Assembly (NCBI GenBank): GCA_016934295.1
Contig: JAFGTD010000237.1
Coordinates: forward strand, 1 to 60,980
Length of the DNA: 60,980 nt
Reading direction: 5' to 3'
Origin: Acidobacteriota bacterium
GTDB taxonomy: Bacteria; Acidobacteriota; UBA6911
Shown: positions 1 to 60,980 of the stretch, in pieces
Numbering within the stretch: position 1 is the stretch's first letter
Layout of the letters: the number at the start of each line of letters is the position of its first letter
The notes under the pieces: generated by a model
Databases searched by the model: none
What the model saw: the letters and a program-made list of their open reading frames with translations, nothing else
Told to the model about the DNA's origin: nothing
Program-made: the position numbers and the translations under genes

Positions 1-496
1 ACCATTGCATCATACGCGATCCTTCGATATTCCCCCGAAAATGGCATATTACGGGTATTCTGAAAATTTTTCCGAGCAATATGCCGGCTCTGTTGCACAG
101 CGGTTCGTTGTTTGCGTGTATTAGAGAAGGACGGACTCTAAAAACAACCGTCAGTAACCATATTAAAAACGGGATGAAATTCACCAGATCGTCAAAACGG
201 GCTATTCCCTGATTTAAAACGGCTTTTATGATTTTATGCGAATTCAGGAATGATGAATTCTCGATAGAGCGCTTGACATTTTTTAGATCTACAATCCTGT
301 CACTAAAGTGAAACCAGCCGGCCTCTTGTGCGATTCCTTCGTATTCCTGTCCTGAACGTGTAGTAACGACAAAGGGTCTGAAACGGTCGGGATTCAGGTT
401 CCTGATCAGATGCCGCAAACAGATGACGGCGCCGCCGTAACCGATGCCGTTTTCTATATACAGAACCCTATGAAGGTTTTTCTTTTTTTGTTTCAT
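1..496 (-). CDS. Glycosyltransferase, GT-B/GT4-like, N-terminal part (runs off left edge)
   Basis: Reading the minus strand from an ATG at 496 gives an uninterrupted frame of 165 codons to the window edge, so the C-terminal end is missing. The start MKQKKKNLHRVLYIENGIGY, followed by GGAVICLRHLIRNL, is the usual glycine-rich first strand and loop of GT-B glycosyltransferases that use nucleotide sugars. Further on, RVRPSLIHANNEPLCNRAG and IPVICHFRGN match the DLIHANN/HxRG region of GT4 enzymes. It sits 57 bp downstream of a sulfotransferase on the same strand and is probably a cytoplasmic sugar transferase of the exopolysaccharide locus. Donor and acceptor cannot be told. The donor-binding E(x7)E half lies outside the window. 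Confidence 0.75.
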   Translation of the reverse strand, partial: MKQKKKNLHRVLYIENGIGYGGAVICLRHLIRNLNPDRFRPFVVTTRSGQEYEGIAQEAGWFHFSDRIVDLKNVKRSIENSSFLNSHKIIKAVLNQGIARFDDLVNFIPFLIWLLTVVFRVRPSLIHANNEPLCNRAGILLGKIFRIPVICHFRGNIEGSRMMQW

Positions 497-553
497 TCTA
501 TGGGTATGATCCCGATATTCTCCGCAAAAGATATGTTGTTGCGGATCGGATTT

Positions 554-1423
554 TTAAAAGGGAATTTCGTATCCGGATTCGGCCATAGCTTCTCCACACA
601 GGTTCTTGAATAGCTCCTTTTGCTCCAGGGACCAATCAAGATAGCCTTTGGGGCGTGAAAGCAGCTTATCCCTTACAGCAACGCCTTTTTGCGTTTCCTG
701 ATCCAGCGGATGGACAATTGTGCCTTCAACAAAAGCCGACAAGCCCTGTTCCTCCGGTTCGCCCAGAAAGCGACATACGGATGAGAAAAATTTCCCGGGG
801 TCGGTTACCAGGTTCTCATGCCTGAGAATCAGGGCGGATTCGAACCGGTTCAAGAAACTATATGAGTGAATGCTGTTCCGCCAGCGTCTGCAGTTATCCT
901 CGAAGGAATTATCGCGAAAAGCGTGAAATTTTGAAGAGGATGTCACGACATCGATGCCGTTCCGCACAATATAAAGAAATTTCGCTTCAGGAAACAGATG
1001 CAGCAAGCCTCCGGCGACTTTTTCACTCGGGAAAGTCTTGGCGGCCCATCTATTTTTCGCAAAGTATTTGAAGGGATTCCGGACCATTTCACTGTATAAA
1101 AATTTGAAGCCCCAATTCTTTCCGCCGGCTATTTCAAAGGATAGACGCCGCAGCCATTGATACAGGTACTCCTTTTTAAATCGCAACGAATTGTTGTAAT
1201 ACTTGCGCTGCCTGGAATCCGCATGCTCGAAATAGTGTACGATTCCGCCCATGCTTGTCAAAAGAGGCGCTTCTCCGGGAGTGCTGAGGATATGAGTGTG
1301 CTTCCCGACAGCTTGAAGAAGGACGCTTGTTCCCGATCGGCTTCCGCCTATTATGAATATAGGCCTCCGATAAATTCTTGAAGCAAGAAGTCTTCCAAAG
1401 GCAGGTTGAACCATGTTGCCCAT
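554..1423 (-). CDS. Sulfotransferase family protein
   Basis: 289 aa. The 5'-phosphosulfate loop of PAPS-dependent sulfotransferases is plain at residues 21-36 (PIFIIGGSRSGTSVLL), and the 3'-phosphate-binding segment follows as FLYIVRNGIDVVTSSSKF. The enzyme family moves sulfate from PAPS to a hydroxyl or amine; in a polysaccharide cluster the likely acceptor is a sugar of the repeat unit or a lipid intermediate. The ATG at 1423 has AAGGACA upstream at good spacing; a second ATG three codons in is possible. It lies between the partial glycosyltransferase and a second, different sulfotransferase on the same strand. The acceptor is inference. Confidence 0.85.
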   Translation of the reverse strand: MGNMVQPAFGRLLASRIYRRPIFIIGGSRSGTSVLLQAVGKHTHILSTPGEAPLLTSMGGIVHYFEHADSRQRKYYNNSLRFKKEYLYQWLRRLSFEIAGGKNWGFKFLYSEMVRNPFKYFAKNRWAAKTFPSEKVAGGLLHLFPEAKFLYIVRNGIDVVTSSSKFHAFRDNSFEDNCRRWRNSIHSYSFLNRFESALILRHENLVTDPGKFFSSVCRFLGEPEEQGLSAFVEGTIVHPLDQETQKGVAVRDKLLSRPKGYLDWSLEQKELFKNLCGEAMAESGYEIPF

Positions 1424-1532
1424 TAGTTCTTTGTCCTTGAATTAAATCTGGGAGTGCTGCTGTAATCTTCTCATTCAATACTCCCTATCGCTTTTCTCAA
1501 CATCATTCTTTCAGGGTGAAGGACACAGGTTT

Positions 1533-2534
1533 TCAATTAAATAGCTTTCCTGCTTTCGATTGATTGGTTATTGCCAGTATTTTGGAAATTACCAACTCAT
1601 CAAGTTCCCATCGCCACTTATCCGAATCGATAACGGAGTTGCGCCTTACTCCGAAGTATTTCTGTCTGCCGCTCCAGGAAGTGCTCTGTGAAATAAACCT
1701 TTCAGTTTGCTCGTTCCAGTTAAGTTTACAAAACTCAAACAGGCGCCTGGTTTCAAGTATTGGGTTTTTACTTAGTTTATCGTGTGTCACAATAATCACA
1801 TTGCCGCAGCCTTCCAGATCCTGGAGGGCTTTCTCATTTGTAAGCGTCCAGTTCCATGCCAGTTTCTCAACACGATCCATATTTTGAAAGTCTTCAAGAC
1901 TGAGACCAAATTCCATAGCCTGAGTCAGCCTGGAGAATTGTCTGGCCGGGAAAGCCCATTTCATTTTTCCTGCCTGCAAACCCCGTAATACAGAAGCAAC
2001 GTAACCGCACGGATGACGTATTATCATCACAATTCGTCCTGAAGGGATTGCTTGTTGATATAAACCTACACGCCCCAGGGAAATCACGGATTTAATCGCA
2101 AAAAAAATATCGGGAGAATGCTTTTTGGGAATGAAATCCGGGATTGGGATCCGATTAATGTAGGTATCTAAAAATCCCAACTTGGTGACACCCAGTAAAG
2201 TGTAAATCAGTGATAGTCTCATTCCCTTCCGCCAACCGGTAAGGAAATATTTACGGAACAGAGGTAATTTTGAAACACTTCTGAAAGAACGTTCTCTACA
2301 GAGCCGATTCAGGTATTCGTTGGCTACCGCCAGGTGCAAGTTGGGACTTTCTTTATTTACCATGAATGGAAAGTCGGATGTCGAGCTTGCGGAATCCGGT
2401 TCATGCCGATAGATCACCTTCGGGTGACTATCAAAGATCTTTCCCAGCCATGTGGTGCCCGAACGAGGACCTCCTACAATCAATATCACTCGTTCAAGGG
2501 GATTAAAGGTACTGCTGCTGTCTATAACGCGCAT
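1533..2534 (-). CDS. Sulfotransferase family protein
   Basis: 333 aa. The PAPS P-loop is VGGPRSGTTWL at residues 20-30, followed by a His-containing EPDS stretch typical of bacterial sulfotransferases of the tyrosylprotein/heparan type. RIVMIIRHPCGYVASVL is the 3'-phosphate-binding motif with its Arg and Ser. Length and motif spacing are normal for the family. It is only distantly similar to the sulfotransferase just downstream, so the two are not a recent duplication. The 333-bp gap upstream may hold its promoter. Sulfation of an exported polysaccharide is inferred from the neighbourhood. Confidence 0.85.
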   Translation of the reverse strand: MRVIDSSSTFNPLERVILIVGGPRSGTTWLGKIFDSHPKVIYRHEPDSASSTSDFPFMVNKESPNLHLAVANEYLNRLCRERSFRSVSKLPLFRKYFLTGWRKGMRLSLIYTLLGVTKLGFLDTYINRIPIPDFIPKKHSPDIFFAIKSVISLGRVGLYQQAIPSGRIVMIIRHPCGYVASVLRGLQAGKMKWAFPARQFSRLTQAMEFGLSLEDFQNMDRVEKLAWNWTLTNEKALQDLEGCGNVIIVTHDKLSKNPILETRRLFEFCKLNWNEQTERFISQSTSWSGRQKYFGVRRNSVIDSDKWRWELDELVISKILAITNQSKAGKLFN

Positions 2535-2867
2535 TTTACTTTAATTCGCTGGGTCCGGCATACGGTCGAATGGTTCGGAGTGTTGTTTGTAAGCGACAAT
2601 ACAAGAAAATCTCATAAAACAAGAGAATTCTCAGCTTGCCATGTAACGTCTCTTTCGGAGTCCAGTCCTTTGGTATTGCTGATCAAAATCATGCGAAATT
2701 GGATAATGGGAGTAGTCCGGGAAGTCTTATTATGAGTGCATAAAATTTAGAGTCAATATTTTCGACGAATTCGTCAAATCCGTGTTTTGTCGACGGCGTG
2801 TTCTTTTTACCGATGGTCGTGGATGCTATTCTGAAGACAAGGGGGAAATCAGACAATAAGATATATC
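2535..2867. other. Intergenic gap with a 12-bp palindrome
   Basis: No convincing gene; an open frame on the plus strand here is mainly antisense to the sulfotransferase. The only marked structure is the perfect palindrome GACGAATTCGTC at 2764-2775, between the end of the acyl-AMP ligase gene and the start of the sulfotransferase gene. It could be an operator for the downstream gene, but no matching second copy was seen. Confidence 0.4.
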
Positions 2868-4601
2868 CTATATTGATGGAATTTTATCGCTCACTTCAAG
2901 TTCCTGCAGCCGTTTATAATTTGGGATTCGGGCGATTTTACCGCTTGAAGTCTTGATCAGCCACATGTGCGGTACGTGAACCACGCGGTTAATAATGACG
3001 TTCAAATTCTGTTTGACTTCCTTTCGTGCAAATTTGGCGAGGTCGGCCAGAACCGACTTGTCGTTTGACTTCGATTCAACGATTAAAACTATTTGCTGCG
3101 TTCCTTGTTCCAGATCATCGACGCCGACGGCGGCGATGCGACCTGGAACAGCTGCCGGATGCTCGGCAACTATGTTTTCAATATCCTGAGGGAAAATATT
3201 GACACCTCCAACGATGATCATGTCACTGCGTCGCCCTGTTATAAAAAGGATATTGCCGACGCGGTAACCCATGTCGCCCGTATAGTACCATCCGTCTGGA
3301 GTAAGGGATTGTTCCGTTGCCTTTTTATTGCGATGATAATAATGCATCCGGGCATCAGAGTGAATGGCAACCTCGCCTACATATCGTTCCGGAAGTTCCT
3401 GACGATTTTCATCCACAATTTTAAACTTCGTGTTCTTCAAACCGCGCCCGACTCCGAGAAAACGCTGAAGATTGGGAGACGACTCGTCAACGGATTTGGC
3501 GTACCGCTCGGCCTGGAGGATGAAACGGTCGACATTATCAACGATGATGGGTTCTTTATGCCCTGCAGCGATAACCGAATTTGTTATCTCGGCCATTCCA
3601 TAAACGATGCCAAGGTAATCATTTCGCAGGCCATATTTAGAGAAACGCTCGATGAACATCTTATGCGATTCGTAAAAACATGGTTCTGCTCCGTTACATA
3701 CTAAACGAATGGAGGAGAGATCGATTTCCTTCATATCGTCTTCACGAATGCGTTTCGCCATTAGATTGAAAGCAAAGTTGGGTTGATAGAAAATTGTAGA
3801 TTTATATAGATTTGCAACCTGCCAGGCGGATACCGGATTTTGCACCCATTCGATTGGGGACAATAGACTATATTCCATTCCTTCAACTAATGCGTGGAGT
3901 GCAACACAGACAAGTCCCCAGTCGTGGTATAGAGGAACCCATGTCAATAGTCTGTCATTGTGGCTGATTTCAAAAAACTCAGAGACGCCGGAAATTTCGG
4001 CCAGAATTGCACGGTGGGAGAGGCAAACACCTTTCTGAAGACCGGTACTTCCGGACGAATATTGGATTAACGCAATGTCTTCGGGATCCTGGTCGGCTGG
4101 ATTTGGACTGAGGCCATGCGACACAACATCCTCAACGACAAGCAGTACCGGGGGATCCGGAAAATGGAGTGAATCGGCAAGTGCATCGCGTACGGCTGAA
4201 TGAGATAAGACAGCCTTGGGTTTTGCTGCTTGGATCAGATTCTTAAGATTTTCATAATAGCGCTTGTATACAGTCTTAGGATTTGTAGGAGGCAGGAAAC
4301 AGGGGATTGCCCCGATCCAGATTGCCCCGAGGAAGGCAGCCATCAGATCTTCATGATGTTCCATGATTATAAGTACAACGTCTCCTTTGCGAACACCGAA
4401 AGCAGCGTAACCAACCGCAAATTCCCGTGTGCGCTCAAGCGTTTGTGCAAAGGTCAGGAAAACGTTTTCACGGTCCTTGAAAATATATCGAGCATGTATT
4501 TTATCCGGACGAGTTTCACCATGAAAGATTAGGCAATCAATCAATGTTTTAGGATTTGCGTTTTTATTATTATTTTGTTGCACCGCTTTCTCTAATTTCA
4601 T
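2868..4601 (-). CDS. Fatty-acyl-AMP ligase-like adenylation enzyme (DltA-like role)
   Basis: 577 aa ANL-superfamily adenylation enzyme. The nucleotide-binding loop is YSSGSTGLQKGV at residues 181-192. NGAEP at 303-307 is the form usual in fatty-acyl-AMP ligases, YGMAE is at 334-338, YTGDMGY at 440-446, and the C-terminal catalytic lysine is K555 in KTSSGK. Such enzymes activate a carboxylic acid with ATP and hand the acyl group to a carrier-protein phosphopantetheine. The next gene upstream encodes an acyl carrier protein and the one before that an MBOAT, all on one strand, so the product probably loads that carrier for O-acylation of the polysaccharide. Fatty-acid rather than amino-acid substrate is inferred from FAAL-like motifs. 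No signal peptide; cytoplasmic. Confidence 0.85.
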   Translation of the reverse strand: MKLEKAVQQNNNKNANPKTLIDCLIFHGETRPDKIHARYIFKDRENVFLTFAQTLERTREFAVGYAAFGVRKGDVVLIIMEHHEDLMAAFLGAIWIGAIPCFLPPTNPKTVYKRYYENLKNLIQAAKPKAVLSHSAVRDALADSLHFPDPPVLLVVEDVVSHGLSPNPADQDPEDIALIQYSSGSTGLQKGVCLSHRAILAEISGVSEFFEISHNDRLLTWVPLYHDWGLVCVALHALVEGMEYSLLSPIEWVQNPVSAWQVANLYKSTIFYQPNFAFNLMAKRIREDDMKEIDLSSIRLVCNGAEPCFYESHKMFIERFSKYGLRNDYLGIVYGMAEITNSVIAAGHKEPIIVDNVDRFILQAERYAKSVDESSPNLQRFLGVGRGLKNTKFKIVDENRQELPERYVGEVAIHSDARMHYYHRNKKATEQSLTPDGWYYTGDMGYRVGNILFITGRRSDMIIVGGVNIFPQDIENIVAEHPAAVPGRIAAVGVDDLEQGTQQIVLIVESKSNDKSVLADLAKFARKEVKQNLNVIINRVVHVPHMWLIKTSSGKIARIPNYKRLQELEVSDKIPSI

Positions 4602-4683
4602 AAGACTAATCCCTGAGTGTCTGGTAGTGTCTGTGAATTAAAAAGACGCAGGTGTTTAACGGTTTTGTTTCAAATGTCCTCGC

Positions 4684-4932
4684 CTAAGGCAGTTTTGATC
4701 GGACCAAAGACTCAATAGTTACAATGGAACCCAAAAATTCTTCATCGGTTTCATGCGGTTCAATGTGGATGCCGTATTCTTTTTCAAGGAAAGAAACGAG
4801 CTGCAGGATTGCGAGAGAATCCAGTATGCCATTGTCAATTAAAGGAGTGGAGTCAGTCAAATTGTTGGGATCTTCTCCCGGTAAAAATTCTTTAAGTATG
4901 AATTGCTTAATTTCCGAATTGATGTCTTTCAT
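4684..4932 (-). CDS. Acyl carrier protein
   Basis: 82 aa from the ATG at 4932, which has a strong GAGGAG ribosome site 5 bases upstream. A longer reading from 5013 would overlap the upstream gene and lacks support. Residues 31-44 (LIDNGILDSLAILQ) contain the phosphopantetheine attachment serine S39 in the expected helix II start, and the acidic length fits a stand-alone ACP. The gene lies 31 bp after the MBOAT-SGNH gene and 82 bp before the acyl-AMP ligase gene. This makes it the probable acyl shuttle between them, comparable with DltC. Confidence 0.88.
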   Translation of the reverse strand: MKDINSEIKQFILKEFLPGEDPNNLTDSTPLIDNGILDSLAILQLVSFLEKEYGIHIEPHETDEEFLGSIVTIESLVRSKLP

Positions 4933-4963
4933 AATGTTCTCCTCACGTTCATTATTCTTTAAA

Positions 4964-7558
4964 TTATTGGATTGTTTCGCCATCCGGATGTGTCTTGGCA
5001 GCAAGGTCGGCAACGATTGGCGAAAGTTTACGATTCAGCTCATCGGCTATCAACTTGTGCCCCAAAGTGTTGGGATGTTCGTCCCACTCCGCTATCATCA
5101 GATCGCTGGGATCGTATTCATTATAAACATCCAATAGTGGTAAAACCGTAAACCCGGCACTCTTCCCGATTTCAATTTCTTTTTGAATGGTTTCGGAATC
5201 TGTTGATTCATAGGTTCTTGGAAGAATTACAAGTATGGGGTTCATTCTGTGTTGGTTGCAGACATTCACGAATTCTTTATAAGCTCCGGCCAATAACCGG
5301 TATGAATATGGCATCAGGCGCTGTTGAATTTCAAATCGGGACATCTTTCTCGTTACGCCTGCATCGGAGATGACGTCATTGATATATTTGTACGGTATTT
5401 TAATTCCGCTCGGAAGGTATCGCGGGAGAAATTCCGCGGCCGAGCGCCAGCTGTCTCCGGGATGGACCACCAGTACGGCGATAGCAGGGTGAAATTCCTG
5501 TACAACCTGTTCAAGTGCGGCTGGTTGCTCAAGAGGGGATCGCCCCCCGACTGAAAAATTCAGGATTTCAAAATTATCATAGTCATCCAGCGGGGGGTCG
5601 TCCTTCCATAGATTCTCCAGTACATTTTCAAAAGTCTCATCGTTTTCAACACCGCTGCCGAATGGGTGTGACGCGCCTAAAATTGCCAATCGCACGGTGC
5701 CTGGGGGAAGCGACTTGGAATATTCCCGATCCCGCATTCCCCATTTATTCACCCTGACAGTCACGCCCCGCGAGGCGCCGGTAAATCCGGGGATAAGCTC
5801 ACTGGTGATAAAGTCTCCTTCTCTGGCTCTGGTAGTTTCTCCTTTCCAGTCTTTTGGCCGTTTATTATAGACGCTCATAAGCGCCAGGTTCTGTCTGTTT
5901 ACGCCAATCAAATCCTCGTAATACCCGCGTTCCTGCTGGATCATATCAACCCTGTTTAAGGCAGAGAAACGGGTTTTTTCGATCGCACTCGAAACCTGTT
6001 CCGGACACATTCTATATATTTCCGGATACCCAAGAGCAAATAGGAACGCCGTCAGGGCTAAGGTAGCATAATGAAGCTTATGAAACTGAAAGGTATGGCC
6101 CGCTTTGCGGGATGATTGCATCTTCGGTTTAAGAGCCGAATCTATTTTTCCCAATATTATCGCCAGCCCTGTGAGTCCTGCGATGACTGCGATAATGATT
6201 GGCAGGCCATTCTCAGTATTCTCCATCATCGTCAGCCACTGGGCAAGAGAATCACTGGACCACATTCCCCATAGTGTACATATGGTGATGAATGTTGCAC
6301 AAACGCGGCAAGTATGGGCGAGGAAGCCAATAATCGTTTTTCTGCCTTGCCCTAAGGAGCGTTTTCGGCCGAATCGAATCTCAATAATGGAGTTCACGAC
6401 TACAAATAAACCTAAAATGCACCAGAAGAGGAGATCATGAGGCGCCAACAACCACTCTCCCCGAAGCCAGAACCATTGATAAGCATGTAAGGCCCATGTG
6501 GCAAAGAAAACAGCGATTGTCGCGATAATAATAGCCGGGATATTACCAAATTTTTTAAGTCGGAAATGCACCGGATAATAAATGATTTTCATGACGAAGT
6601 CTTTCCAATATATGTTGATACGTCGCCAGAAATCATTGAAGCTGCTTGCAAAATAATAGAGATGGTTGGTTTCCGGTAAGTTGAACCCAAATAGTAGGAG
6701 TATGCCGACTATGAGGTGAAATTGTCCCGAAACTTGTATATAGAGCAGATAGGCACTCAATGAAAATTGTGTTATGGAAGAAAAATTATTGACCATGCCG
6801 GGATCGATAACAAAATTGTAATATATAAATCTATAGACCAATAGATGAATGAAGCCTCTAAGAATCCAAAAGGCTCCTCTTTGGTATATTTTTATTTCGT
6901 CTTCATTGAAATAGTTTCGACGGAAACGCTTGTAGTCCACGACTGGAAAAAGAGGGAAGCAGACATTAGGCAACATTACGAAATAGCTTAAAGCGTGAGT
7001 CAATGAAAAAGGACTTTTGTCGTGTTCTGTCTCATATAAATAAAGCATAACGCGAAACATCAGCATAGAGCCGGCAATTGGCCATAAGGCATCCGTCCAG
7101 TGGAAAAAGGAATTGGTATCGGATAAAAATGACGGGAAAAAGGATGCAATAGATGGATACAATCCCCATTGAATACGAAACAATGCAAACAGGATGCCCA
7201 ATGATACTAAAAGAGTTACTTTTAAATAAAATGCTTTTTTAAGATGACATATAGAAATACAACTCCCTATAAGAACCAATAGCCATAAGCTGTTGGCATA
7301 TCCAATAACATAAAAGACACTGAAAAGTGATGCGGCGAGGAAGAATAGGAGTCTTAATCTGATGGGAAGCAGAGCGTGAACCACAAAACAGACGAATGAT
7401 AATTGAATGATAAATTTGGTTGTCGTCGGAAAAAGATTGAATTGATCAATGACTAGGGCAATGAGTATTAATTGCGCAATTATTACACCGAACGCCAGTC
7501 TTCGCGATTTGATGTTAAGCCACGATGTATAGGAGGAATCTGAAATATCAGTTTTCAT
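4964..7558 (-). CDS. MBOAT acyltransferase fused to an SGNH/GDSL-like domain (DltB-DltD-like fusion)
   Basis: 864 aa in two parts. Residues about 20-510 are a multi-pass membrane region. SFNDFWRRINIYWKDFVMK (306-324) matches the FWRRWHIS motif of membrane-bound O-acyltransferases, and H358 in FATWALHAY is the likely catalytic histidine. After the last membrane segment, residues about 620-855 form an SGNH-hydrolase fold: S630 in LGASHPFGSG, the glycine block NFSVGGRS (667-674), HPGD in place of GxND near 699-702, and D826/H828 in EWDEHPNTLGH. MBOATs take acyl groups from a carrier across the membrane to an extracytoplasmic acceptor, and SGNH partners often finish the transfer. The order MBOAT-ACP-ligase in one operon supports that. 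The fusion of both activities in one chain is notable. Confidence 0.85.
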   Translation of the reverse strand: MKTDISDSSYTSWLNIKSRRLAFGVIIAQLILIALVIDQFNLFPTTTKFIIQLSFVCFVVHALLPIRLRLLFFLAASLFSVFYVIGYANSLWLLVLIGSCISICHLKKAFYLKVTLLVSLGILFALFRIQWGLYPSIASFFPSFLSDTNSFFHWTDALWPIAGSMLMFRVMLYLYETEHDKSPFSLTHALSYFVMLPNVCFPLFPVVDYKRFRRNYFNEDEIKIYQRGAFWILRGFIHLLVYRFIYYNFVIDPGMVNNFSSITQFSLSAYLLYIQVSGQFHLIVGILLLFGFNLPETNHLYYFASSFNDFWRRINIYWKDFVMKIIYYPVHFRLKKFGNIPAIIIATIAVFFATWALHAYQWFWLRGEWLLAPHDLLFWCILGLFVVVNSIIEIRFGRKRSLGQGRKTIIGFLAHTCRVCATFITICTLWGMWSSDSLAQWLTMMENTENGLPIIIAVIAGLTGLAIILGKIDSALKPKMQSSRKAGHTFQFHKLHYATLALTAFLFALGYPEIYRMCPEQVSSAIEKTRFSALNRVDMIQQERGYYEDLIGVNRQNLALMSVYNKRPKDWKGETTRAREGDFITSELIPGFTGASRGVTVRVNKWGMRDREYSKSLPPGTVRLAILGASHPFGSGVENDETFENVLENLWKDDPPLDDYDNFEILNFSVGGRSPLEQPAALEQVVQEFHPAIAVLVVHPGDSWRSAAEFLPRYLPSGIKIPYKYINDVISDAGVTRKMSRFEIQQRLMPYSYRLLAGAYKEFVNVCNQHRMNPILVILPRTYESTDSETIQKEIEIGKSAGFTVLPLLDVYNEYDPSDLMIAEWDEHPNTLGHKLIADELNRKLSPIVADLAAKTHPDGETIQ

Positions 7559-8155
7559 AAGTCATATATCGTTGATTGTAATTATATCGGTGTAAAACGT
7601 CCCATTGTTTTTAATATTGGCCGATTCAGAAATATACCGTTTGAATTTCATGGAGAGTAATGAATAGGCGCATATCTTTGAAATGTTCGGGTTAAATCAA
7701 GGATATCCGGAACAAGTAAACTGTGTAAAGGTTGCGCGTCTGGCAGGCAATCACATGAAAGATAATTGGGACCTATATTCTAATCCAAAAGAGGCCAAAG
7801 CTCGTAAAGATATATCTGAATCAGTACCGAACTGCGGCAACTGCTTTTACCTTTTGATCTTGAACGGAAATTGAAAAAACGTCTTTCAGATTTGAGCCGG
7901 ATAAGAAATATTCAGGGAGCGATTCGTTTTCTGTTTCATTAAGCAGGTGCCTCACAATGCGTATTAAAATTCCTGAAGGGCCATTATTTCAATAGGCGGT
8001 TATGATTTGGAATCGCACCTGAAAAAACGAAGTGATTTAGTGTTTTTATGTCCCTTCGGAAGGAAGGTGGCATGCTGGATGAAGGGAGCAGCTAAAGATT
8101 AGCATTCAAAATGTACAAAGTTCATTTTGAAGGAAAAATAAATTATATATTGATA
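7559..8155. other. Intergenic gap, about 600 bp, nothing convincing
   Basis: Between two minus-strand genes. A 63-codon plus-strand frame at 7683-7874 has no ribosome site, no recognisable motif and is opposite in direction to its neighbours, so it is not called. The promoter of the MBOAT operon is expected close to 7559-7650. Confidence 0.3.
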
Positions 8156-9868
8156 TCAATCAGTCGGTATCCCGTCTAAATATGTAATCCGAAGATCGCC
8201 TGGAGGTAGTAACGTTTCTTCGTCTGCTGAAGAAATAATAAGGGAAAACTCAGTGGAATATGAAATTGCGTCACTGGTTGCCGTGACAGTCAATGGATAG
8301 GTTCCGGTAACAGACGAGTCCGTGGATCTTAATGTAATTGTATTGGAACAGGTCGGTGAACAGGACGCGGATGAGAATTCAGCTGAAATATGAGTTGGAA
8401 GTCCCTCCACCGAGAAAGTCACGGGTTCAGTCGAACCTGAAAGGAGAGATAAAGTAATTGAATTTGATACGGAATTACCTTGTGCAACAGATACATCCCC
8501 GCCGTTGGACATCGAAAAGTCAAATATAGGCGGATCGTCAGGAATGACAGCCAAAGGAAGGCTGTTCCTGTCATATAGGATTCCGGCCAATTGAATCCTT
8601 CCTGATCCCGAATCCTTTTCATAAACCAATAAACCAGTGCTGCTGCCTATAGAACCGGATGGAAACCCCCTATAGTATTCAACGGAGTCAAAAACACTGA
8701 ATGTGGAAACGGAATTGTCCTTGTGTAATATTGCCCCTCTAATTGAATACAATGTGGGATAGAGCATCACTCCATTGTAATCGGACCAATAGAATAAAAT
8801 GCTGTCATCTTTGACGACTGTGGCGATATTTTCTAAATGCCCTCCGAAAGCGGATTTTCTAATACCGACTGTAGGAGGCGAAAGTTCACTGCTGTTGTCC
8901 ATGGGCAACGCGACAACGAAATAATTTCTACTGGCTTTGGAATTGGCACCCGTGTACGCAGAGAGGAATGTTCCGTCATTTCTTGATTCAATGGAGATAA
9001 TGCCGTCAGTTGCCTTTGCCGGCCAAATTGTAGCTGTGGGACTATAAGCAGCACTATCGGCTAATAGTATCGGGCTTCCCAGCACGGAAATATCAGTATT
9101 TGTGTTTAGGCGAATAAATTGAGGATCATCTTTTACCGATAGTGACGGGTTGTCCTTTGCCAGGAATCCAATGAGACATGATTGATTCTGGCATGCAATC
9201 GTTGGCATGGTCAAAGCCGATACATACAACATATTTCCTGTTGTGATTATGTTTTCAATAGCAGCGGCGTCATTAGGGCCTGCAATATAAACACCGGGTT
9301 TATCAAAAACATCTCCGTTTTTCGCGATACGGGTCCCCCTGATATGATAGCTTTGTGGCACCAGACTGTTGTCCATCCAAATGGCTATAAAATTATTATC
9401 ATCAAAGGCCACGGATGGAATACATTGGTTTCCGGTCCCTGTGCCGATCGCAATACCTGAAGGATCGAGAACGTGACCGCTTGCATCTACACGCGCGCCG
9501 TATATATCGTAATCCGTACCGTTTCTGAAATCCTGCCATAAAACAAGAAAATTAATGCCGTCAGTTGTTACAACAGGTCGCTCTTGAACATCATCCATAT
9601 TTGATATGACAAAACTACTGCTGTAAGTTCCATCATCCTTTATTATCAAACCCATAATCCGGGAATCCCCTTCCCAGGCATCGTTTCCTTCCTGCCACAC
9701 GACAAGGTGTGATCCATTGGCATGAATTGAAACCGGATATCTCTGATTTCCTGCTGCCGGTTCTGAGAGAAATGTTTCGGTGTTCGTTTCCAAAGATTGG
9801 GCATTTAAAAATGGAATAAATAATAATAATGCCAGTATTTTTAATGAGAAGTAAGATGTTGTCTTCAC
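8156..9868 (-). CDS. Secreted repeat protein with C-terminal Ig-like domain
   Basis: 570 aa from a GTG at 9868, immediately preceded by GGGGTTATCC. An N-terminal signal peptide (ILALLLFIPFLNAQ) is clear. The body carries beta-rich repeats of the kind HLVVWQEGND and FLVLWQDFRNGTDYDIYGAR, in which each unit reports a value and then YGARVD-like strands, as in bacterial beta-propeller surface proteins. Residues about 450-545 look like an Ig-like domain (SITLSLLSGSTEPVTFSVEG, then TYPLTVTATSDA). There is no PEP-CTERM, LPXTG or other anchor at the end. It follows the NHL-repeat gene by 20 bp and is probably in one transcript with it. Function unknown; an extracellular binding role is a guess. Confidence 0.75.
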   Translation of the reverse strand: MKTTSYFSLKILALLLFIPFLNAQSLETNTETFLSEPAAGNQRYPVSIHANGSHLVVWQEGNDAWEGDSRIMGLIIKDDGTYSSSFVISNMDDVQERPVVTTDGINFLVLWQDFRNGTDYDIYGARVDASGHVLDPSGIAIGTGTGNQCIPSVAFDDNNFIAIWMDNSLVPQSYHIRGTRIAKNGDVFDKPGVYIAGPNDAAAIENIITTGNMLYVSALTMPTIACQNQSCLIGFLAKDNPSLSVKDDPQFIRLNTNTDISVLGSPILLADSAAYSPTATIWPAKATDGIISIESRNDGTFLSAYTGANSKASRNYFVVALPMDNSSELSPPTVGIRKSAFGGHLENIATVVKDDSILFYWSDYNGVMLYPTLYSIRGAILHKDNSVSTFSVFDSVEYYRGFPSGSIGSSTGLLVYEKDSGSGRIQLAGILYDRNSLPLAVIPDDPPIFDFSMSNGGDVSVAQGNSVSNSITLSLLSGSTEPVTFSVEGLPTHISAEFSSASCSPTCSNTITLRSTDSSVTGTYPLTVTATSDAISYSTEFSLIISSADEETLLPPGDLRITYLDGIPTD

Positions 9869-9888
9869 GGATAACCCCGTTTCTTTTC

Positions 9889-10986
9889 TTAAGGAATGGG
9901 TGTAATTTTCCTTAAGCCCGGTTGCCGAGGCGGATTATTGCCGACAAGATAGATGATTCCATTTGAATCGACATACATAGGCCCGCCCAGAAACCAGCCG
10001 TTATTTCTTTTTGTCGGTTCTATCCTCCATCCATCTTCAAATAATGTCATGGTGGTATTGTTTTTCACCCTCCTGACAACAAATTCGTCGCCGTTTCCGC
10101 CATATAGCGTAGTTCCGTCAGGGGACACGGTAAAAGATGTCAGCTCATGAAAGGTTGATTCAAGCGCCGGACCGTCTATGGGGAGAGGAAGCCCTTTATC
10201 TGTGAGATCTTCTTCCTCTGTTTTCAGCATTCCCGCTATCCTCGTGACTGTACCCCCCTGAGTTACTTTGAAAAAGGCATCGTTGGGAGTTCTGGTTAGA
10301 ATATATACATTTCCAATTTTGTCTGCCTGCATCATTACAGCGTTGCCGGCGGTGTTTTCAAAACAGGAGACTACGCCCGCACCTGTAATTTTATAAATGC
10401 AATTTCCGCTTTGAGTCCAAACGTTGTCGAAGCTGTCAACAGCGACACTGGTAGGAGTGTTCAGTTTGAGGTTTTCCAGTCTGGAAGCCTCTCCGGGGCT
10501 CAATGTCGTATCGCCATTGCCTGCATAGGAATCCACCCACCATTCTCCTGATGCCTTCTTAAATATCCTTCTGATTTTTCCGTTGATGCCGTCGGAGACA
10601 TACAACGATCCTTTAGAATCAATTGCAATCCCCAGATAGGGATAGCCGTTGCCTCCCTGATTAAACATGGCACTATTCGCCGGCCCGTCTTTATATCCCT
10701 GTACACCCGTGCCTGCAAGATTCCAGGCTCGACCGTTTTTGTCTATAACTCTGATTCTATGGTTTTCTGTAGCTACGTATATGTTTCCCTCGGGGTCCAT
10801 GGTCATTGCTTTAATTCTTCCAAACATTGCTCCTTCGGCAGAACCGCTTAAATAGCCGGTTTTCCAGATGCCGGCCACATGCTCGTGGGTATATTGGGCG
10901 GGTTCGAAGTCCTGAGCTGATAATATGGAAGCACTAAAAAAAACGAAAAACCAAAAAGGTATGAATGAAGCTGGTGTGATGCGCAT
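9889..10986 (-). CDS. Secreted NHL-repeat beta-propeller protein
   Basis: 365 aa from the ATG at 10986; a TTG five codons upstream is an alternative. The signal peptide is FIPFWFFVFFSASILSAQ. NHL-type blades recur: IKAMTMDPEGNIYVATENHR, then GIAIDSKGSLYVSDGINGKI with RRIF, then SVAVDSFDNVWTQSGNCIYK. Each has the hydrophobic-D-x-x-G-N-hY/hW signature. NHL propellers bind protein or glycan partners, and the exact ligand cannot be read from sequence. It is first of two secreted-protein genes in tandem. Both starts are preceded by the same GGGGTTATCC sequence, suggesting common translation control or shared origin of the leader. Confidence 0.8.
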   Translation of the reverse strand: MRITPASFIPFWFFVFFSASILSAQDFEPAQYTHEHVAGIWKTGYLSGSAEGAMFGRIKAMTMDPEGNIYVATENHRIRVIDKNGRAWNLAGTGVQGYKDGPANSAMFNQGGNGYPYLGIAIDSKGSLYVSDGINGKIRRIFKKASGEWWVDSYAGNGDTTLSPGEASRLENLKLNTPTSVAVDSFDNVWTQSGNCIYKITGAGVVSCFENTAGNAVMMQADKIGNVYILTRTPNDAFFKVTQGGTVTRIAGMLKTEEEDLTDKGLPLPIDGPALESTFHELTSFTVSPDGTTLYGGNGDEFVVRRVKNNTTMTLFEDGWRIEPTKRNNGWFLGGPMYVDSNGIIYLVGNNPPRQPGLRKITPIP

Positions 10987-11101
10987 AAAGGATAACCCCA
11001 AAGAGCCAGATTATTAGTAAATCAATTTAAAACATCGGAGTACAGGGGCTGGCCGAAGCCATGGAACTCTGCTTTTAGATCCCCATCTATCATAATGATA
11101 A

Positions 11102-11311
11102 CGCGATTATCCGGATAAACTGAAGAATCTCATTGCCAGACTCCAATGTTCCACATACATATTATCGGATAATTGTTGCAGAAATGACTGTGATTCCGGT
11201 CACTGGATTGAAAATATGCCGGGGCTTTTCAGGAAATATGCGTCCTCAAAGGGAGTGGAGCCATGGGATGCGTCTTTAAGACTATCCCTTCAGCCGGCCT
11301 TCCGTATATGA
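11102..11311 (+). pseudogene. Possible gene remnant, plus strand
   Basis: An open stretch of 69 codons between stop codons at 11099 and 11309 reads like true protein, for example RDYPDKLKNLIARL and later MPGLFRKYASSKGVEPWDAS. It has no start codon near its beginning and stands opposite to the genes on both sides. I do not recognise the family. It may be the tail of a gene lost when the secreted-protein genes or the glycosyltransferase arrived, or a chance frame. It is the only content noticed in the roughly 420-bp gap 10987-11408. Confidence 0.25.
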
Positions 11312-11408
11312 CGGAAGCTAAAAGTTTTTTACGCATTGATTGAAATATCCCGACAATCAGTTATGTCCCGAATTTCAATCAGTTGTTGTTTTCCGCCGGG
11401 ATGGATCT

Positions 11409-12389
11409 TTATCTGCCAACCACAGCACTGACGAGAACCTTGGCGATTCTCCAATCCCAACCAAAACGAAATGTCCGAATCCCTTCTCGGATGGCGTCGG
11501 CTCGACGACTCTCCTTAAGGAGACTGTAAATGATATTAAGTTGGGAGTATCGAGCCTGACGTTTCAACGCACCGGCAAGAGCCGGATGTTCGCGTCCAAG
11601 AGTCCGGAGAAGATCCTCGTATACCAAGACGGTCTGTTCATTACCGTGCGCGTTTGTATTGCGTGTCGCACTGCCCTGGCGGATACGGTATGCGGCCAGG
11701 GGAGTGCGCAGAGCCACTAAATTGCGGCATCTGGCAATGTATCGAAACCAGAAATGAACGTCCTCTCCGACGGCGAACCTTTCGTCGAATCCTCCCGACT
11801 TTAAAAACAGGTCTTTGTTAATAAGAGAAGTTGTAGGGTACCCCAATATACTAGGGACGCCCAACCTTCCGAAATAGCGGGGAAATTCTGCTTTTTTAAG
11901 GGAAATGGGATTTCCATCCCTGAGCTTCAGAAGCTTCGCTGTGCATTCATTTTGCTCGAAAGCTGAACCATTGATTTCTCCCTCAGGATTTACGTAATGG
12001 TAGTTGGTACATATAAAATCTGTTTGTTCGCATTTCTCCGATTCTTCTATTTGCTTTTCGAGCTTATCGGTGTACCAATAATCGTCTCCGTCCAGAAAGG
12101 CAACAAGCTTTGCTTTTGCTATTCTGATCCCTGCATTCCGGGCTTGTGATACTCCTCTGTTTTGTTGTCGGTGGTAGATAAGGCGGTTCCTGTATTTATG
12201 GCATATTTCGGCTGTCCCGTCTTGAGAACCATCATCCACGACAATGAGTTCCCAATTGGAGTAGGATTGATTAAGGACACTCTCGATGGATTGAGAAATA
12301 TATTCGACAACGTTGTATGCGGGTATCACAACGCTGACATGCGGATTTGTGCATGAATAGTCTTCAATATTATTTCTGTATGATTTCAT
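11409..12389 (-). CDS. Glycosyltransferase family 2
   Basis: 326 aa from the ATG at 12389, which overlaps the preceding stop codon as ATGA. A longer frame to 12653 would run deep into the upstream gene and has no support. The GT-A fold starts at once: HVSVVIPAYNVVEYISQSIE, ELIVVDDGSQDGT with the first Asp pair, then LVAFLDGDDYW with the DxD metal site. FDERFAVGEDVHFWFR carries the ED motif before the acceptor region. Inverting GT2 enzymes add sugars from nucleotide or lipid-phosphate donors in the cytoplasm. Translational coupling with the upstream GT2 gene suggests consecutive steps of repeat-unit assembly. Donor unknown. Confidence 0.88.
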   Translation of the reverse strand: MKSYRNNIEDYSCTNPHVSVVIPAYNVVEYISQSIESVLNQSYSNWELIVVDDGSQDGTAEICHKYRNRLIYHRQQNRGVSQARNAGIRIAKAKLVAFLDGDDYWYTDKLEKQIEESEKCEQTDFICTNYHYVNPEGEINGSAFEQNECTAKLLKLRDGNPISLKKAEFPRYFGRLGVPSILGYPTTSLINKDLFLKSGGFDERFAVGEDVHFWFRYIARCRNLVALRTPLAAYRIRQGSATRNTNAHGNEQTVLVYEDLLRTLGREHPALAGALKRQARYSQLNIIYSLLKESRRADAIREGIRTFRFGWDWRIAKVLVSAVVGR

Positions 12390-13423
12390 TCTGCTTTTTT
12401 CGGCATGCCGAGATAATCCGTAAGATTTTGTCGAAATGGCGGGACGAACTTGTATTCGTAAGTACCAAATAGTATTCCAGCGGTATAGCCAAAGGTTTTT
12501 GTCCATATAACCGTCGGCGCATAAATTACTGTTTCCCAGAATGAAATTGAATCTCGAATGGAAGAAATGATTGGAATATAGAAGGCAATGAAGTAATAAA
12601 CTAATACAAATATTAAAGGTATTAAAAATATTGGCCATATGGCCGATATACATAACAAAATTAGCTCAAGAATATATCTTCGTAAATGCCAGGAAATTCC
12701 ACCGGGTGAGTGGCCAATTCGGCCATTGCCTTTTCCGTATAAGAAGAACATTTTAAATAATTTGTAAAAACTGGAGCGCGGTTGCCAATATACAACAGCC
12801 TCTGGTGCATAAATGATTTTAAGTTCGAGTACCCGTAATTTATGTCCGAACAATGTGTCTTCGCCGGTATACAGCCACTCGGGATACCCGTCGGCTTTTT
12901 GCCAAGCTTCTTTGCGGAAAGCCGAACAACGACCTAATAATGGAACAGTTTCTGAAGTGTGGAAAGAGGCGCTCCTGGGCAACATTAACATTCCACTTAC
13001 TTTTTCTATGGAATTATGTGCGTCAATGGCTATCAAGCCGCCTACCGCCATAGCTTCCGGATCATCAATAAGGGGTTTTGCCAATTTTAAAAGCCAGTTT
13101 GAATCCGGCCTGCAGCCGGCGTCCGTCACTGCGATGATGGGGCAAGTGCTGTGCCTGATGCCATAGTTCCTGCCTTCCGAAATGTTCAATCCCGGTTTCA
13201 CCAGAATGTGTATCTCAGGCATTCTCTCTTGATAGGACTTGAGTTCTTCCACTGTTCCATCTGTTGAGCCGCCATCCACTATTATAATTTCATTGGGCTT
13301 AAGGCTTTGAGCTTGAAGCGATTCAAATAATGTTATAATTCCTTTCTTATCGTTCAGCACAGTTACGACAACGCTGACACGCTGCGATGTAATTCTATTG
13401 AATTCTTTTATTTTGATGTCCAT
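12386..13423 (-). CDS. Glycosyltransferase family 2, membrane-associated
   Basis: 345 aa from the ATG at 13423; a TTG at 13450 is less likely. Residues 15-120 are a GT-A domain: VSVVVTVLNDKKGIITLFES, EIIIVDGGSTDGT, CPIIAVTDAGCRPDSNWL (aspartate pair in place of a classic DxD), and YTGEDTLFGHKL with the ED motif. The C-terminal third has hydrophobic stretches (YILELILLCISAIWPIFLIP and LIFVLVYYFIAFYIPI), so the enzyme is probably attached to the inner membrane. It is followed by another GT2 gene with a 4-bp overlap and preceded by the deacetylase gene 36 bp away. Likely part of one exopolysaccharide operon. Confidence 0.85.
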   Translation of the reverse strand: MDIKIKEFNRITSQRVSVVVTVLNDKKGIITLFESLQAQSLKPNEIIIVDGGSTDGTVEELKSYQERMPEIHILVKPGLNISEGRNYGIRHSTCPIIAVTDAGCRPDSNWLLKLAKPLIDDPEAMAVGGLIAIDAHNSIEKVSGMLMLPRSASFHTSETVPLLGRCSAFRKEAWQKADGYPEWLYTGEDTLFGHKLRVLELKIIYAPEAVVYWQPRSSFYKLFKMFFLYGKGNGRIGHSPGGISWHLRRYILELILLCISAIWPIFLIPLIFVLVYYFIAFYIPIISSIRDSISFWETVIYAPTVIWTKTFGYTAGILFGTYEYKFVPPFRQNLTDYLGMPKKAE

Positions 13424-13459
13424 ATTTATCCCGGCCGGTCTGACGGTCAACTATATTAA

Positions 13460-14272
13460 TTATTGATGAATAAGTTTGGACAGTAGCCGAAGGCTGTAGT
13501 ATCGCACTGGTAGGAATGAACTTGTGCTGTTGGTGCCATACTTCAGCTTGCGTTTGATTTGGCTTAATGAATCCTTGCCGCAAATTTCTATTCGGCGTAG
13601 AGAGAAAGGATCGGCTCCTGTTGCATTAAATCCGGGTTGAGTGGAACAGGAAATATGATACCCGGCCTCTATTATTGCGGCTTTTACACTTTCGTTGAAG
13701 CGTCCATAGGGGTATGCAAAATGATTCACAGGTTGTCCCAATCCGTCTTCAAGCAGTCGGCGGCTCAATTTAAACTCCGATTCATATTGTCCCAACGGGA
13801 TTTCGGGGAGTTTCGGATGCGTTAATGAATGGCAGCCAATGGATATTCCCCGTTCGGAAATTTCCCGAAGGCCCGGCCAGTCCAAAATCTTTCGTGCAGG
13901 CATTTCAATGTCCCAATTGCCTGTCTGCCCGATTCTGCCGGCGACGACAAACAACGTTGCCGGTATCCTGTTCCGTTCGAGAACAGGCAGGGCAAAATCC
14001 CGGATACACTGATATCCGTCATCAAAGGTGATCGCAACGCCTCTTGACGGCCAATCCCGGGATCCTGAAATACATTCGTAAACATCGTTTAGTTTCATGA
14101 CGGTCAGATTTGAGGATGCCAGATAGTTCATCTGTTTTGCGAACCGGTCCGGGGTACAGCAGAAGTGTGCTTCAATATCGTTAAGCGGCCGGTCCACGAT
14201 GTGGTACATGAGGATTGCTATACGGCCGGCTGTGCTGTGTGGAGCATTAGCACCGGGATGAGATTGTTGCAT
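13460..14272 (-). CDS. Polysaccharide deacetylase (NodB domain)
   Basis: 270 aa. The metal-dependent carbohydrate esterase 4 fold is shown by ILMYHIV near the start, the first catalytic block VAITFDDGYQCI with the Asp pair, the zinc-ligand block ISIGCHSLTHPKLPEI (HSxTHP) and FAYPYGRFNES. CE4 enzymes remove N- or O-acetyl groups from sugars. No signal peptide is visible, so it may act on lipid-linked precursors in the cytoplasm or be secreted by another route. A second, differently related deacetylase lies at 35458-36351. Gene order places it just upstream of two coupled GT2 genes. Confidence 0.88.
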   Translation of the reverse strand: MQQSHPGANAPHSTAGRIAILMYHIVDRPLNDIEAHFCCTPDRFAKQMNYLASSNLTVMKLNDVYECISGSRDWPSRGVAITFDDGYQCIRDFALPVLERNRIPATLFVVAGRIGQTGNWDIEMPARKILDWPGLREISERGISIGCHSLTHPKLPEIPLGQYESEFKLSRRLLEDGLGQPVNHFAYPYGRFNESVKAAIIEAGYHISCSTQPGFNATGADPFSLRRIEICGKDSLSQIKRKLKYGTNSTSSFLPVRYYSLRLLSKLIHQ

Positions 14273-14377
14273 GATAATCCGTCAGCGAAAAATCAGCCTT
14301 GTTCAATTGGGGAATGTTCGATGGAATTATATTACTAAAAAATACTGAAGTTGGAATTTGTCGGGATAACGGATATG

Positions 14378-15331
14378 TCAGGCATCCCTTCGTGATCTTT
14401 TATAATGCGAGTCCAGTATCAGATTGTGGGTGTGATACAGCGCCCGGATCGGGAATGACAGAATTCTTGGTTTGGTTAAGCAAGGATACCCCAGTTTTTC
14501 CAGTTCCTTTCCCGCTACTGATTCAAATATGCGGATTTGTCGCTGCGTCATTTTATGCCGCCACTTTTCTTTATTTTCTTTTTTTATAGGTTCATGCACC
14601 AGGGGTGTTTTGCCGGGTAGTTCGGCCTGGCGGACAGCAAACATGCCGTCATCATAATCCTCCTGCAGGAAAGCGCATATTTTCTTTAACGTTGATGCCG
14701 GTTCGCGCAGGACATCCTCGTAGTGTATTTCCATGTAGACGTTTGGGTTTAATTTTGCTCCTGTCTCACAACCGACATTGACGTAATGCTGCCAGTATTT
14801 CGCCGCGCGATACGTGTTGTAAACCCTGAAATCATGGCGGCGTCCGAATAAGGAGAGAGCGACATCCCTTCCATCCCTGATTATGTGAATAATCTGGGCG
14901 TCCGAAAACCACTGAAGCAGTTTTGTCATGTGGAGCACGTAATAAGGTGTTTTGTCCCCCCATCTTGCCTTTCCAAGGGCTGTTGCATTTTGTTCGAAAA
15001 TTCCGGATATGATAGCCGGCATGGAATACCTGTTCTCCCGGTGCAATTCTACGGCGAGTTTTTCAATGTCGAATGGTATGCCGTGCAAATCAGTATCCAG
15101 AAATTCGGCGCTCTGTTTATGCATGGCCGTAAGAACTTTCCGGATGTTTTCAAGTTGGGAAAGATCTCCGAATTTTGCCGCATCTCGACAAAGCGGCACT
15201 ATAAAATGAGATTCTCCAGTTGGAAATGCAATACGCGGATGATTGCGCAGGCGGAACTGAAGCATTGTCGTTCCCGAACGTGGCGCGCCTACGATAAAAA
15301 TGGGTCGGGAAATATTGTGGATGGAGTTCAT
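14378..15331 (-). CDS. Sulfotransferase family protein
   Basis: 317 aa if the ATG at 15331 is used; the frame is open to 15418 but the extra residues are not like the family. The PAPS P-loop IFIVGAPRSGTTMLQ is at residues 11-25, and the 3'-phosphate motif is IIHIIRDGRDVALSLFGR, both complete. TGESHF after the P-loop is typical of the bacterial sulfotransferase-3 group. Among the four sulfotransferases of the polysaccharide locus this one matches the standard family best. Sulfation of the exported glycan is inferred from context. Confidence 0.86.
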   Translation of the reverse strand: MNSIHNISRPIFIVGAPRSGTTMLQFRLRNHPRIAFPTGESHFIVPLCRDAAKFGDLSQLENIRKVLTAMHKQSAEFLDTDLHGIPFDIEKLAVELHRENRYSMPAIISGIFEQNATALGKARWGDKTPYYVLHMTKLLQWFSDAQIIHIIRDGRDVALSLFGRRHDFRVYNTYRAAKYWQHYVNVGCETGAKLNPNVYMEIHYEDVLREPASTLKKICAFLQEDYDDGMFAVRQAELPGKTPLVHEPIKKENKEKWRHKMTQRQIRIFESVAGKELEKLGYPCLTKPRILSFPIRALYHTHNLILDSHYKRSRRDA

Positions 15332-15490
15332 TCCTGTGCCGTTTCCGGTGATATCCGAAGAAGTATAAATCCAGAGAAGAATTATCAGAATTTCAGTTTT
15401 AAATTCTGGGCAATGCAATCTCGATGCTGCCTGGCCGGTATGCTGTATTTCTAATTTGATATGGAAGTATAGTACAAATTTCCTTTTATT

Positions 15491-17347
15491 TTATCTTCCC
15501 GTCGTGATATGCCATCTCTCCAGCATAAGGAATATCCAGAGAACATCGCCATAGAAAACCTGGCTCTCGGAATTATACTGTTGCCAGAGCCATTCAAGAA
15601 GATCCTTTCTAAAGTATCCCCGTTGGCGAGCATCATTCGACCCTAGGGTGTCGAAGGTAAAGTCCCGCAGCGTCTTGTTTTCTCCAAGCCACACACTGAA
15701 GGGAAGGCCGAATCCATGCTTTTGTTTTTTTATCGTCTCCTGCGGCAGGAAGCCGCGCATGCACTCTTTGAACAGGTAGCGCAATCGTCTGCCCCGCACT
15801 TTTAAATTCGCTGGAATGGTCGCCGAAAACTCGACCAGAGAGTGATCGAGCAAAGGGTATCTGGGTACGGCGCCGGCGAGTTCGGTCATTGGAGTGACCT
15901 TTCGAAGGTCATTGTCCGTAATAGTAATCGCCAGGTCCAGGAAGAGCCACCGGTTCAGGTCGCACCCTGCATCGGTGTTTTTAAAATGACGCCGAGCAGC
16001 GGCAAGAGGATCGGCTCCATTCAGAGCATTGTAAAAATCGGGGATAAACAGTTCCGGTACATTTACGGAAGAAAGAAAGTCGTAGGAAAAGTATCGATCG
16101 GGGACCGGAATAGAGGCTCTTCGGATGTAGCGTTGCACCAGGCTTATGTTGTCGGAATTCTTCAGACTGTCCCAACTTTTGACGAAGGGCTCCAGGATAT
16201 AGGATCGGATTGTCTTGGGAATCAGGAAATAGCGCTGAAAAAGACGGTCATTGGCGTAACGCTGGTTGCCGCCGAAGATCTCATCTCCTCCATCGCCGGC
16301 AATCATGTGGCTCACACCGTTTTTCACTCCCGAAAGGGCACAGTAATATGCGGGAACGATGGAGGAATTGCCGAAAGGTTCGTCATAGACCGTATATGCT
16401 TTTTTAAGGAGATCGATGACATTATCCGGTGTAACAAAATACTCGTGGTGGTTTGCCTTGAAATGACGTGCGGCGATCCGTGCGTATTCGATTTCATTAT
16501 AGCGGGGATCCTCAAAACCTATGGAAAAGGTTTTCGGTTTTTGGCCTGTTATATTGCCTACAAGTCCGCTGATTGAACTGCTGTCGGTTCCTCCGCTGAG
16601 AAAACAGCCGAGCTGTTCCGGAGAATCGACGTGTTTTGTCGTCAATCCCACCGAAGATTTAATCATGTCGAAAGTTTCAGTCGTCCATTTGTTCAAGCTC
16701 CGCTTGCGATCCTCCCGGTAACGGATATTCCAGTACTTCCGGGAAGATGTTTTCGGGGTTGATGTCAGGATATGTCCGGGGGGCAGCCGTTCCGTGTTTT
16801 TGTATATTGTCCGGGGCGCGGGGATGCATGTGTATTGCAGGTATTCCAGAATCGCTACCGGATCGATTTCAGGTTGTTCCGGAAAAAATCCATTCAGGAT
16901 TCGCAAATCGGAGGCGATCCCAAGAGCGTCTTCAGTGTTTTTGTACACGAGCCGGCGGATACCGAAATGATCGGTCCAGGCCTTCAACGCTTCCTGTTCC
17001 AAATCGTAGAGAATGATGCCGAACCATCCGTGCAGGTCCCGAACAAAATTATCGCCCTTCTGTTTATATTGTTTGGCCAGAAATGATGCGGGATTATAGC
17101 CGGTCTCTTCAATATCTTTGGGAGAGGCGGAATCCAGAAGGTCTGTATGGCAAATCAGTACGATGTCGGATGAGCGGTACAGATGCCGTTGTAAATCTCC
17201 GGTCCCGCTGACGGACATGAAAAGGTTTCCATAACGGTGTTCCAACCGGTTTTCCACGTCAGTCAAATACGGGTTATTTTTGCCTGACTGGACGAAATAC
17301 TCAGATAGAGGTTTCCGGTATGTGACCAAGGCGCTGAGATGGATCAT
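15491..17347 (-). CDS. Asparagine-synthase-like ligase lacking the glutaminase cysteine
   Basis: 618 aa. The C-terminal PP-loop synthetase domain is intact: LGCFLSGGTDSSSISGLVG (247-265) gives the SGGxDSS pyrophosphate loop, and MIAGDGGDEIFGGNQRY is the second signature. The N-terminal half keeps the Ntn-amidotransferase fold (VRDLHGWFGIILYD, AWTDHFGIRRLVY), but the chain starts MIHL, so the Cys needed at position 2 to split glutamine is absent. It therefore probably uses free ammonia or an amine, or adenylates a carboxylate for another nucleophile, perhaps amidating a uronic acid. It starts inside the ATGA overlap with the upstream GT4 gene. Such genes are common in exosortase-type exopolysaccharide loci. 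Confidence 0.85.
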   Translation of the reverse strand: MIHLSALVTYRKPLSEYFVQSGKNNPYLTDVENRLEHRYGNLFMSVSGTGDLQRHLYRSSDIVLICHTDLLDSASPKDIEETGYNPASFLAKQYKQKGDNFVRDLHGWFGIILYDLEQEALKAWTDHFGIRRLVYKNTEDALGIASDLRILNGFFPEQPEIDPVAILEYLQYTCIPAPRTIYKNTERLPPGHILTSTPKTSSRKYWNIRYREDRKRSLNKWTTETFDMIKSSVGLTTKHVDSPEQLGCFLSGGTDSSSISGLVGNITGQKPKTFSIGFEDPRYNEIEYARIAARHFKANHHEYFVTPDNVIDLLKKAYTVYDEPFGNSSIVPAYYCALSGVKNGVSHMIAGDGGDEIFGGNQRYANDRLFQRYFLIPKTIRSYILEPFVKSWDSLKNSDNISLVQRYIRRASIPVPDRYFSYDFLSSVNVPELFIPDFYNALNGADPLAAARRHFKNTDAGCDLNRWLFLDLAITITDNDLRKVTPMTELAGAVPRYPLLDHSLVEFSATIPANLKVRGRRLRYLFKECMRGFLPQETIKKQKHGFGLPFSVWLGENKTLRDFTFDTLGSNDARQRGYFRKDLLEWLWQQYNSESQVFYGDVLWIFLMLERWHITTGR

Positions 17348-18531
17348 GTCGTTGAATGTCCGGGGTAAAGTTTTTCAAATAATCGATCGAAGGAAGACAG
17401 ATTCAGATCCCAGCTGTAGTCGGATTGCAGCGTCCTGCGGCTTACTTCAATCTGGGCTGTTGTGAGTGGTTTTTTTAGATATTCAATAACGCGTTCAGCG
17501 AATTGAGCTGTGCCATTCGCTTCCGCTACGGTTAAATTCGAAGTATGAGCCAGCCCTTCCAGGGCTTCTTTTGTTGCGACCACGGGGAGGCCGCTTGCCA
17601 GAGCTTCCAGAAGTTTATTCTGGATACCCTGAGAAATCCTGATGGGGACGACGGCCACGCCTGCGTCCGCGAAAAACGGGCGCGTATCCTTTACGAATCC
17701 TGTGACCGTTACTCCCGGTATATTCCTCAAATGTTTGACCTGGCGCGTTGGGTTGCTGCCGACGATCATAAAGCGGGCGTCCGGCATGGAAGAGCGAACC
17801 AGGGGCATTACCTTACGCGCAAAATAGCAGACGGCATCGACGTTGGGGTAGTAGTCCATGGCTCCGGTGAAAAGGATTGTTCTCCCGGAGCCCTTTGGGC
17901 GTACCGGAGTGAAAAAATCCAGGTCGATACCGTTCTGGATGAAATGAATCTTTTTGTTTTCTATTGCTTCAGGCAGGTGTTTTATTTCTCTTTTCGATAC
18001 GAATATTGAAAAGTCGAACTCGCGAATCATGTTTGATTCATATTGCCCCAGGTTTTTTCCTTCCCAGCCATACATCCAGTTCATAGGGAGTGGTTTCATT
18101 TTGGCGTATTGAAGCCATTTCGATGCATCCGAGTCGACAAAATCAAGTATCTTGGGCACCCCGTTCAGCAGCTTTGAGTAGGGAGCCATCGAAGATGAAT
18201 AGATGAACGTAAGGTCAAAAGACATTTTATTGCTGCGTATCGTTTTTTCCATAGCCGGACATGAAAAATATCCCAGGGTCCACGGTTTTCTTATAAGCAT
18301 GGAAAGTGCAGCCCGGCAGTACTGGCGCGGCCTGTGAAGAGGTACCAGTGTTACACTGCGACAGTACTTTTCGAGTTCCGATAAATGCTTTTCATCTCCG
18401 GGTTGATCGGAGAATGCCATCAGGTGAATGTTATGACGTTGGCTGAAATAACGGATTTCATGAAATGAACGGATTTTGTCGCCCTTATTGGGAGGATAGG
18501 GGATGCGATGAGCAAGATAAAGTATGTTCAT
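17344..18531 (-). CDS. Glycosyltransferase family 4, PEP-CTERM/EpsH1-associated type
   Basis: 395 aa GT-B enzyme. The opening MNILYLAHRIPYPPNKGDKI with RSFHEIRYFSQRH is the hallmark of the sugar transferase subfamily known from exosortase-associated exopolysaccharide loci (TIGR03087 type, as recalled). The C-terminal donor domain has ILFTGAMDYYPNVDAVCYFA, GVAVVPIRISQGIQNKLLEA and SGLPVVATKEALEGL, the last two being the usual E-containing nucleotide-sugar site. It overlaps the asparagine-synthase-like gene by 4 bp, so the two are translationally coupled. Retaining transfer of a sugar in the cytoplasm is expected; the donor is unknown. Confidence 0.88.
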   Translation of the reverse strand: MNILYLAHRIPYPPNKGDKIRSFHEIRYFSQRHNIHLMAFSDQPGDEKHLSELEKYCRSVTLVPLHRPRQYCRAALSMLIRKPWTLGYFSCPAMEKTIRSNKMSFDLTFIYSSSMAPYSKLLNGVPKILDFVDSDASKWLQYAKMKPLPMNWMYGWEGKNLGQYESNMIREFDFSIFVSKREIKHLPEAIENKKIHFIQNGIDLDFFTPVRPKGSGRTILFTGAMDYYPNVDAVCYFARKVMPLVRSSMPDARFMIVGSNPTRQVKHLRNIPGVTVTGFVKDTRPFFADAGVAVVPIRISQGIQNKLLEALASGLPVVATKEALEGLAHTSNLTVAEANGTAQFAERVIEYLKKPLTTAQIEVSRRTLQSDYSWDLNLSSFDRLFEKLYPGHSTT

Positions 18532-18624
18532 TCTGTTCGATATAACAATTACGGCGTATTACCCGGTCTGCTTCGATGGAGCCAATGCCTTCGCTGCGTC
18601 TACTGGAATATTTTGAATGGATGT

Positions 18625-19677
18625 TTATATAAAATTTCTTGAAATTATCGGGCCGAGAGTATTGGCTACGCAAAGAGGCATCCTGCTCCATAACTTGATT
18701 GCCATTGCGAATTTAGGATTTAACGGTGAAGTGTCGGGGAGTGATTGCCCATTGACGAGATCGTATTGATAGGGCAGGTCCGTCATGGTCATCCCCCAAC
18801 GCTTTTTGAAGTTGAAGGATCCCGTGCCTTTCTTGCTTCTTCCGAAATCAAAGATCCGGTAGCCGTTTTCGCACCCGTATTTCATCAACATCCAGTACAT
18901 GAAATTATTCACCCCAATGCGGTTATATTCCCGGATGGAGCCGCCATAGTAGGGAAGAATTTCATCCTTGTAGAAAAGGGTCCAGACTGCGGCGACCGGT
19001 TTTGCCTTCAAGTGGACCGAAAAGATCCTGCAATTGTCACCAAATTCCCGGAATCCATTGGAAAATAACTTCTTGGAAAAAACCGGCGTTCCAAGATCTC
19101 TGACGTTTCTGGAGTATATTCTGTAAAATCCATCAATGCCAATCTCATTTTCCCTGAACTCCAGTCCGTTCTTTATCCCTTCGCGGCATTCCGCACGGGT
19201 TTTTCTGGGAATAGACAGAAAATTCTTCTCCGGATCGCTGAAAAGCTCCTGGCGAAAAGTTACGTAGAGATCTTTTGCCTTTAGATGGGATTTATCCAGG
19301 GGATTTAGAAAATTTCTCAATTCAAGAAACTCGACTTTCTCCCGCCTGGTTATTTCCTGCGCCTTTTCCAGCAGTATGCCGGCGATGGAATCGTTATCGG
19401 CCAGGATGCCTCCATAAGCGGCCTGGGGGATTGAAATAAGCATTCTGCCGAATAGGCGGCTCTGCACCAGAAATAGCGGGAGTATTCCGACTATATTTTT
19501 TTCAGGCCCTTCGGCAAAAAGAAAATACGGCTGGTGTTTGAATGATGCCAGGATAAGTCTCTGCCACGCAGCGAGATGGAAAACGGAGCCGTCTGAATGA
19601 TTTTTTACATAAGTATCCCAGGATCCGGATATATCCGATAAGGTTGAATGATTCCCTATTCGAAGGTTAATGCCCAT
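18625..19677 (-). CDS. FemAB-related acyltransferase (PEP-CTERM locus type)
   Basis: 350 aa from the ATG at 19677; a GTG nine codons upstream (19704) is possible. The sequence fits the GNAT-fold FemAB relatives found in exopolysaccharide/PEP-CTERM loci: SVFHLAAWQRLILASFKHQP near residue 27, LLEKAQEITRREKVEFLELR, and the C-terminal block VNNFMYWMLMKYGCENGYRI followed by FDFGRSKKGTGSFNFKKRWG. Members are thought to add an amino acid or acyl group to a peptide or sugar amine, but chemistry in these loci is not established. No signal peptide. It is transcribed toward the GT4 and ligase genes, with 93 bp between. Confidence 0.82.
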   Translation of the reverse strand: MGINLRIGNHSTLSDISGSWDTYVKNHSDGSVFHLAAWQRLILASFKHQPYFLFAEGPEKNIVGILPLFLVQSRLFGRMLISIPQAAYGGILADNDSIAGILLEKAQEITRREKVEFLELRNFLNPLDKSHLKAKDLYVTFRQELFSDPEKNFLSIPRKTRAECREGIKNGLEFRENEIGIDGFYRIYSRNVRDLGTPVFSKKLFSNGFREFGDNCRIFSVHLKAKPVAAVWTLFYKDEILPYYGGSIREYNRIGVNNFMYWMLMKYGCENGYRIFDFGRSKKGTGSFNFKKRWGMTMTDLPYQYDLVNGQSLPDTSPLNPKFAMAIKLWSRMPLCVANTLGPIISRNFI

Positions 19678-20166
19678 GTTATACAGCTTCGCCTTTTCAC
19701 TCACAGTCTTGAGTCTCGATATGAATTTTTAATGAATAGTGTTTAAAAATTCAGCATTCATTCCGTGCATCCATAAATGTAGCATCCTTGCCCTTTGCGA
19801 CATCGTCACGGCATGCAACGTATATCCTGAATTCTTAAAACATTTTCAATCTATCGGCAAACGATTGAGAATATGTTAGTAATAGATTTTGGGACCGGGT
19901 GGCGACGGAGTTTTTCGTAATGAATATCAGTGTTCATTTCAACACTTTTTTTAATGTTTATTTTGTATGGTCCGATATTTTAATTATTAAACGAATTATA
20001 TTGAATCTCCGCGGAGTCGGAGATTGCCCGATGGTCGATGGAACAACAGGCGTGAGTAATAAAATTATTTGTTCAAACAACAGTTATCAAGATTCCCATT
20101 GTCAAAAGCATGATACGATAATGAAGGTGGTTTTTCCCGTGCCGATTTAAGAAAGGGGATGTTCTA
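19678..20166. promoter_or_regulatory. Divergent intergenic region, AT-rich
   Basis: About 490 bp between the minus-strand FemAB gene and the plus-strand TPR-like gene. It must hold promoters for both directions, but no clear sigma-70 or sigma-54 pair could be picked with confidence. An 83-codon frame at 19899-20150 lacks a ribosome site and family features and is not called. Confidence 0.35.
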
Positions 20167-20655
20167 ATGGACTGCAAGAAAGGTAATCATGCTCGTCTTG
20201 TTTTCCTAACAGTAGTTTTGTCTTTTATTTTGATGCCTTATGCGTTTGCCCAGGCATCGAAGAAAATAACCGAGAAGAGAGGTGGGGATACAAGACCTAC
20301 TGAAGCTGAACAACTACAACTTCCTGCGTATTGTAAGGCACGTTTTGAGTTGACGGAACTACCGATAGAGGTAAAGAAACAGTGGGAAGCACGCTTGGGG
20401 AAAGATTTTATTCATGTGCATCACTACTGTTATGCTCTGAATTCTCTGAATCGTTTGCGTCTTGGAATCGGGGATCCGGAGTACCTGCTTGAAATTTCTT
20501 TGAACAATCTCGATTATATGATTGAACACGTACGGCCCAATTTTGTCCTGCTGCCTGAAATATATTACAACAAAGGACGAACTTTAATGATGATGGGAAA
20601 GTATGAAGAGGCGGCTATTTATTTCAACAAGGCAAAATCTTTACAGAAAAAATAA
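20167..20655 (+). CDS. Secreted small TPR-like protein
   Basis: 162 aa with AAAGGGG before the ATG and a signal peptide ending near YAFAQ (residue 29). The mature part begins with LPAYCKARFELTELP and continues with FIHVHHYCYALNSLNRLRLG, a Cys/His-rich head seen in a family of short bacterial TPR proteins. The tail, ILLPEIYYNKGRTLMM-like with MGKYEEAAIYFNKA, is one recognisable TPR helix pair. The two Cys (in AYCKA and HYCYA) may form a disulfide in the periplasm. It is the only plus-strand gene inside the long minus-strand polysaccharide block, so it has its own promoter. A scaffold role in secretion is a guess. Confidence 0.78.
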   Translation: MDCKKGNHARLVFLTVVLSFILMPYAFAQASKKITEKRGGDTRPTEAEQLQLPAYCKARFELTELPIEVKKQWEARLGKDFIHVHHYCYALNSLNRLRLGIGDPEYLLEISLNNLDYMIEHVRPNFVLLPEIYYNKGRTLMMMGKYEEAAIYFNKAKSLQKK

Positions 20656-20675
20656 CATTAAGTGACTCAATCAAT

Positions 20676-20756
20676 CCCCTGTGGGGTCCGCCGGTTAGAC
20701 CGGTGAATTTATTAGGGACCTGGTTTTATGTTATGACGCGATTCCCGTCATAACAT
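20676..20756. terminator. Hairpin cluster between convergent genes, likely bidirectional terminator
   Basis: Three stem-loops lie between the convergent genes ending at 20655 and 20762. They are CCCC/GGGG at 676-686, CCGGT/ACCGG at 691-703, and an 11-bp perfect stem ATGTTATGACG/CGTCATAACAT at 20728-20756 with a 7-base loop. No long T-run follows on either strand, so the call rests on position and stem strength. Confidence 0.5.
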
Positions 20757-20761
20757 GCACT

Positions 20762-23700
20762 TTAAGGGGCAACATTTGATACGTTGCTCATCCCGCTCAT
20801 ATTACCATAAGAATCGAATGTGAAAACGGCTACATAGTGTGCTGCCGTTTCAGGTACTATTGTTTGAGGTATTTCCAGGGTTCCGACTGTCCCTGCAGCC
20901 CACCAGTTGCATACTTCCGTGCTGGGATTGGAGTTTTCGCTTATGGGCTTATCGGAATAGACCACGTGATATCGAACTGCATCGGCTGGAGGCGTAAACG
21001 TCAATATTATACCTTCCCTGGATTGTTTTGCCGACAGGTCGGTTATGGAAGCCGGCGGCGTCATATCGGAGCGCAGAGGTTCCTTTTCCAATATGTACTT
21101 GGTCCACCTGCCTGTGAATTCATCAGACCAGCTCAGATATTTTGAAGTGTTCGGATAATCACCGCCGTTGATGCCGTCATCCAGGTAGTCCTTCAAATTA
21201 GCCAGAACTTCCGGCTTTCCCGTGATTGCATAATACCAGGACGCCGGATCCGCGAGAATATAGGCACTTATGGCATTGGACCGGCAGGTTTCGCCTTTAT
21301 TATTCAGTCCCTCGATCGGATCGCATCGATAGTCCCAATTTAAATATTTTATATTTGCGGATATCTGCCCGGAGACGAACTGAAACGCCTCAGCCCACGC
21401 TTGAGGATCCGTATATTTTATTTCATCCATGTATGTCATGATTTGGCGCAGCAGAAACGACATCATATACGGCATGTCGTCTCCACTCACAAAAGGAATA
21501 TGGCCGTACTGGGCATTTTGCAGGACTACGGCAGCCCCCGGATCCACACCGCCGACACTTTCGGGGCGCAGGGAATTGTTAATATACGTCTGAATACCAT
21601 TCAGTAATTCTTCATCCCCGGTCACGCGGTACGCCTGAAACGCATGGCCCAGATGATGTCCGACAGCCCTGGATTGACCGCCCGCAAGAGTCGGGTTGTT
21701 CAGTGTGCCTTTCCTGAATTCGGCGATAAACTCATACCAATCCCGAATCCAGGGATTGCCCGTTAAATAATAGGAATACTCTGCATGGTACCACCATCCA
21801 TGCGCATCATCTCTTGACTTTTGCATCAAATAAGTGCCTGTGAGCCATGGAGCATCCAGGAAATTGTTAAAGGGCGCGCCCTGGGACCGCCAGTATGCTC
21901 CCGGATACACCCTCGATTGCAGATGGAGTTCGTCCCAGTCATCGGCATAGGTGTAATCCTCCGACATTGATTGCAGTGAAATGTTGATGGAAGCCATGCC
22001 GTGATCGAGAGACCTCCAGTAATCGCTGGGATTTTCGGAAGTGATCAATGCTGCCGCGGTATAGGGCTGACCTCCCGTTGTACTGGGCGCGTACTTTCTG
22101 GGTTTGTCGTCAAAATAAAAGGAGTTCCATCCAAATTTGTTATTTCTTCTACAGCCCGAATCGCTGAGGTCGAAGTCGTTCGCCTTATAGGAAGGTCTTC
22201 TTTGGTCGGTCACGCTTAGTTTTTCATCGACGGGAATCATGCCGCCCATATCCAGAGTGGCGGAAGCGGATTTCCACTGTGCTGTCGGAATAGTCCCGAC
22301 CGGATAATACTGGGCTGTTTTGGCCCAGTTTCGCAGCTCGGATTCAGTTGTTCCGGTGTCATGGAAAAAAATCAAGGCCTCTTTATAAGTGTACTGCATA
22401 TCGAACAGGAAGTAGCTTCCCCAACGGGCTTTTGGATCCTCATCTGTACAACTCCCCAATTGACCCAGGTGTCCGCCGTCATCATTCCAGTAACAGGACC
22501 ATTCCGGCCACATCTGGATGCGCAGGGTTCCATCGGCATCTACCTGCAGACCATTCGGCCACATCTGCCAGAAATTGCGCATTGTGATTGCAATGCCGAC
22601 AGAGCCGTTATCCACGTCCATGAACGTTGACATCGGCGGGGCGTCGTACAAGTCAGCTTCGTCAATTTCCCATGTGTCCAGTAGTGTACCGTTGCCTTCC
22701 TCTATCCGGAATATAGAGTCTGGAGTGCTTCTCAGGCTGTCGTCTGTTGCGGTTACGGGACCGATATTTTTTAGTATAAGCCCGTTCGAGTAATTCTCCA
22801 GCATCCCACTTTCTACCGCTCCATCTCCTTGATCTGCCCGGACTCTGATGCCGGCAGGGCTCATGTTTAGGGCGAAATTGAGATTAAGGTGATCAAAGTA
22901 CAGGGGCCAGGACCACTTTGAATTCTTTGCAGCGTTCTGAAGCTGGTAATCGACTTTCACAAATGATTTTCCGGCGTAGGCATATATTCTTACCGCGAAA
23001 CCATGCTGATGAGCCGGATCCATTCCATCGCCTTCATCCATGTAATCGGCGCCATAATAGAGTGTTGGCGCCCATGCTTTGATGACTGCACGCATCGGAC
23101 CCGATTCTTCAATTGTATAGGTGATGTCATCGCGTGCCGAATCCAGCTGTTGTCCCCACAATCCCTCATAATCGCCGCCATTGGAAATCTCTGATTTTAA
23201 AATCGGCGTTTCGTCATCGAAAGAATGATTGTTATTGGTGTCCAGCCATGCCTGGTCGATTATGGTGAATCGGTTTTTGTTGATCGTGAATTTCAAGGGG
23301 CCGGTTATAACGGTAATAATGTCCGGATTGGATGTGTCCACCGTCAGTTCGGTCGACATGCTGTAGCCGCCGCCGTCATTTCTTAGATAATAAACAGTTC
23401 GACCGCTGTTGGGCGCTCCCGTATATGGTGATACGGAAGGCTGAAAATGCACTTTAACATGACGAATGCTCTTATCTTTGTCGTTCCACCTATTAATAAT
23501 ATTGAATTGCGCGTCAACCGTTTTTTCCTCTGCATCGGCAATTCTGAAATTATCTACGCTGGAGAATCCGTTTATTGGTAAAGGGACAACAACATCCACT
23601 GGATAATTATTGCCGTCGACTCCAGCCGTTTCCTTGATTGTAATGGGTACGTTTAATGGAATCCTTTCTATCAGGCCTGTGGGAACTCCCGGTGGGGTGC

Positions 23701-23785
23701 TGGTTTGGAAAGCATTTGCCGATTGAAGGGAAAGCACTATAAAAATAAGACCGCAAAACAGTTTTGCCATAATGCCGTATTTCAT
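20762..23785 (-). CDS. Large secreted polysaccharide-lyase-like protein with C-terminal FnIII
   Basis: 1007 aa with a signal peptide (LFCGLIFIVLSLQSANAF). Residues about 40-330 resemble the N-terminal beta-sandwich domain of exo-rhamnogalacturonan-lyase/YetA-like proteins: IPLNVPITIKETAGVDGNNY, a later KSIRHVKVHFQPSVSPYTG, VKVDYQLQNAAK. The central part is rich in Trp, His and Tyr (DDAHGWWYHAEYSYYLTGNP, AVGHHLGHAFQAYRVTGDEE), as in alpha-toroid glycan-active enzymes. The last 95 residues read as a fibronectin type III domain (PPASITDLSAKQ, ending in YVAVFTFDSYGNMSGMSNVS). It may trim, remodel or release the exopolysaccharide outside the cell. Catalytic residues cannot be assigned from sequence alone. 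Confidence 0.7.
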   Translation of the reverse strand: MKYGIMAKLFCGLIFIVLSLQSANAFQTSTPPGVPTGLIERIPLNVPITIKETAGVDGNNYPVDVVVPLPINGFSSVDNFRIADAEEKTVDAQFNIINRWNDKDKSIRHVKVHFQPSVSPYTGAPNSGRTVYYLRNDGGGYSMSTELTVDTSNPDIITVITGPLKFTINKNRFTIIDQAWLDTNNNHSFDDETPILKSEISNGGDYEGLWGQQLDSARDDITYTIEESGPMRAVIKAWAPTLYYGADYMDEGDGMDPAHQHGFAVRIYAYAGKSFVKVDYQLQNAAKNSKWSWPLYFDHLNLNFALNMSPAGIRVRADQGDGAVESGMLENYSNGLILKNIGPVTATDDSLRSTPDSIFRIEEGNGTLLDTWEIDEADLYDAPPMSTFMDVDNGSVGIAITMRNFWQMWPNGLQVDADGTLRIQMWPEWSCYWNDDGGHLGQLGSCTDEDPKARWGSYFLFDMQYTYKEALIFFHDTGTTESELRNWAKTAQYYPVGTIPTAQWKSASATLDMGGMIPVDEKLSVTDQRRPSYKANDFDLSDSGCRRNNKFGWNSFYFDDKPRKYAPSTTGGQPYTAAALITSENPSDYWRSLDHGMASINISLQSMSEDYTYADDWDELHLQSRVYPGAYWRSQGAPFNNFLDAPWLTGTYLMQKSRDDAHGWWYHAEYSYYLTGNPWIRDWYEFIAEFRKGTLNNPTLAGGQSRAVGHHLGHAFQAYRVTGDEELLNGIQTYINNSLRPESVGGVDPGAAVVLQNAQYGHIPFVSGDDMPYMMSFLLRQIMTYMDEIKYTDPQAWAEAFQFVSGQISANIKYLNWDYRCDPIEGLNNKGETCRSNAISAYILADPASWYYAITGKPEVLANLKDYLDDGINGGDYPNTSKYLSWSDEFTGRWTKYILEKEPLRSDMTPPASITDLSAKQSREGIILTFTPPADAVRYHVVYSDKPISENSNPSTEVCNWWAAGTVGTLEIPQTIVPETAAHYVAVFTFDSYGNMSGMSNVSNVAP

Positions 23786-24079
23786 ATTTTACCTGCCTGT
23801 TTTACCTTGGATTTTTAAATCCTTGTTTCTCCCGGTTAAATCCCTGTTTTTCAATCTCTTCTGCTTCTAATGTGAATGTCGTCTATCGGTATGATTGGAA
23901 ATATCATCACATAAAACATAGGATACTTATCGGAAGGAAACCGTGATAGGGGTCATAAAAACTTGAATTAGACAAGTGGGAGCGGATATCTACTTTTCAA
24001 GATCATCGTCTGTTTAGGCAGGTCGGGTTCGGAAGCGGACACCGCATTGGAGGCTTCATCGATGGTCCGGAATAACAGC

Positions 24080-25597
24080 CTAATTCGATTTGAATAAGCC
24101 GAATAACCGGGCACGTAGCTTGGTGAAAATTTCTTTGAAAATCTTTAAGTTGGATGCCAGCATTTCATTGTCCGGTTTGAAGCGTGCGATCGTAAATATT
24201 GTGATTCCGTAGGTTGTAAAGACAGCCAGGATAACAAGACTGATGTGTAAATAGGCTGAACCCGGGTAAAAGTGGTGGAGTACGTAATCGGCTGTGCCCC
24301 CTGCTGCAAATCCAGCCATTGAAGCGATGATCGCGGGTATGATTGCCTGAATCAGGCGGACGAACTTCAGCTTAACGTGTGATCTTGCAATCATTTGCTG
24401 TAAAAGGATCAATAAAAGAAATGATTTTACGGCAATTCCCCATGAAATGCCCTCCAATCCCCATCTTGAACCTATAAGGACTGCAACAATAGTAGCCAGG
24501 GCATTGAAAACCTGAATTGGCGTTTCCCTGGCTACCAGGTTTTGAGCATCCGACAAAGAACCTAGCGTAACGGCGATAAGATATGGGAATGATCCCAACG
24601 CCATAATTTTTAACGGCATTGCGGATGGAAGCCACTTTTCGCCATATAAAATTACGATGACGTTTTCTCCCTGTAGTATAAGAATGATTAAAAAGGGGAA
24701 AATGGCCAGGCACATTGTGCCGACGATCTTTTGCAGCATTTTCTGGGAATATTCGAGATTGTTCTGGATCCTGGATAAACCGGTAAAGAAGATCTGGTAA
24801 AGGCGTCCCATGAGTTCGGTAACAGGCATTCTTGAGAGATTGAAGGCGCGATTGTAGTATCCAAGTTGGCCTACTCCCATAATGCTTCCCACCATCATGT
24901 TGTCAACTCGAGTCGCAAACATGTTTAGACTTTTATTTAAATGAAGACGCCAGCCGAAACGGACCAATGGTTTCAAACCTTCCCAATTGAAAGCCAATTG
25001 TGGTTGCCACGGTGCTTTTCGTTTCATAAGAAGCGCTGATAGAAAAGAGCTTACGATCCCGCTGATCAACAAACTGTAAGGTCCCAACCCCAACGCTGCA
25101 AGAGTGACGCTTACCCCAATGCTGAAGAATGAGGAAAACATTAATATATGACTGACGGTTTTATAATCCATCGAACGGCGCAGAATGGAACCATTTATCT
25201 GCATATACGGCATAATGAATAAGTTTACGCAAGATAGCCGTATAATGGTTGTATAACGATCGTCTGCATAAAATTGTGAAAGCCAACCTGAAAAGAACAG
25301 CACTAATATAGTACACAGGGCGGCGATTGCTTCCATAACCCAGAATGCCGAGTTCCACTGGGAGTCTTCGAGTTCCCGTGCCTGCAGCAAAGCGCCGGGC
25401 ATTCCAAAATTAACCTGTTGAACTAATAACGATGAATAGGCGTTTACTGCATGAAAGACTCCAAAATCTTCCGGTTCCATCAACCGGGCCAGGGCAATGC
25501 CTGAAGCAAAATGTAATACGGCGCCGAACCAGCCTTGTATATATATCCAGAAGGCTCCGCTTTTTATCTTGGATCCCAGGTCGTAGTCAGTGTTCAA
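24080..25597 (-). CDS. Oligosaccharide flippase, Wzx/MVF type
   Basis: 505 aa with about 12-14 hydrophobic segments spread over the whole chain. The beginning DLGSKIKSGAFWIYIQGWFG and IALARLMEPEDFGVFHAVNA is the standard N-terminus of polysaccharide-transporter MATE-like flippases, and MRVDNMMVGSIMGVGQLGYY-like and FPFLIILILQGENVIVILYG segments follow in order. It should flip the undecaprenol-linked repeat unit across the inner membrane. The start is a TTG at 25597, the only start codon between the motif and the upstream in-frame stop. No Wzy-type polymerase gene was identified in the window to pair with it. Confidence 0.87.
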   Translation of the reverse strand: MNTDYDLGSKIKSGAFWIYIQGWFGAVLHFASGIALARLMEPEDFGVFHAVNAYSSLLVQQVNFGMPGALLQARELEDSQWNSAFWVMEAIAALCTILVLFFSGWLSQFYADDRYTTIIRLSCVNLFIMPYMQINGSILRRSMDYKTVSHILMFSSFFSIGVSVTLAALGLGPYSLLISGIVSSFLSALLMKRKAPWQPQLAFNWEGLKPLVRFGWRLHLNKSLNMFATRVDNMMVGSIMGVGQLGYYNRAFNLSRMPVTELMGRLYQIFFTGLSRIQNNLEYSQKMLQKIVGTMCLAIFPFLIILILQGENVIVILYGEKWLPSAMPLKIMALGSFPYLIAVTLGSLSDAQNLVARETPIQVFNALATIVAVLIGSRWGLEGISWGIAVKSFLLLILLQQMIARSHVKLKFVRLIQAIIPAIIASMAGFAAGGTADYVLHHFYPGSAYLHISLVILAVFTTYGITIFTIARFKPDNEMLASNLKIFKEIFTKLRARLFGLFKSN

Positions 25598-26028
25598 TGA
25601 AATAATTCCTGGTTGCGATTATGTGGTTTGCGGGGAACATGCGTGTTTTCTTTCTCAAGTTTGTAATCCCGGGAAGGGAAACGATTGAATATGTTTCCGT
25701 TGCGGTGGTTACACAGCTTCGCCCCTCAAGTTACAGCCTTGATTTTTCTTAAGTTGTTTTAAATGAATATATTATGGAAATCAAGGCTGTTCGGATACAC
25801 GTTAGCTATACCATAATAAAGGCCCTTAAATCGTCGGCAATATTTTAATCCTACATTATGTTTATTTTAATCTGAAATTCCCGGACAGATTATTGAATTC
25901 ATAGAGAAAACTCCAAGTCTATTAATTTCAACATTAAATCTCAGGAGCCTTCACAATGACGGCACTATTCCTGTTATTTTCGGATTCAAGTGAAGTCTTT
26001 AATATTTTTTTGATGGTATACCGACGGA
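25598..26028. repeat. Intergenic region with a 13-bp inverted repeat
   Basis: About 430 AT-rich bases between the GT2 stop and the flippase start. ACAGCCTTGATTT at 25733-25745 is repeated in inverse at 25778-25790 with 32 bases between. It may be a transcription terminator of the upstream gene or an operator for the flippase gene. No gene seen. Confidence 0.4.
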
Positions 26029-26973
26029 TTATGTTTTCTGTCGAATCGTCATGAACGAGCGTTTCCTGTATCCTCGGATAAGCCCCCATGTATGACACAT
26101 TGTCATAGCTTGACGTATCAATTCAGGACGGTTGATTGCCAGCTTGCCAATAGTTCTTATCGAGTCCCTGATTAAATGAGCGGCCAAAAAAGGTGGAAAA
26201 CCGAATATAGTCCTGGGATAGTCATGCATCTCAAACTGCCCGCGGCGCAACCCGTCGAGATAATGCAGTTTTAAAAAATAACTGCGTGCAAGACGCCAGG
26301 GTTCAACATCATGCAAGACCGCCATTTGAGGGCAATACCGAATACGGGCTCCCTGCTTGAGCAGACTCAGGAACATTCTTTTGTCAGACCCTCCCCCGAT
26401 CCCCTTGCCCAATCGATCATAATTCTTGTCGAAACGTAGCTGGGGGTTTTGGCGGAATAGCTCCATATGGTATGCAACATTTGCCGTCCAGACAGGAGTT
26501 GAGTCGTCTTTGATCCAAAATGCTTCCGGGCCATAGTCTACTTCCGCCAGAAATCCAAGCAGGTTATCCGTCAACCATTTTGGCCGTAAAACAGTAGAAA
26601 AATCTATTTTAACCCGCCCCCCGACACATTGGGCTCCATCTTTGACGATGCAGTCTACAGCGCTCTGGAGCAACCCGGGAAGGGGAATCTCATCATCGTC
26701 AACGAAAATCATGACGTCATTGTGGAACGATTCTGCAATTGCCCGATTGCGTGCCGAGACAATCCCCTGAACCGGTTCGTTTACCCAGCGCAATACAGGA
26801 CCGGGCATTTGTGCCAGCTTTTCCAAAATTTCTGCTGAATGGTCTGTGCTGTTATTGTTGATTACTAGTATTTCAAAGGGAATGCTGCATTCCTGACTGC
26901 GCATGGCGGAAACCAGCTTCTCCAGCCTGTCTGCGCGATTGTAAGTGCAAAATGTAAAACTTAGGCTGTGCAT
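26029..26973 (-). CDS. Glycosyltransferase family 2
   Basis: 314 aa from the ATG at 26973, which has AAGGA nine bases upstream; the TTG three codons earlier is weaker. SLSFTFCTYNRADRLEKLVS opens the GT-A fold, followed by EILVINNNSTDHSAEIL, the metal-binding DVMIFVDDDEIPLPG, and GIGGGSDKRMFLSLLKQGAR in the place of the ED acceptor motif. Length and pattern suit a cytoplasmic inverting transferase. It is read with the beta-helix gene upstream (45 bp away). Donor sugar unknown. Confidence 0.86.
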   Translation of the reverse strand: MHSLSFTFCTYNRADRLEKLVSAMRSQECSIPFEILVINNNSTDHSAEILEKLAQMPGPVLRWVNEPVQGIVSARNRAIAESFHNDVMIFVDDDEIPLPGLLQSAVDCIVKDGAQCVGGRVKIDFSTVLRPKWLTDNLLGFLAEVDYGPEAFWIKDDSTPVWTANVAYHMELFRQNPQLRFDKNYDRLGKGIGGGSDKRMFLSLLKQGARIRYCPQMAVLHDVEPWRLARSYFLKLHYLDGLRRGQFEMHDYPRTIFGFPPFLAAHLIRDSIRTIGKLAINRPELIRQAMTMCHTWGLIRGYRKRSFMTIRQKT

Positions 26974-27018
26974 TCTGAACAATCCTTTTTTACTTGCGAG
27001 TGGATAGCGTGCCGGATG

Positions 27019-28167
27019 TTATCTGTATCCTGGCGCGTACTCATAAGCTCCGATATCGACAGCGTGATTTATGATTCTGGGCCTGGATCCACAGGGATGG
27101 ACGTATTCGTATCTCGGGATAAAGGCTTCCATCCCCAGCTTTTTTAAATCTGCACCTGCATCAATGCATGGAGAAAGCACCTTCAGACGATAATCGAATC
27201 TCGAGGAAGCTCTAAACTGGGGATCGGATTCCAAAAAGTTCGCCAGAATCAAGGCATTTTCCTGAGAACATTTTATTCCTTTACCGGAAAAAATATTATT
27301 GACGATCAAGGCCGGTTCTTTGACTCTTCCATCGACCTGAATAAACAATCCGGTATAGCGGTCATTGACAAAGGTATTATTCATAACAAGGAGTTTATTT
27401 GCCGGTGCGGGACCTTCAACACCAAAAGAAAGGATGGCGCTGTTTGTTGTTGTCCGGCTTTGCTGGAAGATATTGCCTAGGACGTAGGATATTCCGCCAT
27501 TCGGCAGATCGAGCTCGTAATTGCTCCCCCCTTCATCTGTTAATCTATTGTAAAGAATGAAATTCTGAACCGCTCTCGATTTGACGAGCTGACCTCCGTT
27601 CGAGTGATGGGAATAGCAGAATTTCATTGTCAGTTTCCGGATGTTTCCAATATATATGTTGTGGGAATACCCGTCTCCATAGCCGTTGTCTGAAAATTCG
27701 GTATTTTCTATCAGAATTTCACTTGCGGAATTCTTCCCGCAGAGTATTCCATTTTCGTTGTGATGAAAATAGCAGTTACGAACGGTAAGATTGGTCCCCT
27801 CCGGACGGATCCCCGCGCCGTTTTTGGCCGGTACGCTGCATCCCGACAGCTCAATATTTTCGATGGTGACATCGTTGCCGCCGATGACCCAGATTGCTTT
27901 TCCTTCCGCATCCTGCCCCGCGGCATCGATCTTCGCTCTTCCATAGATGCCTCGGATTACAAGCTTGTTGGCTGTTATGCGGCAAACGTCTCCATCATAG
28001 TTGCCCGCGGCGCTGATGTGGACTGTGTCCCCATCTCCAGCGTCCTTAAATGCCTGGCAGGGTGTTGTGTATTTTTGGTCGGGACCGACTTCCAGGGTGC
28101 GGGCATCCGCAATATATGCCGGAAATATAAAAATGCAAGCCAGCGCGAATAGTGGAGTTTTGATCAT
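27019..28167 (-). CDS. Secreted right-handed parallel beta-helix protein
   Basis: 382 aa with a signal peptide (PLFALACIFIFPAYIADA). The body has regular beta-helix coils of about 22 residues: ITANKLVIRGIYGRAKIDAA, VIGGNDVTIENIELSGCSVP, NLTVRNCYFHHNENGILCGK, SEILIENTEFSDNG, then YIGNIRKLTMKFCYSHHSNG. This is the pectate-lyase/alginate-epimerase-like (Right_handed_beta_helix) fold. The C-terminal DIGAYEYAPGYR is a common terminal motif in such secreted proteins. It could be a lyase or epimerase for the exported polymer; the catalytic set cannot be fixed. It lies within the glycosyltransferase block. Confidence 0.8.
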   Translation of the reverse strand: MIKTPLFALACIFIFPAYIADARTLEVGPDQKYTTPCQAFKDAGDGDTVHISAAGNYDGDVCRITANKLVIRGIYGRAKIDAAGQDAEGKAIWVIGGNDVTIENIELSGCSVPAKNGAGIRPEGTNLTVRNCYFHHNENGILCGKNSASEILIENTEFSDNGYGDGYSHNIYIGNIRKLTMKFCYSHHSNGGQLVKSRAVQNFILYNRLTDEGGSNYELDLPNGGISYVLGNIFQQSRTTTNSAILSFGVEGPAPANKLLVMNNTFVNDRYTGLFIQVDGRVKEPALIVNNIFSGKGIKCSQENALILANFLESDPQFRASSRFDYRLKVLSPCIDAGADLKKLGMEAFIPRYEYVHPCGSRPRIINHAVDIGAYEYAPGYR

Positions 28168-28516
28168 CCCTTTTTACTTGATTTTTAGTTGCATAAGCCG
28201 TCTGTCACGAATTCGAGTTGTGCTTCGAGACTTTGTCTTATGTATCGTCATATAGTCGCTAAATGATACGTAATATCCTCTTACAAACCAAGGATTTTAG
28301 CCCGCATTTCTCATGTGGCTTCGTGAGAAATACGGGTAAGGGCTGATAATTAAATAATTGCCGAAAAGAGGGGAGGTCTCCGGGCGTGTGTAAAACAAAT
28401 TGGCGCATAGGGATAGTAAAAAAATACTTCGGATTTGACAGCGTTTCCCGGGGACGGGGGGAGGAATAATGCCGGCTGTAGTAGATGAGGATTAATATGG
28501 GCATGATTCCGGGAAT
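28168..28516. repeat. Intergenic REP-like hairpin
   Basis: The 349-bp gap contains CCCGCATTTCTCA at 28301-28313 facing TGAGAAATACGGG at 28324-28336, a 13-bp stem with one mismatch and a 10-base loop. It looks like a dispersed palindromic element and could also end transcription from the GT2 gene or stabilise mRNA. An 81-codon minus-strand frame over it (28259-28504) is read through the hairpin and is not called. Confidence 0.5.
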
Positions 28517-29428
28517 TTACCGAAAAAATTTCAGCAGGAAACGGTGTATTTTATAAGGGAAAAATGCGGGCAGCGCGTATTTTAAATCCTTAAAATGCAG
28601 ACATCCTTTCAATAGTGCAAATCTGAAAATTTTTCGGGCATTTTCCAGATCCCCAGCCCAGTAGCAAACAAATCCAGTTCTTTTAAGTTCCCCTTTTGTC
28701 AGAACCGATATTTTTTTTCTTCCCAGCTTTGCAGCCAGAATTTTCTCTCTCTTTAGAAAATCCTTTTGAATGAGCCAATGATTTTTGGCTATAAGAAAAC
28801 GATTTTTTGTGATTTGTGTGGAGGCATGATGGCGGTAAAAAGCCAGAACCTCCGGTACAAGCACAATTTTCGATTTTATTGCCGTCCTCAGCCAGAAATC
28901 ATAATCTTCCCCTGAGGTCCATTCCGGGTTGAAACCGCCTGTTTCATCGAATTTTTTTCTGCTGACTACGGCGGCATGGATGGGCCATATGTTTTGTCGG
29001 AGCAGTGTTTCAATTTTACTGCCGTTCTCTTCATAATCCGGCGGAATGTACGGACGACCTTTCCCGTCGGGTAGTCCTACATTCTGCCAACCGCAGTAGC
29101 CGATCGTTTCCTCGTCCTCGATGCTGTCCATCATTTTTTCAAGAAATGTTTTGTCCCACCAGTCGTCACAATCCAAAAAAGCCAGAAAATCGCCGTTGCT
29201 GGCTTTTACCCCTGAATTTCTTGCTTTGGGTTGTCCTGAATTTCTTTGCGTGATGATTTTTATATCGGGAATATATTCCTTCAAGATGTTGGGAGAGTTG
29301 TCCGTCGATCCGTCGTCCACTACAACGATTTGCTTCCTGCTGTACGTTTGTTCCATGGCAGAATTTATGGCTTCCCGTAAATACCTGCCGCCGTTGTAGC
29401 AGGGAATTATGATCGATACATTTCTCAT
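28517..29428 (-). CDS. Glycosyltransferase family 2
   Basis: 303 aa from the ATG at 29428 (a GTG two codons before is possible), with AAGG at normal spacing. VSIIIPCYNGGRYLREAINS, IVVVDDGSTDNSPNIL, FLAFLDCDDWWDKTF (DxDD metal site) and WTSGEDYDFWLR (ED motif) give a complete GT-A domain. The basic C-terminal 90 residues (KRTGFVCYWAGDLENARKIF) fit membrane-surface binding. It follows the sulfotransferase gene by 28 bp on the same strand, so sugar addition and sulfation may be made from one message. Confidence 0.88.
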   Translation of the reverse strand: MRNVSIIIPCYNGGRYLREAINSAMEQTYSRKQIVVVDDGSTDNSPNILKEYIPDIKIITQRNSGQPKARNSGVKASNGDFLAFLDCDDWWDKTFLEKMMDSIEDEETIGYCGWQNVGLPDGKGRPYIPPDYEENGSKIETLLRQNIWPIHAAVVSRKKFDETGGFNPEWTSGEDYDFWLRTAIKSKIVLVPEVLAFYRHHASTQITKNRFLIAKNHWLIQKDFLKREKILAAKLGRKKISVLTKGELKRTGFVCYWAGDLENARKIFRFALLKGCLHFKDLKYALPAFFPYKIHRFLLKFFR

Positions 29429-29456
29429 ATTCACGCCTTGGGGAATTATCGGATTT

Positions 29457-30248
29457 TCAATATCCGCATATTTTCATTTCCGGGCCGACCAATCGCCTGA
29501 TTTTATTTCGTTCAAAAAATGACAAATTATCCGAATTCTGCTGTTTCCAGTCCGCGTGGCTTTTTTCTATGAATCCATGTGACAGAGATTTTATTCCTAA
29601 ATAGTCTGCAAGAGGCGTCGCGTCATAGGAATCGGAAATGAGATCTTCAAACCTTACGAAAAAGCCGTAGGGTGCACGCTTAAACTCTGAAGCGAGTTTT
29701 TTCCAGATCAGTAAAAAGTAGGATAGCGGATCTTTCATATCCGCGGCATCGATCCAGTTTCTGCGTTTGATGGACAGCATGCATGCAAAAGGATTTCGCA
29801 CAAGAAAAACGAACCTGGAATTCGGAAACAGTGTTTTTAGAAAATCCGCGGTTTGAATCCCGGACTGAACTTCCTTGATACCCCATCTGTTAAACCCTAT
29901 TTTTTCGGCAGGTTTTGAATAGATGTTTAGCAGGCATTCCTTCATGGCTTCTGAAATGGTCTCACGCGGAGGATTCATGGATGCAATCCACTGATGCGTC
30001 CGGTTTTCCATCATTTTGACAAAATTCCTGAATTGTTCCGCCCCGTTTCCTCCAAAACCATATCGGAAGGTTGCGTGTCCATCGCCCAGCATCTGGCGAT
30101 ATCGCTCGAATGTTTCCTCCAGGCAGTTCAGGCCCCCCCCGGCTTCTCCCCAGATCAGGATATTTCCGGAAGCCATGATTAGTCGCTGCAGCATGGTACT
30201 GCCGGATCTCCATCCGGCTGAAAAGATGAATATCGGGCTGTCCCGCAT
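29457..30248 (-). CDS. Sulfotransferase family protein
   Basis: 263 aa. The PAPS loop has the variant FIFSAGWRSGSTMLQRLI at residues 7-24, and FVFLVRNPFACMLSIKRRNW gives the Arg and Ser of the 3'-phosphate site. It is slightly short for the family but has both binding motifs. GGGAAG stands six bases before the ATG. It is the first gene of the minus-strand block and is divergent from the export operon that begins at 30573, with 324 bp between. Confidence 0.83.
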   Translation of the reverse strand: MRDSPIFIFSAGWRSGSTMLQRLIMASGNILIWGEAGGGLNCLEETFERYRQMLGDGHATFRYGFGGNGAEQFRNFVKMMENRTHQWIASMNPPRETISEAMKECLLNIYSKPAEKIGFNRWGIKEVQSGIQTADFLKTLFPNSRFVFLVRNPFACMLSIKRRNWIDAADMKDPLSYFLLIWKKLASEFKRAPYGFFVRFEDLISDSYDATPLADYLGIKSLSHGFIEKSHADWKQQNSDNLSFFERNKIRRLVGPEMKICGY

Positions 30249-30572
30249 GATCTTCCCTCACTCTTAACGAAAGGATCGTTTGTGGATACGTTATTTTTGG
30301 ATGTCTGTCAGGATCTGCATATGAATACAATCTTTAAAGCCATGAAACAAATAATCAAGTATAATCAGCTCCTGTGGTTTTACGTAAATAATTTATGTAT
30401 GTTGGTTCTTTAGCATTCTATTTGCCCTTTATTTTCTGCTGAAGTACTATTACTTAAACTGTCCGTAAATCGGTATTTTAGGGTTTTTAAGATCGTTTGG
30501 GAAATATTCCTGGCTGAAAGCTTCACTTTTTTATTACTCTGCCGATATGAATTCTGACAACGAGGTTAAGAT
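30249..30572. promoter_or_regulatory. Divergent promoter region of the polysaccharide locus
   Basis: This AT-rich 324-bp interval separates the leftward decoration genes from the rightward export genes, so both promoters should lie here. A GG...GC pair as in sigma-54 promoters was looked for and not found convincingly: CTGGCTGAAAGCTTCAC near 30512 keeps the -24 GG but not the -12 GC. No other feature is seen. Confidence 0.5.
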
Positions 30573-31163
30573 ATGAAATTATTGCGGATCACCTTATTAT
30601 TGCTTCTAATGACTTGCTCCGTTGCTCTGCCCGGTCAGAACTCTGATTCTGGTAATGAATTTTCTGAAATTCCGGAAGATTTTGTCATCGGATTGGAAGA
30701 TACCCTGGCCGTCAGTGTCTGGAGAGAACCTGAACTGTCGGTAAAAGAAGTCATGGTACGGCCGGACGGCAAGATAAGTCTTCCACTTATCGGGGATGTT
30801 GTGGCCAGCGGCTTGACCACCAAACAGCTGCAGGAAAGTGTTACCGAGAAATATACAGAGTATGTTTCCAACCCCACGGTCTCCGTGGTTATATTGAGAA
30901 TCGCAAGCCTGACTGTTACTGTTCAGGGGCAGGTAGCAAAACCGGGTGTCTATTACCTAGGATCTCCCATGACAGTGCTCGAACTGCTTGCACGGGCCGG
31001 CGGACTTCGCGAATATGCGGATGAGAAAGATATCGCAATTATCAGAAAAGAAGGAAAGAAAAAGTTTTTCAGGTTCAACTATAAGGATGTTTCCAAGGGC
31101 AAAAACCTTCAGCAGAATATAACTCTTCAGAACGGGGACATCATCATTGTTCCCGGAGGCTAA
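30573..31163 (+). CDS. Polysaccharide export protein (Wza-like, SLBB)
   Basis: 196 aa with a hydrophobic signal peptide (LRITLLLLLMTCSVALPGQ). Residues 33-110 form the Poly_export domain: FVIGLEDTLAVSVWREPELS and VMVRPDGKISLPLIGDVVAS. Residues about 115-195 are an SLBB domain (VTVQGQVAKPGVYYLGSPMT, ending DIIIVPGG). Proteins of this kind build the periplasmic/outer-membrane channel for capsule or exopolysaccharide. The form matches the short export proteins of PEP-CTERM loci. LMTC is not a good lipobox, so acylation is uncertain. It begins the plus-strand export operon; the next gene starts 34 bp on. Confidence 0.9.
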   Translation: MKLLRITLLLLLMTCSVALPGQNSDSGNEFSEIPEDFVIGLEDTLAVSVWREPELSVKEVMVRPDGKISLPLIGDVVASGLTTKQLQESVTEKYTEYVSNPTVSVVILRIASLTVTVQGQVAKPGVYYLGSPMTVLELLARAGGLREYADEKDIAIIRKEGKKKFFRFNYKDVSKGKNLQQNITLQNGDIIIVPGG

Positions 31164-31197
31164 GACAACGAATTTCGCCTATTCAAAGAAAAGAAAT

Positions 31198-32631
31198 ATG
31201 AGAACATTGATTGGGTTCCTTATCTGTTTGGTCGGCGCCTCCGGAATTTCCTTAGCGCAGGAATCTTCCTACCCATCCCATAACGATTCACCCGATGCAG
31301 CCGACCAATCTTTGGAAAATGATTCTATCATTCCCGTTCCGGTTTACCCGTCTTACGATGACTCCCAGGAAACAGTCGATCAATCTTTGGAAGATGAAGC
31401 CGTTATCCCGGTCCCGGTCAGGGGCGAAAATGTTGAGCTGTTCCCGGAAACCAGATACGGGGACGCAAGATCACGGGGAGCCCAGGATTTCCAGGAAGAT
31501 GTTTTCCTCAATTCACGCAATCAGTTCGGTTTTTCACTGAGCGCAAGTCAAGGCTATTCGGAGAATATCTCCGAAACCAGCAGACAAGGCAGATCCTCTA
31601 TGTTTTCCGCCTTTTCGGGGCAGGTTTTCTTTAATGCCGGCAGGCGAAGATCGAAGCTGCATCTGGATTTCGGCTCCGGATACCGACATTATTACAAAAG
31701 GGATAATTACGACGATCCCGATTATCGTGCGAACGCTCAGTATTCCTACCAAATTTCAAGAACCACATCTCTGCAGTTCAGCAATCAATTCACTTACACC
31801 TACAATGATTCCTGGTCCTTTCCTTCGATGTACTCCCCTTCACAATACGGACCGATTATGTCCGATGAAGTCCTGTATGCGCAGCAGAAAATTGTCAGGA
31901 ACGCATTCGGTGCCGGACTCCGCCATCGATTGAGCGACAGAATAAGCACGGGGTTATCCGCGACATATGCACTATACAGATACTCGGAACACATCAGGGA
32001 TAGAAGCGATACTTTTACGTTAGGGGGACAGTTCAACGTCAAACTGACAGACTGGCTGTCTTTGACGAACAGCTATGCGGCATACCTGATTTCTGAGAGT
32101 GAGGAGTACCGGGATACCAGGATCCATCGCGTGCAATTATCCGGACTCGATTTCAGTTGGAGCCGTGGTTCCTGGCGACTCTGGATGGGAGGAGGCGCCG
32201 ACTTTTCGGATTATGAAGAAAAAATCCGTGTGATGGAAAATGTAAGTGCCGGAATAGGACGCACATCCTTGAATACAACATTTACGATTGGATATCAGCA
32301 TGGTTTTTCTTCCACCCTGGGTATTTCCGGTCTACGGCGCTCGGATCGGATAACGGCTGAATTTGGATATAGGGCGACTCCCTGGATGAACGTACGACTT
32401 AACAGCAGTTATATTCGTAGCAAGGACGTCCTCGGTCCCAGATTCCTGGAAATATATTCCAGCGGAGGCGGATTGAGTTTTGCATTGAGCTCCAACCTCA
32501 ACATGACATTAAACAGTTATTATCAGAGGCAACAACCGCGTAATTTGGATATAGAAGGACTGGATATAGAACGTGTAACGGCATATATGGGCTTTCAATT
32601 TGTCTGGCCGGCACGGAGAAAAGCCGGATAA
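31198..32631 (+). CDS. Outer-membrane beta-barrel protein of the export operon
   Basis: 477 aa from the ATG at 31198, chosen because it begins the signal peptide MRTLIGFLICLVGASGISLA; the frame upstream overlaps the export gene and is not signal-like. Residues 25-49 and 50-74 are two copies of a 25-residue acidic unit that ends IIPVPV/VIPVPV. From about residue 100 alternating polar/aromatic strands run to the end (LHLDFGSGYRHYYKRD, SLQFSNQFTYTYNDSW, VTAYMGFQFVW), as in the outer-membrane proteins next to PEP-CTERM export genes. It probably forms the outer-membrane exit of the polymer or a partner of the SLBB channel. The acidic linker is specific to this protein. Confidence 0.78.
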   Translation: MRTLIGFLICLVGASGISLAQESSYPSHNDSPDAADQSLENDSIIPVPVYPSYDDSQETVDQSLEDEAVIPVPVRGENVELFPETRYGDARSRGAQDFQEDVFLNSRNQFGFSLSASQGYSENISETSRQGRSSMFSAFSGQVFFNAGRRRSKLHLDFGSGYRHYYKRDNYDDPDYRANAQYSYQISRTTSLQFSNQFTYTYNDSWSFPSMYSPSQYGPIMSDEVLYAQQKIVRNAFGAGLRHRLSDRISTGLSATYALYRYSEHIRDRSDTFTLGGQFNVKLTDWLSLTNSYAAYLISESEEYRDTRIHRVQLSGLDFSWSRGSWRLWMGGGADFSDYEEKIRVMENVSAGIGRTSLNTTFTIGYQHGFSSTLGISGLRRSDRITAEFGYRATPWMNVRLNSSYIRSKDVLGPRFLEIYSSGGGLSFALSSNLNMTLNSYYQRQQPRNLDIEGLDIERVTAYMGFQFVWPARRKAG

Positions 32632-32701
32632 ATAATATGCCGGGATGGTTCTGATGGATCATCCATACTGATTAAGACTGTGATCTGCAGAGGACTTTAC
32701 A

Positions 32702-34282
32702 ATGAAGGATTTAAAAACCCTGGAACCGTTTGATTTTTTAAAAATCTTATGGAAGAGGAAGTGGTATGCCGTCGCTGTTTTCATTCTGACAATAGGAGCC
32801 TCAATAGTATATTCCCAGCTGAAACCGGATCTTTTCCGATCCAGTGCAATGATCCAGGTTGAGGAGCCTCCTATACCCAGCACTTACGTTCGACCTCCCG
32901 ATGCCTCAAGCACCAGGGAGAAGATGGAAGCAATCCGCCAGCTCATCGAAAGCCGGACTTTTCTTGAACGCCTGATCCAGGAATTTCAGCTCTATGGTTA
33001 TGGAACCGAAGATGATTTTTTAATGGAAAACGCGATTCGAGCGATCACGAATAATATTATAGTGCAGAGTACATCCCGCAATACTTTTACCGTTTCTTTT
33101 ATTGCAACGGATGCTCAGGTGGCGCAGTCGTTTACACGGCGGATTGTGGATATGCTGATCCAGTCGGGCCGTTCAACCAGGAAATTCCGGGCAATGGAAA
33201 CCGATCAGTTCCTCGATGAACAGCTTCGTCAGGTGGAGCAGAAACTTACGTCCAAGGAAGAAGAGATTAAGGACTTCAAATCTCAACATATCGTTCTCCT
33301 CCCTCCTCAGGCCAGTGAGAACGCTCGTATGTTCAGGCAATTGAAGGAACAGTTGGAGGAAGTAAATACCCAAATCGAAAAGCTCTATGCTCAACAGAAG
33401 GTGCTTGATGCCCAGGCGGAAGAACAGACAAAGAGGCTGGATGTTTTAGCTCAGAATAATTTCATGGATCCGGCTGATTTGGCGCTTCCCGGAACGAATG
33501 CGGGAAACACCGCCCTGTCCGATCCCCGATTGATGGCCAAGGAGGCTGAGCTTGAGGCTCTGTTGTTGCGATATACACCCAGCCACCCGGATGTACATCG
33601 GGTTTCCAGGGAAGTGGAGGATCTGAAGCGACAATTGGCAAAGAGTGCTTCAGAGGGAGCGCCTGTTGCCGATTCTTCCGATTTGACTCCGCTCGGCATG
33701 GCCGCGAACGACCCGGCAACGGAACAGATTGAATCCGGTTCATCCGAGACGGACTGGATGCTGGATATGGCGACTGCGGAGATTAAGATTCAGGCTGAAA
33801 AACTAAATAATGAAGTCGAAAGACTGAAAAAGATGGAAGCCGACATCGTTAGCCGTTTGAAAGTTTATGAAGATCGAATAAGACAGGCGCCGATTGTCGA
33901 CCAGCAATTGGGAGCATTGGAAAGACAAAGGAATATATTGGAGCGCCAGTACGGCAGTTTGATGAGTGATAAATTCCAGGCGCAGCTGACATCCAACCTC
34001 GAAACGAGCAGCAATACGGATTCCTACAAGGTCATCGACGAGGCGAATCTTCCCGAGAAGCCGGTCTTCCCGGATCGGAAGCAGATGGCTATTATAGGAT
34101 TTGGCGCAGCATTCATTTTGGGAATTGGCGCCGCCTTCGGACGCGAATTGTTTGATTCCACTTTAAGTACCGAGGAAGAGGCATCGGCGGTGCTCAAGGT
34201 ACCTGTTCTGGTTTCTGTTTATGAAATACCGTCAAAGCATACTAGAAAGCGTAAAATAGAGAGGTTGGCTAAAAGCGCATAA
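32702..34282 (+). CDS. Polysaccharide chain-length determinant (Wzz/GumC type)
   Basis: 526 aa. A short cytoplasmic N-terminus (PFDFLKILWKRKWYAVAVFI) leads into the first membrane helix. Then comes a long periplasmic part with coiled coil (EQKLTSKEEEIKDFKSQHIV, LRQVEQ; and LNNEVERLKKMEADIVSRLK), and a last membrane helix near residue 460-480 (MAIIGFGAAFILGIGAAFGR). PDLFRSSAMIQVEE is the usual Wzz start of the periplasmic domain. It regulates polymer length in the inner membrane and activates the tyrosine kinase. The kinase is not fused here but is encoded by the next gene, as in PEP-CTERM loci. Confidence 0.88.
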   Translation: MKDLKTLEPFDFLKILWKRKWYAVAVFILTIGASIVYSQLKPDLFRSSAMIQVEEPPIPSTYVRPPDASSTREKMEAIRQLIESRTFLERLIQEFQLYGYGTEDDFLMENAIRAITNNIIVQSTSRNTFTVSFIATDAQVAQSFTRRIVDMLIQSGRSTRKFRAMETDQFLDEQLRQVEQKLTSKEEEIKDFKSQHIVLLPPQASENARMFRQLKEQLEEVNTQIEKLYAQQKVLDAQAEEQTKRLDVLAQNNFMDPADLALPGTNAGNTALSDPRLMAKEAELEALLLRYTPSHPDVHRVSREVEDLKRQLAKSASEGAPVADSSDLTPLGMAANDPATEQIESGSSETDWMLDMATAEIKIQAEKLNNEVERLKKMEADIVSRLKVYEDRIRQAPIVDQQLGALERQRNILERQYGSLMSDKFQAQLTSNLETSSNTDSYKVIDEANLPEKPVFPDRKQMAIIGFGAAFILGIGAAFGRELFDSTLSTEEEASAVLKVPVLVSVYEIPSKHTRKRKIERLAKSA

Positions 34283-34539
34283 ATAAGAGGAAAGAAAAGG
34301 GGAAATCCACCGATAAAGATAATAACTGGACTGTGGTTATGGAATGCGGTAGTTGCTGTCGCTCTTTAAGCCCGTTCAAAAATATTCAGTACCTGAAATA
34401 TTAAGTTGGGCGACTGGAAATAGACGCGTTCAGTTTTACGAAATTTTGGGATTTACGTTACTTAACGAAGGGTAGGGCCTGAGATTTTATTAACTCACTA
34501 GACAATAAGGGTCGGCGACAAACTGCTGCGATAGGATAC

Positions 34540-35451
34540 ATGAGCGAAATATTTAATTTTCTTAAACAGACCGGGACTGAAAAGAGGAAGAGCCCTCCGT
34601 CTCCTGAGCCGGAACCTGAATGGAAGGAGCCTGTTTCGGAATCCCATGTTGAAGCCCGGAAAGAAATTTCTGAAGAAACTGTTCTCAACGATGAAGTACC
34701 GTCCGTGCCGGTGGAAGAGGAAGTGCTTAAAGCAGACCGGTTTGATCTTTCCGGTGCCAACCAGAATCTTAAGATTTCACTGGATCCCTTTACAATCGCC
34801 GGAGAACAATTCCGGCTGCTCCGAACCAAACTGGGGCGCTTAAAAAAAGAGAAGGGAATTAAGACGGTTTTAATTACCAGCAGCGTACCGGAGGAGGGGA
34901 AGACATTCGCTTCTTCCGGGCTGGCGGGTGTTTTTGCTCAGGAACCGGGGAAGCGGGTGGCTTTGCTGGACTGTGATATGCGAAAACCCAGATCCGGACG
35001 GAACCTTGGGGTAAACGGTTCATCCAGTAGTATAGGAATGTCGGAGGTTTTGCAGGGCAACATTGGCTTTTTCGACTCACTTTTAAAGTCCTCTGAATTG
35101 GATTTTTACTTTTTGCCATCCGGATCTCTACCCCAGAATCCTACGGAATTGCTCAGTTCTCCTCTTCTTGAGCAGACATTAAAAACTGCCGCGGCAAATT
35201 TTGACTGGATTGTAATCGATTCCCCGCCGGTTTTGTCCCTGGCAGATGCAACCCTGTTGGTGCCCCTTTGCGATGCGGTTATACTGGTAGTGAGAGCCAA
35301 TTCAACCCCGGCTAAGCTTGTTAAGAATACAATCGACGTAATCGGTCGAGAGAGAATCAGCGGCATTGTGTTTAATCGCCAGAGACAGAAATATCCGTCC
35401 AGGTATTACTACAAGTATTATTACGGAAAATCCAAAAAGCAGAAAGAGTAG
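34540..35451 (+). CDS. Tyrosine-protein kinase, CpsD/CapB (BY-kinase) family
   Basis: 303 aa. Residues 1-75 are a polar Glu/Pro-rich stretch. The P-loop ATPase follows with Walker A SSVPEEGKT (114-122), Walker A' ALLDCDMRKP (141-150) and Walker B DWIVIDSPP (222-230). The C-terminus has a seven-tyrosine cluster (Y285, Y289-291, Y293-295), which is the autophosphorylation tail of bacterial tyrosine kinases. It should cycle phosphorylation with the Wzz-type protein upstream to control polymerisation and export. Cytoplasmic, at the inner membrane. A 257-bp gap separates it from that gene, so it may have an additional promoter. Confidence 0.9.
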   Translation: MSEIFNFLKQTGTEKRKSPPSPEPEPEWKEPVSESHVEARKEISEETVLNDEVPSVPVEEEVLKADRFDLSGANQNLKISLDPFTIAGEQFRLLRTKLGRLKKEKGIKTVLITSSVPEEGKTFASSGLAGVFAQEPGKRVALLDCDMRKPRSGRNLGVNGSSSSIGMSEVLQGNIGFFDSLLKSSELDFYFLPSGSLPQNPTELLSSPLLEQTLKTAAANFDWIVIDSPPVLSLADATLLVPLCDAVILVVRANSTPAKLVKNTIDVIGRERISGIVFNRQRQKYPSRYYYKYYYGKSKKQKE

Positions 35452-35457
35452 CAGGTA

Positions 35458-36351
35458 TTGCATTCTCCGCGTCAAACATCCATTCTGAACGCCCTCAGCG
35501 TTGACGTGGAAGACTACTTTCATGTCGAGGCATTTGCTGCACGGATCCGCTGCGATGATTGGCATGCGCACGAATGCCGGGTTGAAAGAAACGTCGATCT
35601 TACCCTCGAGATATTTGCTGAACATCAAACAACAGCGACATTTTATATTTTAGGCTGGATTGCAGAACGTTTTCCCCGGCTGGTCAGGCAGATCGCGGAC
35701 GCCGGTCATGAAATCGGCTGCCACGGATATGCCCACCAGCATATAAACCGCCAGACTCCGGAGAAATTCCGCCAGGACGTTTATTTGGCCCGGCAGCGAA
35801 TAACGGCCCAGACGCAGGAGCCTGTTTCCTGCTATCGAGCTCCCAGCTTTTCTATCATTGAATCCACCCTATGGGCCCTGGATATCCTTGCGGAGGAAGG
35901 ATTCACAATCGATTCTTCCATATTTCCCGTCAGGCACGATCTTTACGGCATTCCGGACTCCCCGAGGTTTCCTCATTGGCGAAGCAATATCTTTGAATTT
36001 CCTCTTACCACAATAGGCATGAGCAATTTAAATATAGGAATAGGCGGCGGAGGGTACCTGAGGCTCCTGCCTTACGGTTTTACACGATGGGCCATCAGGA
36101 AGATTAACAATGCCGAAAAACAGCCTGTCATGGTCTATTTCCATCCCTGGGAACTCGATCCTGAACAGCCACGAATATCTGCCCCGCTCCGTTCGAAACT
36201 CAGGCACTATACCAACCTTAAGAAAATGCAGGGTAAAATTGAACGGCTTCTGACGGATTTTCATTTTTCAACCGTCTCGGATGTATGCAGCCGCCTGCAA
36301 ATCTTCAGGAATCCGACTGCACAAATTACGAAAAATACATCTATCGGCTGA
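35458..36351 (+). CDS. Polysaccharide deacetylase, PEP-CTERM locus subfamily
   Basis: 297 aa from a TTG at 35458, six bases after the kinase stop; the family normally begins close to this point (ILNALSVDVEDYFHVEAFAA). The CE4 fold is visible as SVDVEDYF (first Asp block), TATFYILGWIAERFP, HEIGCHGYAHQHI (zinc His block) and CYRAPSFSI. The DVEDYFHV opening marks the subfamily found in exosortase-type exopolysaccharide operons. It probably removes acetyl groups from the polymer or lipid-linked sugar. No signal peptide is seen. Tight spacing shows co-transcription with the kinase. Confidence 0.88.
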   Translation: MHSPRQTSILNALSVDVEDYFHVEAFAARIRCDDWHAHECRVERNVDLTLEIFAEHQTTATFYILGWIAERFPRLVRQIADAGHEIGCHGYAHQHINRQTPEKFRQDVYLARQRITAQTQEPVSCYRAPSFSIIESTLWALDILAEEGFTIDSSIFPVRHDLYGIPDSPRFPHWRSNIFEFPLTTIGMSNLNIGIGGGGYLRLLPYGFTRWAIRKINNAEKQPVMVYFHPWELDPEQPRISAPLRSKLRHYTNLKKMQGKIERLLTDFHFSTVSDVCSRLQIFRNPTAQITKNTSIG

Positions 36352-36677
36352 AAATCCGACGAGAAATTTCCCAGAAGCGGCAGAACTAATAGAAAACCGT
36401 TTTTTTCGGCGATGTTATTGACGTGTGATCAAGATTTAAATTATAATTATGTGACTTCTCGAAAATAAATAGCCGCTTTTAAGTAGGCCTTTTGGAGGAA
36501 AAGTATCGGTTTAGGATGTTTTAAATGAATCCGTACTGTACTACTCGCGGGCGATCAGTATCTTCATGAAATTTTAGTCTGAGGACTAATTCATTTAAAT
36601 TAATTTGCTTTAAAAATTTGCCGAAAAGTCTTATGAAGAGGTGTTTAATCAAGTATAGGGGAATTTAAGAATCATTT
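36352..36677. other. AT-rich intergenic gap, nothing recognised
   Basis: About 325 bp between the deacetylase and the sugar phosphotransferase genes. There are several A/T tracts and ATTTAAATTAATTT near 36594, but no gene or convincing terminator. A promoter for the transferase gene is plausible. Confidence 0.3.
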
Positions 36678-38069
36678 ATGTGGAAGTACCTTGCTTTACG
36701 GAAGTTCGGCGCGGTTTTTGCTGAAACGCTGCTATTGGTCTGGTGTGTCCTGGTCGCTTATTATGCGCGTCTGCACGAGTCTCCCTTTTCTCCTACTGCG
36801 GTTGATAAGCATCAAATACTTCCAAAAGCACTTCTAATTGCAATCATTTTCCAGCTTTTTCTGCACCTGAATGATATTTATGATTTCCGCCAACTGCAGG
36901 CATCGAAAGTATATATCATCCGGCTTTTCCAGGCATTGGTTATGGCAACAGCCAGCCTGTGGATTCTCTATTATATTGCGCCGGTCCTGACGGTCGGACG
37001 GGGAGTGTTCGGCCTGAGCCTGATCTTCAGCGCGATCTTTCTCATATTCTGGCACACCATGCTGCGCATGTATTTCGGCAAACGGACTCCCAAAACCAAA
37101 ATGATTGTGCTCGGGACGGGGAACCTGGCCCGGGAGGTTGTAAAGGAAATATTACGGCGTCCGGAATTGGGGATTCAGATACTCGGTTTTGTCGACGACA
37201 ATCCGAAGCTTGTGGGTCAATCGGTTGTGAACCCGAAAGTTATCGGCACTTACCAGGATCTGCCGAAACTGGTCGCAAAAGAGGGTGTGGATCGCATAAT
37301 AGTCGGATTGGCGGATCGTCGCGGCAAGCTGCCCATCCAGGAGCTTCTAGATTTCAAGACCAAGGGTATTCAGATCGAGGAAGTCACCACCTTTTACGAA
37401 CGCGTCGCAGGGAAAATCCCTATAGAAAACCTCAAGCCAAGCTGGATGGTTTTTAATACCGGATTTGGAGTGTCCAAGCGGCTATTGATAGAAAAGCGCA
37501 TTCTTTCCATTGTCGCTTCCTCCATACTGCTCCTTATGTTCTTTCCAGTAATATTTTTGCTGATGGTTTTGATCAAGCTGGATTCCAGGGGGCCGGTTTT
37601 TTACAAACAGGCGCGTGTAGGCCAGGACGGAGGGACTTTCACGCTCTGGAAATTCCGATCCATGGTCCAGGATGCCGAAAGCGACACAGGACCCGTATGG
37701 AGCAAGGGAACCAGAGAAGATCCAAGGATTACGCGTATCGGCAAACTCATGCGCAAACTTCGCCTGGATGAGTTGCCACAATTGTTCAACGTGTTCAAGG
37801 GTGACATGAGTTTTGTCGGGCCGCGGCCCGAACGGCCCCATTTCGTTCAACAACTGACAGAGACCATTCCTTTTTACAACCTGCGTCACATCGTGAAGCC
37901 CGGAATCACCGGATGGGCCCAAGTCAATTACGGCTATACGAATTCCATGGATCTGACGGTGGAAAAGCTGCAGTATGATTTATTCTACATTAAAAACATG
38001 TCGTGGATGCTCGACGGGCTGATTATTCTCGAAACCATCAAGACGGTTCTCGTCAAAGAAGGCTCCTGA
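36678..38069 (+). CDS. Undecaprenyl-phosphate sugar phosphotransferase (initiating enzyme)
   Basis: 463 aa. The N-terminal part has four to five membrane helices and a Rossmann-like CoA-binding-type domain (KMIVLGTGNLAREVVKEILR). The C-terminal catalytic domain of the WbaP/PglC family is complete: KLDSRGPVFYKQARVGQDGG, TLWKFRSMVQDAE, LRLDELPQLFNVFKGDMSFV followed by GPRPERPHF, and KPGITGWAQVNYGYTNS. These enzymes transfer a sugar-1-phosphate from UDP-sugar to undecaprenyl phosphate and so start the repeat unit at the inner membrane. The shape fits the PEP-CTERM-associated sugar transferase group. It closes the plus-strand export operon. Confidence 0.9.
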   Translation: MWKYLALRKFGAVFAETLLLVWCVLVAYYARLHESPFSPTAVDKHQILPKALLIAIIFQLFLHLNDIYDFRQLQASKVYIIRLFQALVMATASLWILYYIAPVLTVGRGVFGLSLIFSAIFLIFWHTMLRMYFGKRTPKTKMIVLGTGNLAREVVKEILRRPELGIQILGFVDDNPKLVGQSVVNPKVIGTYQDLPKLVAKEGVDRIIVGLADRRGKLPIQELLDFKTKGIQIEEVTTFYERVAGKIPIENLKPSWMVFNTGFGVSKRLLIEKRILSIVASSILLLMFFPVIFLLMVLIKLDSRGPVFYKQARVGQDGGTFTLWKFRSMVQDAESDTGPVWSKGTREDPRITRIGKLMRKLRLDELPQLFNVFKGDMSFVGPRPERPHFVQQLTETIPFYNLRHIVKPGITGWAQVNYGYTNSMDLTVEKLQYDLFYIKNMSWMLDGLIILETIKTVLVKEGS

Positions 38070-38130
38070 TCCCGCCTGATTCCGTAGCATCTATCTAATC
38101 GATTTCAATGGTTTGGTGGAGAAATGAATT

Positions 38131-38154
38131 GTAGGGGTGAACCTTGTGTTCATC
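38131..38154 (+). repeat. Degenerate copy of the GGGCGAAC palindrome family
   Basis: GTAGGGGTGAACCTTGTGTT is followed by CATCC; compared with the other copies two positions have changed together (GGGTGAAC with GTTCATCC), keeping the stem paired. Confidence 0.6.
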
Positions 38155-38237
38155 CTTCTTCGTCAAATTGGTGGACCAATTCGCAGGGAGATCCCCCGGC
38201 ACCTGTGGCCTGTAAGGACGGTACCTTGCGGAATCCT

Positions 38238-38323
38238 GTAGGGACGAACCTTGTGTTCGCCCTGAAGCGATAAGCAGGGCTTTTTGGAGAAGGGAAAAGG
38301 GCGAACACAAGGTTCGCCTCTAC
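38238..38323. repeat. Inverted pair of GGGCGAAC palindromes
   Basis: One copy reads GTAGGGACGAACCTTGTG... at 38238-38263 and another is inverted at 38298-38323 (AGGGCGAACACAAGG...). The two 26-bp units can pair with each other over 34 bases of spacer, besides forming their own hairpins. The rest of the 489-bp gap 38070-38558 shows no gene; it lies between the end of the polysaccharide locus and the dehydrogenase operon, where a terminator and a promoter are expected. Confidence 0.8.
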
Positions 38324-38558
38324 AATCAGGCCGACCTTATAATGCTTTATTTGCAGGGAGAAGCGGACTTTGCCCGATAAATTTTAGATCGATTTTTCTG
38401 TGCGCCTATGTTAATTTAAATACATCAGGGATAATTGGATTTACCCCTGTGGAGTGGCATAATAGTAAGCTGCATTACTCCTCTGAATGGCTTTATTAAA
38501 TCCTATACCTTTCCGTCATTAGCAGGAATGCGGTGACTTCCTATGCGAGGATGGGGCT

Positions 38559-39989
38559 ATGAATTCTGCAAGCATCAAAAAATTAAAAGAAATTGTTGGT
38601 GAGAACAACGTGTTGGACAATCCGGCCGACCTTTACGTGTACGGCTCCGATTCCTCGGTTCATGAGGCTCGGCCCAATGTAGTCGTCCGGCCGCAAAACA
38701 CGGAGCAGGTCCAGGCGATTATGCGCTATGCCAACAGCGAACGAATTCCGGTCATACCGAGAGGATCCGGTTCCGGCATGTGCGGGCAGGTCGTTCCGGT
38801 CCGGGGAGGCATCGTTCTGGACATGAAGGCGATGAACCGTATCCTCGAGATCAATCCCCAGGACGGCTACTGCCGGGTGGAGCCGGGGGTCGTGGACGAC
38901 GATCTCAATAAAGCCCTCAAGCCTTACGGGGTTTTCTATCCGCCCACACCGGCTTCCAGTGTTGTGGCCACCGTCGGCGGCGAAATCGCCAACAATGCAT
39001 CCGGAGGACGCTCCGTCAAATACGGCGCCGCGCGCGATGCAACCCTGGCGGTGAAGGTGGTTCTTGCAAACGGAGAGCTTCTCTCCTTCGGATCCACTAC
39101 CCGCGTGTCGGCTTCAGGCTATCAGCTTGAGAAGCTGATGGTAGGATCGGAGGGAACCCTGGCCGTAATCGTCGAGGCCAGTCTGCGTTTTGTCCCCATT
39201 CCCAAGCTGCGCTGCCTGGGTAGCGCCAAGTTCAACAAGTTGTCGGAAGCCGGGGATGCCATCGCAGATATCATGGGCAGCGGCTGCCAGCCCTCAATGC
39301 TGGAGCTTATCGACAAGATCGCCATCATAGCCGTCAACAAGGCAAACAATCTCGGGCTGCCGGAAGTTGAAGCGATCCTGCTCTATGAAGCCGACGGCAT
39401 GGCGAAAGAGATGATTGACGTCGAAATCGGGAAGATCCAGGACATCTGCAAGAAACACAAAGGTTTTGATTTGGAAAGCAGTTACGAAGCCAAGGAAAGA
39501 GCCCGAATCTGGGCCGGACGCGCCAAGCTCTTTCCCTCTCTCTCGAAGTACGACGAGAGTCTCGCATCCACATCACTGGCTGACGATATGGCCGTTCCTT
39601 TTTCCAAGATGGCGGAATGCGCCGACAAGATCCACGAGATTGCGGATAAATACGGCCTTGTTATGACAGCCTACGGCCACTGCGGCGCCGGCTGCATGCA
39701 CACCAAGATCCTGATGGATACCGATAAGGAAATTTCCTGGGAGAATGCACGGTCGGCCGTTTCGGAAATCTACGATTTTGTCCGTTCCGTCGGCGGCACG
39801 ACCTCCGCAGAGCACGGCATCGGAATGTCCAAAGCCGCGGCCTTTAAGAAAGAGAAAGCGGCCAGTCTGGAACTGATGCGTGCAATCAAGAAAGCGTTCG
39901 ATCCCAATAACATCCTGAATCCGGGAAAACTGATGGATGGCCCGGACGATTGGGTCGAAGAAACCACTTTACGTTATCAATCATCATAA
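38559..39989 (+). CDS. FAD-linked 2-hydroxyacid dehydrogenase (GlcD/D-lactate dehydrogenase type)
   Basis: 476 aa. The PCMH-type FAD-binding domain lies at about residues 37-215, with VIPRGSGSGMCGQVVPVRGG, GGEIANNASGGRSVKYGAAR and GSEGTLAVIVEASLRF. The FAD-oxidase C-terminal domain follows with TAYGHCGAGCMHTKI (substrate His block) and GGTTSAEHGIGMSKAAAF. The family oxidises D-lactate, glycolate or other 2-hydroxyacids. The next gene, 14 bp on, encodes an iron-sulfur protein that can accept its electrons as GlcF does, and a LarA-type racemase follows; together they favour lactate as substrate. Cytoplasmic or membrane-peripheral. This gene begins a visibly GC-richer stretch. Confidence 0.88.
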   Translation: MNSASIKKLKEIVGENNVLDNPADLYVYGSDSSVHEARPNVVVRPQNTEQVQAIMRYANSERIPVIPRGSGSGMCGQVVPVRGGIVLDMKAMNRILEINPQDGYCRVEPGVVDDDLNKALKPYGVFYPPTPASSVVATVGGEIANNASGGRSVKYGAARDATLAVKVVLANGELLSFGSTTRVSASGYQLEKLMVGSEGTLAVIVEASLRFVPIPKLRCLGSAKFNKLSEAGDAIADIMGSGCQPSMLELIDKIAIIAVNKANNLGLPEVEAILLYEADGMAKEMIDVEIGKIQDICKKHKGFDLESSYEAKERARIWAGRAKLFPSLSKYDESLASTSLADDMAVPFSKMAECADKIHEIADKYGLVMTAYGHCGAGCMHTKILMDTDKEISWENARSAVSEIYDFVRSVGGTTSAEHGIGMSKAAAFKKEKAASLELMRAIKKAFDPNNILNPGKLMDGPDDWVEETTLRYQSS

Positions 39990-40003
39990 CAAGCAGGTAT
40001 ACA

Positions 40004-40975
40004 ATGACTGACCTCAGCAAATTAGAAAAATGGAGAAGCGCCCTTAGTAAGTGTATCCGATGCGGATACTGCTACGATCAATGCCCGATCTACAAGGAAA
40101 CCGGTTGGGAAGCGGACAGCCCCCGCGGCAAGCTGATTCTGCTTTACGGAATGCTGAGCGGGGAAATTGAGCCCTCCGACTATATTGCCAACAAGCTTTT
40201 CGAGTGTTTTCATTGCGGCCGCTGCGAGAAAGCCTGCGCGTCAGGCGTGCCGATTCAGGACGTCTACAACGATGCCCGGGCGTTCTTTGTCGAGTCCGGC
40301 TTCGACGTTGTCGGAACGACATCCCTGACGGACCACGATGTGTGCGCCAGGTGCCTGAACTGCATCCGAATGTGCGAGCATGAGGCCCGAAGCTTTAAGG
40401 ACGGCAAGGTCGTAACGGATGTGCTCAAATGTCAGAGCTGCGGCAGTTGTTTCGATATCTGCCCCGAATGCGGCGTAACCATCGGGCGGGGTTTCGGCAC
40501 CAATCCGAACGAACTTCTGGACAAGGTGGATGCTTTCCTGAACGATCCGACTAATCCTGACGCCAAGGCGATTGTGTTTTCCTGCGGCTATTCCAGCTAT
40601 CCGGGACTGAAGCATGCGCAATTCGATGATTTTGTGATCAGCAAGGAATTCGAAATATTGATTACCGCGTGCAGCGGCCGGTTGAAATCCCACACCGTTC
40701 TGGAATCCCTCGAACGGGGCGCCTGGGGTGTGCTGATCTGCTGCTGCCCCGAGGATGAGTGCGAACACGGCGGAAGCCCCAGGGTCAAGGAACGCATGAA
40801 GAACCTGACCAGGATCATGGAACGTATCAACATCGATCCGAAGCGTGTGCAGGTCGTTGAAGTTCCGCAGGGGAATGAGGCCAAATTCGTGGAATCTACA
40901 ACCAGGTTTATGGACGAAATCAGGGCTCTCGGCCCTCTGGCGCCGGAGTCCGAGACGGTAGGGAGTGAGAAATGA
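40004..40975 (+). CDS. Four-cluster ferredoxin protein fused to an MvhD-type domain
   Basis: 323 aa from the ATG at 40004 with AGCAGGT upstream; an open frame from 39950 overlaps the dehydrogenase gene. Four Cys groups that can bind [4Fe-4S] clusters are visible: CIRCGYCYDQCP (17-28), CFHCGRCEKAC, CARCLNCIRMC and CQSCGSCFDICPEC. From about residue 185 the chain has the methyl-viologen-reducing hydrogenase delta (MvhD) pattern: IVFSCGYSSYPG, ILITACSGRLKSHTVLESLE, GAWGVLICCCPEDECEHGG. MvhD domains pass electrons to heterodisulfide-reductase-type complexes. The architecture suggests an electron link between the FAD dehydrogenase and an Hdr-like or MetVF partner. Confidence 0.85.
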   Translation: MTDLSKLEKWRSALSKCIRCGYCYDQCPIYKETGWEADSPRGKLILLYGMLSGEIEPSDYIANKLFECFHCGRCEKACASGVPIQDVYNDARAFFVESGFDVVGTTSLTDHDVCARCLNCIRMCEHEARSFKDGKVVTDVLKCQSCGSCFDICPECGVTIGRGFGTNPNELLDKVDAFLNDPTNPDAKAIVFSCGYSSYPGLKHAQFDDFVISKEFEILITACSGRLKSHTVLESLERGAWGVLICCCPEDECEHGGSPRVKERMKNLTRIMERINIDPKRVQVVEVPQGNEAKFVESTTRFMDEIRALGPLAPESETVGSEK

Positions 40976-42219
40976 AACTGGAAATTCCTTACGGCAAAGA
41001 TTCGAAGCTTGACGCGGAGATCGACGAGCAGTCGGTTATCGGCATCATCGAGCCCAACGAAGTGGAAATCGGGGACGAAACCGAGATTATTCGCCGGGCC
41101 CTGACCAATCCGATCGGATCTCCGACTTTGAAGGATTTCCTGGAGGGCGCCAGGGACGTTCTCTTTATCGTCAACGATCCCACGCGTCCCACTCCGACCG
41201 CCCGGGTGCTGGATATCATCGAGGACGATATCGCCGGGCATAACGTCAGTTTTATTGTGGCGACAGGGATTCACCGGGCTCCGACCGAGGAAGAATACCT
41301 GCAGATCTTTACCGAAAAATATTACACGAAGTACAAGGACCGCATTCATTCGCACGATTCGAAGAACGACGAAATGGTGCATCTGGGTACGTCGAAGAAC
41401 GGTACGGAAATGCTGGTGAACAAGATCGGCGTCGATGCGCACAAAATCGTGATCATCAGCTCGGTCGAGCCGCATTATTTTGCCGGATACACCGGCGGGC
41501 GCAAGTCCTTCCTTCCCGGGATTGCTTCGTTCAAAACGATCGAACAGAACCACAAGCTTGCCTTGAAGCAGGAAGCCAGGGCGCTCGCCCTGGAAGGCAA
41601 CCCCGTTCACGAGGACATGATCGATGCGCTTTCGACGGTAAAGAAAGAAATCTTCACCATCAGCACCGTTCTGGACAAGAATCACCGGATCTATGCCGCG
41701 ACCGCCGGCGATATCTACAAATCGATGGAAGCGGCTGTGTCCAGGGCCGAGGAGGTGTTCGTAGCGAAGATACCTCAAAAGGCGGATATTGTCGTTTCCG
41801 TGGTGAAGTTCCCGTCCGACATCGACCTGTACCAGGCGCAGAAGGGAATCGACAACGCGAAATACGCCCTCAAGGAGGGAGGTATTCTCCTGCTGGTCGC
41901 CAAGTGCCGCATGGGAATCGGAGAGGACTCCTTCGTAAAATTATTGAGTTCGGCGGATTCGCCAAAGGATGCCCTGGATAAAATCGAGAAAAAATTCGTC
42001 ATCGGGTATCACAAAGCGGCCAAGATGGCCGAGGTCGGTCTCTATGCGCAAACGTGGGCCGTTACCGATCTGGATCCAAAAATACTGGAATCAATCTTTA
42101 TTCGCCCGTTTTCTTCCCTGCAGGGAGCTCTGGATAAAGCGTTCGAGGAAAAGGGCAAAGATGCGAAAGCGCTCATACTGCTCGACGGCAGCCTGACCAT
42201 TCCGCACGTGGAGGAATAA
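40972..42219 (+). CDS. larA: Lactate racemase family protein (LarA-like, nickel-pincer type)
   Basis: 415 aa, starting in the ATGA overlap with the iron-sulfur gene. Residues matching the LarA active site are all present: R72 in NDPTRPTP, H101 in GIHRAPT, H168 in EPHYFAGYTGG, K178 in GGRKSFLPG (the lysine that holds the nickel-pincer cofactor), H194 in EQNH, and Q288/K291 in YQAQKGIDNAK. The enzyme family exchanges the configuration of 2-hydroxyacids by hydride transfer, so it could turn L-lactate into the isomer used by the dehydrogenase upstream. larB, larC and larE for cofactor synthesis are not in the window. Another 2-hydroxyacid as substrate is possible. Confidence 0.85.
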   Translation: MKLEIPYGKDSKLDAEIDEQSVIGIIEPNEVEIGDETEIIRRALTNPIGSPTLKDFLEGARDVLFIVNDPTRPTPTARVLDIIEDDIAGHNVSFIVATGIHRAPTEEEYLQIFTEKYYTKYKDRIHSHDSKNDEMVHLGTSKNGTEMLVNKIGVDAHKIVIISSVEPHYFAGYTGGRKSFLPGIASFKTIEQNHKLALKQEARALALEGNPVHEDMIDALSTVKKEIFTISTVLDKNHRIYAATAGDIYKSMEAAVSRAEEVFVAKIPQKADIVVSVVKFPSDIDLYQAQKGIDNAKYALKEGGILLLVAKCRMGIGEDSFVKLLSSADSPKDALDKIEKKFVIGYHKAAKMAEVGLYAQTWAVTDLDPKILESIFIRPFSSLQGALDKAFEEKGKDAKALILLDGSLTIPHVEE

Positions 42220-42224
42220 TAACT

Positions 42225-42896
42225 ATGATTGTGGCTGATCTGAAACCGATTGAAGACATAATGTCCTACCTGGAGGGCCATAAGCGTATCCTGCTGGTGG
42301 GGTGTCACGGCTGCGTGACGGTATGCAGCGCCGGGGGGCAGAAGGAAGTCGAACTGCTGGCCGACATGATTGAACTGGCCCGCAGGGTAAAAGGTCAGGA
42401 ATGCTCCATTACCAAAATGACGCTGGAGCGCCAGTGCGACCCGGAATTCCTGGAAGAGGAAATGCTCGAGAAAGCCAAGGAGCATGATGTCATCCTGTCC
42501 ATGGCCTGCGGGGTCGGGGTGCAGCTGGTTGCGGAAAAAGTCGAATCCGGTATTAAAGTCTTTCCGGCTGTCGACACGCTCTTTATGGGCGGCGTGGATC
42601 AGAAGGGGCAATGGGGCGAGCGCTGCCAGGGGTGCGGCGACTGCAAACTGCCTCTGACCGGCGGAATCTGTCCGGTCACCCGTTGTTCCAAAAGCCTGCT
42701 CAACGGTCCCTGCGGCGGATCCCGCGACGGCAAGTGCGAAGTCAACCCGGATATACCCTGCGGCTGGCAGATGATCATTGACCGGCTGGAAGCGACGGGT
42801 TGTCTGGACAATTACGAGAAAATCCTGGAACCGGCGGACTGGTCGAAGTCCTTCCACGGCGGGCCGCGCAAGTACATTCGGCCGGATATGCGATAA
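42225..42896 (+). CDS. metV: MetV-type methylenetetrahydrofolate reductase C-terminal protein
   Basis: 223 aa. It is rich in cysteine in fixed groups: VGCHGCVTVC near residue 27, RCQGCGDCKLPLTGGICPVT, RCSKSLLNGPCGGSRDGKC, IPCGWQMI. This is the MTHFR_C (MetV) pattern, a zinc/iron-sulfur protein that partners MetF in acetogens and related anaerobes. It starts five bases after the larA-like stop and is surely in the same operon. Together with the MetF gene beyond the 390-bp repeat cluster it should form a methylene-THF reductase that receives electrons from an iron-sulfur partner rather than NADH directly. Confidence 0.88.
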   Translation: MIVADLKPIEDIMSYLEGHKRILLVGCHGCVTVCSAGGQKEVELLADMIELARRVKGQECSITKMTLERQCDPEFLEEEMLEKAKEHDVILSMACGVGVQLVAEKVESGIKVFPAVDTLFMGGVDQKGQWGERCQGCGDCKLPLTGGICPVTRCSKSLLNGPCGGSRDGKCEVNPDIPCGWQMIIDRLEATGCLDNYEKILEPADWSKSFHGGPRKYIRPDMR

Positions 42897-43286
42897 CCGG
42901 GTTTTATATCCCGCTGCCTCCATCAAGCGGGGCAGTTACCTGTGACCATATTATTTAAGATCCGAATATCCGGGTTATTAGTGGCATCAGCCCCGGGTGT
43001 GATCCCTGGGAGTATGAAGATAACTATTGAGGTCCGCATAAGATATTGACGTTGCATTGAAGTTTCACCCCGTAATGGGTGAGAGCAACTAGCCGTGGGC
43101 GTTAGCCCACGGAATGAATGGCATGTTAAACGAGCCCCGCAAGGGGCGAAAGAGTAATAGCCCCGGGCGTAAGCCCGGGGGATACGGAGTCTATTAAAAG
43201 GAGCCCCGGAGGGGCGGCACTTAATGAAGCATTAAAAATTATAGGTTCTACAAGCTGCCGGTGGGGATAGAGCGAGGAAATAGCAC
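42897..43286. repeat. REP-like hairpin cluster between metV and metF
   Basis: Two palindrome types alternate. Type 1 is CCGTGGGC/GCCCACGG at 43093-43112 and CCCCGGGC/GCCCGGGG at 43161-43180, both with four-base GTTA/GTAA loops. Type 2 is GCCCC/GGGGC at 43134-43147 and 43203-43215. The alternating order is typical of REP/BIME clusters. It separates two genes that are normally adjacent. No gene in the interval. Confidence 0.8.
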
Positions 43287-44216
43287 ATGAGCCAAACAAA
43301 GTCGAATCTGGAAAAAGTTCTGAAAGCGGGCAAATTCGCCGTAACCGCCGAAGCCGGGCCGCCGCGAGGCGCAAAGCCCGAGGTAATACGGGAAAAGGCG
43401 AAAATTCTCAAGGGCAGCGTCGATGCCTGCAACGTCACCGACAACCAGACCAGCGTCGTGCGGATGTGCAGCATGGCGGCATGCAGGATATTGCAGGAAG
43501 AGGGCATCGATTCGGTCATGCAGATGGTGTGCCGCGACCGGAACCGCATCGCGGCTCAGAGCGATATTCTCGGTGCGGCTTCGCTCGGGATCTCCAACCT
43601 GCTCTGCCTTTCCGGGGACCACCAGGTGTTCGGGGATCATCCCCAATCGAAGAACGTGTTCGACCTGGATTCGATTCAGCTCGTGAAGATCGCGACCGAC
43701 ATGCGCGACAAATCCAGATTTGCCGGCGGCAAGGATGTCGACGGGCCGCCTGCCATATTTGTCGGCGCAGCCGCCAATCCCTTTGCCGATCCCTTCAAGA
43801 TCCAGGTGCCCCGCCTGGCGAAGAAGGTCGCTGCCGGCGCGCAGTTCATCCAGACCCAGTGCATTTTCAACCTGGATAAATTCAAGGAGTTCATGAAGGG
43901 CGTCCGGGACCGGGGCCTGCACGAGAAAACCTACATTCTCGGCGGCATTACACCCCTGAAGAGTGCGGGGATGGCAAAGTATATGGCCACCAAGGTCGCC
44001 GGGATGGACGTGCCGGAAGATATCATCAAGCGCATGGAAGGGGTCGACAAGGCGAAACAGAAGGAAGAGGGTATTAAAATAGCCGTTGAAACCATTCAGA
44101 AGCTCAAGAGGATTCCCGGTGTGGCCGGCGTCCACATTATGGCGATCGAGTGGGAAGAGGCGGTGCCGGAAATCGTCAAGCAGGCCAAACTTCAGCATGT
44201 TCAAAAGGGGAAATAG
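43287..44216 (+). CDS. metF: Methylenetetrahydrofolate reductase
   Basis: 309 aa TIM-barrel flavoprotein. FAVTAEAGPPRGAKPEVIRE is the first strand with the catalytic Glu, DACNVTDNQTSVVRMCSMAA the folate/FAD region, ISNLLCLSGDH the third, and AGAQFIQTQCIFNLDKFKEF the GAxFxxTQ substrate motif, ending with PGVAGVHIMAIEWEEAVPEI. The enzyme reduces 5,10-methylene-THF to 5-methyl-THF, either for methionine synthesis or in the Wood-Ljungdahl methyl branch. The MetV gene just upstream and the neighbouring electron-transfer genes favour the second or a reversed use. GAGG precedes the ATG. It is the last gene of the GC-richer block. Confidence 0.92.
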   Translation: MSQTKSNLEKVLKAGKFAVTAEAGPPRGAKPEVIREKAKILKGSVDACNVTDNQTSVVRMCSMAACRILQEEGIDSVMQMVCRDRNRIAAQSDILGAASLGISNLLCLSGDHQVFGDHPQSKNVFDLDSIQLVKIATDMRDKSRFAGGKDVDGPPAIFVGAAANPFADPFKIQVPRLAKKVAAGAQFIQTQCIFNLDKFKEFMKGVRDRGLHEKTYILGGITPLKSAGMAKYMATKVAGMDVPEDIIKRMEGVDKAKQKEEGIKIAVETIQKLKRIPGVAGVHIMAIEWEEAVPEIVKQAKLQHVQKGK

Positions 44217-44713
44217 TTTGGAGTGTCCGGTTTCTGCTTTTGCCCTCCGGACTACGGCAAACAGGTCGCCTGATACACTTCTGCTTACCGACGCCTTTTA
44301 AGATATTTACAGTCTCATCAATATTTCGAATTATATAGAGTCTTAAGAAGCAAATAGGGTATATACAGCGTCTGAAGAAATTGCCTACAGACGTATCAAA
44401 TCGTCATTGTCATCATCCATTCATAATAGATATTCTCAAAGGATGCAATAATGCCATCAATTGATGGAAAATATTCATTCTGTGTTGCAATGCGTAGAGT
44501 GTGTTTCCATACTCGCTCAATATGATTCTAATCGGGGCGTTAAAAAGGTTACAGGTCCCGACGACATGAAGCAGAAAATTATTAGCCATCTGAGATGGAT
44601 GCAAAAAACCCCAGATCGTATTCGTTCTTTCTTTCACTTACTTACAACCAAGAATGCTGCTTTATAATGTCTGTTTACTTATAAACTGAATAGTATTTAA
44701 CAAAGGGAAAAAC
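44217..44713. other. AT-rich intergenic gap
   Basis: About 500 bp without a supported gene. A 68-codon plus-strand frame at 44461-44667 has protein-like stretches (GPDDMKQKIISHLRWMQKTP) but no ribosome site and no family recognised; it might be a gene fragment. Base composition changes sharply here from the GC-richer block to AT-rich DNA. Confidence 0.3.
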
Positions 44714-45511
44714 ATGAAGTTATATAAGTGGCGAAATAGATTAGATGTTGCCTGTACGGATCCGGGATTAGCCGTAAAGGCAATGTCTGTCTTTTTTACC
44801 TCCCGTCTGCGTGTTAAAAAAAGTCCCAAGATATTGGTCGGAACACATCATAAGGTGTTGAGCGTTTTTATGACTCGTATATTCAGTGACTTTGCGAATA
44901 TCACTAATCGAACTATCTCGATTGGTATGGCCGAAAATGTCGATTATAAGGCAGATATTATTTTTGACCACCATTCACAATTCGATTTTTCGAAAATTAC
45001 CTGTGAGTATGTAGGGCTTCATTTTCGCCGCGATCCACGAGACCTTGTAGTTTCGGCAGGTTTTTATCACAAACGCTCCGACGAACCTCAACTTCACATA
45101 CCTTTAGAAGAGTTGGGGGGTAAAACCTACCAGGAATATGTCAACGCATTGGAATCGATGGAGGAAGTTTTCTTGTTTGAACTTGATCACTCGGCGGCCT
45201 ACAATATCAGGCATATGCTCGAGTGGGATTATGATCGGGGATTCCAGGAACTCAAGTACGAAGATATAGTGACTCCTGAGGGCGGGGCTGTTTTTCGTCA
45301 GGCGATCAACCAATGGCCTTCACCCAAGACAGAAAAATCGTTACTTGGAAGTCTTTTCAACTTCTATTCAATTTTTGGTAAAGCAGGCAAAAAGAATGTG
45401 CACGTTCGTGATCCGCGAAGCAAACAGTATCAAAAACATTTTACCGAGAAATTGTATCGGGAGTTTGAAGCCCGTTTCGCCGATGCTCCAACTGTACTCG
45501 GGTACGATTGA
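44714..45511 (+). CDS. Sulfotransferase-domain protein, divergent
   Basis: 265 aa, with AAAGGG before the ATG. The PAPS loop is of the variant kind KILVGTHHKVLSVFMTRIF (near residue 37), as in sulfotransferases with an HHK rather than GxxRSGT loop. The 3'-phosphate segment GLHFRRDPRDLVVSAGFYHK is well conserved, and a later ELKYEDIVTPEGG also fits. The codon use is AT-rich, unlike the genes on its left. It stands alone, followed 30 bp later by a perfect 36-bp inverted repeat, which suggests acquisition by transfer. Target unknown. Confidence 0.72.
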   Translation: MKLYKWRNRLDVACTDPGLAVKAMSVFFTSRLRVKKSPKILVGTHHKVLSVFMTRIFSDFANITNRTISIGMAENVDYKADIIFDHHSQFDFSKITCEYVGLHFRRDPRDLVVSAGFYHKRSDEPQLHIPLEELGGKTYQEYVNALESMEEVFLFELDHSAAYNIRHMLEWDYDRGFQELKYEDIVTPEGGAVFRQAINQWPSPKTEKSLLGSLFNFYSIFGKAGKKNVHVRDPRSKQYQKHFTEKLYREFEARFADAPTVLGYD

Positions 45512-45540
45512 TAACTCAATTTTTTAAAAATAAAAATCGT

Positions 45541-45624
45541 ATAAATTGCGGTACCACCCGATCCTTTAGGCAGCTTGAGCGAACAAATAAGCTGCCTAAA
45601 GGATCGGGTGGTACCGCAATTTAT
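45541..45624. repeat. Perfect 36-bp inverted repeat with 12-base loop
   Basis: The arms 45541-45576 and 45589-45624 are exactly complementary, with loop GAGCGAACAAAT. Both arms contain GGTACC and, read 5'->3' in the right arm, GGGTGGTACCGC (45606-45617), which equals the core of a T-box. It lies just after the AT-rich sulfotransferase gene and is not followed by a T-run or by an aminoacyl-tRNA synthetase gene. It may be a strong terminator, the joined ends of a lost mobile element, or a structured RNA. The rest of 45512-45949 holds no gene. Confidence 0.9.
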
Positions 45625-45949
45625 TTGACAATAGATTTTGTTGTAAACTCCAGTTGAAATAATTTAAATGATTGTATCTTTTCGTCATCGTCAAATGAAT
45701 TCATTAAGAAATATCATATAGCCGGATTCTCGAATATCTGGAAAGGGGAATATTAATGTCATAGTCATTTTTTTCATAAAGATAAAATCCTTCCTGAAAT
45801 CTAAATTTGGTGCGGTAGCTAATCCTAATTGGAGGTCAGCCTGCTGCCTGTTGAGGCATTCCATCGGAATTTGTGTTTTACCTTTTATTGCCGAAATATT
45901 CTGACTATTGCCCTTTCGAGCCTTATGTATATAGAAAAGGAGAATGATA

Positions 45950-46336
45950 ATGAAGCTGAGCGAATATTTCGAGCAGGCCAAAGGGCGCGGCATCATCTCA
46001 ACTGCGGATTCCAACGGTCACCTGACTGTAGCAGTCTATGCCAGGCCGCATTTTTTTGATGAAAAGACGATCGCATTTATTATGGCGGATCGGTTAACCC
46101 ACAAGAATCTTGAATCCAACCCCCACGCAGTATACCTCTTCATGGAATCGGGCGAAGGCTATTCAGGGAAACGCCTGTATCTCACAAAAACAAAGGAAGA
46201 AGCCAACAGTCCGGAGATTGACAGGATACGAAGGCGGGAAAGCTGCCCGGTTGATGAGGAGTATATGAAGAAGAACCGGTTCCTGGTTTATTTTTCAGTC
46301 GACAAGGTCCTGCCGCTGATCGGCGACAAGGAATAA
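45950..46336 (+). CDS. Pyridoxamine 5'-phosphate oxidase family protein
   Basis: 128 aa. AAGGAG at 45937-45942 is seven bases before the ATG at 45950 but only one before the ATG at 45944, which settles the start. The split-barrel flavin fold is shown by GIISTADSNGHLTVAVYARP, TIAFIMADRLTHKNLESNPH and AVYLFMESGEGYSGKRLYLT. Small members of this family bind FMN or F420 and are usually of unknown substrate; true PdxH is longer. It stands alone on the plus strand, facing the next gene. A flavoprotein reductase or sensor role is likely, but the substrate is not known. Confidence 0.82.
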   Translation: MKLSEYFEQAKGRGIISTADSNGHLTVAVYARPHFFDEKTIAFIMADRLTHKNLESNPHAVYLFMESGEGYSGKRLYLTKTKEEANSPEIDRIRRRESCPVDEEYMKKNRFLVYFSVDKVLPLIGDKE

Positions 46337-46355
46337 TCACCCCGATTTTATTTTT

Positions 46356-46889
46356 TTATTGTCTGGAGTTGGGTATTTCGGCCGTGTACTGCTCGATTTT
46401 TTCCTTCTGTTTTTTGACGGCATCCTCGAGCTCGTAATCGCTCGGGGCGGGATAGACGGAGACCAGTACCTGTTTTATGTGGGTCTGTCTGGCCTGCAAC
46501 TTTTCTTTGAAGGCTGCATCGTCAATTGTGTGGTCCAGCGCTATGGTGTACCAAATGTAAGCATCCATATTATCCTGGACAATGCCGCGGCCGTTTTCAA
46601 AGGCGCGGCCCAAACACGCCTGGGCTTTGTAGTGGTCGAGATAGGCGAACCCGGAACAATATAGGAAGTCCGAGCGGGGCGTTTTGCTGCCCTTGTCATT
46701 TGCCCAGAGCTGTTCGATTTTTTCCTTCTGCTGTTGAACCGGCATCTGCTCCAGCCGGGCCATCAGATCGATTATTTCCGATTCATGGAGAAGCGATTTT
46801 TCGTCCTCCGAAGCGGGATTTATCTGCGCGAGAACGGATATCGGGGCGAGAACGAGAATCAATGTTAATATCAGAATCGTTTTTTTCAT
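46356..46889 (-). CDS. Secreted Sel1-like repeat protein
   Basis: 177 aa with signal peptide MKKTILILTLILVLAPISVL. The central part YKAQACLGRAFENGRGIVQD with DAYIWYTIALDHTIDDAAFK is one Sel1-type repeat, the usual short TPR relative in which N-G-x-G-V-x-x-D and A-Y-x-W-Y/F are fixed. Two Cys (FLYCSGF, AQACLG) may pair in the periplasm. The ends are Lys/Glu/Gln-rich helices. It is convergent with the flavin-fold gene. Function unknown; Sel1 proteins commonly act as periplasmic adaptors. Confidence 0.75.
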   Translation of the reverse strand: MKKTILILTLILVLAPISVLAQINPASEDEKSLLHESEIIDLMARLEQMPVQQQKEKIEQLWANDKGSKTPRSDFLYCSGFAYLDHYKAQACLGRAFENGRGIVQDNMDAYIWYTIALDHTIDDAAFKEKLQARQTHIKQVLVSVYPAPSDYELEDAVKKQKEKIEQYTAEIPNSRQ

Positions 46890-46988
46890 AAAGCCTGAAT
46901 CTCCTTAAAATAGCTAAAAACAATTATAGGGGTAAAAGAAGTCGGAAGAGCATCCTGGCTCTTAGAATTCTGTCCTCTGTTTGATCAA

Positions 46989-47014
46989 AGGGCGAACACA
47001 AGGTTCGCCCCTAC
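46989..47014 (-). repeat. GGGCGAAC palindrome copy
   Basis: AGGGCGAACACAAGGTTCGC followed by CCCTAC; 8-bp stem GGGCGAAC/GTTCGCCC with loop ACAAG. It lies just after the SDR gene and is inverted relative to the copy at 49082-49107, so the two copies bracket the SDR-aminotransferase gene pair. Confidence 0.85.
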
Positions 47015-47018
47015 CCTT

Positions 47019-47834
47019 TTATTTATTCGCCATATTATTGATCGCGGCGCCTGTAATATCCACAATAGCTGCGCCCCCGTCAACCGGAAGAACGACTCCG
47101 GTGATGAAAGATCCGTCGTCGCCTGCCAGGAGGCTGCAGATGCCGCCGATTTCGTCGACGGATGCGATTCTCCGTAGAGGGATGTCCTTAGTGAATTGTG
47201 AAAAAACACCCTCAAGATCGGTGCCGAGGCTTTCCTTAAAATGGCTCATCGCGTTTTCAATCATTTCCGTGCGCATCCCACCGGGACAGATTACATTGCA
47301 GCGGATCTTGGACGGACCGAAGTCCAGGGCAACCTGTTGGGTCAACATGACTAGACCGCCTTTGGAAGAAACATAAGCGGGCATATTGGGGATGGCGCGA
47401 ATTCCCGCAACGGAGGCGATATTGATGATGGACCCGCCGCCGTCGCGGATCATGTGCGGTATTGCCGCCTTCATGGTGTAGAAGGGGCCGGTCAGATTTA
47501 CCGCAAGCACCTGCTGCCAGGTGTCGCTGTCGGTGTCGATGACATTGGCAGGAGGGTTCTGATCCATGCCCGCATTATTCACGAGGACGTTCAGCTTTCC
47601 TCCGAATGCCAGGGCCGTTTCAACCATTCTCTCGACATCCGCCTGTTCCGTCACATCTCCGGCGCAGGTTGTTATGGATTCCGGGGATAAAGAGCCGGCA
47701 ACCCGCTTGAGCATTTCCTCCCGACGGCCGGCAATACATACCTTGGCTCCATCCCGAACAAATCGCCGGGCGATTGCCGCCCCGATTCCAGTGCCGCCGC
47801 CGGTAATGAGCGCCACTTTTCCTTCCAGTTTCAT
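47019..47834 (-). CDS. Short-chain dehydrogenase/reductase
   Basis: 271 aa classical SDR. The nucleotide site is VALITGGGTGIGAAIARRF (TGxxxGIG, residues 8-26), NNAG appears as VLVNNAGMDQNP, and the catalytic Ser-Tyr-Lys set is in INIASVAGIRAIPNMPAYVS with SKGGL next (YxxxK). The C-terminus FITGVVLPVDGGAAI is the usual end of the fold. It could be a sugar or 3-oxoacyl alcohol dehydrogenase. It is 41 bp downstream of the DegT-type aminotransferase gene, so both may act on one keto-sugar, but this pairing is inference. Confidence 0.88.
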   Translation of the reverse strand: MKLEGKVALITGGGTGIGAAIARRFVRDGAKVCIAGRREEMLKRVAGSLSPESITTCAGDVTEQADVERMVETALAFGGKLNVLVNNAGMDQNPPANVIDTDSDTWQQVLAVNLTGPFYTMKAAIPHMIRDGGGSIINIASVAGIRAIPNMPAYVSSKGGLVMLTQQVALDFGPSKIRCNVICPGGMRTEMIENAMSHFKESLGTDLEGVFSQFTKDIPLRRIASVDEIGGICSLLAGDDGSFITGVVLPVDGGAAIVDITGAAINNMANK

Positions 47835-47875
47835 TCGTTGTTTCTCCCGGTTAAATTTGAGAGGTGTCCCTTCGA

Positions 47876-49048
47876 TTAGGCTCTTCCATAAAAAGAGGCA
47901 ATGGAATCTACGACATGCTGTTTTTGTTCGGTTGTCAGTTCCGGATAGATCGGCAGGGCAAGGGTTTCCTTCGATGCCGCATGGGAGATTGGGAAATCGT
48001 TCGTATGATAGCCCAGGGAACGGAAACAGTCCTGTTCATGCAGCGAAACAGGGTAGTACACTTTCGTATCGATGCCTTTTTCTTTGAGATAGTCCTGCAG
48101 CGCGTCGCGCTTTTCACACCGGATAACATACTGATGAAAAATATGGGAACGGTCCGGAAGAATTGCAGGCGGCGTGACGAAGTCGGAAAGGCCGGCCGCT
48201 ATAAGATTGCGTGTATAGTCCTCGGCGTTGCTGCGGCGTGCTTCAGACCATTGAGCAAGGTAAGGCAGTTTGGCCCTTAAAACCGCCGCCTGGATTTCAT
48301 CCAGCCTGCTGTTGAACCCTACAATTGAATGATAATACCTGTCTCGTTCTCCATGAACCCGCAGTAATCGGACTGTATTTGCCAGATCCTCACTGGATGT
48401 CAGGATCATGCCGCCGTCCCCGGCGCCTCCAAGGTTTTTGGAAGGGAAAAAACTGAAGCATCCGGAATTTCCTATGGAGCCGGCGGCCTTACCCTTATAG
48501 ACTGCGCCAAGCGCCTGGCAGGCGTCTTCAATAACCGGGATATCGTATCGCCCGGCTATACCTGAGATGTCGTCCATATTCGCGCATTGGCCGAATAAGT
48601 GCACGGGCAGGATCGCTTTAACAACGGAACCGGATGCATTCTGGGTAAGTTTTTTATCGTTCGAACGGATGCTGCATTCCCGTGTCAGGAAATAATCCAG
48701 TTTTTCCGGATCCATTTCGTAGCCTTGCGGCTCGATGTCGACAAAAATCGGACGGGCGCCGAGATTCGAAATCGCCCCGGCAGTCGCAAAAAAAGTAAAG
48801 GGAACTGTTACGACAGCATCCCCGGATCCAACTCCAAGCGCTTTCAGGGACAGCAAGAGTGCGTCTGTTCCCGATGCGACCCCAACGGCGAATGGGACAT
48901 TGCAGAATCGCGCAATTTCCTTTTCCAGGGACGCAACCTGGTTGCCCAGGATAAAGCGCTGGCTTTCCAGTACTTCTGCCACGGCAGAATGAATTTCATC
49001 TTTAATCGTTTCGTATTGTGCCTGAAGATCCAGCAGCGGTACTTTCAT
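47876..49048 (-). CDS. DegT/DnrJ/EryC1/StrS-type sugar aminotransferase
   Basis: 390 aa from the ATG at 49048 with GGGGAA upstream; eleven more codons are open but not like the family. MKVPLLDLQAQYETIKDEIH and FILGNQVASLEKEIARFCNV are the usual start, VGVASGTDALLLSLKALGVG binds the PLP phosphate, VIEDACQALGAVYKGK holds the ring Asp, and FSFFPSKNLGGAGDGGMIL has the PLP lysine. HQYVIRCEKRDAL and GIDTKVYYPVSLHEQDCF follow. Such enzymes aminate nucleotide-linked keto-sugars. It could supply an amino sugar to the polysaccharide locus or another glycan. Confidence 0.9.
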   Translation of the reverse strand: MKVPLLDLQAQYETIKDEIHSAVAEVLESQRFILGNQVASLEKEIARFCNVPFAVGVASGTDALLLSLKALGVGSGDAVVTVPFTFFATAGAISNLGARPIFVDIEPQGYEMDPEKLDYFLTRECSIRSNDKKLTQNASGSVVKAILPVHLFGQCANMDDISGIAGRYDIPVIEDACQALGAVYKGKAAGSIGNSGCFSFFPSKNLGGAGDGGMILTSSEDLANTVRLLRVHGERDRYYHSIVGFNSRLDEIQAAVLRAKLPYLAQWSEARRSNAEDYTRNLIAAGLSDFVTPPAILPDRSHIFHQYVIRCEKRDALQDYLKEKGIDTKVYYPVSLHEQDCFRSLGYHTNDFPISHAASKETLALPIYPELTTEQKQHVVDSIASFYGRA

Positions 49049-49081
49049 GCATATTCCCCGATCCGGTTTCTGTTCTCGCAT

Positions 49082-49107
49082 GTAGGGGCGAACCTTGTGT
49101 TCGCCCT
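49082..49107 (+). repeat. GGGCGAAC palindrome copy
   Basis: GTAGGGGCGAACCTTGTGTT followed by CGCCCT; same family as the copies at 38238, 55402 and 56651. It lies between the cupin gene and the aminotransferase gene. Confidence 0.85.
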
Positions 49108-49132
49108 TTTCGTGTCTCCAAACAGCCCTGTT

Positions 49133-49570
49133 TTACGTGTATTTCCCGGACATGCCGGACGTGAAGTGAAAAATGGGCCTGTCGACTCTCTTAATTCTCA
49201 AAGGACCGTGCTTCGTACCGGCGGGGAAGTAGGCGATAAAGCTTTTGTCGATGATATTCTGCTTTCCGTCGATCCATAATTCCACTTCGCCGCCCAGATC
49301 GTTGACGTCCTCGGGATTGGTCCCTATAAAACCGATTGCTTCCGGGAAATCATGGGTGTGTTCTTTGACCGTGCCTTCTTCCCCTTTATGCGCCGGCCAG
49401 TCCCCGGGCCAGAACCAGGCGGTTTCCATGTAGAAGGCGCCATCGCGCACCTTGTCGTCCAGGCTTACTACGCGGCTGGCTTCTTTGTCCGAAAACACGG
49501 GGGTCCAGGGAGCGTCCCCAACCTCCGATACCAGTTCCGTGACGATGTACTTTTTGTCCCATGTGCCCAT
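49133..49570 (-). CDS. Cupin-like protein, second of a tandem pair
   Basis: 145 aa. The metal-binding core of a cupin is visible in VKEHTHDFPEAIGFIGTNPE (H-x-H...E) and FIAYFPAGTKHGPLRIKRVD (second His). LGGEVELWIDGK is nearly the same as in the upstream paralogue (LGGEIEIGMDGE), so the two arose by duplication. The genes are separated by two bases and read together. Homologues occur in anaerobes, but no substrate is known to me; an enzyme or small-molecule binding role is open. Confidence 0.75.
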   Translation of the reverse strand: MGTWDKKYIVTELVSEVGDAPWTPVFSDKEASRVVSLDDKVRDGAFYMETAWFWPGDWPAHKGEEGTVKEHTHDFPEAIGFIGTNPEDVNDLGGEVELWIDGKQNIIDKSFIAYFPAGTKHGPLRIKRVDRPIFHFTSGMSGKYT

Positions 49571-49572
49571 TA

Positions 49573-50037
49573 TTAAGCAGCTCCTTTTTTAAGTTTTTCA
49601 TGCCCCCCCGGATCGGCTTCCGCCAGGGTGCCCGCACCGATCATGATCGTCAGTTCCAGGTGCGGCCGCTCGAATTTTTTCCACACAAGCGGGCCGTGCT
49701 TCATGCCTTTCGGTATGTAGATAGCGGAGGTGTTATTGATGGTAACCGTTTCTCCATCCATGCCGATCTCGATTTCTCCGCCGAGGTCTTCGGGATTATT
49801 CGGATCGGTCCCGAGGTGTATAACGATTTCGTCGTAATCGTGAGCGTGTTCTTCTATGTGCGGATTCGGATCCGGCATGCCCAGCACCCATCCCGTTTCC
49901 ACGTACATCCTGGTTCCCGGTACAAGATTGCTGCTCATCAAGGTCATCGCCGGGATCCGACCCTTTACCTCCATTTTCGGGATAACCTCGTACGCAGGTT
50001 TATCCACCACGTATTTTTTAATGTCGGACTTGTCCAT
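49573..50037 (-). CDS. Cupin-like protein, first of a tandem pair
   Basis: 154 aa. HIEEHAHDYDEIVIHLGTDP and SAIYIPKGMKHGPLVWKKFE give the two cupin motifs with His residues for a metal. The GGEIEIGMDGETVTINNTSA segment forms the barrel strands between. GAGG stands before the ATG. Compared with the next gene, the DLGGE and HGPL cores are conserved while the ends have diverged. Function not known; the shared acceptance pocket suggests two related ligands or a hetero-oligomer. Confidence 0.77.
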   Translation of the reverse strand: MDKSDIKKYVVDKPAYEVIPKMEVKGRIPAMTLMSSNLVPGTRMYVETGWVLGMPDPNPHIEEHAHDYDEIVIHLGTDPNNPEDLGGEIEIGMDGETVTINNTSAIYIPKGMKHGPLVWKKFERPHLELTIMIGAGTLAEADPGGHEKLKKGAA

Positions 50038-50159
50038 CTTTACAATTCCTCCCGATGAGTTGCCGTGAAAACGGTATTTACATCTTTAATTCTCGTTGCT
50101 GGGCAGTCTTGAAGCAAGAAAAATGGAGAGGGACAGAGCATATATAAATAAATGAAACA

Positions 50160-50220
50160 AGGGCGAACACCAACTTGTCATGCGTAGCTCGAAGAGCGAA
50201 GCCGGAAGGTTCGCCCCTAC
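50160..50220 (-). repeat. Interrupted copy of the GGGCGAAC palindrome
   Basis: The left half AGGGCGAACAC (50160-50170) and right half AGGTTCGCCCCTAC (50207-50220) are those of the dispersed palindrome, but about 36 extra bases lie in the loop, including AGCTCGAAGAGCGAAGC. The stem still pairs. Confidence 0.75.
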
Positions 50221-50230
50221 GGGCAAATGT

Positions 50231-51235
50231 TTATATCCGGATGCAGATTTTGCCGAAGTGGCTACCGGCTTCCATGTACTCGAACGCCGCTTTCACATTA
50301 TCGAAACTGAATATCCGGTCGACGACGGGGTGCAGATTATTCATTTCAATGGCCGTATTCATGGCTGCAAACATTTCTCTCGATCCGACGAAAATGCCCT
50401 GGACCCGGATGCCGTTCATTAAAACAGCCAGGATATTGGCTTCCCCTCCTGCGGCCAATACTCCGATCAGGCTCAGCATGCCTCCCCGTCTCAAGGCCGC
50501 TACGGACTGGTTGAATGTCCCGCTGCCTCCGACTTCCACGACCAGGTCTACTCCGCGCCCGTCGGCAAACTTGCGGACCTGTTTTCCCCAGTCGGGCGTT
50601 TCTTTATAGTTAATCGTGTGCGCGGCCCCAAGCCGCCGGGCTTTTTCCAGTTTTTCGTCGCTGCCGGATGTTATGACGACCCGGGCGCCATGCATTTGGG
50701 CGAATTGCAGGGCAAAAATGGAGACTCCGCCCGTTCCTAAAGTGAGAATTGTGTCCCCTGCCTTGATTTTTCCTTCAACTACGAGGGCGTTCCAGGCCGT
50801 CAGAGCGGCACAGGGCAGGGTGGCGGCCTCGGCATAGGTCAAGTGACCCGGCATCGGAATAACGCCATCCTCGTGAACCGCTACATACTCAGCCAGGACG
50901 CCGTCCCGACCGGCTCCGAGTGCGGTTTGGGCGGTTTCATCCGTTGCCGCCCCGGAAATCCAGTGCTCAAAAAAGGTGTTTGTTACCCGGTCGCCGGGCT
51001 TTACGCTCCGCACTTCCGGGCCGACTTCGATAACCTCTCCGGCTCCGTCCGAAAAGGGGATTTGCGGCCGTTTGAGCCTGGGATTGTAGAGTCCCTTGAC
51101 GGTCAGCAAATCGCGGTAATTCAGGGACCATGCCTGCATCTTAATCAGTACCTGGTGCGGGCCGGATTCCGGCATTGGACGATCGGCAATCCTTAAGTTT
51201 TCCAACCCGAAGTCTTCAATCTGGTAGGCTTTCAT
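50231..51235 (-). CDS. Medium-chain alcohol dehydrogenase/quinone oxidoreductase family
   Basis: 334 aa MDR protein. The GroES-like N-terminus has QVLIKMQAWSLNYRDLLTVK and PFSDGAGEVIEVGPEVRSVK, in which the usual zinc Cys/His-Glu set (GHE) is changed to SDGAGE, so catalytic zinc is unlikely. The NADP site is DTILTLGTGGVSIFALQFAQ with VVITSGSDEKLEKARRLGAA. Members reduce enones or oxidise alcohols with NADPH. It follows no obvious operon partner; the cupin genes are 190 bp downstream. Substrate unknown. Confidence 0.85.
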   Translation of the reverse strand: MKAYQIEDFGLENLRIADRPMPESGPHQVLIKMQAWSLNYRDLLTVKGLYNPRLKRPQIPFSDGAGEVIEVGPEVRSVKPGDRVTNTFFEHWISGAATDETAQTALGAGRDGVLAEYVAVHEDGVIPMPGHLTYAEAATLPCAALTAWNALVVEGKIKAGDTILTLGTGGVSIFALQFAQMHGARVVITSGSDEKLEKARRLGAAHTINYKETPDWGKQVRKFADGRGVDLVVEVGGSGTFNQSVAALRRGGMLSLIGVLAAGGEANILAVLMNGIRVQGIFVGSREMFAAMNTAIEMNNLHPVVDRIFSFDNVKAAFEYMEAGSHFGKICIRI

Positions 51236-51510
51236 ATCTTCTCCCTTGTCGATTATCCATTATTATAGCGCGGCTTCGTACAATGCAATCCTTCCAGTGA
51301 GGATTGTCCGGGTACGCATCGATAAAAAAATAATGCAGTATTCTCCAATTTATTCGCACATAAAAGCGGGCTATATGGTTAAATTATTCTTTTCAATACG
51401 CTCCTGTCGTATTGAACATGCATGATGAAGGATTATAAGAATCATCCAATTAAATCGGCCTGTGGCTGATTGTGACTACTTACATTAATAGATGAAGAGA
51501 GGAAATCGAC

Positions 51511-52611
51511 ATGGCGATCATCGACTTTGGCGGTGTTAAGGAAAAAGTCATAACAAGAAAAGAATTCCCCATGGCAAAGGCGCGCAAGGTACTCAAGAAC
51601 GAGACGATTGCGGTGATCGGATACGGCGTACAGGGACCTGCGCAGTCTTTGAACATGAAAGACAACGGCTTCAATGTCATTGTCGGGCAGTCCAAAAAAT
51701 TCAAGGCGGACTGGGACCGTGCCCGCAAGGACGGATGGGTGCCCGGGAAAACCCTGTTTGACCTTGACGAAGCCTGTGAGCGGGGAACGGTTATTGAATA
51801 TCTCGTTTCCGATGCAGCCCAGCGGGCTATATGGCCGATTGTGAAAAAGCATTTGAAACCCGGAGACGCACTCTATTTTTCTCACGGTTTCTCGATTGCC
51901 TATAAGGATCTGACCAAAGTGGTTCCCCCGAAGGATGTGGATGTGCTGCTGGTGGCTCCCAAGGGTTCGGGGACTTCAGTGCGCAGAAATTTTCTTTCAG
52001 GCGCAGGGATCAATTCCAGCTTCGCGGTCGAACAGGACGCCACCGGGCGTGCGATGGATCGATGTATGGCTCTCGGGATCGCAATCGGTTCCGGCTATCT
52101 GTTCCCGACCACTTTCAAGAATGAGGTCTACAGCGATCTGACCGGTGAGCGCGGTGTTCTCATGGGAGCGATCGCCGGAATAATGGAAGCCCAGTACGAG
52201 GTGTTGCGGAGACACGGGCACAGCCCGAGCGAAGCTTTCAATGAAACGGTTGAAGAGTTTACCGAAAGCCTGATCCGGCTTGTGAGTGAAAACGGCATGG
52301 ACTGGATGTACGCCAACTGTTCCGCTACCGCCCAGAGGGGTGCACTGGACTGGAAACCGAAGTTCAAAAAGGCGGTGATGCCCGTGTTCAGGGAATTGTA
52401 TGAGAGAGTAGCTTCCGGGGCGGAAACAAAGCGCGTGCTGCAATCCTGCGGCCGGTCGGATTACCAGGTCCAGTTGACAAGGGAATTGAACAGGATGGCG
52501 AACTCGGAACTCTGGCAGGCGGGCACCGCAACCCGCAAGCTGCGCCCGAAAGAGTCGGCAAAGAAAAATATCGCCACTGCGAAAGGCACCGGCGGTCGGG
52601 CGAAAAATTAA
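51511..52611 (+). CDS. ilvC: Ketol-acid reductoisomerase
   Basis: 366 aa. IAVIGYGVQGPAQSLNMKDN is the Rossmann loop, with VGQSKKFKADWDRARKDG giving the cofactor-specific loop. GDALYFSHGFSIAYKDL and LLVAPKGSGTSVRRNF are the catalytic His/Lys region, and EVYSDLTGERGVLMGAIAGI is the Mg-binding DxxGER block. The enzyme makes dihydroxyisovalerate and dihydroxymethylvalerate for valine, leucine and isoleucine. No ilvB, ilvD or leu genes are next to it. The opening IDFGGVKEKVITRKEFPMAK matches the Bacteroidetes-like branch rather than the E. coli one. GAGAGG precedes the ATG. Confidence 0.92.
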   Translation: MAIIDFGGVKEKVITRKEFPMAKARKVLKNETIAVIGYGVQGPAQSLNMKDNGFNVIVGQSKKFKADWDRARKDGWVPGKTLFDLDEACERGTVIEYLVSDAAQRAIWPIVKKHLKPGDALYFSHGFSIAYKDLTKVVPPKDVDVLLVAPKGSGTSVRRNFLSGAGINSSFAVEQDATGRAMDRCMALGIAIGSGYLFPTTFKNEVYSDLTGERGVLMGAIAGIMEAQYEVLRRHGHSPSEAFNETVEEFTESLIRLVSENGMDWMYANCSATAQRGALDWKPKFKKAVMPVFRELYERVASGAETKRVLQSCGRSDYQVQLTRELNRMANSELWQAGTATRKLRPKESAKKNIATAKGTGGRAKN

Positions 52612-52645
52612 TATCCGTTCTCCGTTCATGGTTCAGCGTTCAAGG

Positions 52646-52693
52646 TTCCGGATACCCCGCTGCTGGGTATCCTTCACGGCAGGGTATCCGGAA
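52646..52693 (+). promoter_or_regulatory. Two mutually exclusive hairpins between ilvC and the agmatinase-family gene
   Basis: GATACCC at 52651-52657 can pair with GGGTATC at 52665-52671, or, extended as TTCCGGATACCC (52646-52657), with GGGTATCCGGAA at 52682-52693. The two pairings exclude each other. Either could end ilvC transcription; the alternative form resembles an attenuator. No T-run follows. Confidence 0.45.
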
Positions 52694-52732
52694 ATCTCAC
52701 ATATTTAAGTAACCAATGAAAATCGAAATCCC

Positions 52733-53653
52733 ATGACAGAGCGGGCGTACTATCAAAATCCATGGAATTTTCTGGGACTCCCGGAAGATATCGCGAATGC
52801 CGCACGCGCCCGGGGCTGGGTGCTGCCCATCCCGTATGAAGCCACAACATCCTACGGCGCCGGAACCCGGGAGGGACCGGCTGCGATTCTGGCCGCTTCC
52901 CGGCAGGTGGAGCTCTACGATACGGAATTTGAGTGTGAACCGGCCATGGAGTACGGGATCTGCACTCTGCCACCGATAGATCCCGTGCATCGTTCTCCCG
53001 AAGCAATGGTGCAGTCCATTGAGGAGGTTGTTGCGAACATCCTTTTGGACAAACCGGGCCCGGAGGTTCTGGGGATTCTCGGCGGAGAGCACAGCATATC
53101 CGCGGGCGTCGCCCGGGGAGCGGCCCGTGCCCTGAAAGCCAGGCCTCTTATGACCGTGCATGTGGATGCCCATGCGGATATGAGGGCGGAATATGAAGGT
53201 TCCCCTTACAGTCATGCCTGTGCCGCCAGGAGGATCGTGGAAGTTTCCCCGATTTTCCAAGTGGGGATTCGGAATATTTCCGCTGAAGAGGCGGCTTTCC
53301 TTAAAGGACGGAAGGATGTCCGCACGGTCTTCGGCAATGAAGCGAACGATCCCAAAGCTCCATATTTGAAAGATCTGGCCGATTTTGTAAAAGATAAGAA
53401 TGTGTATCTTACTATCGATCTGGACGGACTGGATCCGTCGATAATGCCGGCTGTTGGAACGCCCGAACCGGGGGGGATTTCGTGGGAGCGCATGCTTGAA
53501 ATTGTGCGAACGGTCTGCGCAAATGCCGCAGCCGTTCCGGTTTTTGATGTCGTGGAACTGGCGCCGGTTCCGGGTCTGCGGGCTCCCGATTTTCTCGCCG
53601 CCAAACTCGTCTACAAGATGTTCTCGTATATATTTAATAGTCGGCAGTTATGA
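52733..53653 (+). CDS. Agmatinase/ureohydrolase family protein
   Basis: 306 aa. All manganese ligands of the arginase/agmatinase fold are visible: H120 in GGEHSISAG, D145/H147/D149 in VHVDAHADMR, and D229/D231 in YLTIDLDGLDP. The family cleaves guanidino compounds to urea and an amine, here most simply agmatine to putrescine. The next genes beyond the IS110 element are a deoxyhypusine-synthase-like protein and a basic amino acid decarboxylase, so a polyamine role is well supported. The substrate loop cannot be judged from sequence. No clear ribosome site is seen before the ATG. Confidence 0.87.
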   Translation: MTERAYYQNPWNFLGLPEDIANAARARGWVLPIPYEATTSYGAGTREGPAAILAASRQVELYDTEFECEPAMEYGICTLPPIDPVHRSPEAMVQSIEEVVANILLDKPGPEVLGILGGEHSISAGVARGAARALKARPLMTVHVDAHADMRAEYEGSPYSHACAARRIVEVSPIFQVGIRNISAEEAAFLKGRKDVRTVFGNEANDPKAPYLKDLADFVKDKNVYLTIDLDGLDPSIMPAVGTPEPGGISWERMLEIVRTVCANAAAVPVFDVVELAPVPGLRAPDFLAAKLVYKMFSYIFNSRQL

Positions 53654-53670
53654 TTGCCGGGCTTGCCATG

Positions 53671-53694
53671 TAGACATCTGAGGTAGTCCGTCAA
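53671..53694. repeat. End sequence of an IS110-type relic
   Basis: TAGACATCTGAG followed by GTAGTCCGTCAA is nearly repeated at 53788-53811 after the intact transposase. It marks the end of an older element whose last transposase codons remain at 53712-53786. Confidence 0.6.
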
Positions 53695-53711
53695 GTAATT
53701 TATGTTCATTT

Positions 53712-53786
53712 TTATACCGGCTGCTCCATAAGGGAGGCCACTTTAGAGCCTTTCTTTTGAAGTGCGCGAATATAAATTTGTTCATC
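53712..53786 (-). pseudogene. C-terminal relic of a second IS110-family transposase
   Basis: Read on the minus strand, 24 codons and a stop give DEQIYIRALQKKGSKVASLM then EQPV. They align with the end of the intact transposase (DETYVRALHVKGSPIFSLLE). The sequence upstream is replaced by the end of the intact element, so a divergent older copy was truncated here. Confidence 0.75.
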
Positions 53787-53832
53787 GTAGACATCTGAGA
53801 TGGTCTGTCAATGAAGGCACTTTCATTTTTTT

Positions 53833-55095
53833 CTACGACTCCAATAAAGAAAAGATAGGGGATCCTTTAACGTGAAGCGCACGTACATAGGTTTCGTCGT
53901 TATATGGAGTTCTATTTAGCCAGCAGCAAAAGATAATCCGGATCCATTTATAGGCCAAAGCCCTGATGGCAGCATGATACCGCAGACCCTTTTTTCTTTT
54001 CATGTCATAGTAAGCGCGCGCCCAGGCACAAAACCGGATTGATTGCCTGGCAAATTCGTGGAATGTCTGCCTTAAAAACTTAGGACAGGCAAACCGTCGG
54101 TGGACCCACTTATATTTACCACTGCGTTCAGTGACCGGAGCAATGCCGGAATACTTCTGAATCTCGCTCGCCGACTCAAAGCGACTTCGATCCGATCCCA
54201 TTGCCGCAAGAAGACGGGGTGAAAGTGCGGCTCCAGCACCTGGGAAGCTGGTAAAAATGGCATTATCCGGATGCTCATTAAAGTGCTTCTCGATTTCCTT
54301 ATCCAGACGAACAATACTCTGATAAATCGGATACAGGGACTGTACAATGGTCTGCACGATACACACGGACGTTTCAATTACAGCAACATCTTCTGTGAGC
54401 GACATTCCACTATCGATTTCCTGCAAACGTTCTTCAATCCGTTTACGGCTCCGGCATCCATGCTGAATGTAGAACTTCCGGATTGTATCGGGGTGGGCCC
54501 TTTTTACCTTTTCCAGTGTTGGCCATTTCATCAGAAAATCATAAAACATTACCTTGCTAATCTCCCCCGCCCAATCAAGAGCTTGTGGGAAGTACTCTTT
54601 AAGCGCTTGAGTGAGTTGGTTGGTAAGAGCTTTCCGCTGGTCTACGACATGACGCCGAAACTCAACCAGCTTCTGCAGGGATCGAGTCCGTGCATCATCG
54701 GGCACCCAAGGCTTGATCCTGTTACGGTGCAGTTGAATCCATTCGAGCAGGTATTCGGCATCTGTAGGATCGTCCTTGGCGCCTCCGGGAGAAAAGGCTT
54801 TACGGTAGTCGGCCAGAGATTTTGGATTGATACGAAAAACATGCACAAAGTCATAACCCAGCAAAGCATGAATCACAGCTCCCTTGGTCTGCTCGATGGC
54901 TATTGCCACCGGACGTCCACCGAACTGGCTCCGTAGTTTACGCAGCCAACCATGCAGTTCTTCAGGAGTCTGCTTAAGCGTGTAGATTTCGATGTCATCG
55001 GAACCGGCAATCTTAAAGGCAACGGAATGTTTCTCACTTCCCCAATCCATACCAATATAAGCCGCATAGCCAATTTTGTGTTCGCTGTTATTCAT
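53833..55095 (-). CDS. IS110-family transposase (DEDD recombinase)
   Basis: 420 aa from the ATG at 55095, which has GGAGA upstream; sixteen additional open codons are probably not translated. The RuvC-like DEDD domain is clear: AYIGMDWGSEKHSVAFKI (first Asp), VAIAIEQTKGAVIHALLGYD (Glu), and GGAKDDPTDAEYLLEW (Asp pair). The C-terminal Tnp domain has FTSFPGAGAALSPRLLAAMG with RFESASEIQKYSGIAPVTER and holds the catalytic serine region in later residues. The gene is complete without frameshift and so may be active. IS110 enzymes integrate with guidance from an RNA encoded in the element. Confidence 0.92.
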   Translation of the reverse strand: MNNSEHKIGYAAYIGMDWGSEKHSVAFKIAGSDDIEIYTLKQTPEELHGWLRKLRSQFGGRPVAIAIEQTKGAVIHALLGYDFVHVFRINPKSLADYRKAFSPGGAKDDPTDAEYLLEWIQLHRNRIKPWVPDDARTRSLQKLVEFRRHVVDQRKALTNQLTQALKEYFPQALDWAGEISKVMFYDFLMKWPTLEKVKRAHPDTIRKFYIQHGCRSRKRIEERLQEIDSGMSLTEDVAVIETSVCIVQTIVQSLYPIYQSIVRLDKEIEKHFNEHPDNAIFTSFPGAGAALSPRLLAAMGSDRSRFESASEIQKYSGIAPVTERSGKYKWVHRRFACPKFLRQTFHEFARQSIRFCAWARAYYDMKRKKGLRYHAAIRALAYKWIRIIFCCWLNRTPYNDETYVRALHVKGSPIFSLLES

Positions 55096-55203
55096 TAGAA
55101 TTCTCCATTGGATGAATAGAACACGCTGGCTTTGGTCCGGCAAAATCCTTATAGTAGAGTCCTCTGATGGGACGACATCTGAGTATTCGTTGTCGTTCCA
55201 AAG

Positions 55204-55277
55204 CGCACCGTTTCACTCGAAAGTCTACGAATAGCCATCTAATGGCTGGGGCGAATAATTCGTAGTGAAACGGTGCG
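55204..55277 (-). ncRNA. Candidate IS110 bridge-RNA region (nested hairpin)
   Basis: Upstream of the transposase start lies a nested hairpin: CGCACCGTTTCACT (55204-55217) pairs with AGTGAAACGGTGCG (55264-55277), inside it TACGAAT (55226-55232) with ATTCGTA (55258-55264), and AGCCAT (55233-55238) with ATGGCT (55242-55247). In IS110 elements the non-coding end before the transposase gene encodes a bridge RNA with internal target- and donor-binding loops. Position and structure fit; expression and loop assignment are not known. Confidence 0.45.
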
Positions 55278-55401
55278 TGTTCAAATTGTTTGGGCGAGAC
55301 CATATTCCAATTGGGTATCTTTTTCAACTTCCAGCACCCAATGACGGACTCTCTATATTGCTGGGGAAATCCGCACCGGGAAAACGGGTGCGGAACAACT
55401 A

Positions 55402-55427
55402 TAAGGGGCGAACCTTGTGTTCGCCCT
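55402..55427 (+). repeat. GGGCGAAC palindrome copy
   Basis: TAAGGGGCGAACCTTGTGTT then CGCCCTT, in the leader of the deoxyhypusine-synthase-like gene. A further TCCGCACC/GGTGCGGA hairpin is at 55370-55394 just before it. Confidence 0.8.
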
Positions 55428-55452
55428 TAAAACGACTTTGGCAACAATGTAA

Positions 55453-55472
55453 CACGAACCTTGTGTTCGCCC
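55453..55472 (+). repeat. Partial GGGCGAAC palindrome copy
   Basis: CACGAACCTTGTGTTCGCCC lies directly before the ribosome site of the next gene, so its hairpin may affect translation initiation. Confidence 0.75.
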
Positions 55473-55490
55473 ACGACAGGAAGGAGAGGC

Positions 55491-56654
55491 ATGGGCAAGA
55501 TCAAAATGCTGAAGGGGTTTAAAAGTCAGTATCCGCACAAATTCGCCGAGGGCAAGCAGAGATTCCTTCGGGGACCGCGCATTATGCCTGAACCGATAAC
55601 GGGGAAAGAAACTCTGCCGGATCTGATCGACAGCACGTTTCTGGCTTACAACGGGGCTCGTTTGCAGGAAGCATGCCGTCTTTTTAACGAAAAGATGCTC
55701 AATCCCAAAGTGACTATCGGCATGAGCCTTGCCGGAGCACTGACACCGGCGGGACTCGGCTGCTCGGCCATCGTCCCGCTGATCAATGCCGGTTTCGTGG
55801 ATTGGATCGTCGCGACGGGGGCAAATCTCTATCACGATATGCATTACGCCATGAACATGCCGTTGTACCGGGGATCCCCGTTTTCGCCCGATCCGGAACT
55901 GCGGAAACTTGGTGTAGTGCGCATCTACGATATCCTGATGGATTATAACGATGTGCTGATGGCCACGGATTATGTTCTGAGGAAGATCCTGATGCAGCCG
56001 GAATTCCAGCATGAGATGGGTACCGCCGAGCTCCACTATCTGCTGGGCAAGTATTGCGCCGAGTTCGAGGATCAGACCGGGCGCAAGAACAGCTCGGTTC
56101 TTGCCGCGGCCTATCGGGCCGGCGTTCCGTGCTTCTGCTCTTCCCCGGGGGATTCGACTATCGGCATGAATATCGCAGGCGTGGAACTTCGCGGAAACGG
56201 GTTACGCATCAATCCGTCACGGGACGTCAACGAATCCACGGGAATCGTGCTTGCGGCCAAGAGGGCCGGCTACAAAACCGGCGCCCTGCTTATCGGGGGC
56301 GGATCTCCGAAGAATTTCCTGCTCCAGACAGAGCCCCAGATACAGGAGGTTTTGTGCGTCCAGGAGAAGGGGCACGATTACTTTATCCAGTTCACCGATG
56401 CCCGTCCCGATACCGGCGGGCTTTCCGGCGCCACGCCGCATGAAGCCACTACCTGGGGCAAGGTCGACCCGGAACAGCTTCCCAATGCCATCGTGTGCTA
56501 CCTGGATACGACTATAGGGTTTCCGATCCTGACGCATTACGCCCTTGCACGGCACAGACCCCGAAAGCTGAAACGGCTTTACGATCGGCTGCCGAAATAC
56601 ATGGAACTTGTGAGAAGGGAATTTCTGAAAAATGCGGTCGGCAGTCTTCGGTAG
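55491..56654 (+). CDS. Deoxyhypusine-synthase-like protein
   Basis: 387 aa from the ATG at 55491, preceded by GGAAGGAGAG; the frame upstream runs into a repeat. The chain is of the DHS family: [58 protein letters not shown] (NAD site), and the catalytic lysine K324 in [20 protein letters not shown]. In eukaryotes and archaea DHS modifies eIF5A, but bacteria lack that target, and bacterial relatives are believed to act in polyamine (homospermidine-type) synthesis. A decarboxylase gene follows and an agmatinase-family gene precedes. The stop codon TAG is part of a dispersed palindrome, so the original C-terminus may have been longer. Confidence 0.88.
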
Positions 56655-56676
56655 GGGCGAACCTTGTGTTCGCCCC
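56651..56676 (+). repeat. GGGCGAAC palindrome copy overlapping a stop codon
   Basis: GTAGGGGCGAACCTTGTGTT then CGCCCC. Bases 56652-56654 (TAG) are the stop codon of the deoxyhypusine-synthase-like gene. Confidence 0.88.
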
Positions 56677-56701
56677 CAATCCGACCTTGGCAACAAATTA
56701 A

Positions 56702-56723
56702 GTGCGAACCTTGTGTTCGCCCT
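56702..56723 (+). repeat. Partial GGGCGAAC palindrome copy
   Basis: GTGCGAACCTTGTGTTCGCC then CT, 26 bases after the complete copy at 56651-56676. Confidence 0.75.
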
Positions 56724-56768
56724 GTGAAAAATCAGTCGGCAGTCCACTGTCTGCAGTCAACACGGCGA

Positions 56769-56859
56769 CGTCCTTGGAGTGCGGCAGCTTGCTGCCGCCT
56801 TCGGTTCGGTTTACTGCATTGTGACAAAGGCGGCAGCAAGCTGCCGCACTCCAAGGACG
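56769..56859. repeat. Perfect 33-bp inverted repeat with self-palindromic arms
   Basis: Arms 56769-56801 and 56827-56859 are exactly complementary over 25 bases of spacer. Each arm holds GCGGCAGCTTGCTGCCGC or its complement, which can fold on itself. It sits 16 bases before the start codon of the decarboxylase gene and could act on its translation or as a dispersed repeat. Confidence 0.88.
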
Positions 56860-56875
56860 CCACTCAGATTATTTT

Positions 56876-58030
56876 ATGACAACAAAACAGGTAAGGATTA
56901 AAGCAACTCTTCTTAAAGAACTGGCCCGGAAACACGGCACGCCGCTGTTTATTGTGGATCATGCCGCCATTCGCAGCAACTTCACCGAATTCACCAGGCG
57001 ACTGCCGCGCGTACAGGCCTATTATGCCGTGAAAGCCAATCCGGATCCTGCCGTTTTACGAACACTCTATGATATCGGATCCAGTTTTGACGTAGCGTCC
57101 ATTGCGGAATTTAACTTGGTTTACAAAAATATCGGGCGTCTGCCGGCAAAAGAACGCCAGAGCTATATTTGGGATAAAATCGTCTATTCCAATCCGATCA
57201 AAGACAGGCGCACGCTGCAAGAGTTGGATCGGTACAAACCGCTGGTGGTTTTTGACAATTCCGAAGAAATCGCCAAGATCCGGCGGCATGCGCCGCAAGC
57301 GGGACTGGTGCTGCGCATCCGGGTTCCCAATACGGGATCGATGGTCGAGCTGTCCAGCAAGTTCGGAGCGTCTCCGGGTGAAGCTGTGGATCTAATCGCC
57401 GAAGCCCAGGATGCCGGTCTGACGGTTGAGGGCCTCGGCTTTCATGTAGGAAGCCAGTGCACGAATTTTGAAAACTACGTACAGGCGGTCGCCACCTCCG
57501 CTTCGATTATGGAGGAGGCGGAAACCCGGGGATTTCATCTCAGATTGCTCGATATCGGGGGCGGATTCCCTGTCCGGTACGATCCGCACGTGCGGCCTTT
57601 CCGGGAGCTGGCTAAGATCTTGAACAAGGAACTGGATCGCCTTTTGCCGAAAAATATGGAAATTCTCGCAGAACCGGGAAGATTCATGGTCGGGTCGGCT
57701 GCGACCCTCGTAGCTGAGGTCATCGGGAAGTCCAGGAGGGACGGTAAAAATTGCTATTACATCAATGACGGGATCTACCACACCTATTCCGGCATACTGT
57801 TCGACCATTGCCAGTACCCGATAAAGGCTTTCCGAAAGGGCTCCAGAAGCATTTCCGCCGTATTCGGCCCTACGTGCGATGCTCTGGATACCATTTCTCA
57901 GGCGGAAGAACTCCCTGAGCTCAAACTGGGCGACCTGGTGTACAGCGAGAATATCGGCGCTTACAGCCATGCCTCTTCAACCCATTTCAATGGATTTCCT
58001 CCGGCGAAAGTCGTGCATGTTAATCAATAA
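56876..58030 (+). CDS. PLP-dependent ornithine/lysine decarboxylase-like protein (fold type III)
   Basis: 384 aa. The PLP lysine is K53 in YYAVKANPDPAV. GFHVGSQC (189-196) and DIGGGFPV bind the cofactor phosphate and ring region, EPGR is at 266-269, and FGPTCDALD (330-338) has the catalytic C334 and D335 from the second subunit. GPTCD is usual in ornithine and lysine decarboxylases, whereas diaminopimelate decarboxylases differ there. Putrescine or cadaverine would be the product. With the deoxyhypusine-synthase-like gene 221 bp upstream, separated by three repeats, it forms a probable polyamine unit. Confidence 0.88.
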   Translation: MTTKQVRIKATLLKELARKHGTPLFIVDHAAIRSNFTEFTRRLPRVQAYYAVKANPDPAVLRTLYDIGSSFDVASIAEFNLVYKNIGRLPAKERQSYIWDKIVYSNPIKDRRTLQELDRYKPLVVFDNSEEIAKIRRHAPQAGLVLRIRVPNTGSMVELSSKFGASPGEAVDLIAEAQDAGLTVEGLGFHVGSQCTNFENYVQAVATSASIMEEAETRGFHLRLLDIGGGFPVRYDPHVRPFRELAKILNKELDRLLPKNMEILAEPGRFMVGSAATLVAEVIGKSRRDGKNCYYINDGIYHTYSGILFDHCQYPIKAFRKGSRSISAVFGPTCDALDTISQAEELPELKLGDLVYSENIGAYSHASSTHFNGFPPAKVVHVNQ

Positions 58031-58380
58031 AGACGTTGCACGTGTGAACGTGCTAACGTGCGAACGAGAGCGGATGGGTTTCGTTATCTGATGTGTCGGA
58101 AGGGATAGGCTGTTGGTGGAGGTTACTGATTTTTACCAAAAGCACGTTTAAACGTTAGCAGCAGTATTTCCGATATAGGTATTTTGCATATATCCACCGG
58201 TTAATGAATAAACAAGATGTCCATACCGCATCAAGAAATAAGGACGTGCACGTTAAAGCCAAAAAGATTGTTGAACGTTCCAATAATGTTTCAGTCTTTA
58301 ACGTGCAACGACGATTTTTTCTTTTAACGTGCAACGTTTAACGTGCAACCTGCAACGGTAGTTTTATTTAGGAATTTGTT
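58031..58380. repeat. AACGTT/ACGTGC-rich intergenic repeat, copy 1
   Basis: The interval starts with GTTGCACGTG, continues GAACGTGCTAACGTGCGAAC and GAGCGGATGGGTTTCG, and ends with TTTAACGTGCAACG and TTTTCTTTTAACGTGCAACG. The same order of blocks occurs at 59590-59836. No gene in it. It contains the ackA promoter or lies just before it. Confidence 0.75.
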
Positions 58381-59589
58381 ATGAAAGTACTTGTTATTAA
58401 TTGCGGAAGTTCGTCGCTCAGGTTTCAGCTTCTGGATATTCGCCGGGTTGAGGCGGATGAAAAGCTGCTGGTAAAAGGATTAATCCAGAGGATCGGGGAA
58501 GGGGAATCCTCGGCAAGCTGTACGACGGCGGACGGCCGGTCTTTTAATCTGGAAGAGAATGTTCCGGATCATAAAAGGGCGATCGAGGAGGTATTCAACC
58601 TGCTTTTAAAGAGCGGAACCCTTAGAAGCGCGGCGGAGATTGAAGGCATCGGACATCGGATGGTCCATGGAGGCGAACATTTTCGGGAGTCCGCCCTTAT
58701 AGACGCTGAAGTGGAGAATGCCATTGAGGAATGCTGCGAACTGGCGCCGCTTCACAATCCGCATAATCTGAACGGGTACCGCGCCGCCAGAGAACTCCTT
58801 CCCGAGGTGCCGCAGGTGGCGGTTTTTGATACCGCCTTTCACGCCACTCTGCCCGAAAGGGCCTATCTGTATGCCATCCCCTACGAGACGTACACGAAGG
58901 ACAAGGTCCGCCGCTTCGGCTTCCACGGGACATCGCATCGATTCGTATCGGAACGCTTTGCCCATATCCAGAATGACCCGGAACGCTCCCGGAAGATCAT
59001 TACCTGCCATCTCGGCAACGGCTGCTCCATGAGCGCCGTAGATGGGGGGGAGTCCGTCGACACGTCGATGGGTTTTACGCCGATTGAGGGCCTGGTCATG
59101 GGCACGCGCCCCGGGGATGTCGATCCCGGGGTCCTGATGTATTTACTAAACCGCTATGATTCCGATGTCGCGAAACTGGACGCACTGCTCAACAAACAGA
59201 GCGGCCTTCTGGGCCTTTCAGGCAGTTCCAACGATATGCGGGATCTTATCCAAAAACGCGAGGGGGGCGACCGGCGGGCCGGCCTGGCCGTGGAAATTTT
59301 CTGTTACCGCGTTCGTAAATACATCGGATCGTATATGGCAGCGCTCGGAGGCGCGGACGCCGTCATATTTACCGGCGGAATCGGTGAAAACGCGGTCGAG
59401 ATCCGCGCGGAAATATGCGAAGGGCTGCAGTCCCTGGGTATTTCCCTCGATCCTGACAAGAATCGCGCAACGCTTGGAGTCGAGGCTGAAATCAGCATTC
59501 CCGCCAGTCCCTGCAAGGTATGGGTCATTCCAACGAATGAGGAGCTGCTGATAGCGCGCGACACGGTGCGGTGTATCAGAAAAACATAA
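58381..59589 (+). CDS. ackA: Acetate kinase
   Basis: 402 aa, the normal length. MKVLVINCGSSSLRFQLLD is the phosphate-1 motif, GHRMVHGGEHFRES the substrate His block, VAVFDTAFHATLPERAYLYA and RRFGFHGTSHRFVSERFA the two family signatures, HLGNGCSMSAVDGGESVDTS the adenosine/phosphate part, and VIFTGGIGENAVEIRAEICE the C-terminal ATP site. It converts acetate and ATP to acetyl phosphate, or in reverse makes ATP in fermentation. pta is not next to it; the gene stands alone between two repeat copies. Confidence 0.96.
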   Translation: MKVLVINCGSSSLRFQLLDIRRVEADEKLLVKGLIQRIGEGESSASCTTADGRSFNLEENVPDHKRAIEEVFNLLLKSGTLRSAAEIEGIGHRMVHGGEHFRESALIDAEVENAIEECCELAPLHNPHNLNGYRAARELLPEVPQVAVFDTAFHATLPERAYLYAIPYETYTKDKVRRFGFHGTSHRFVSERFAHIQNDPERSRKIITCHLGNGCSMSAVDGGESVDTSMGFTPIEGLVMGTRPGDVDPGVLMYLLNRYDSDVAKLDALLNKQSGLLGLSGSSNDMRDLIQKREGGDRRAGLAVEIFCYRVRKYIGSYMAALGGADAVIFTGGIGENAVEIRAEICEGLQSLGISLDPDKNRATLGVEAEISIPASPCKVWVIPTNEELLIARDTVRCIRKT

Positions 59590-59836
59590 AGCCGTTGCAC
59601 GTTAAAACATAAAGCCGTTGCACGTGCTAACGTTCTAACGTGCGAACGTGAGCGGATGGATTTCGATATCCGACGGGTCGCAAGGGGTAAGCTGTTGTTT
59701 GGGGCTACGGATCTATAGCAAAACCACGTTGTACGTTCCGAATAGCCGGTTCATGACAGTCAGCCTGTTTTTAACGTTCCAACGAAGCATTTTCTTTTAA
59801 CGTGCAACGTTTAACGTTCAACTTGCAACGACGCAG
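59590..59836. repeat. AACGTT/ACGTGC-rich intergenic repeat, copy 2
   Basis: Blocks in the same order as copy 1: GTTGCACGTGCTAACG, CTAACGTGCGAACGTGAGCG, GGATGGATTTCG, later TTTTCTTTTAACGTGCAACG and TTTAACGTTCAAC. The convergent genes ackA and the VWFA-related gene both end next to it. Confidence 0.78.
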
Positions 59837-60790
59837 TTATTTCGTTATGGTGCGGCGTGCGTTGATGGTGTAATCGCGGTCGGGTATGCGAACTTCGATG
59901 CGACGTTCGTTTTGCATTTCCATCCAGGATTCGGTTTGATACCCGATGGAATAATAATTCTTCATGGAAGAAACGATCTTCCTGGATACACCCATAACAT
60001 CCCGGGTTTCGGCCGAGAACTTACGGCCGCCGGATTCCTTCATAAGTTGTTTCTTATTGATGGCATCCCCTCCCATGGAGGCGATGACGGCGGATTTATT
60101 GTCGAATCCAAGGGCGTACAGCGTGCACCTTGAAGCCTGGATATGATCCACGGTTGCCGGCCCCAGGCCGCGGAAACGATTGGAGATTATAAGAAGAGCT
60201 TTCTTGGGATGGGCGCTTTCACGGTGACTGCGTATGGCCCGGTCTATGCCCGATCCGGTCAACGGGTCGACACCGAAAAACTCTGCCATGAATCCCCACT
60301 TTCGTTTTGACGTTACGGTAATGTTCTCTGTTGCATCAACCAGAATAGCCCTGTCGGTTGTATAGTCGGCTTCCATATAAGCGTCCCTTTCATCGAATGA
60401 ATAAAGGCAGATGTCGTCGTTACGATCCAACAGATGAATAATATTCAGAAGGAACTGCTTGGCGATGTTCAGCTTGCTTAACTCGATCGTGCTGGTGTCC
60501 AGAAGCAGGGCGAGACTTACCGGCCTGTTGTAATAGCGTGCGAAATTGACGATTTTTACTTCTTTGCCGTTTTCTTCTACTATGAAATCATCCCTGGTCA
60601 GTCCCTGAACCAGGTTCCCGTCATCGTCCAGGACTTCAACATCAATCGATACGATATCCACACGGACATTGTATTTTGGGACCTGGTTATCCTGGGCCGG
60701 GATTGCCGTCGAAAATAACGCGAGGCATGGAATGCACCGTAGGAAATATAACCGGATCCGTGTGCGGAAAAGTTGATTTAATAAAACCAT
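59837..60790 (-). CDS. VWFA-related domain protein (acidobacterial type), secreted
   Basis: 317 aa with an N-terminal hydrophobic signal (YFLRCIPCLALFSTAIPAQD). VRVDIVSIDVEVLDDDGNLV followed by QGLTRDDFIVEENGKEVKIV is the opening domain of the VWFA-related family frequent in Acidobacteriota (TIGR03436 type, as recalled). The von Willebrand A fold follows: PVSLALLLDTSTIELSKLNI (DxSxS becomes DTSTI, so the metal site is altered), LLDRNDDICLYSFDE, and KKALLIISNRFRGLG. It probably binds a partner outside the cytoplasm. Ends with a Lys/Arg-rich tail (INARRTITK) and no anchor. Confidence 0.82.
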   Translation of the reverse strand: MVLLNQLFRTRIRLYFLRCIPCLALFSTAIPAQDNQVPKYNVRVDIVSIDVEVLDDDGNLVQGLTRDDFIVEENGKEVKIVNFARYYNRPVSLALLLDTSTIELSKLNIAKQFLLNIIHLLDRNDDICLYSFDERDAYMEADYTTDRAILVDATENITVTSKRKWGFMAEFFGVDPLTGSGIDRAIRSHRESAHPKKALLIISNRFRGLGPATVDHIQASRCTLYALGFDNKSAVIASMGGDAINKKQLMKESGGRKFSAETRDVMGVSRKIVSSMKNYYSIGYQTESWMEMQNERRIEVRIPDRDYTINARRTITK

Positions 60791-60865
60791 TTATCCAATC
60801 CGATATGCCACAGCATGTCTGTATGAATACGCTGGAATACTTGCAATGGTTCCTAAAGAAAAGCT

Positions 60866-60980
60866 CGTTGCACGTTGGAATATGATACCGTTGCACGTTG
60901 CAGGCTAAAAACAAAAAGATCGTTGAACGTTAAAACATAAAACCGTTGAACGTGCTAACGTTCTAACGTGCGAACGTGAG
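60866..60980. repeat. AACGTT/ACGTGC-rich intergenic repeat, copy 3 (cut by window edge)
   Basis: GTTGCACGTTGG, then GTTGAACGTTAAAACATAAA, then GAACGTGCTAACGTTCTAAC and GTGCGAACGTGAG at the window end. From 60922 it matches bases 59604-59651 almost perfectly. It lies upstream of the VWFA-related gene. Confidence 0.75.

Follow-up and report, generated by a model that had tools for sequence, protein, structure and literature searches.

Three adjacent genes on the minus strand of a 60,980-nucleotide stretch of Acidobacteriota DNA (contig JAFGTD010000237.1; hereafter the window) probably form a carrier-protein-fed transmembrane acyl transfer unit, and we put the probability of this reading, including the full putative mechanism set out below, at roughly 70%. 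The genes encode an 864-residue fusion of an MBOAT and an SGNH domain (4964..7558, minus strand; ORF call, alignment and model), an acyl carrier protein of 82 residues from the ATG at 4932 (4684..4932, minus strand; PF00550, E 5e-5) and a 577-residue enzyme resembling fatty-acyl-AMP ligases (FAALs; 2868..4601, minus strand; PF00501, E 2e-49). An ORF check confirmed the positions and strand that an earlier, sequence-only reading had assigned to these frames within 2868-7558, and the residues it had named are all present: H358, S630, D826 and H828 in the fusion, S39 in the carrier and K555 in the ligase. Intergenic gaps amount to 31 bases between fusion and carrier and 82 bases between carrier and ligase, with the next long ORFs about 600 bases upstream and about 330 bases downstream of the three-gene run, and the carrier and adenylating ligase share one gene run in the window. 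Scans of the window for promoters (16 found, 13.2 expected) and terminators (4 found, 6.0 expected) were both at chance level. Computational evidence backs both folds, the residue conservation, the gene linkage from genome to genome and the exchange of loading enzymes among relatives.

In the proposed mechanism, the ligase would use ATP to activate a carboxylic acid, for which its family makes a fatty acid the likeliest candidate, and would load the acyl group onto the phosphopantetheine of the carrier at S39. The acyl-carrier would dock at the cytoplasmic side of the MBOAT half, where the H358/N315 pair may move the acyl group to a tyrosine of a Gly-Tyr-Tyr linker at the outer face; the acyl-tyrosine would then pass the group to S630 in the SGNH half of the fusion, and this half would esterify an extracytoplasmic hydroxyl, most probably one of the exopolysaccharide of the locus. 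The sequence-only reading had drawn a one-to-one parallel of these roles with DltA, DltC and DltB plus DltD, and the parallel is supported, as is the linkage, which is backed by the occurrence of this carrier type in each of the 14 other genomes that encode the MBOAT-SGNH protein. Its claim of a carrier-dependent route for acyl chains stands in part: the Dlt parallel and the gene linkage favour the route, but 'acyl chains' is too narrow, prolyl-type cassettes being the commonest.

Domain libraries gave nothing usable on the fusion, and its fold was therefore taken from prediction. No Pfam or NCBIfam model matched it at E<=0.001, the sole domain-library signal being a weak GDSL lipase match (E 0.28). 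For PF03062 (MBOAT), no match was reported up to E 10 by a search whose filters drop most weak matches, and when the PDB was searched by sequence with the profile of the family, 16 matches up to E 1 came back, nearly all SGNH or GDSL enzymes and none an MBOAT. An AlphaFold2 model from 13 alignment rows (pLDDT 76, pTM 0.63) predicts both folds, so that the MBOAT-SGNH assignment made earlier survives a check for missing folds. The first Foldseek matches of the model are DltB structures (8jem and 6bug; E ~1e-5, TM-score over target 0.53-0.58, rmsd 6.8-12.7), with HHAT and PORCN next (DltB, HHAT and PORCN together, TM-score over target 0.53-0.58, rmsd 6.5-12.7), which points to an MBOAT fold with a conserved histidine through resemblance at the level of the fold only. 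The predicted MBOAT part, a multi-pass membrane domain, spans residues 1-510 (boundary approximate; 6029..7558, minus strand; model helices at 13-510, and Foldseek). The C-terminal part of the model, residues 591-864 (4967..5788, minus strand), resembles SGNH thioesterase I (1j00/5tie) with a TM-score over target of up to 0.76, and PatB (7tlv) stands at rank 46 for the fusion model.

The fusion was aligned in 14 rows including the window, one of them truncated and two from one genome. Counting columns with a letter in at least 13 of the 14 rows, 38 residues are invariant in the MBOAT part and 11 in the SGNH part. The proposed MBOAT catalytic histidine H358 (6485..6487), the proposed second MBOAT active-site residue N315 (6614..6616) and the proposed SGNH nucleophile S630 (5669..5671), all on the minus strand, are invariant in 14 of 14 rows, and W-x-[L/F]-H surrounds H358 in all 16 sequences, window included. 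The role suggested for N315 was placed by its spacing to H358; the active-site pair of DltB is 289/336 (PMC11035591). The proposed acid and base of the SGNH half, D826-x-H828 (5075..5083, minus strand), are conserved in 11 of 12 (Asp) and 13 of 13 (His) rows with a letter, consistent with a predicted SGNH fold carrying a serine nucleophile and an Asp/His block, and no conserved block III Asn was seen by eye in the expected stretch of the alignment. Both folds of the fusion are thus predicted, from conservation together with modelling.

The ligase had been described as FAAL-like, and several comparisons agree. Its best NCBIfam subfamily is a fatty acyl-AMP ligase model under its cut-off (NF006624, 327 bits against 600), a PDB sequence search found the FAAL 3pbk at E 6e-56, and a structure model (pLDDT 72, four rows) ranks solved FAALs first. 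The enzyme also carries an insertion of about 22 residues (353-374; 3480..3545, minus strand) of the kind that is a hallmark of FAALs; it aligns without a gap to 3pbk, is present in the L046 and L045:11398 rows of the ligase alignment, and is a gap in five prolyl-type rows and in L045:6502. The insertion and the nearest solved relatives suggest a place among the FAALs, and judging from that family the acid handled is most likely a fatty acid. K555 (2937..2939, minus strand), which we take to occupy the position of the catalytic lysine of adenylating enzymes, is invariant in 9 of 9 ligase rows. In the carrier, S39 (4816..4818, minus strand; numbered from the ATG at 4932) is the putative phosphopantetheine attachment serine, from its G-I-L-D-S motif, and D38 and S39 are invariant in the 4 carrier rows. 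The protein is 43-52% identical to the carriers of three relatives (L002, L003 and L004). Among NCBIfam models it scores best with that of an ornithine-lipid carrier (NF052616), at 99.4 bits against a cut-off of 130; this identity was rejected because the cut-off is not reached and because the OlsH enzyme works without a carrier, according to PMC12493201.

An MBOAT-SGNH protein occurs in 14 other genomes, counting the Microvirga sp. VF16 plasmid record as one: six from one genome-contig scan, G282, G636 and G666, G913, G1120, G1344 and G1457, and the plasmid. It is split in G666 (L047) and truncated by contig ends in G103 and G105. The fusion is rare, found in 2/387, 3/297, 2/398, 4/395 and 3/336 genomes of five samples, each including its centre genome, the two non-centre matches of the 3/336 sample being the same DNA as two from the 3/297 sample. 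A further survey in Acidobacteriota gave, besides the centre genome, only two genomes already found; the fusion is absent from all 14 same-genus or same-family genomes searched, and a single-protein search of 100 relatives yielded, the window itself apart, partial matches only, mostly to the SGNH part.

The co-occurrence that the sequence-only reading had proposed to look for is present across these genomes. All 14 encode the same carrier type, and 13 of them have an acid-activating ligase beside or close to the carrier, the exception being G105, around whose carrier no ligase was recognised. The carrier directly adjoins the fusion in G636, which repeats the window order of fusion, carrier and FAAL on one strand; about 5 kb at most separate the two in seven cases (L002, L003, L004, L045, L047, L048 and L055), and the carrier lies away from the fusion in six (G103, G104, G105, G1120, G1344 and G1457), in five of which a ligase follows the carrier. 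The G1457 carrier is about 11 kb from the fusion on the same contig, and in G1344 a second carrier adjoins a third fusion. The carrier ORF of L045 has no Pfam match at E<=0.001 and is identified by similarity to the other carriers. As a control, 50 fusion-free genomes searched with the carrier model at E<=1e-4 gave 13 matches, the best at 56.6 bits; four of these matches came from genomes of the same genus or family as the window. Best carrier scores in the seven fusion genomes outside the carrier model ranged from 56.3 to 108.7 bits, six of the seven above the best control and the G1457 carrier, at 56.3 bits, no better than it. The carrier type is not exclusive to the fusion, since G636 has four extra carrier matches away from it. 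Judged on the co-occurrence counts, the grouping of fusion, carrier and ligase appears not to be a matter of chance.

The fusion is constant while the acid-loading enzymes vary, even within one genome, a pattern that suggests an acyl exporter of general use, fed by the carrier and served by interchangeable loading partners. The commonest partner set, beside the carrier in 9 of 14 genomes, is a prolyl-AMP ligase with a prolyl-carrier dehydrogenase, and dehydrogenase-like genes stand beside carrier and ligase in L003, L004, L047, L048 and L055 and in G104, G1120, G1344 and G1457. A similar prolyl dehydrogenase lies elsewhere in the genomes of G100 (78% identity) and G105 (49%), with a weaker one in G636 (40%); the window genome has none at E<=1e-80. 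By NCBIfam the dehydrogenases of L003, L004 and L068 are of PigA and RedW types, all under curated cut-offs. The L055 dehydrogenase scores 481 bits against the solved prolyl-ACP dehydrogenase 4irn (next chain 330), and the core of the L055 ligase (131 residues) finds the prolyl-carrier ligase 6o6e first at 117 bits (best non-prolyl chain 68); with the whole ligase, several multi-domain peptide synthetases outscore 6o6e. Ten prolyl-type ligases have most pocket motifs in common, and these resemble those of 6o6e, with L072 departing most. Since most cassettes have prolyl-carrier chemistry, acyl chains are not the general rule. A putative pyrrole-forming set accompanies the fusion's carrier in L003, L004, L047, L048, L055, L068, L069, L072 and L073. 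Enzymes resembling flavin halogenases adjoin the set in L003 (two), L072 and L073, and the fusion in L052; those of L073 and L052 pass the Pfam tryptophan-halogenase cut-off, and since none of those tested with NCBIfam reaches the CmlS cut-off, halogenation in these cassettes is a guess.

FAALs are a minority partner, found with the fusion in the window, G636, G282 and one of the three G1344 copies, and L045 and L070 combine a FAAL-like ligase with an Rv2949c-like chorismate lyase, whose product would be 4-hydroxybenzoate; a PaaK-like gene of the CoA-ligase type is present in L070 as well. Where tested and recognised, the partner ligases are of carrier-loading kinds, namely FAALs and prolyl-carrier ligase. 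In G1344, the contig that holds two fusions lacks a carrier set, a prolyl-type set lies on another, and the third fusion sits in a FAAL-type set; in the tree all three fusions cluster (100/96). Two tandem fusion genes occupy L050:7282-12594, the third copy of that genome being on a different contig (L070), and in G104 an ordinary MBOAT (PF03062; L072:1099-2538) stands just before the prolyl-type carrier set, the fusion being elsewhere in that genome. The fusion tree does not group FAAL-type apart from prolyl-type copies and leaves 8 of its 13 inner branches open, and therefore the choice of acyl group cannot be read from the fusion.

The window offers a candidate acceptor pathway in an XrtA-type exopolysaccharide core (30573..38069, plus strand; TIGR models) comprising an export protein, a chain-length determinant, a tyrosine kinase, a deacetylase and an initiating sugar transferase. 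The deacetylase and initiating transferase are over the cut-offs of TIGR03006 and TIGR03013; for the export protein, chain-length determinant and kinase, TIGR03027, TIGR03007 and TIGR03018 are the best models but under cut-off. The same locus has a FemAB-type protein and a glycosyltransferase over cut-offs and an amidotransferase under cut-off. It contains four sulfotransferases, and the two downstream ones at 554-1423 and 1533-2534 (minus strand; PF13469, E 1.5e-18 and 5.6e-15) are candidate pathway neighbours; domain matches thus bear out the glycosyl- and sulfotransferases noted earlier around the unit. G+C is 0.42-0.48 over positions 1-37500, the exopolysaccharide region, and mostly 0.51-0.54 beyond. 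A 1007-residue protein within the locus (20762-23785) has only a weak PcRGLX-like lyase domain match, and a deoxyhypusine synthase family protein (PF01916) lies at 55461-56654 with an IS110-type transposase adjoining at 53833-55143.

Because the locus is of XrtA type and the SGNH part should face outside the membrane, an exported glycan is the likeliest acceptor, as argued from the neighbourhood. The same transfer chemistry could instead serve a lipid-linked glycan, lipid A, an exported small molecule or a surface protein. The carrier set stands apart from the fusion in six relatives, which makes the neighbourhood weak evidence on the acceptor, and L045 carries ketosynthase and O-methyltransferase genes in the vicinity, as small-molecule clusters do; we nevertheless hold such an acceptor to be unlikely, given that sugar-polymer genes recur near the fusion, in the exopolysaccharide core of the window, as glycosyl- and sulfotransferase domains near L053 and as a glycosyltransferase-like ORF beside the Microvirga copy. 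A further departure would leave carrier and FAAL as mere neighbours of the fusion, feeding the polyketide, lipopeptide or lipid pathways that FAALs usually supply. The ketosynthase of L045 would fit it, as would the ornithine-lipid model, below its cut-off, being the carrier's best NCBIfam match. It is made very improbable by the carrier's presence in all 14 other genomes, irrespective of which type of ligase they have, and by the repeated order of fusion, carrier and FAAL in G636; nor was any polyketide or lipid-assembly enzyme recognised among the 40 window proteins scanned, so the diversion of the ligase into such a pathway, which the sequence-only reading had named as a risk to its proposal, finds no counterpart there. 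The nearest thing to such an enzyme is a general short-chain dehydrogenase at 47019-47834.

Within the transfer unit, the route across the membrane and the identity of the acid each have a competitor. G545-Y546-Y547 (5918..5926, minus strand) are the only invariant residues among the 80 of the linker that joins the last membrane helix to the SGNH part (511-590; 14 rows), and G-Y-Y-x-x-[L/I] recurs in all 16 sequences, window included. In PatA and DltX a tyrosine within an F-X-Y-X-X-F motif carries the acyl group, a shuttle published for PatA and described for DltX (PMC12148441), whose motif reads FLYFGF (PMC11035591). By analogy we propose Y546 or Y547 as a candidate acyl-tyrosine shuttle built into a single chain. 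A direct transfer from the MBOAT to the SGNH serine or to the acceptor, with Gly-Tyr-Tyr a structural element, would accord with the linker motif of the fusion, G-Y-Y-x-x-L, being unlike F-X-Y-X-X-F. It would also accord with the low model confidence, pLDDT being under 50 at 533-547 and 549-565, around the motif, which makes the linker geometry uninformative. In L047, moreover, where MBOAT and SGNH are two ORFs (L047:8948-11460), the motif is on the SGNH ORF after a hydrophobic stretch, read by eye, rather than at the MBOAT C-terminus. Yet the tyrosine of Dlt is likewise off the MBOAT, on DltX (PMC12148441), and with the invariance of Gly-Tyr-Tyr this leaves direct transfer somewhat unlikely. 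A further SGNH/AlgX-like gene follows the split ORFs of L047 at 11494-12693. As for the acid, the chorismate lyases of the FAAL-containing relatives L045 and L070 would suit a window enzyme that loads an aromatic acid such as 4-hydroxybenzoate, but neither the window genome nor G636 has an Rv2949c-like match, in a search for this family only, and we regard an aromatic substrate as distinctly less probable than a fatty acid.

The carrier-fed transfer unit has several partial counterparts among known systems. Dlt (DltA, DltB, DltC, DltD and DltX) likewise combines an adenylating ligase, a carrier, a DltB-like MBOAT and an SGNH transferase, and DltB is the best structural match of the window's MBOAT part. 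The window differs in having MBOAT and SGNH in one protein rather than as separate DltB and DltD, in a ligase that is FAAL-like, not DltA-like, and in its acidobacterial host. No small DltX-like ORF was recognised by eye in the flanks of the three genes; a 28-residue ORF at 2536-2622 holds F-L-Y-C-R-L without a hydrophobic helix before the motif. Dlt-like operons also occur in a few Gram-negatives, for example Bordetella, so that a carrier in such bacteria is not new by itself. In our analysis, the unit would work like Dlt yet is not a Dlt system, because three features fall outside the definition: the type of ligase, the fusion, and a DltX that was not recognised.

The acetylation systems PatA/PatB, AlgI/AlgJ/AlgX and WssH/WssI share with the window an MBOAT plus an SGNH protein and act on an extracytoplasmic polymer, but they use an acyl-CoA donor, have no carrier protein and consist of two separate proteins, as PMC12148441 describes them. 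Fusions of the OatA type resemble the window in uniting a membrane acyltransferase with SGNH in one chain and in an acyl-tyrosine step (PMC12148441); they differ in that AT3 is another membrane family and the donor is acetyl-CoA. The partner sets of several fusion relatives recall pyrrole-2-carbonyl-carrier formation, with a prolyl-carrier ligase whose motifs are like those of 6o6e and a dehydrogenase; the curated models are named for natural-product pathways (prodigiosin), whereas in the relatives the set goes with a putative membrane acyl exporter, and it is absent from the window. The XrtA/PEP-CTERM-associated acyl ligase (TIGR03098) is, like the window enzyme, an AMP-forming ligase in an XrtA exopolysaccharide locus, but its model is not among the matches listed for the window ligase (25 of 106 models). 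The sequence-only reading knew of no described system of exactly this make-up, and literature searches covering few subscription journals likewise showed, among the papers listed, no description of an MBOAT-SGNH fusion with carrier and ligase and none of pyrrole esters on an exopolysaccharide.

We consider the odds about even that the fusion defines a new family of single-chain, carrier-fed acyl exporters in Acidobacteriota, Verrucomicrobiota, Pseudomonadota and Bacteroidota that draws on loading enzymes of antibiotic assembly lines, with the window as its fatty-acyl version; those enzymes may turn prolyl into pyrrole groups, perhaps halogenated, or supply hydroxybenzoate. PMC12148441 sorts the polymer acylation systems of bacteria into two classes, MBOAT/SGNH pairs of separate proteins and fusions of AT3 with SGNH, and says that, Dlt excepted, MBOAT/SGNH pathways have no carrier protein. 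The family would fit neither statement, having MBOAT and SGNH in one chain and a carrier that is not DltC. A single-chain enzyme would make the acyl-tyrosine shuttle model directly testable within one protein, and should the pyrrole reading hold, the wider family would be highly interesting. If the proposal is true, the acyl groups of bacterial surface polymers would extend beyond acetyl and D-alanyl and may include pyrrole, aromatic and fatty groups.
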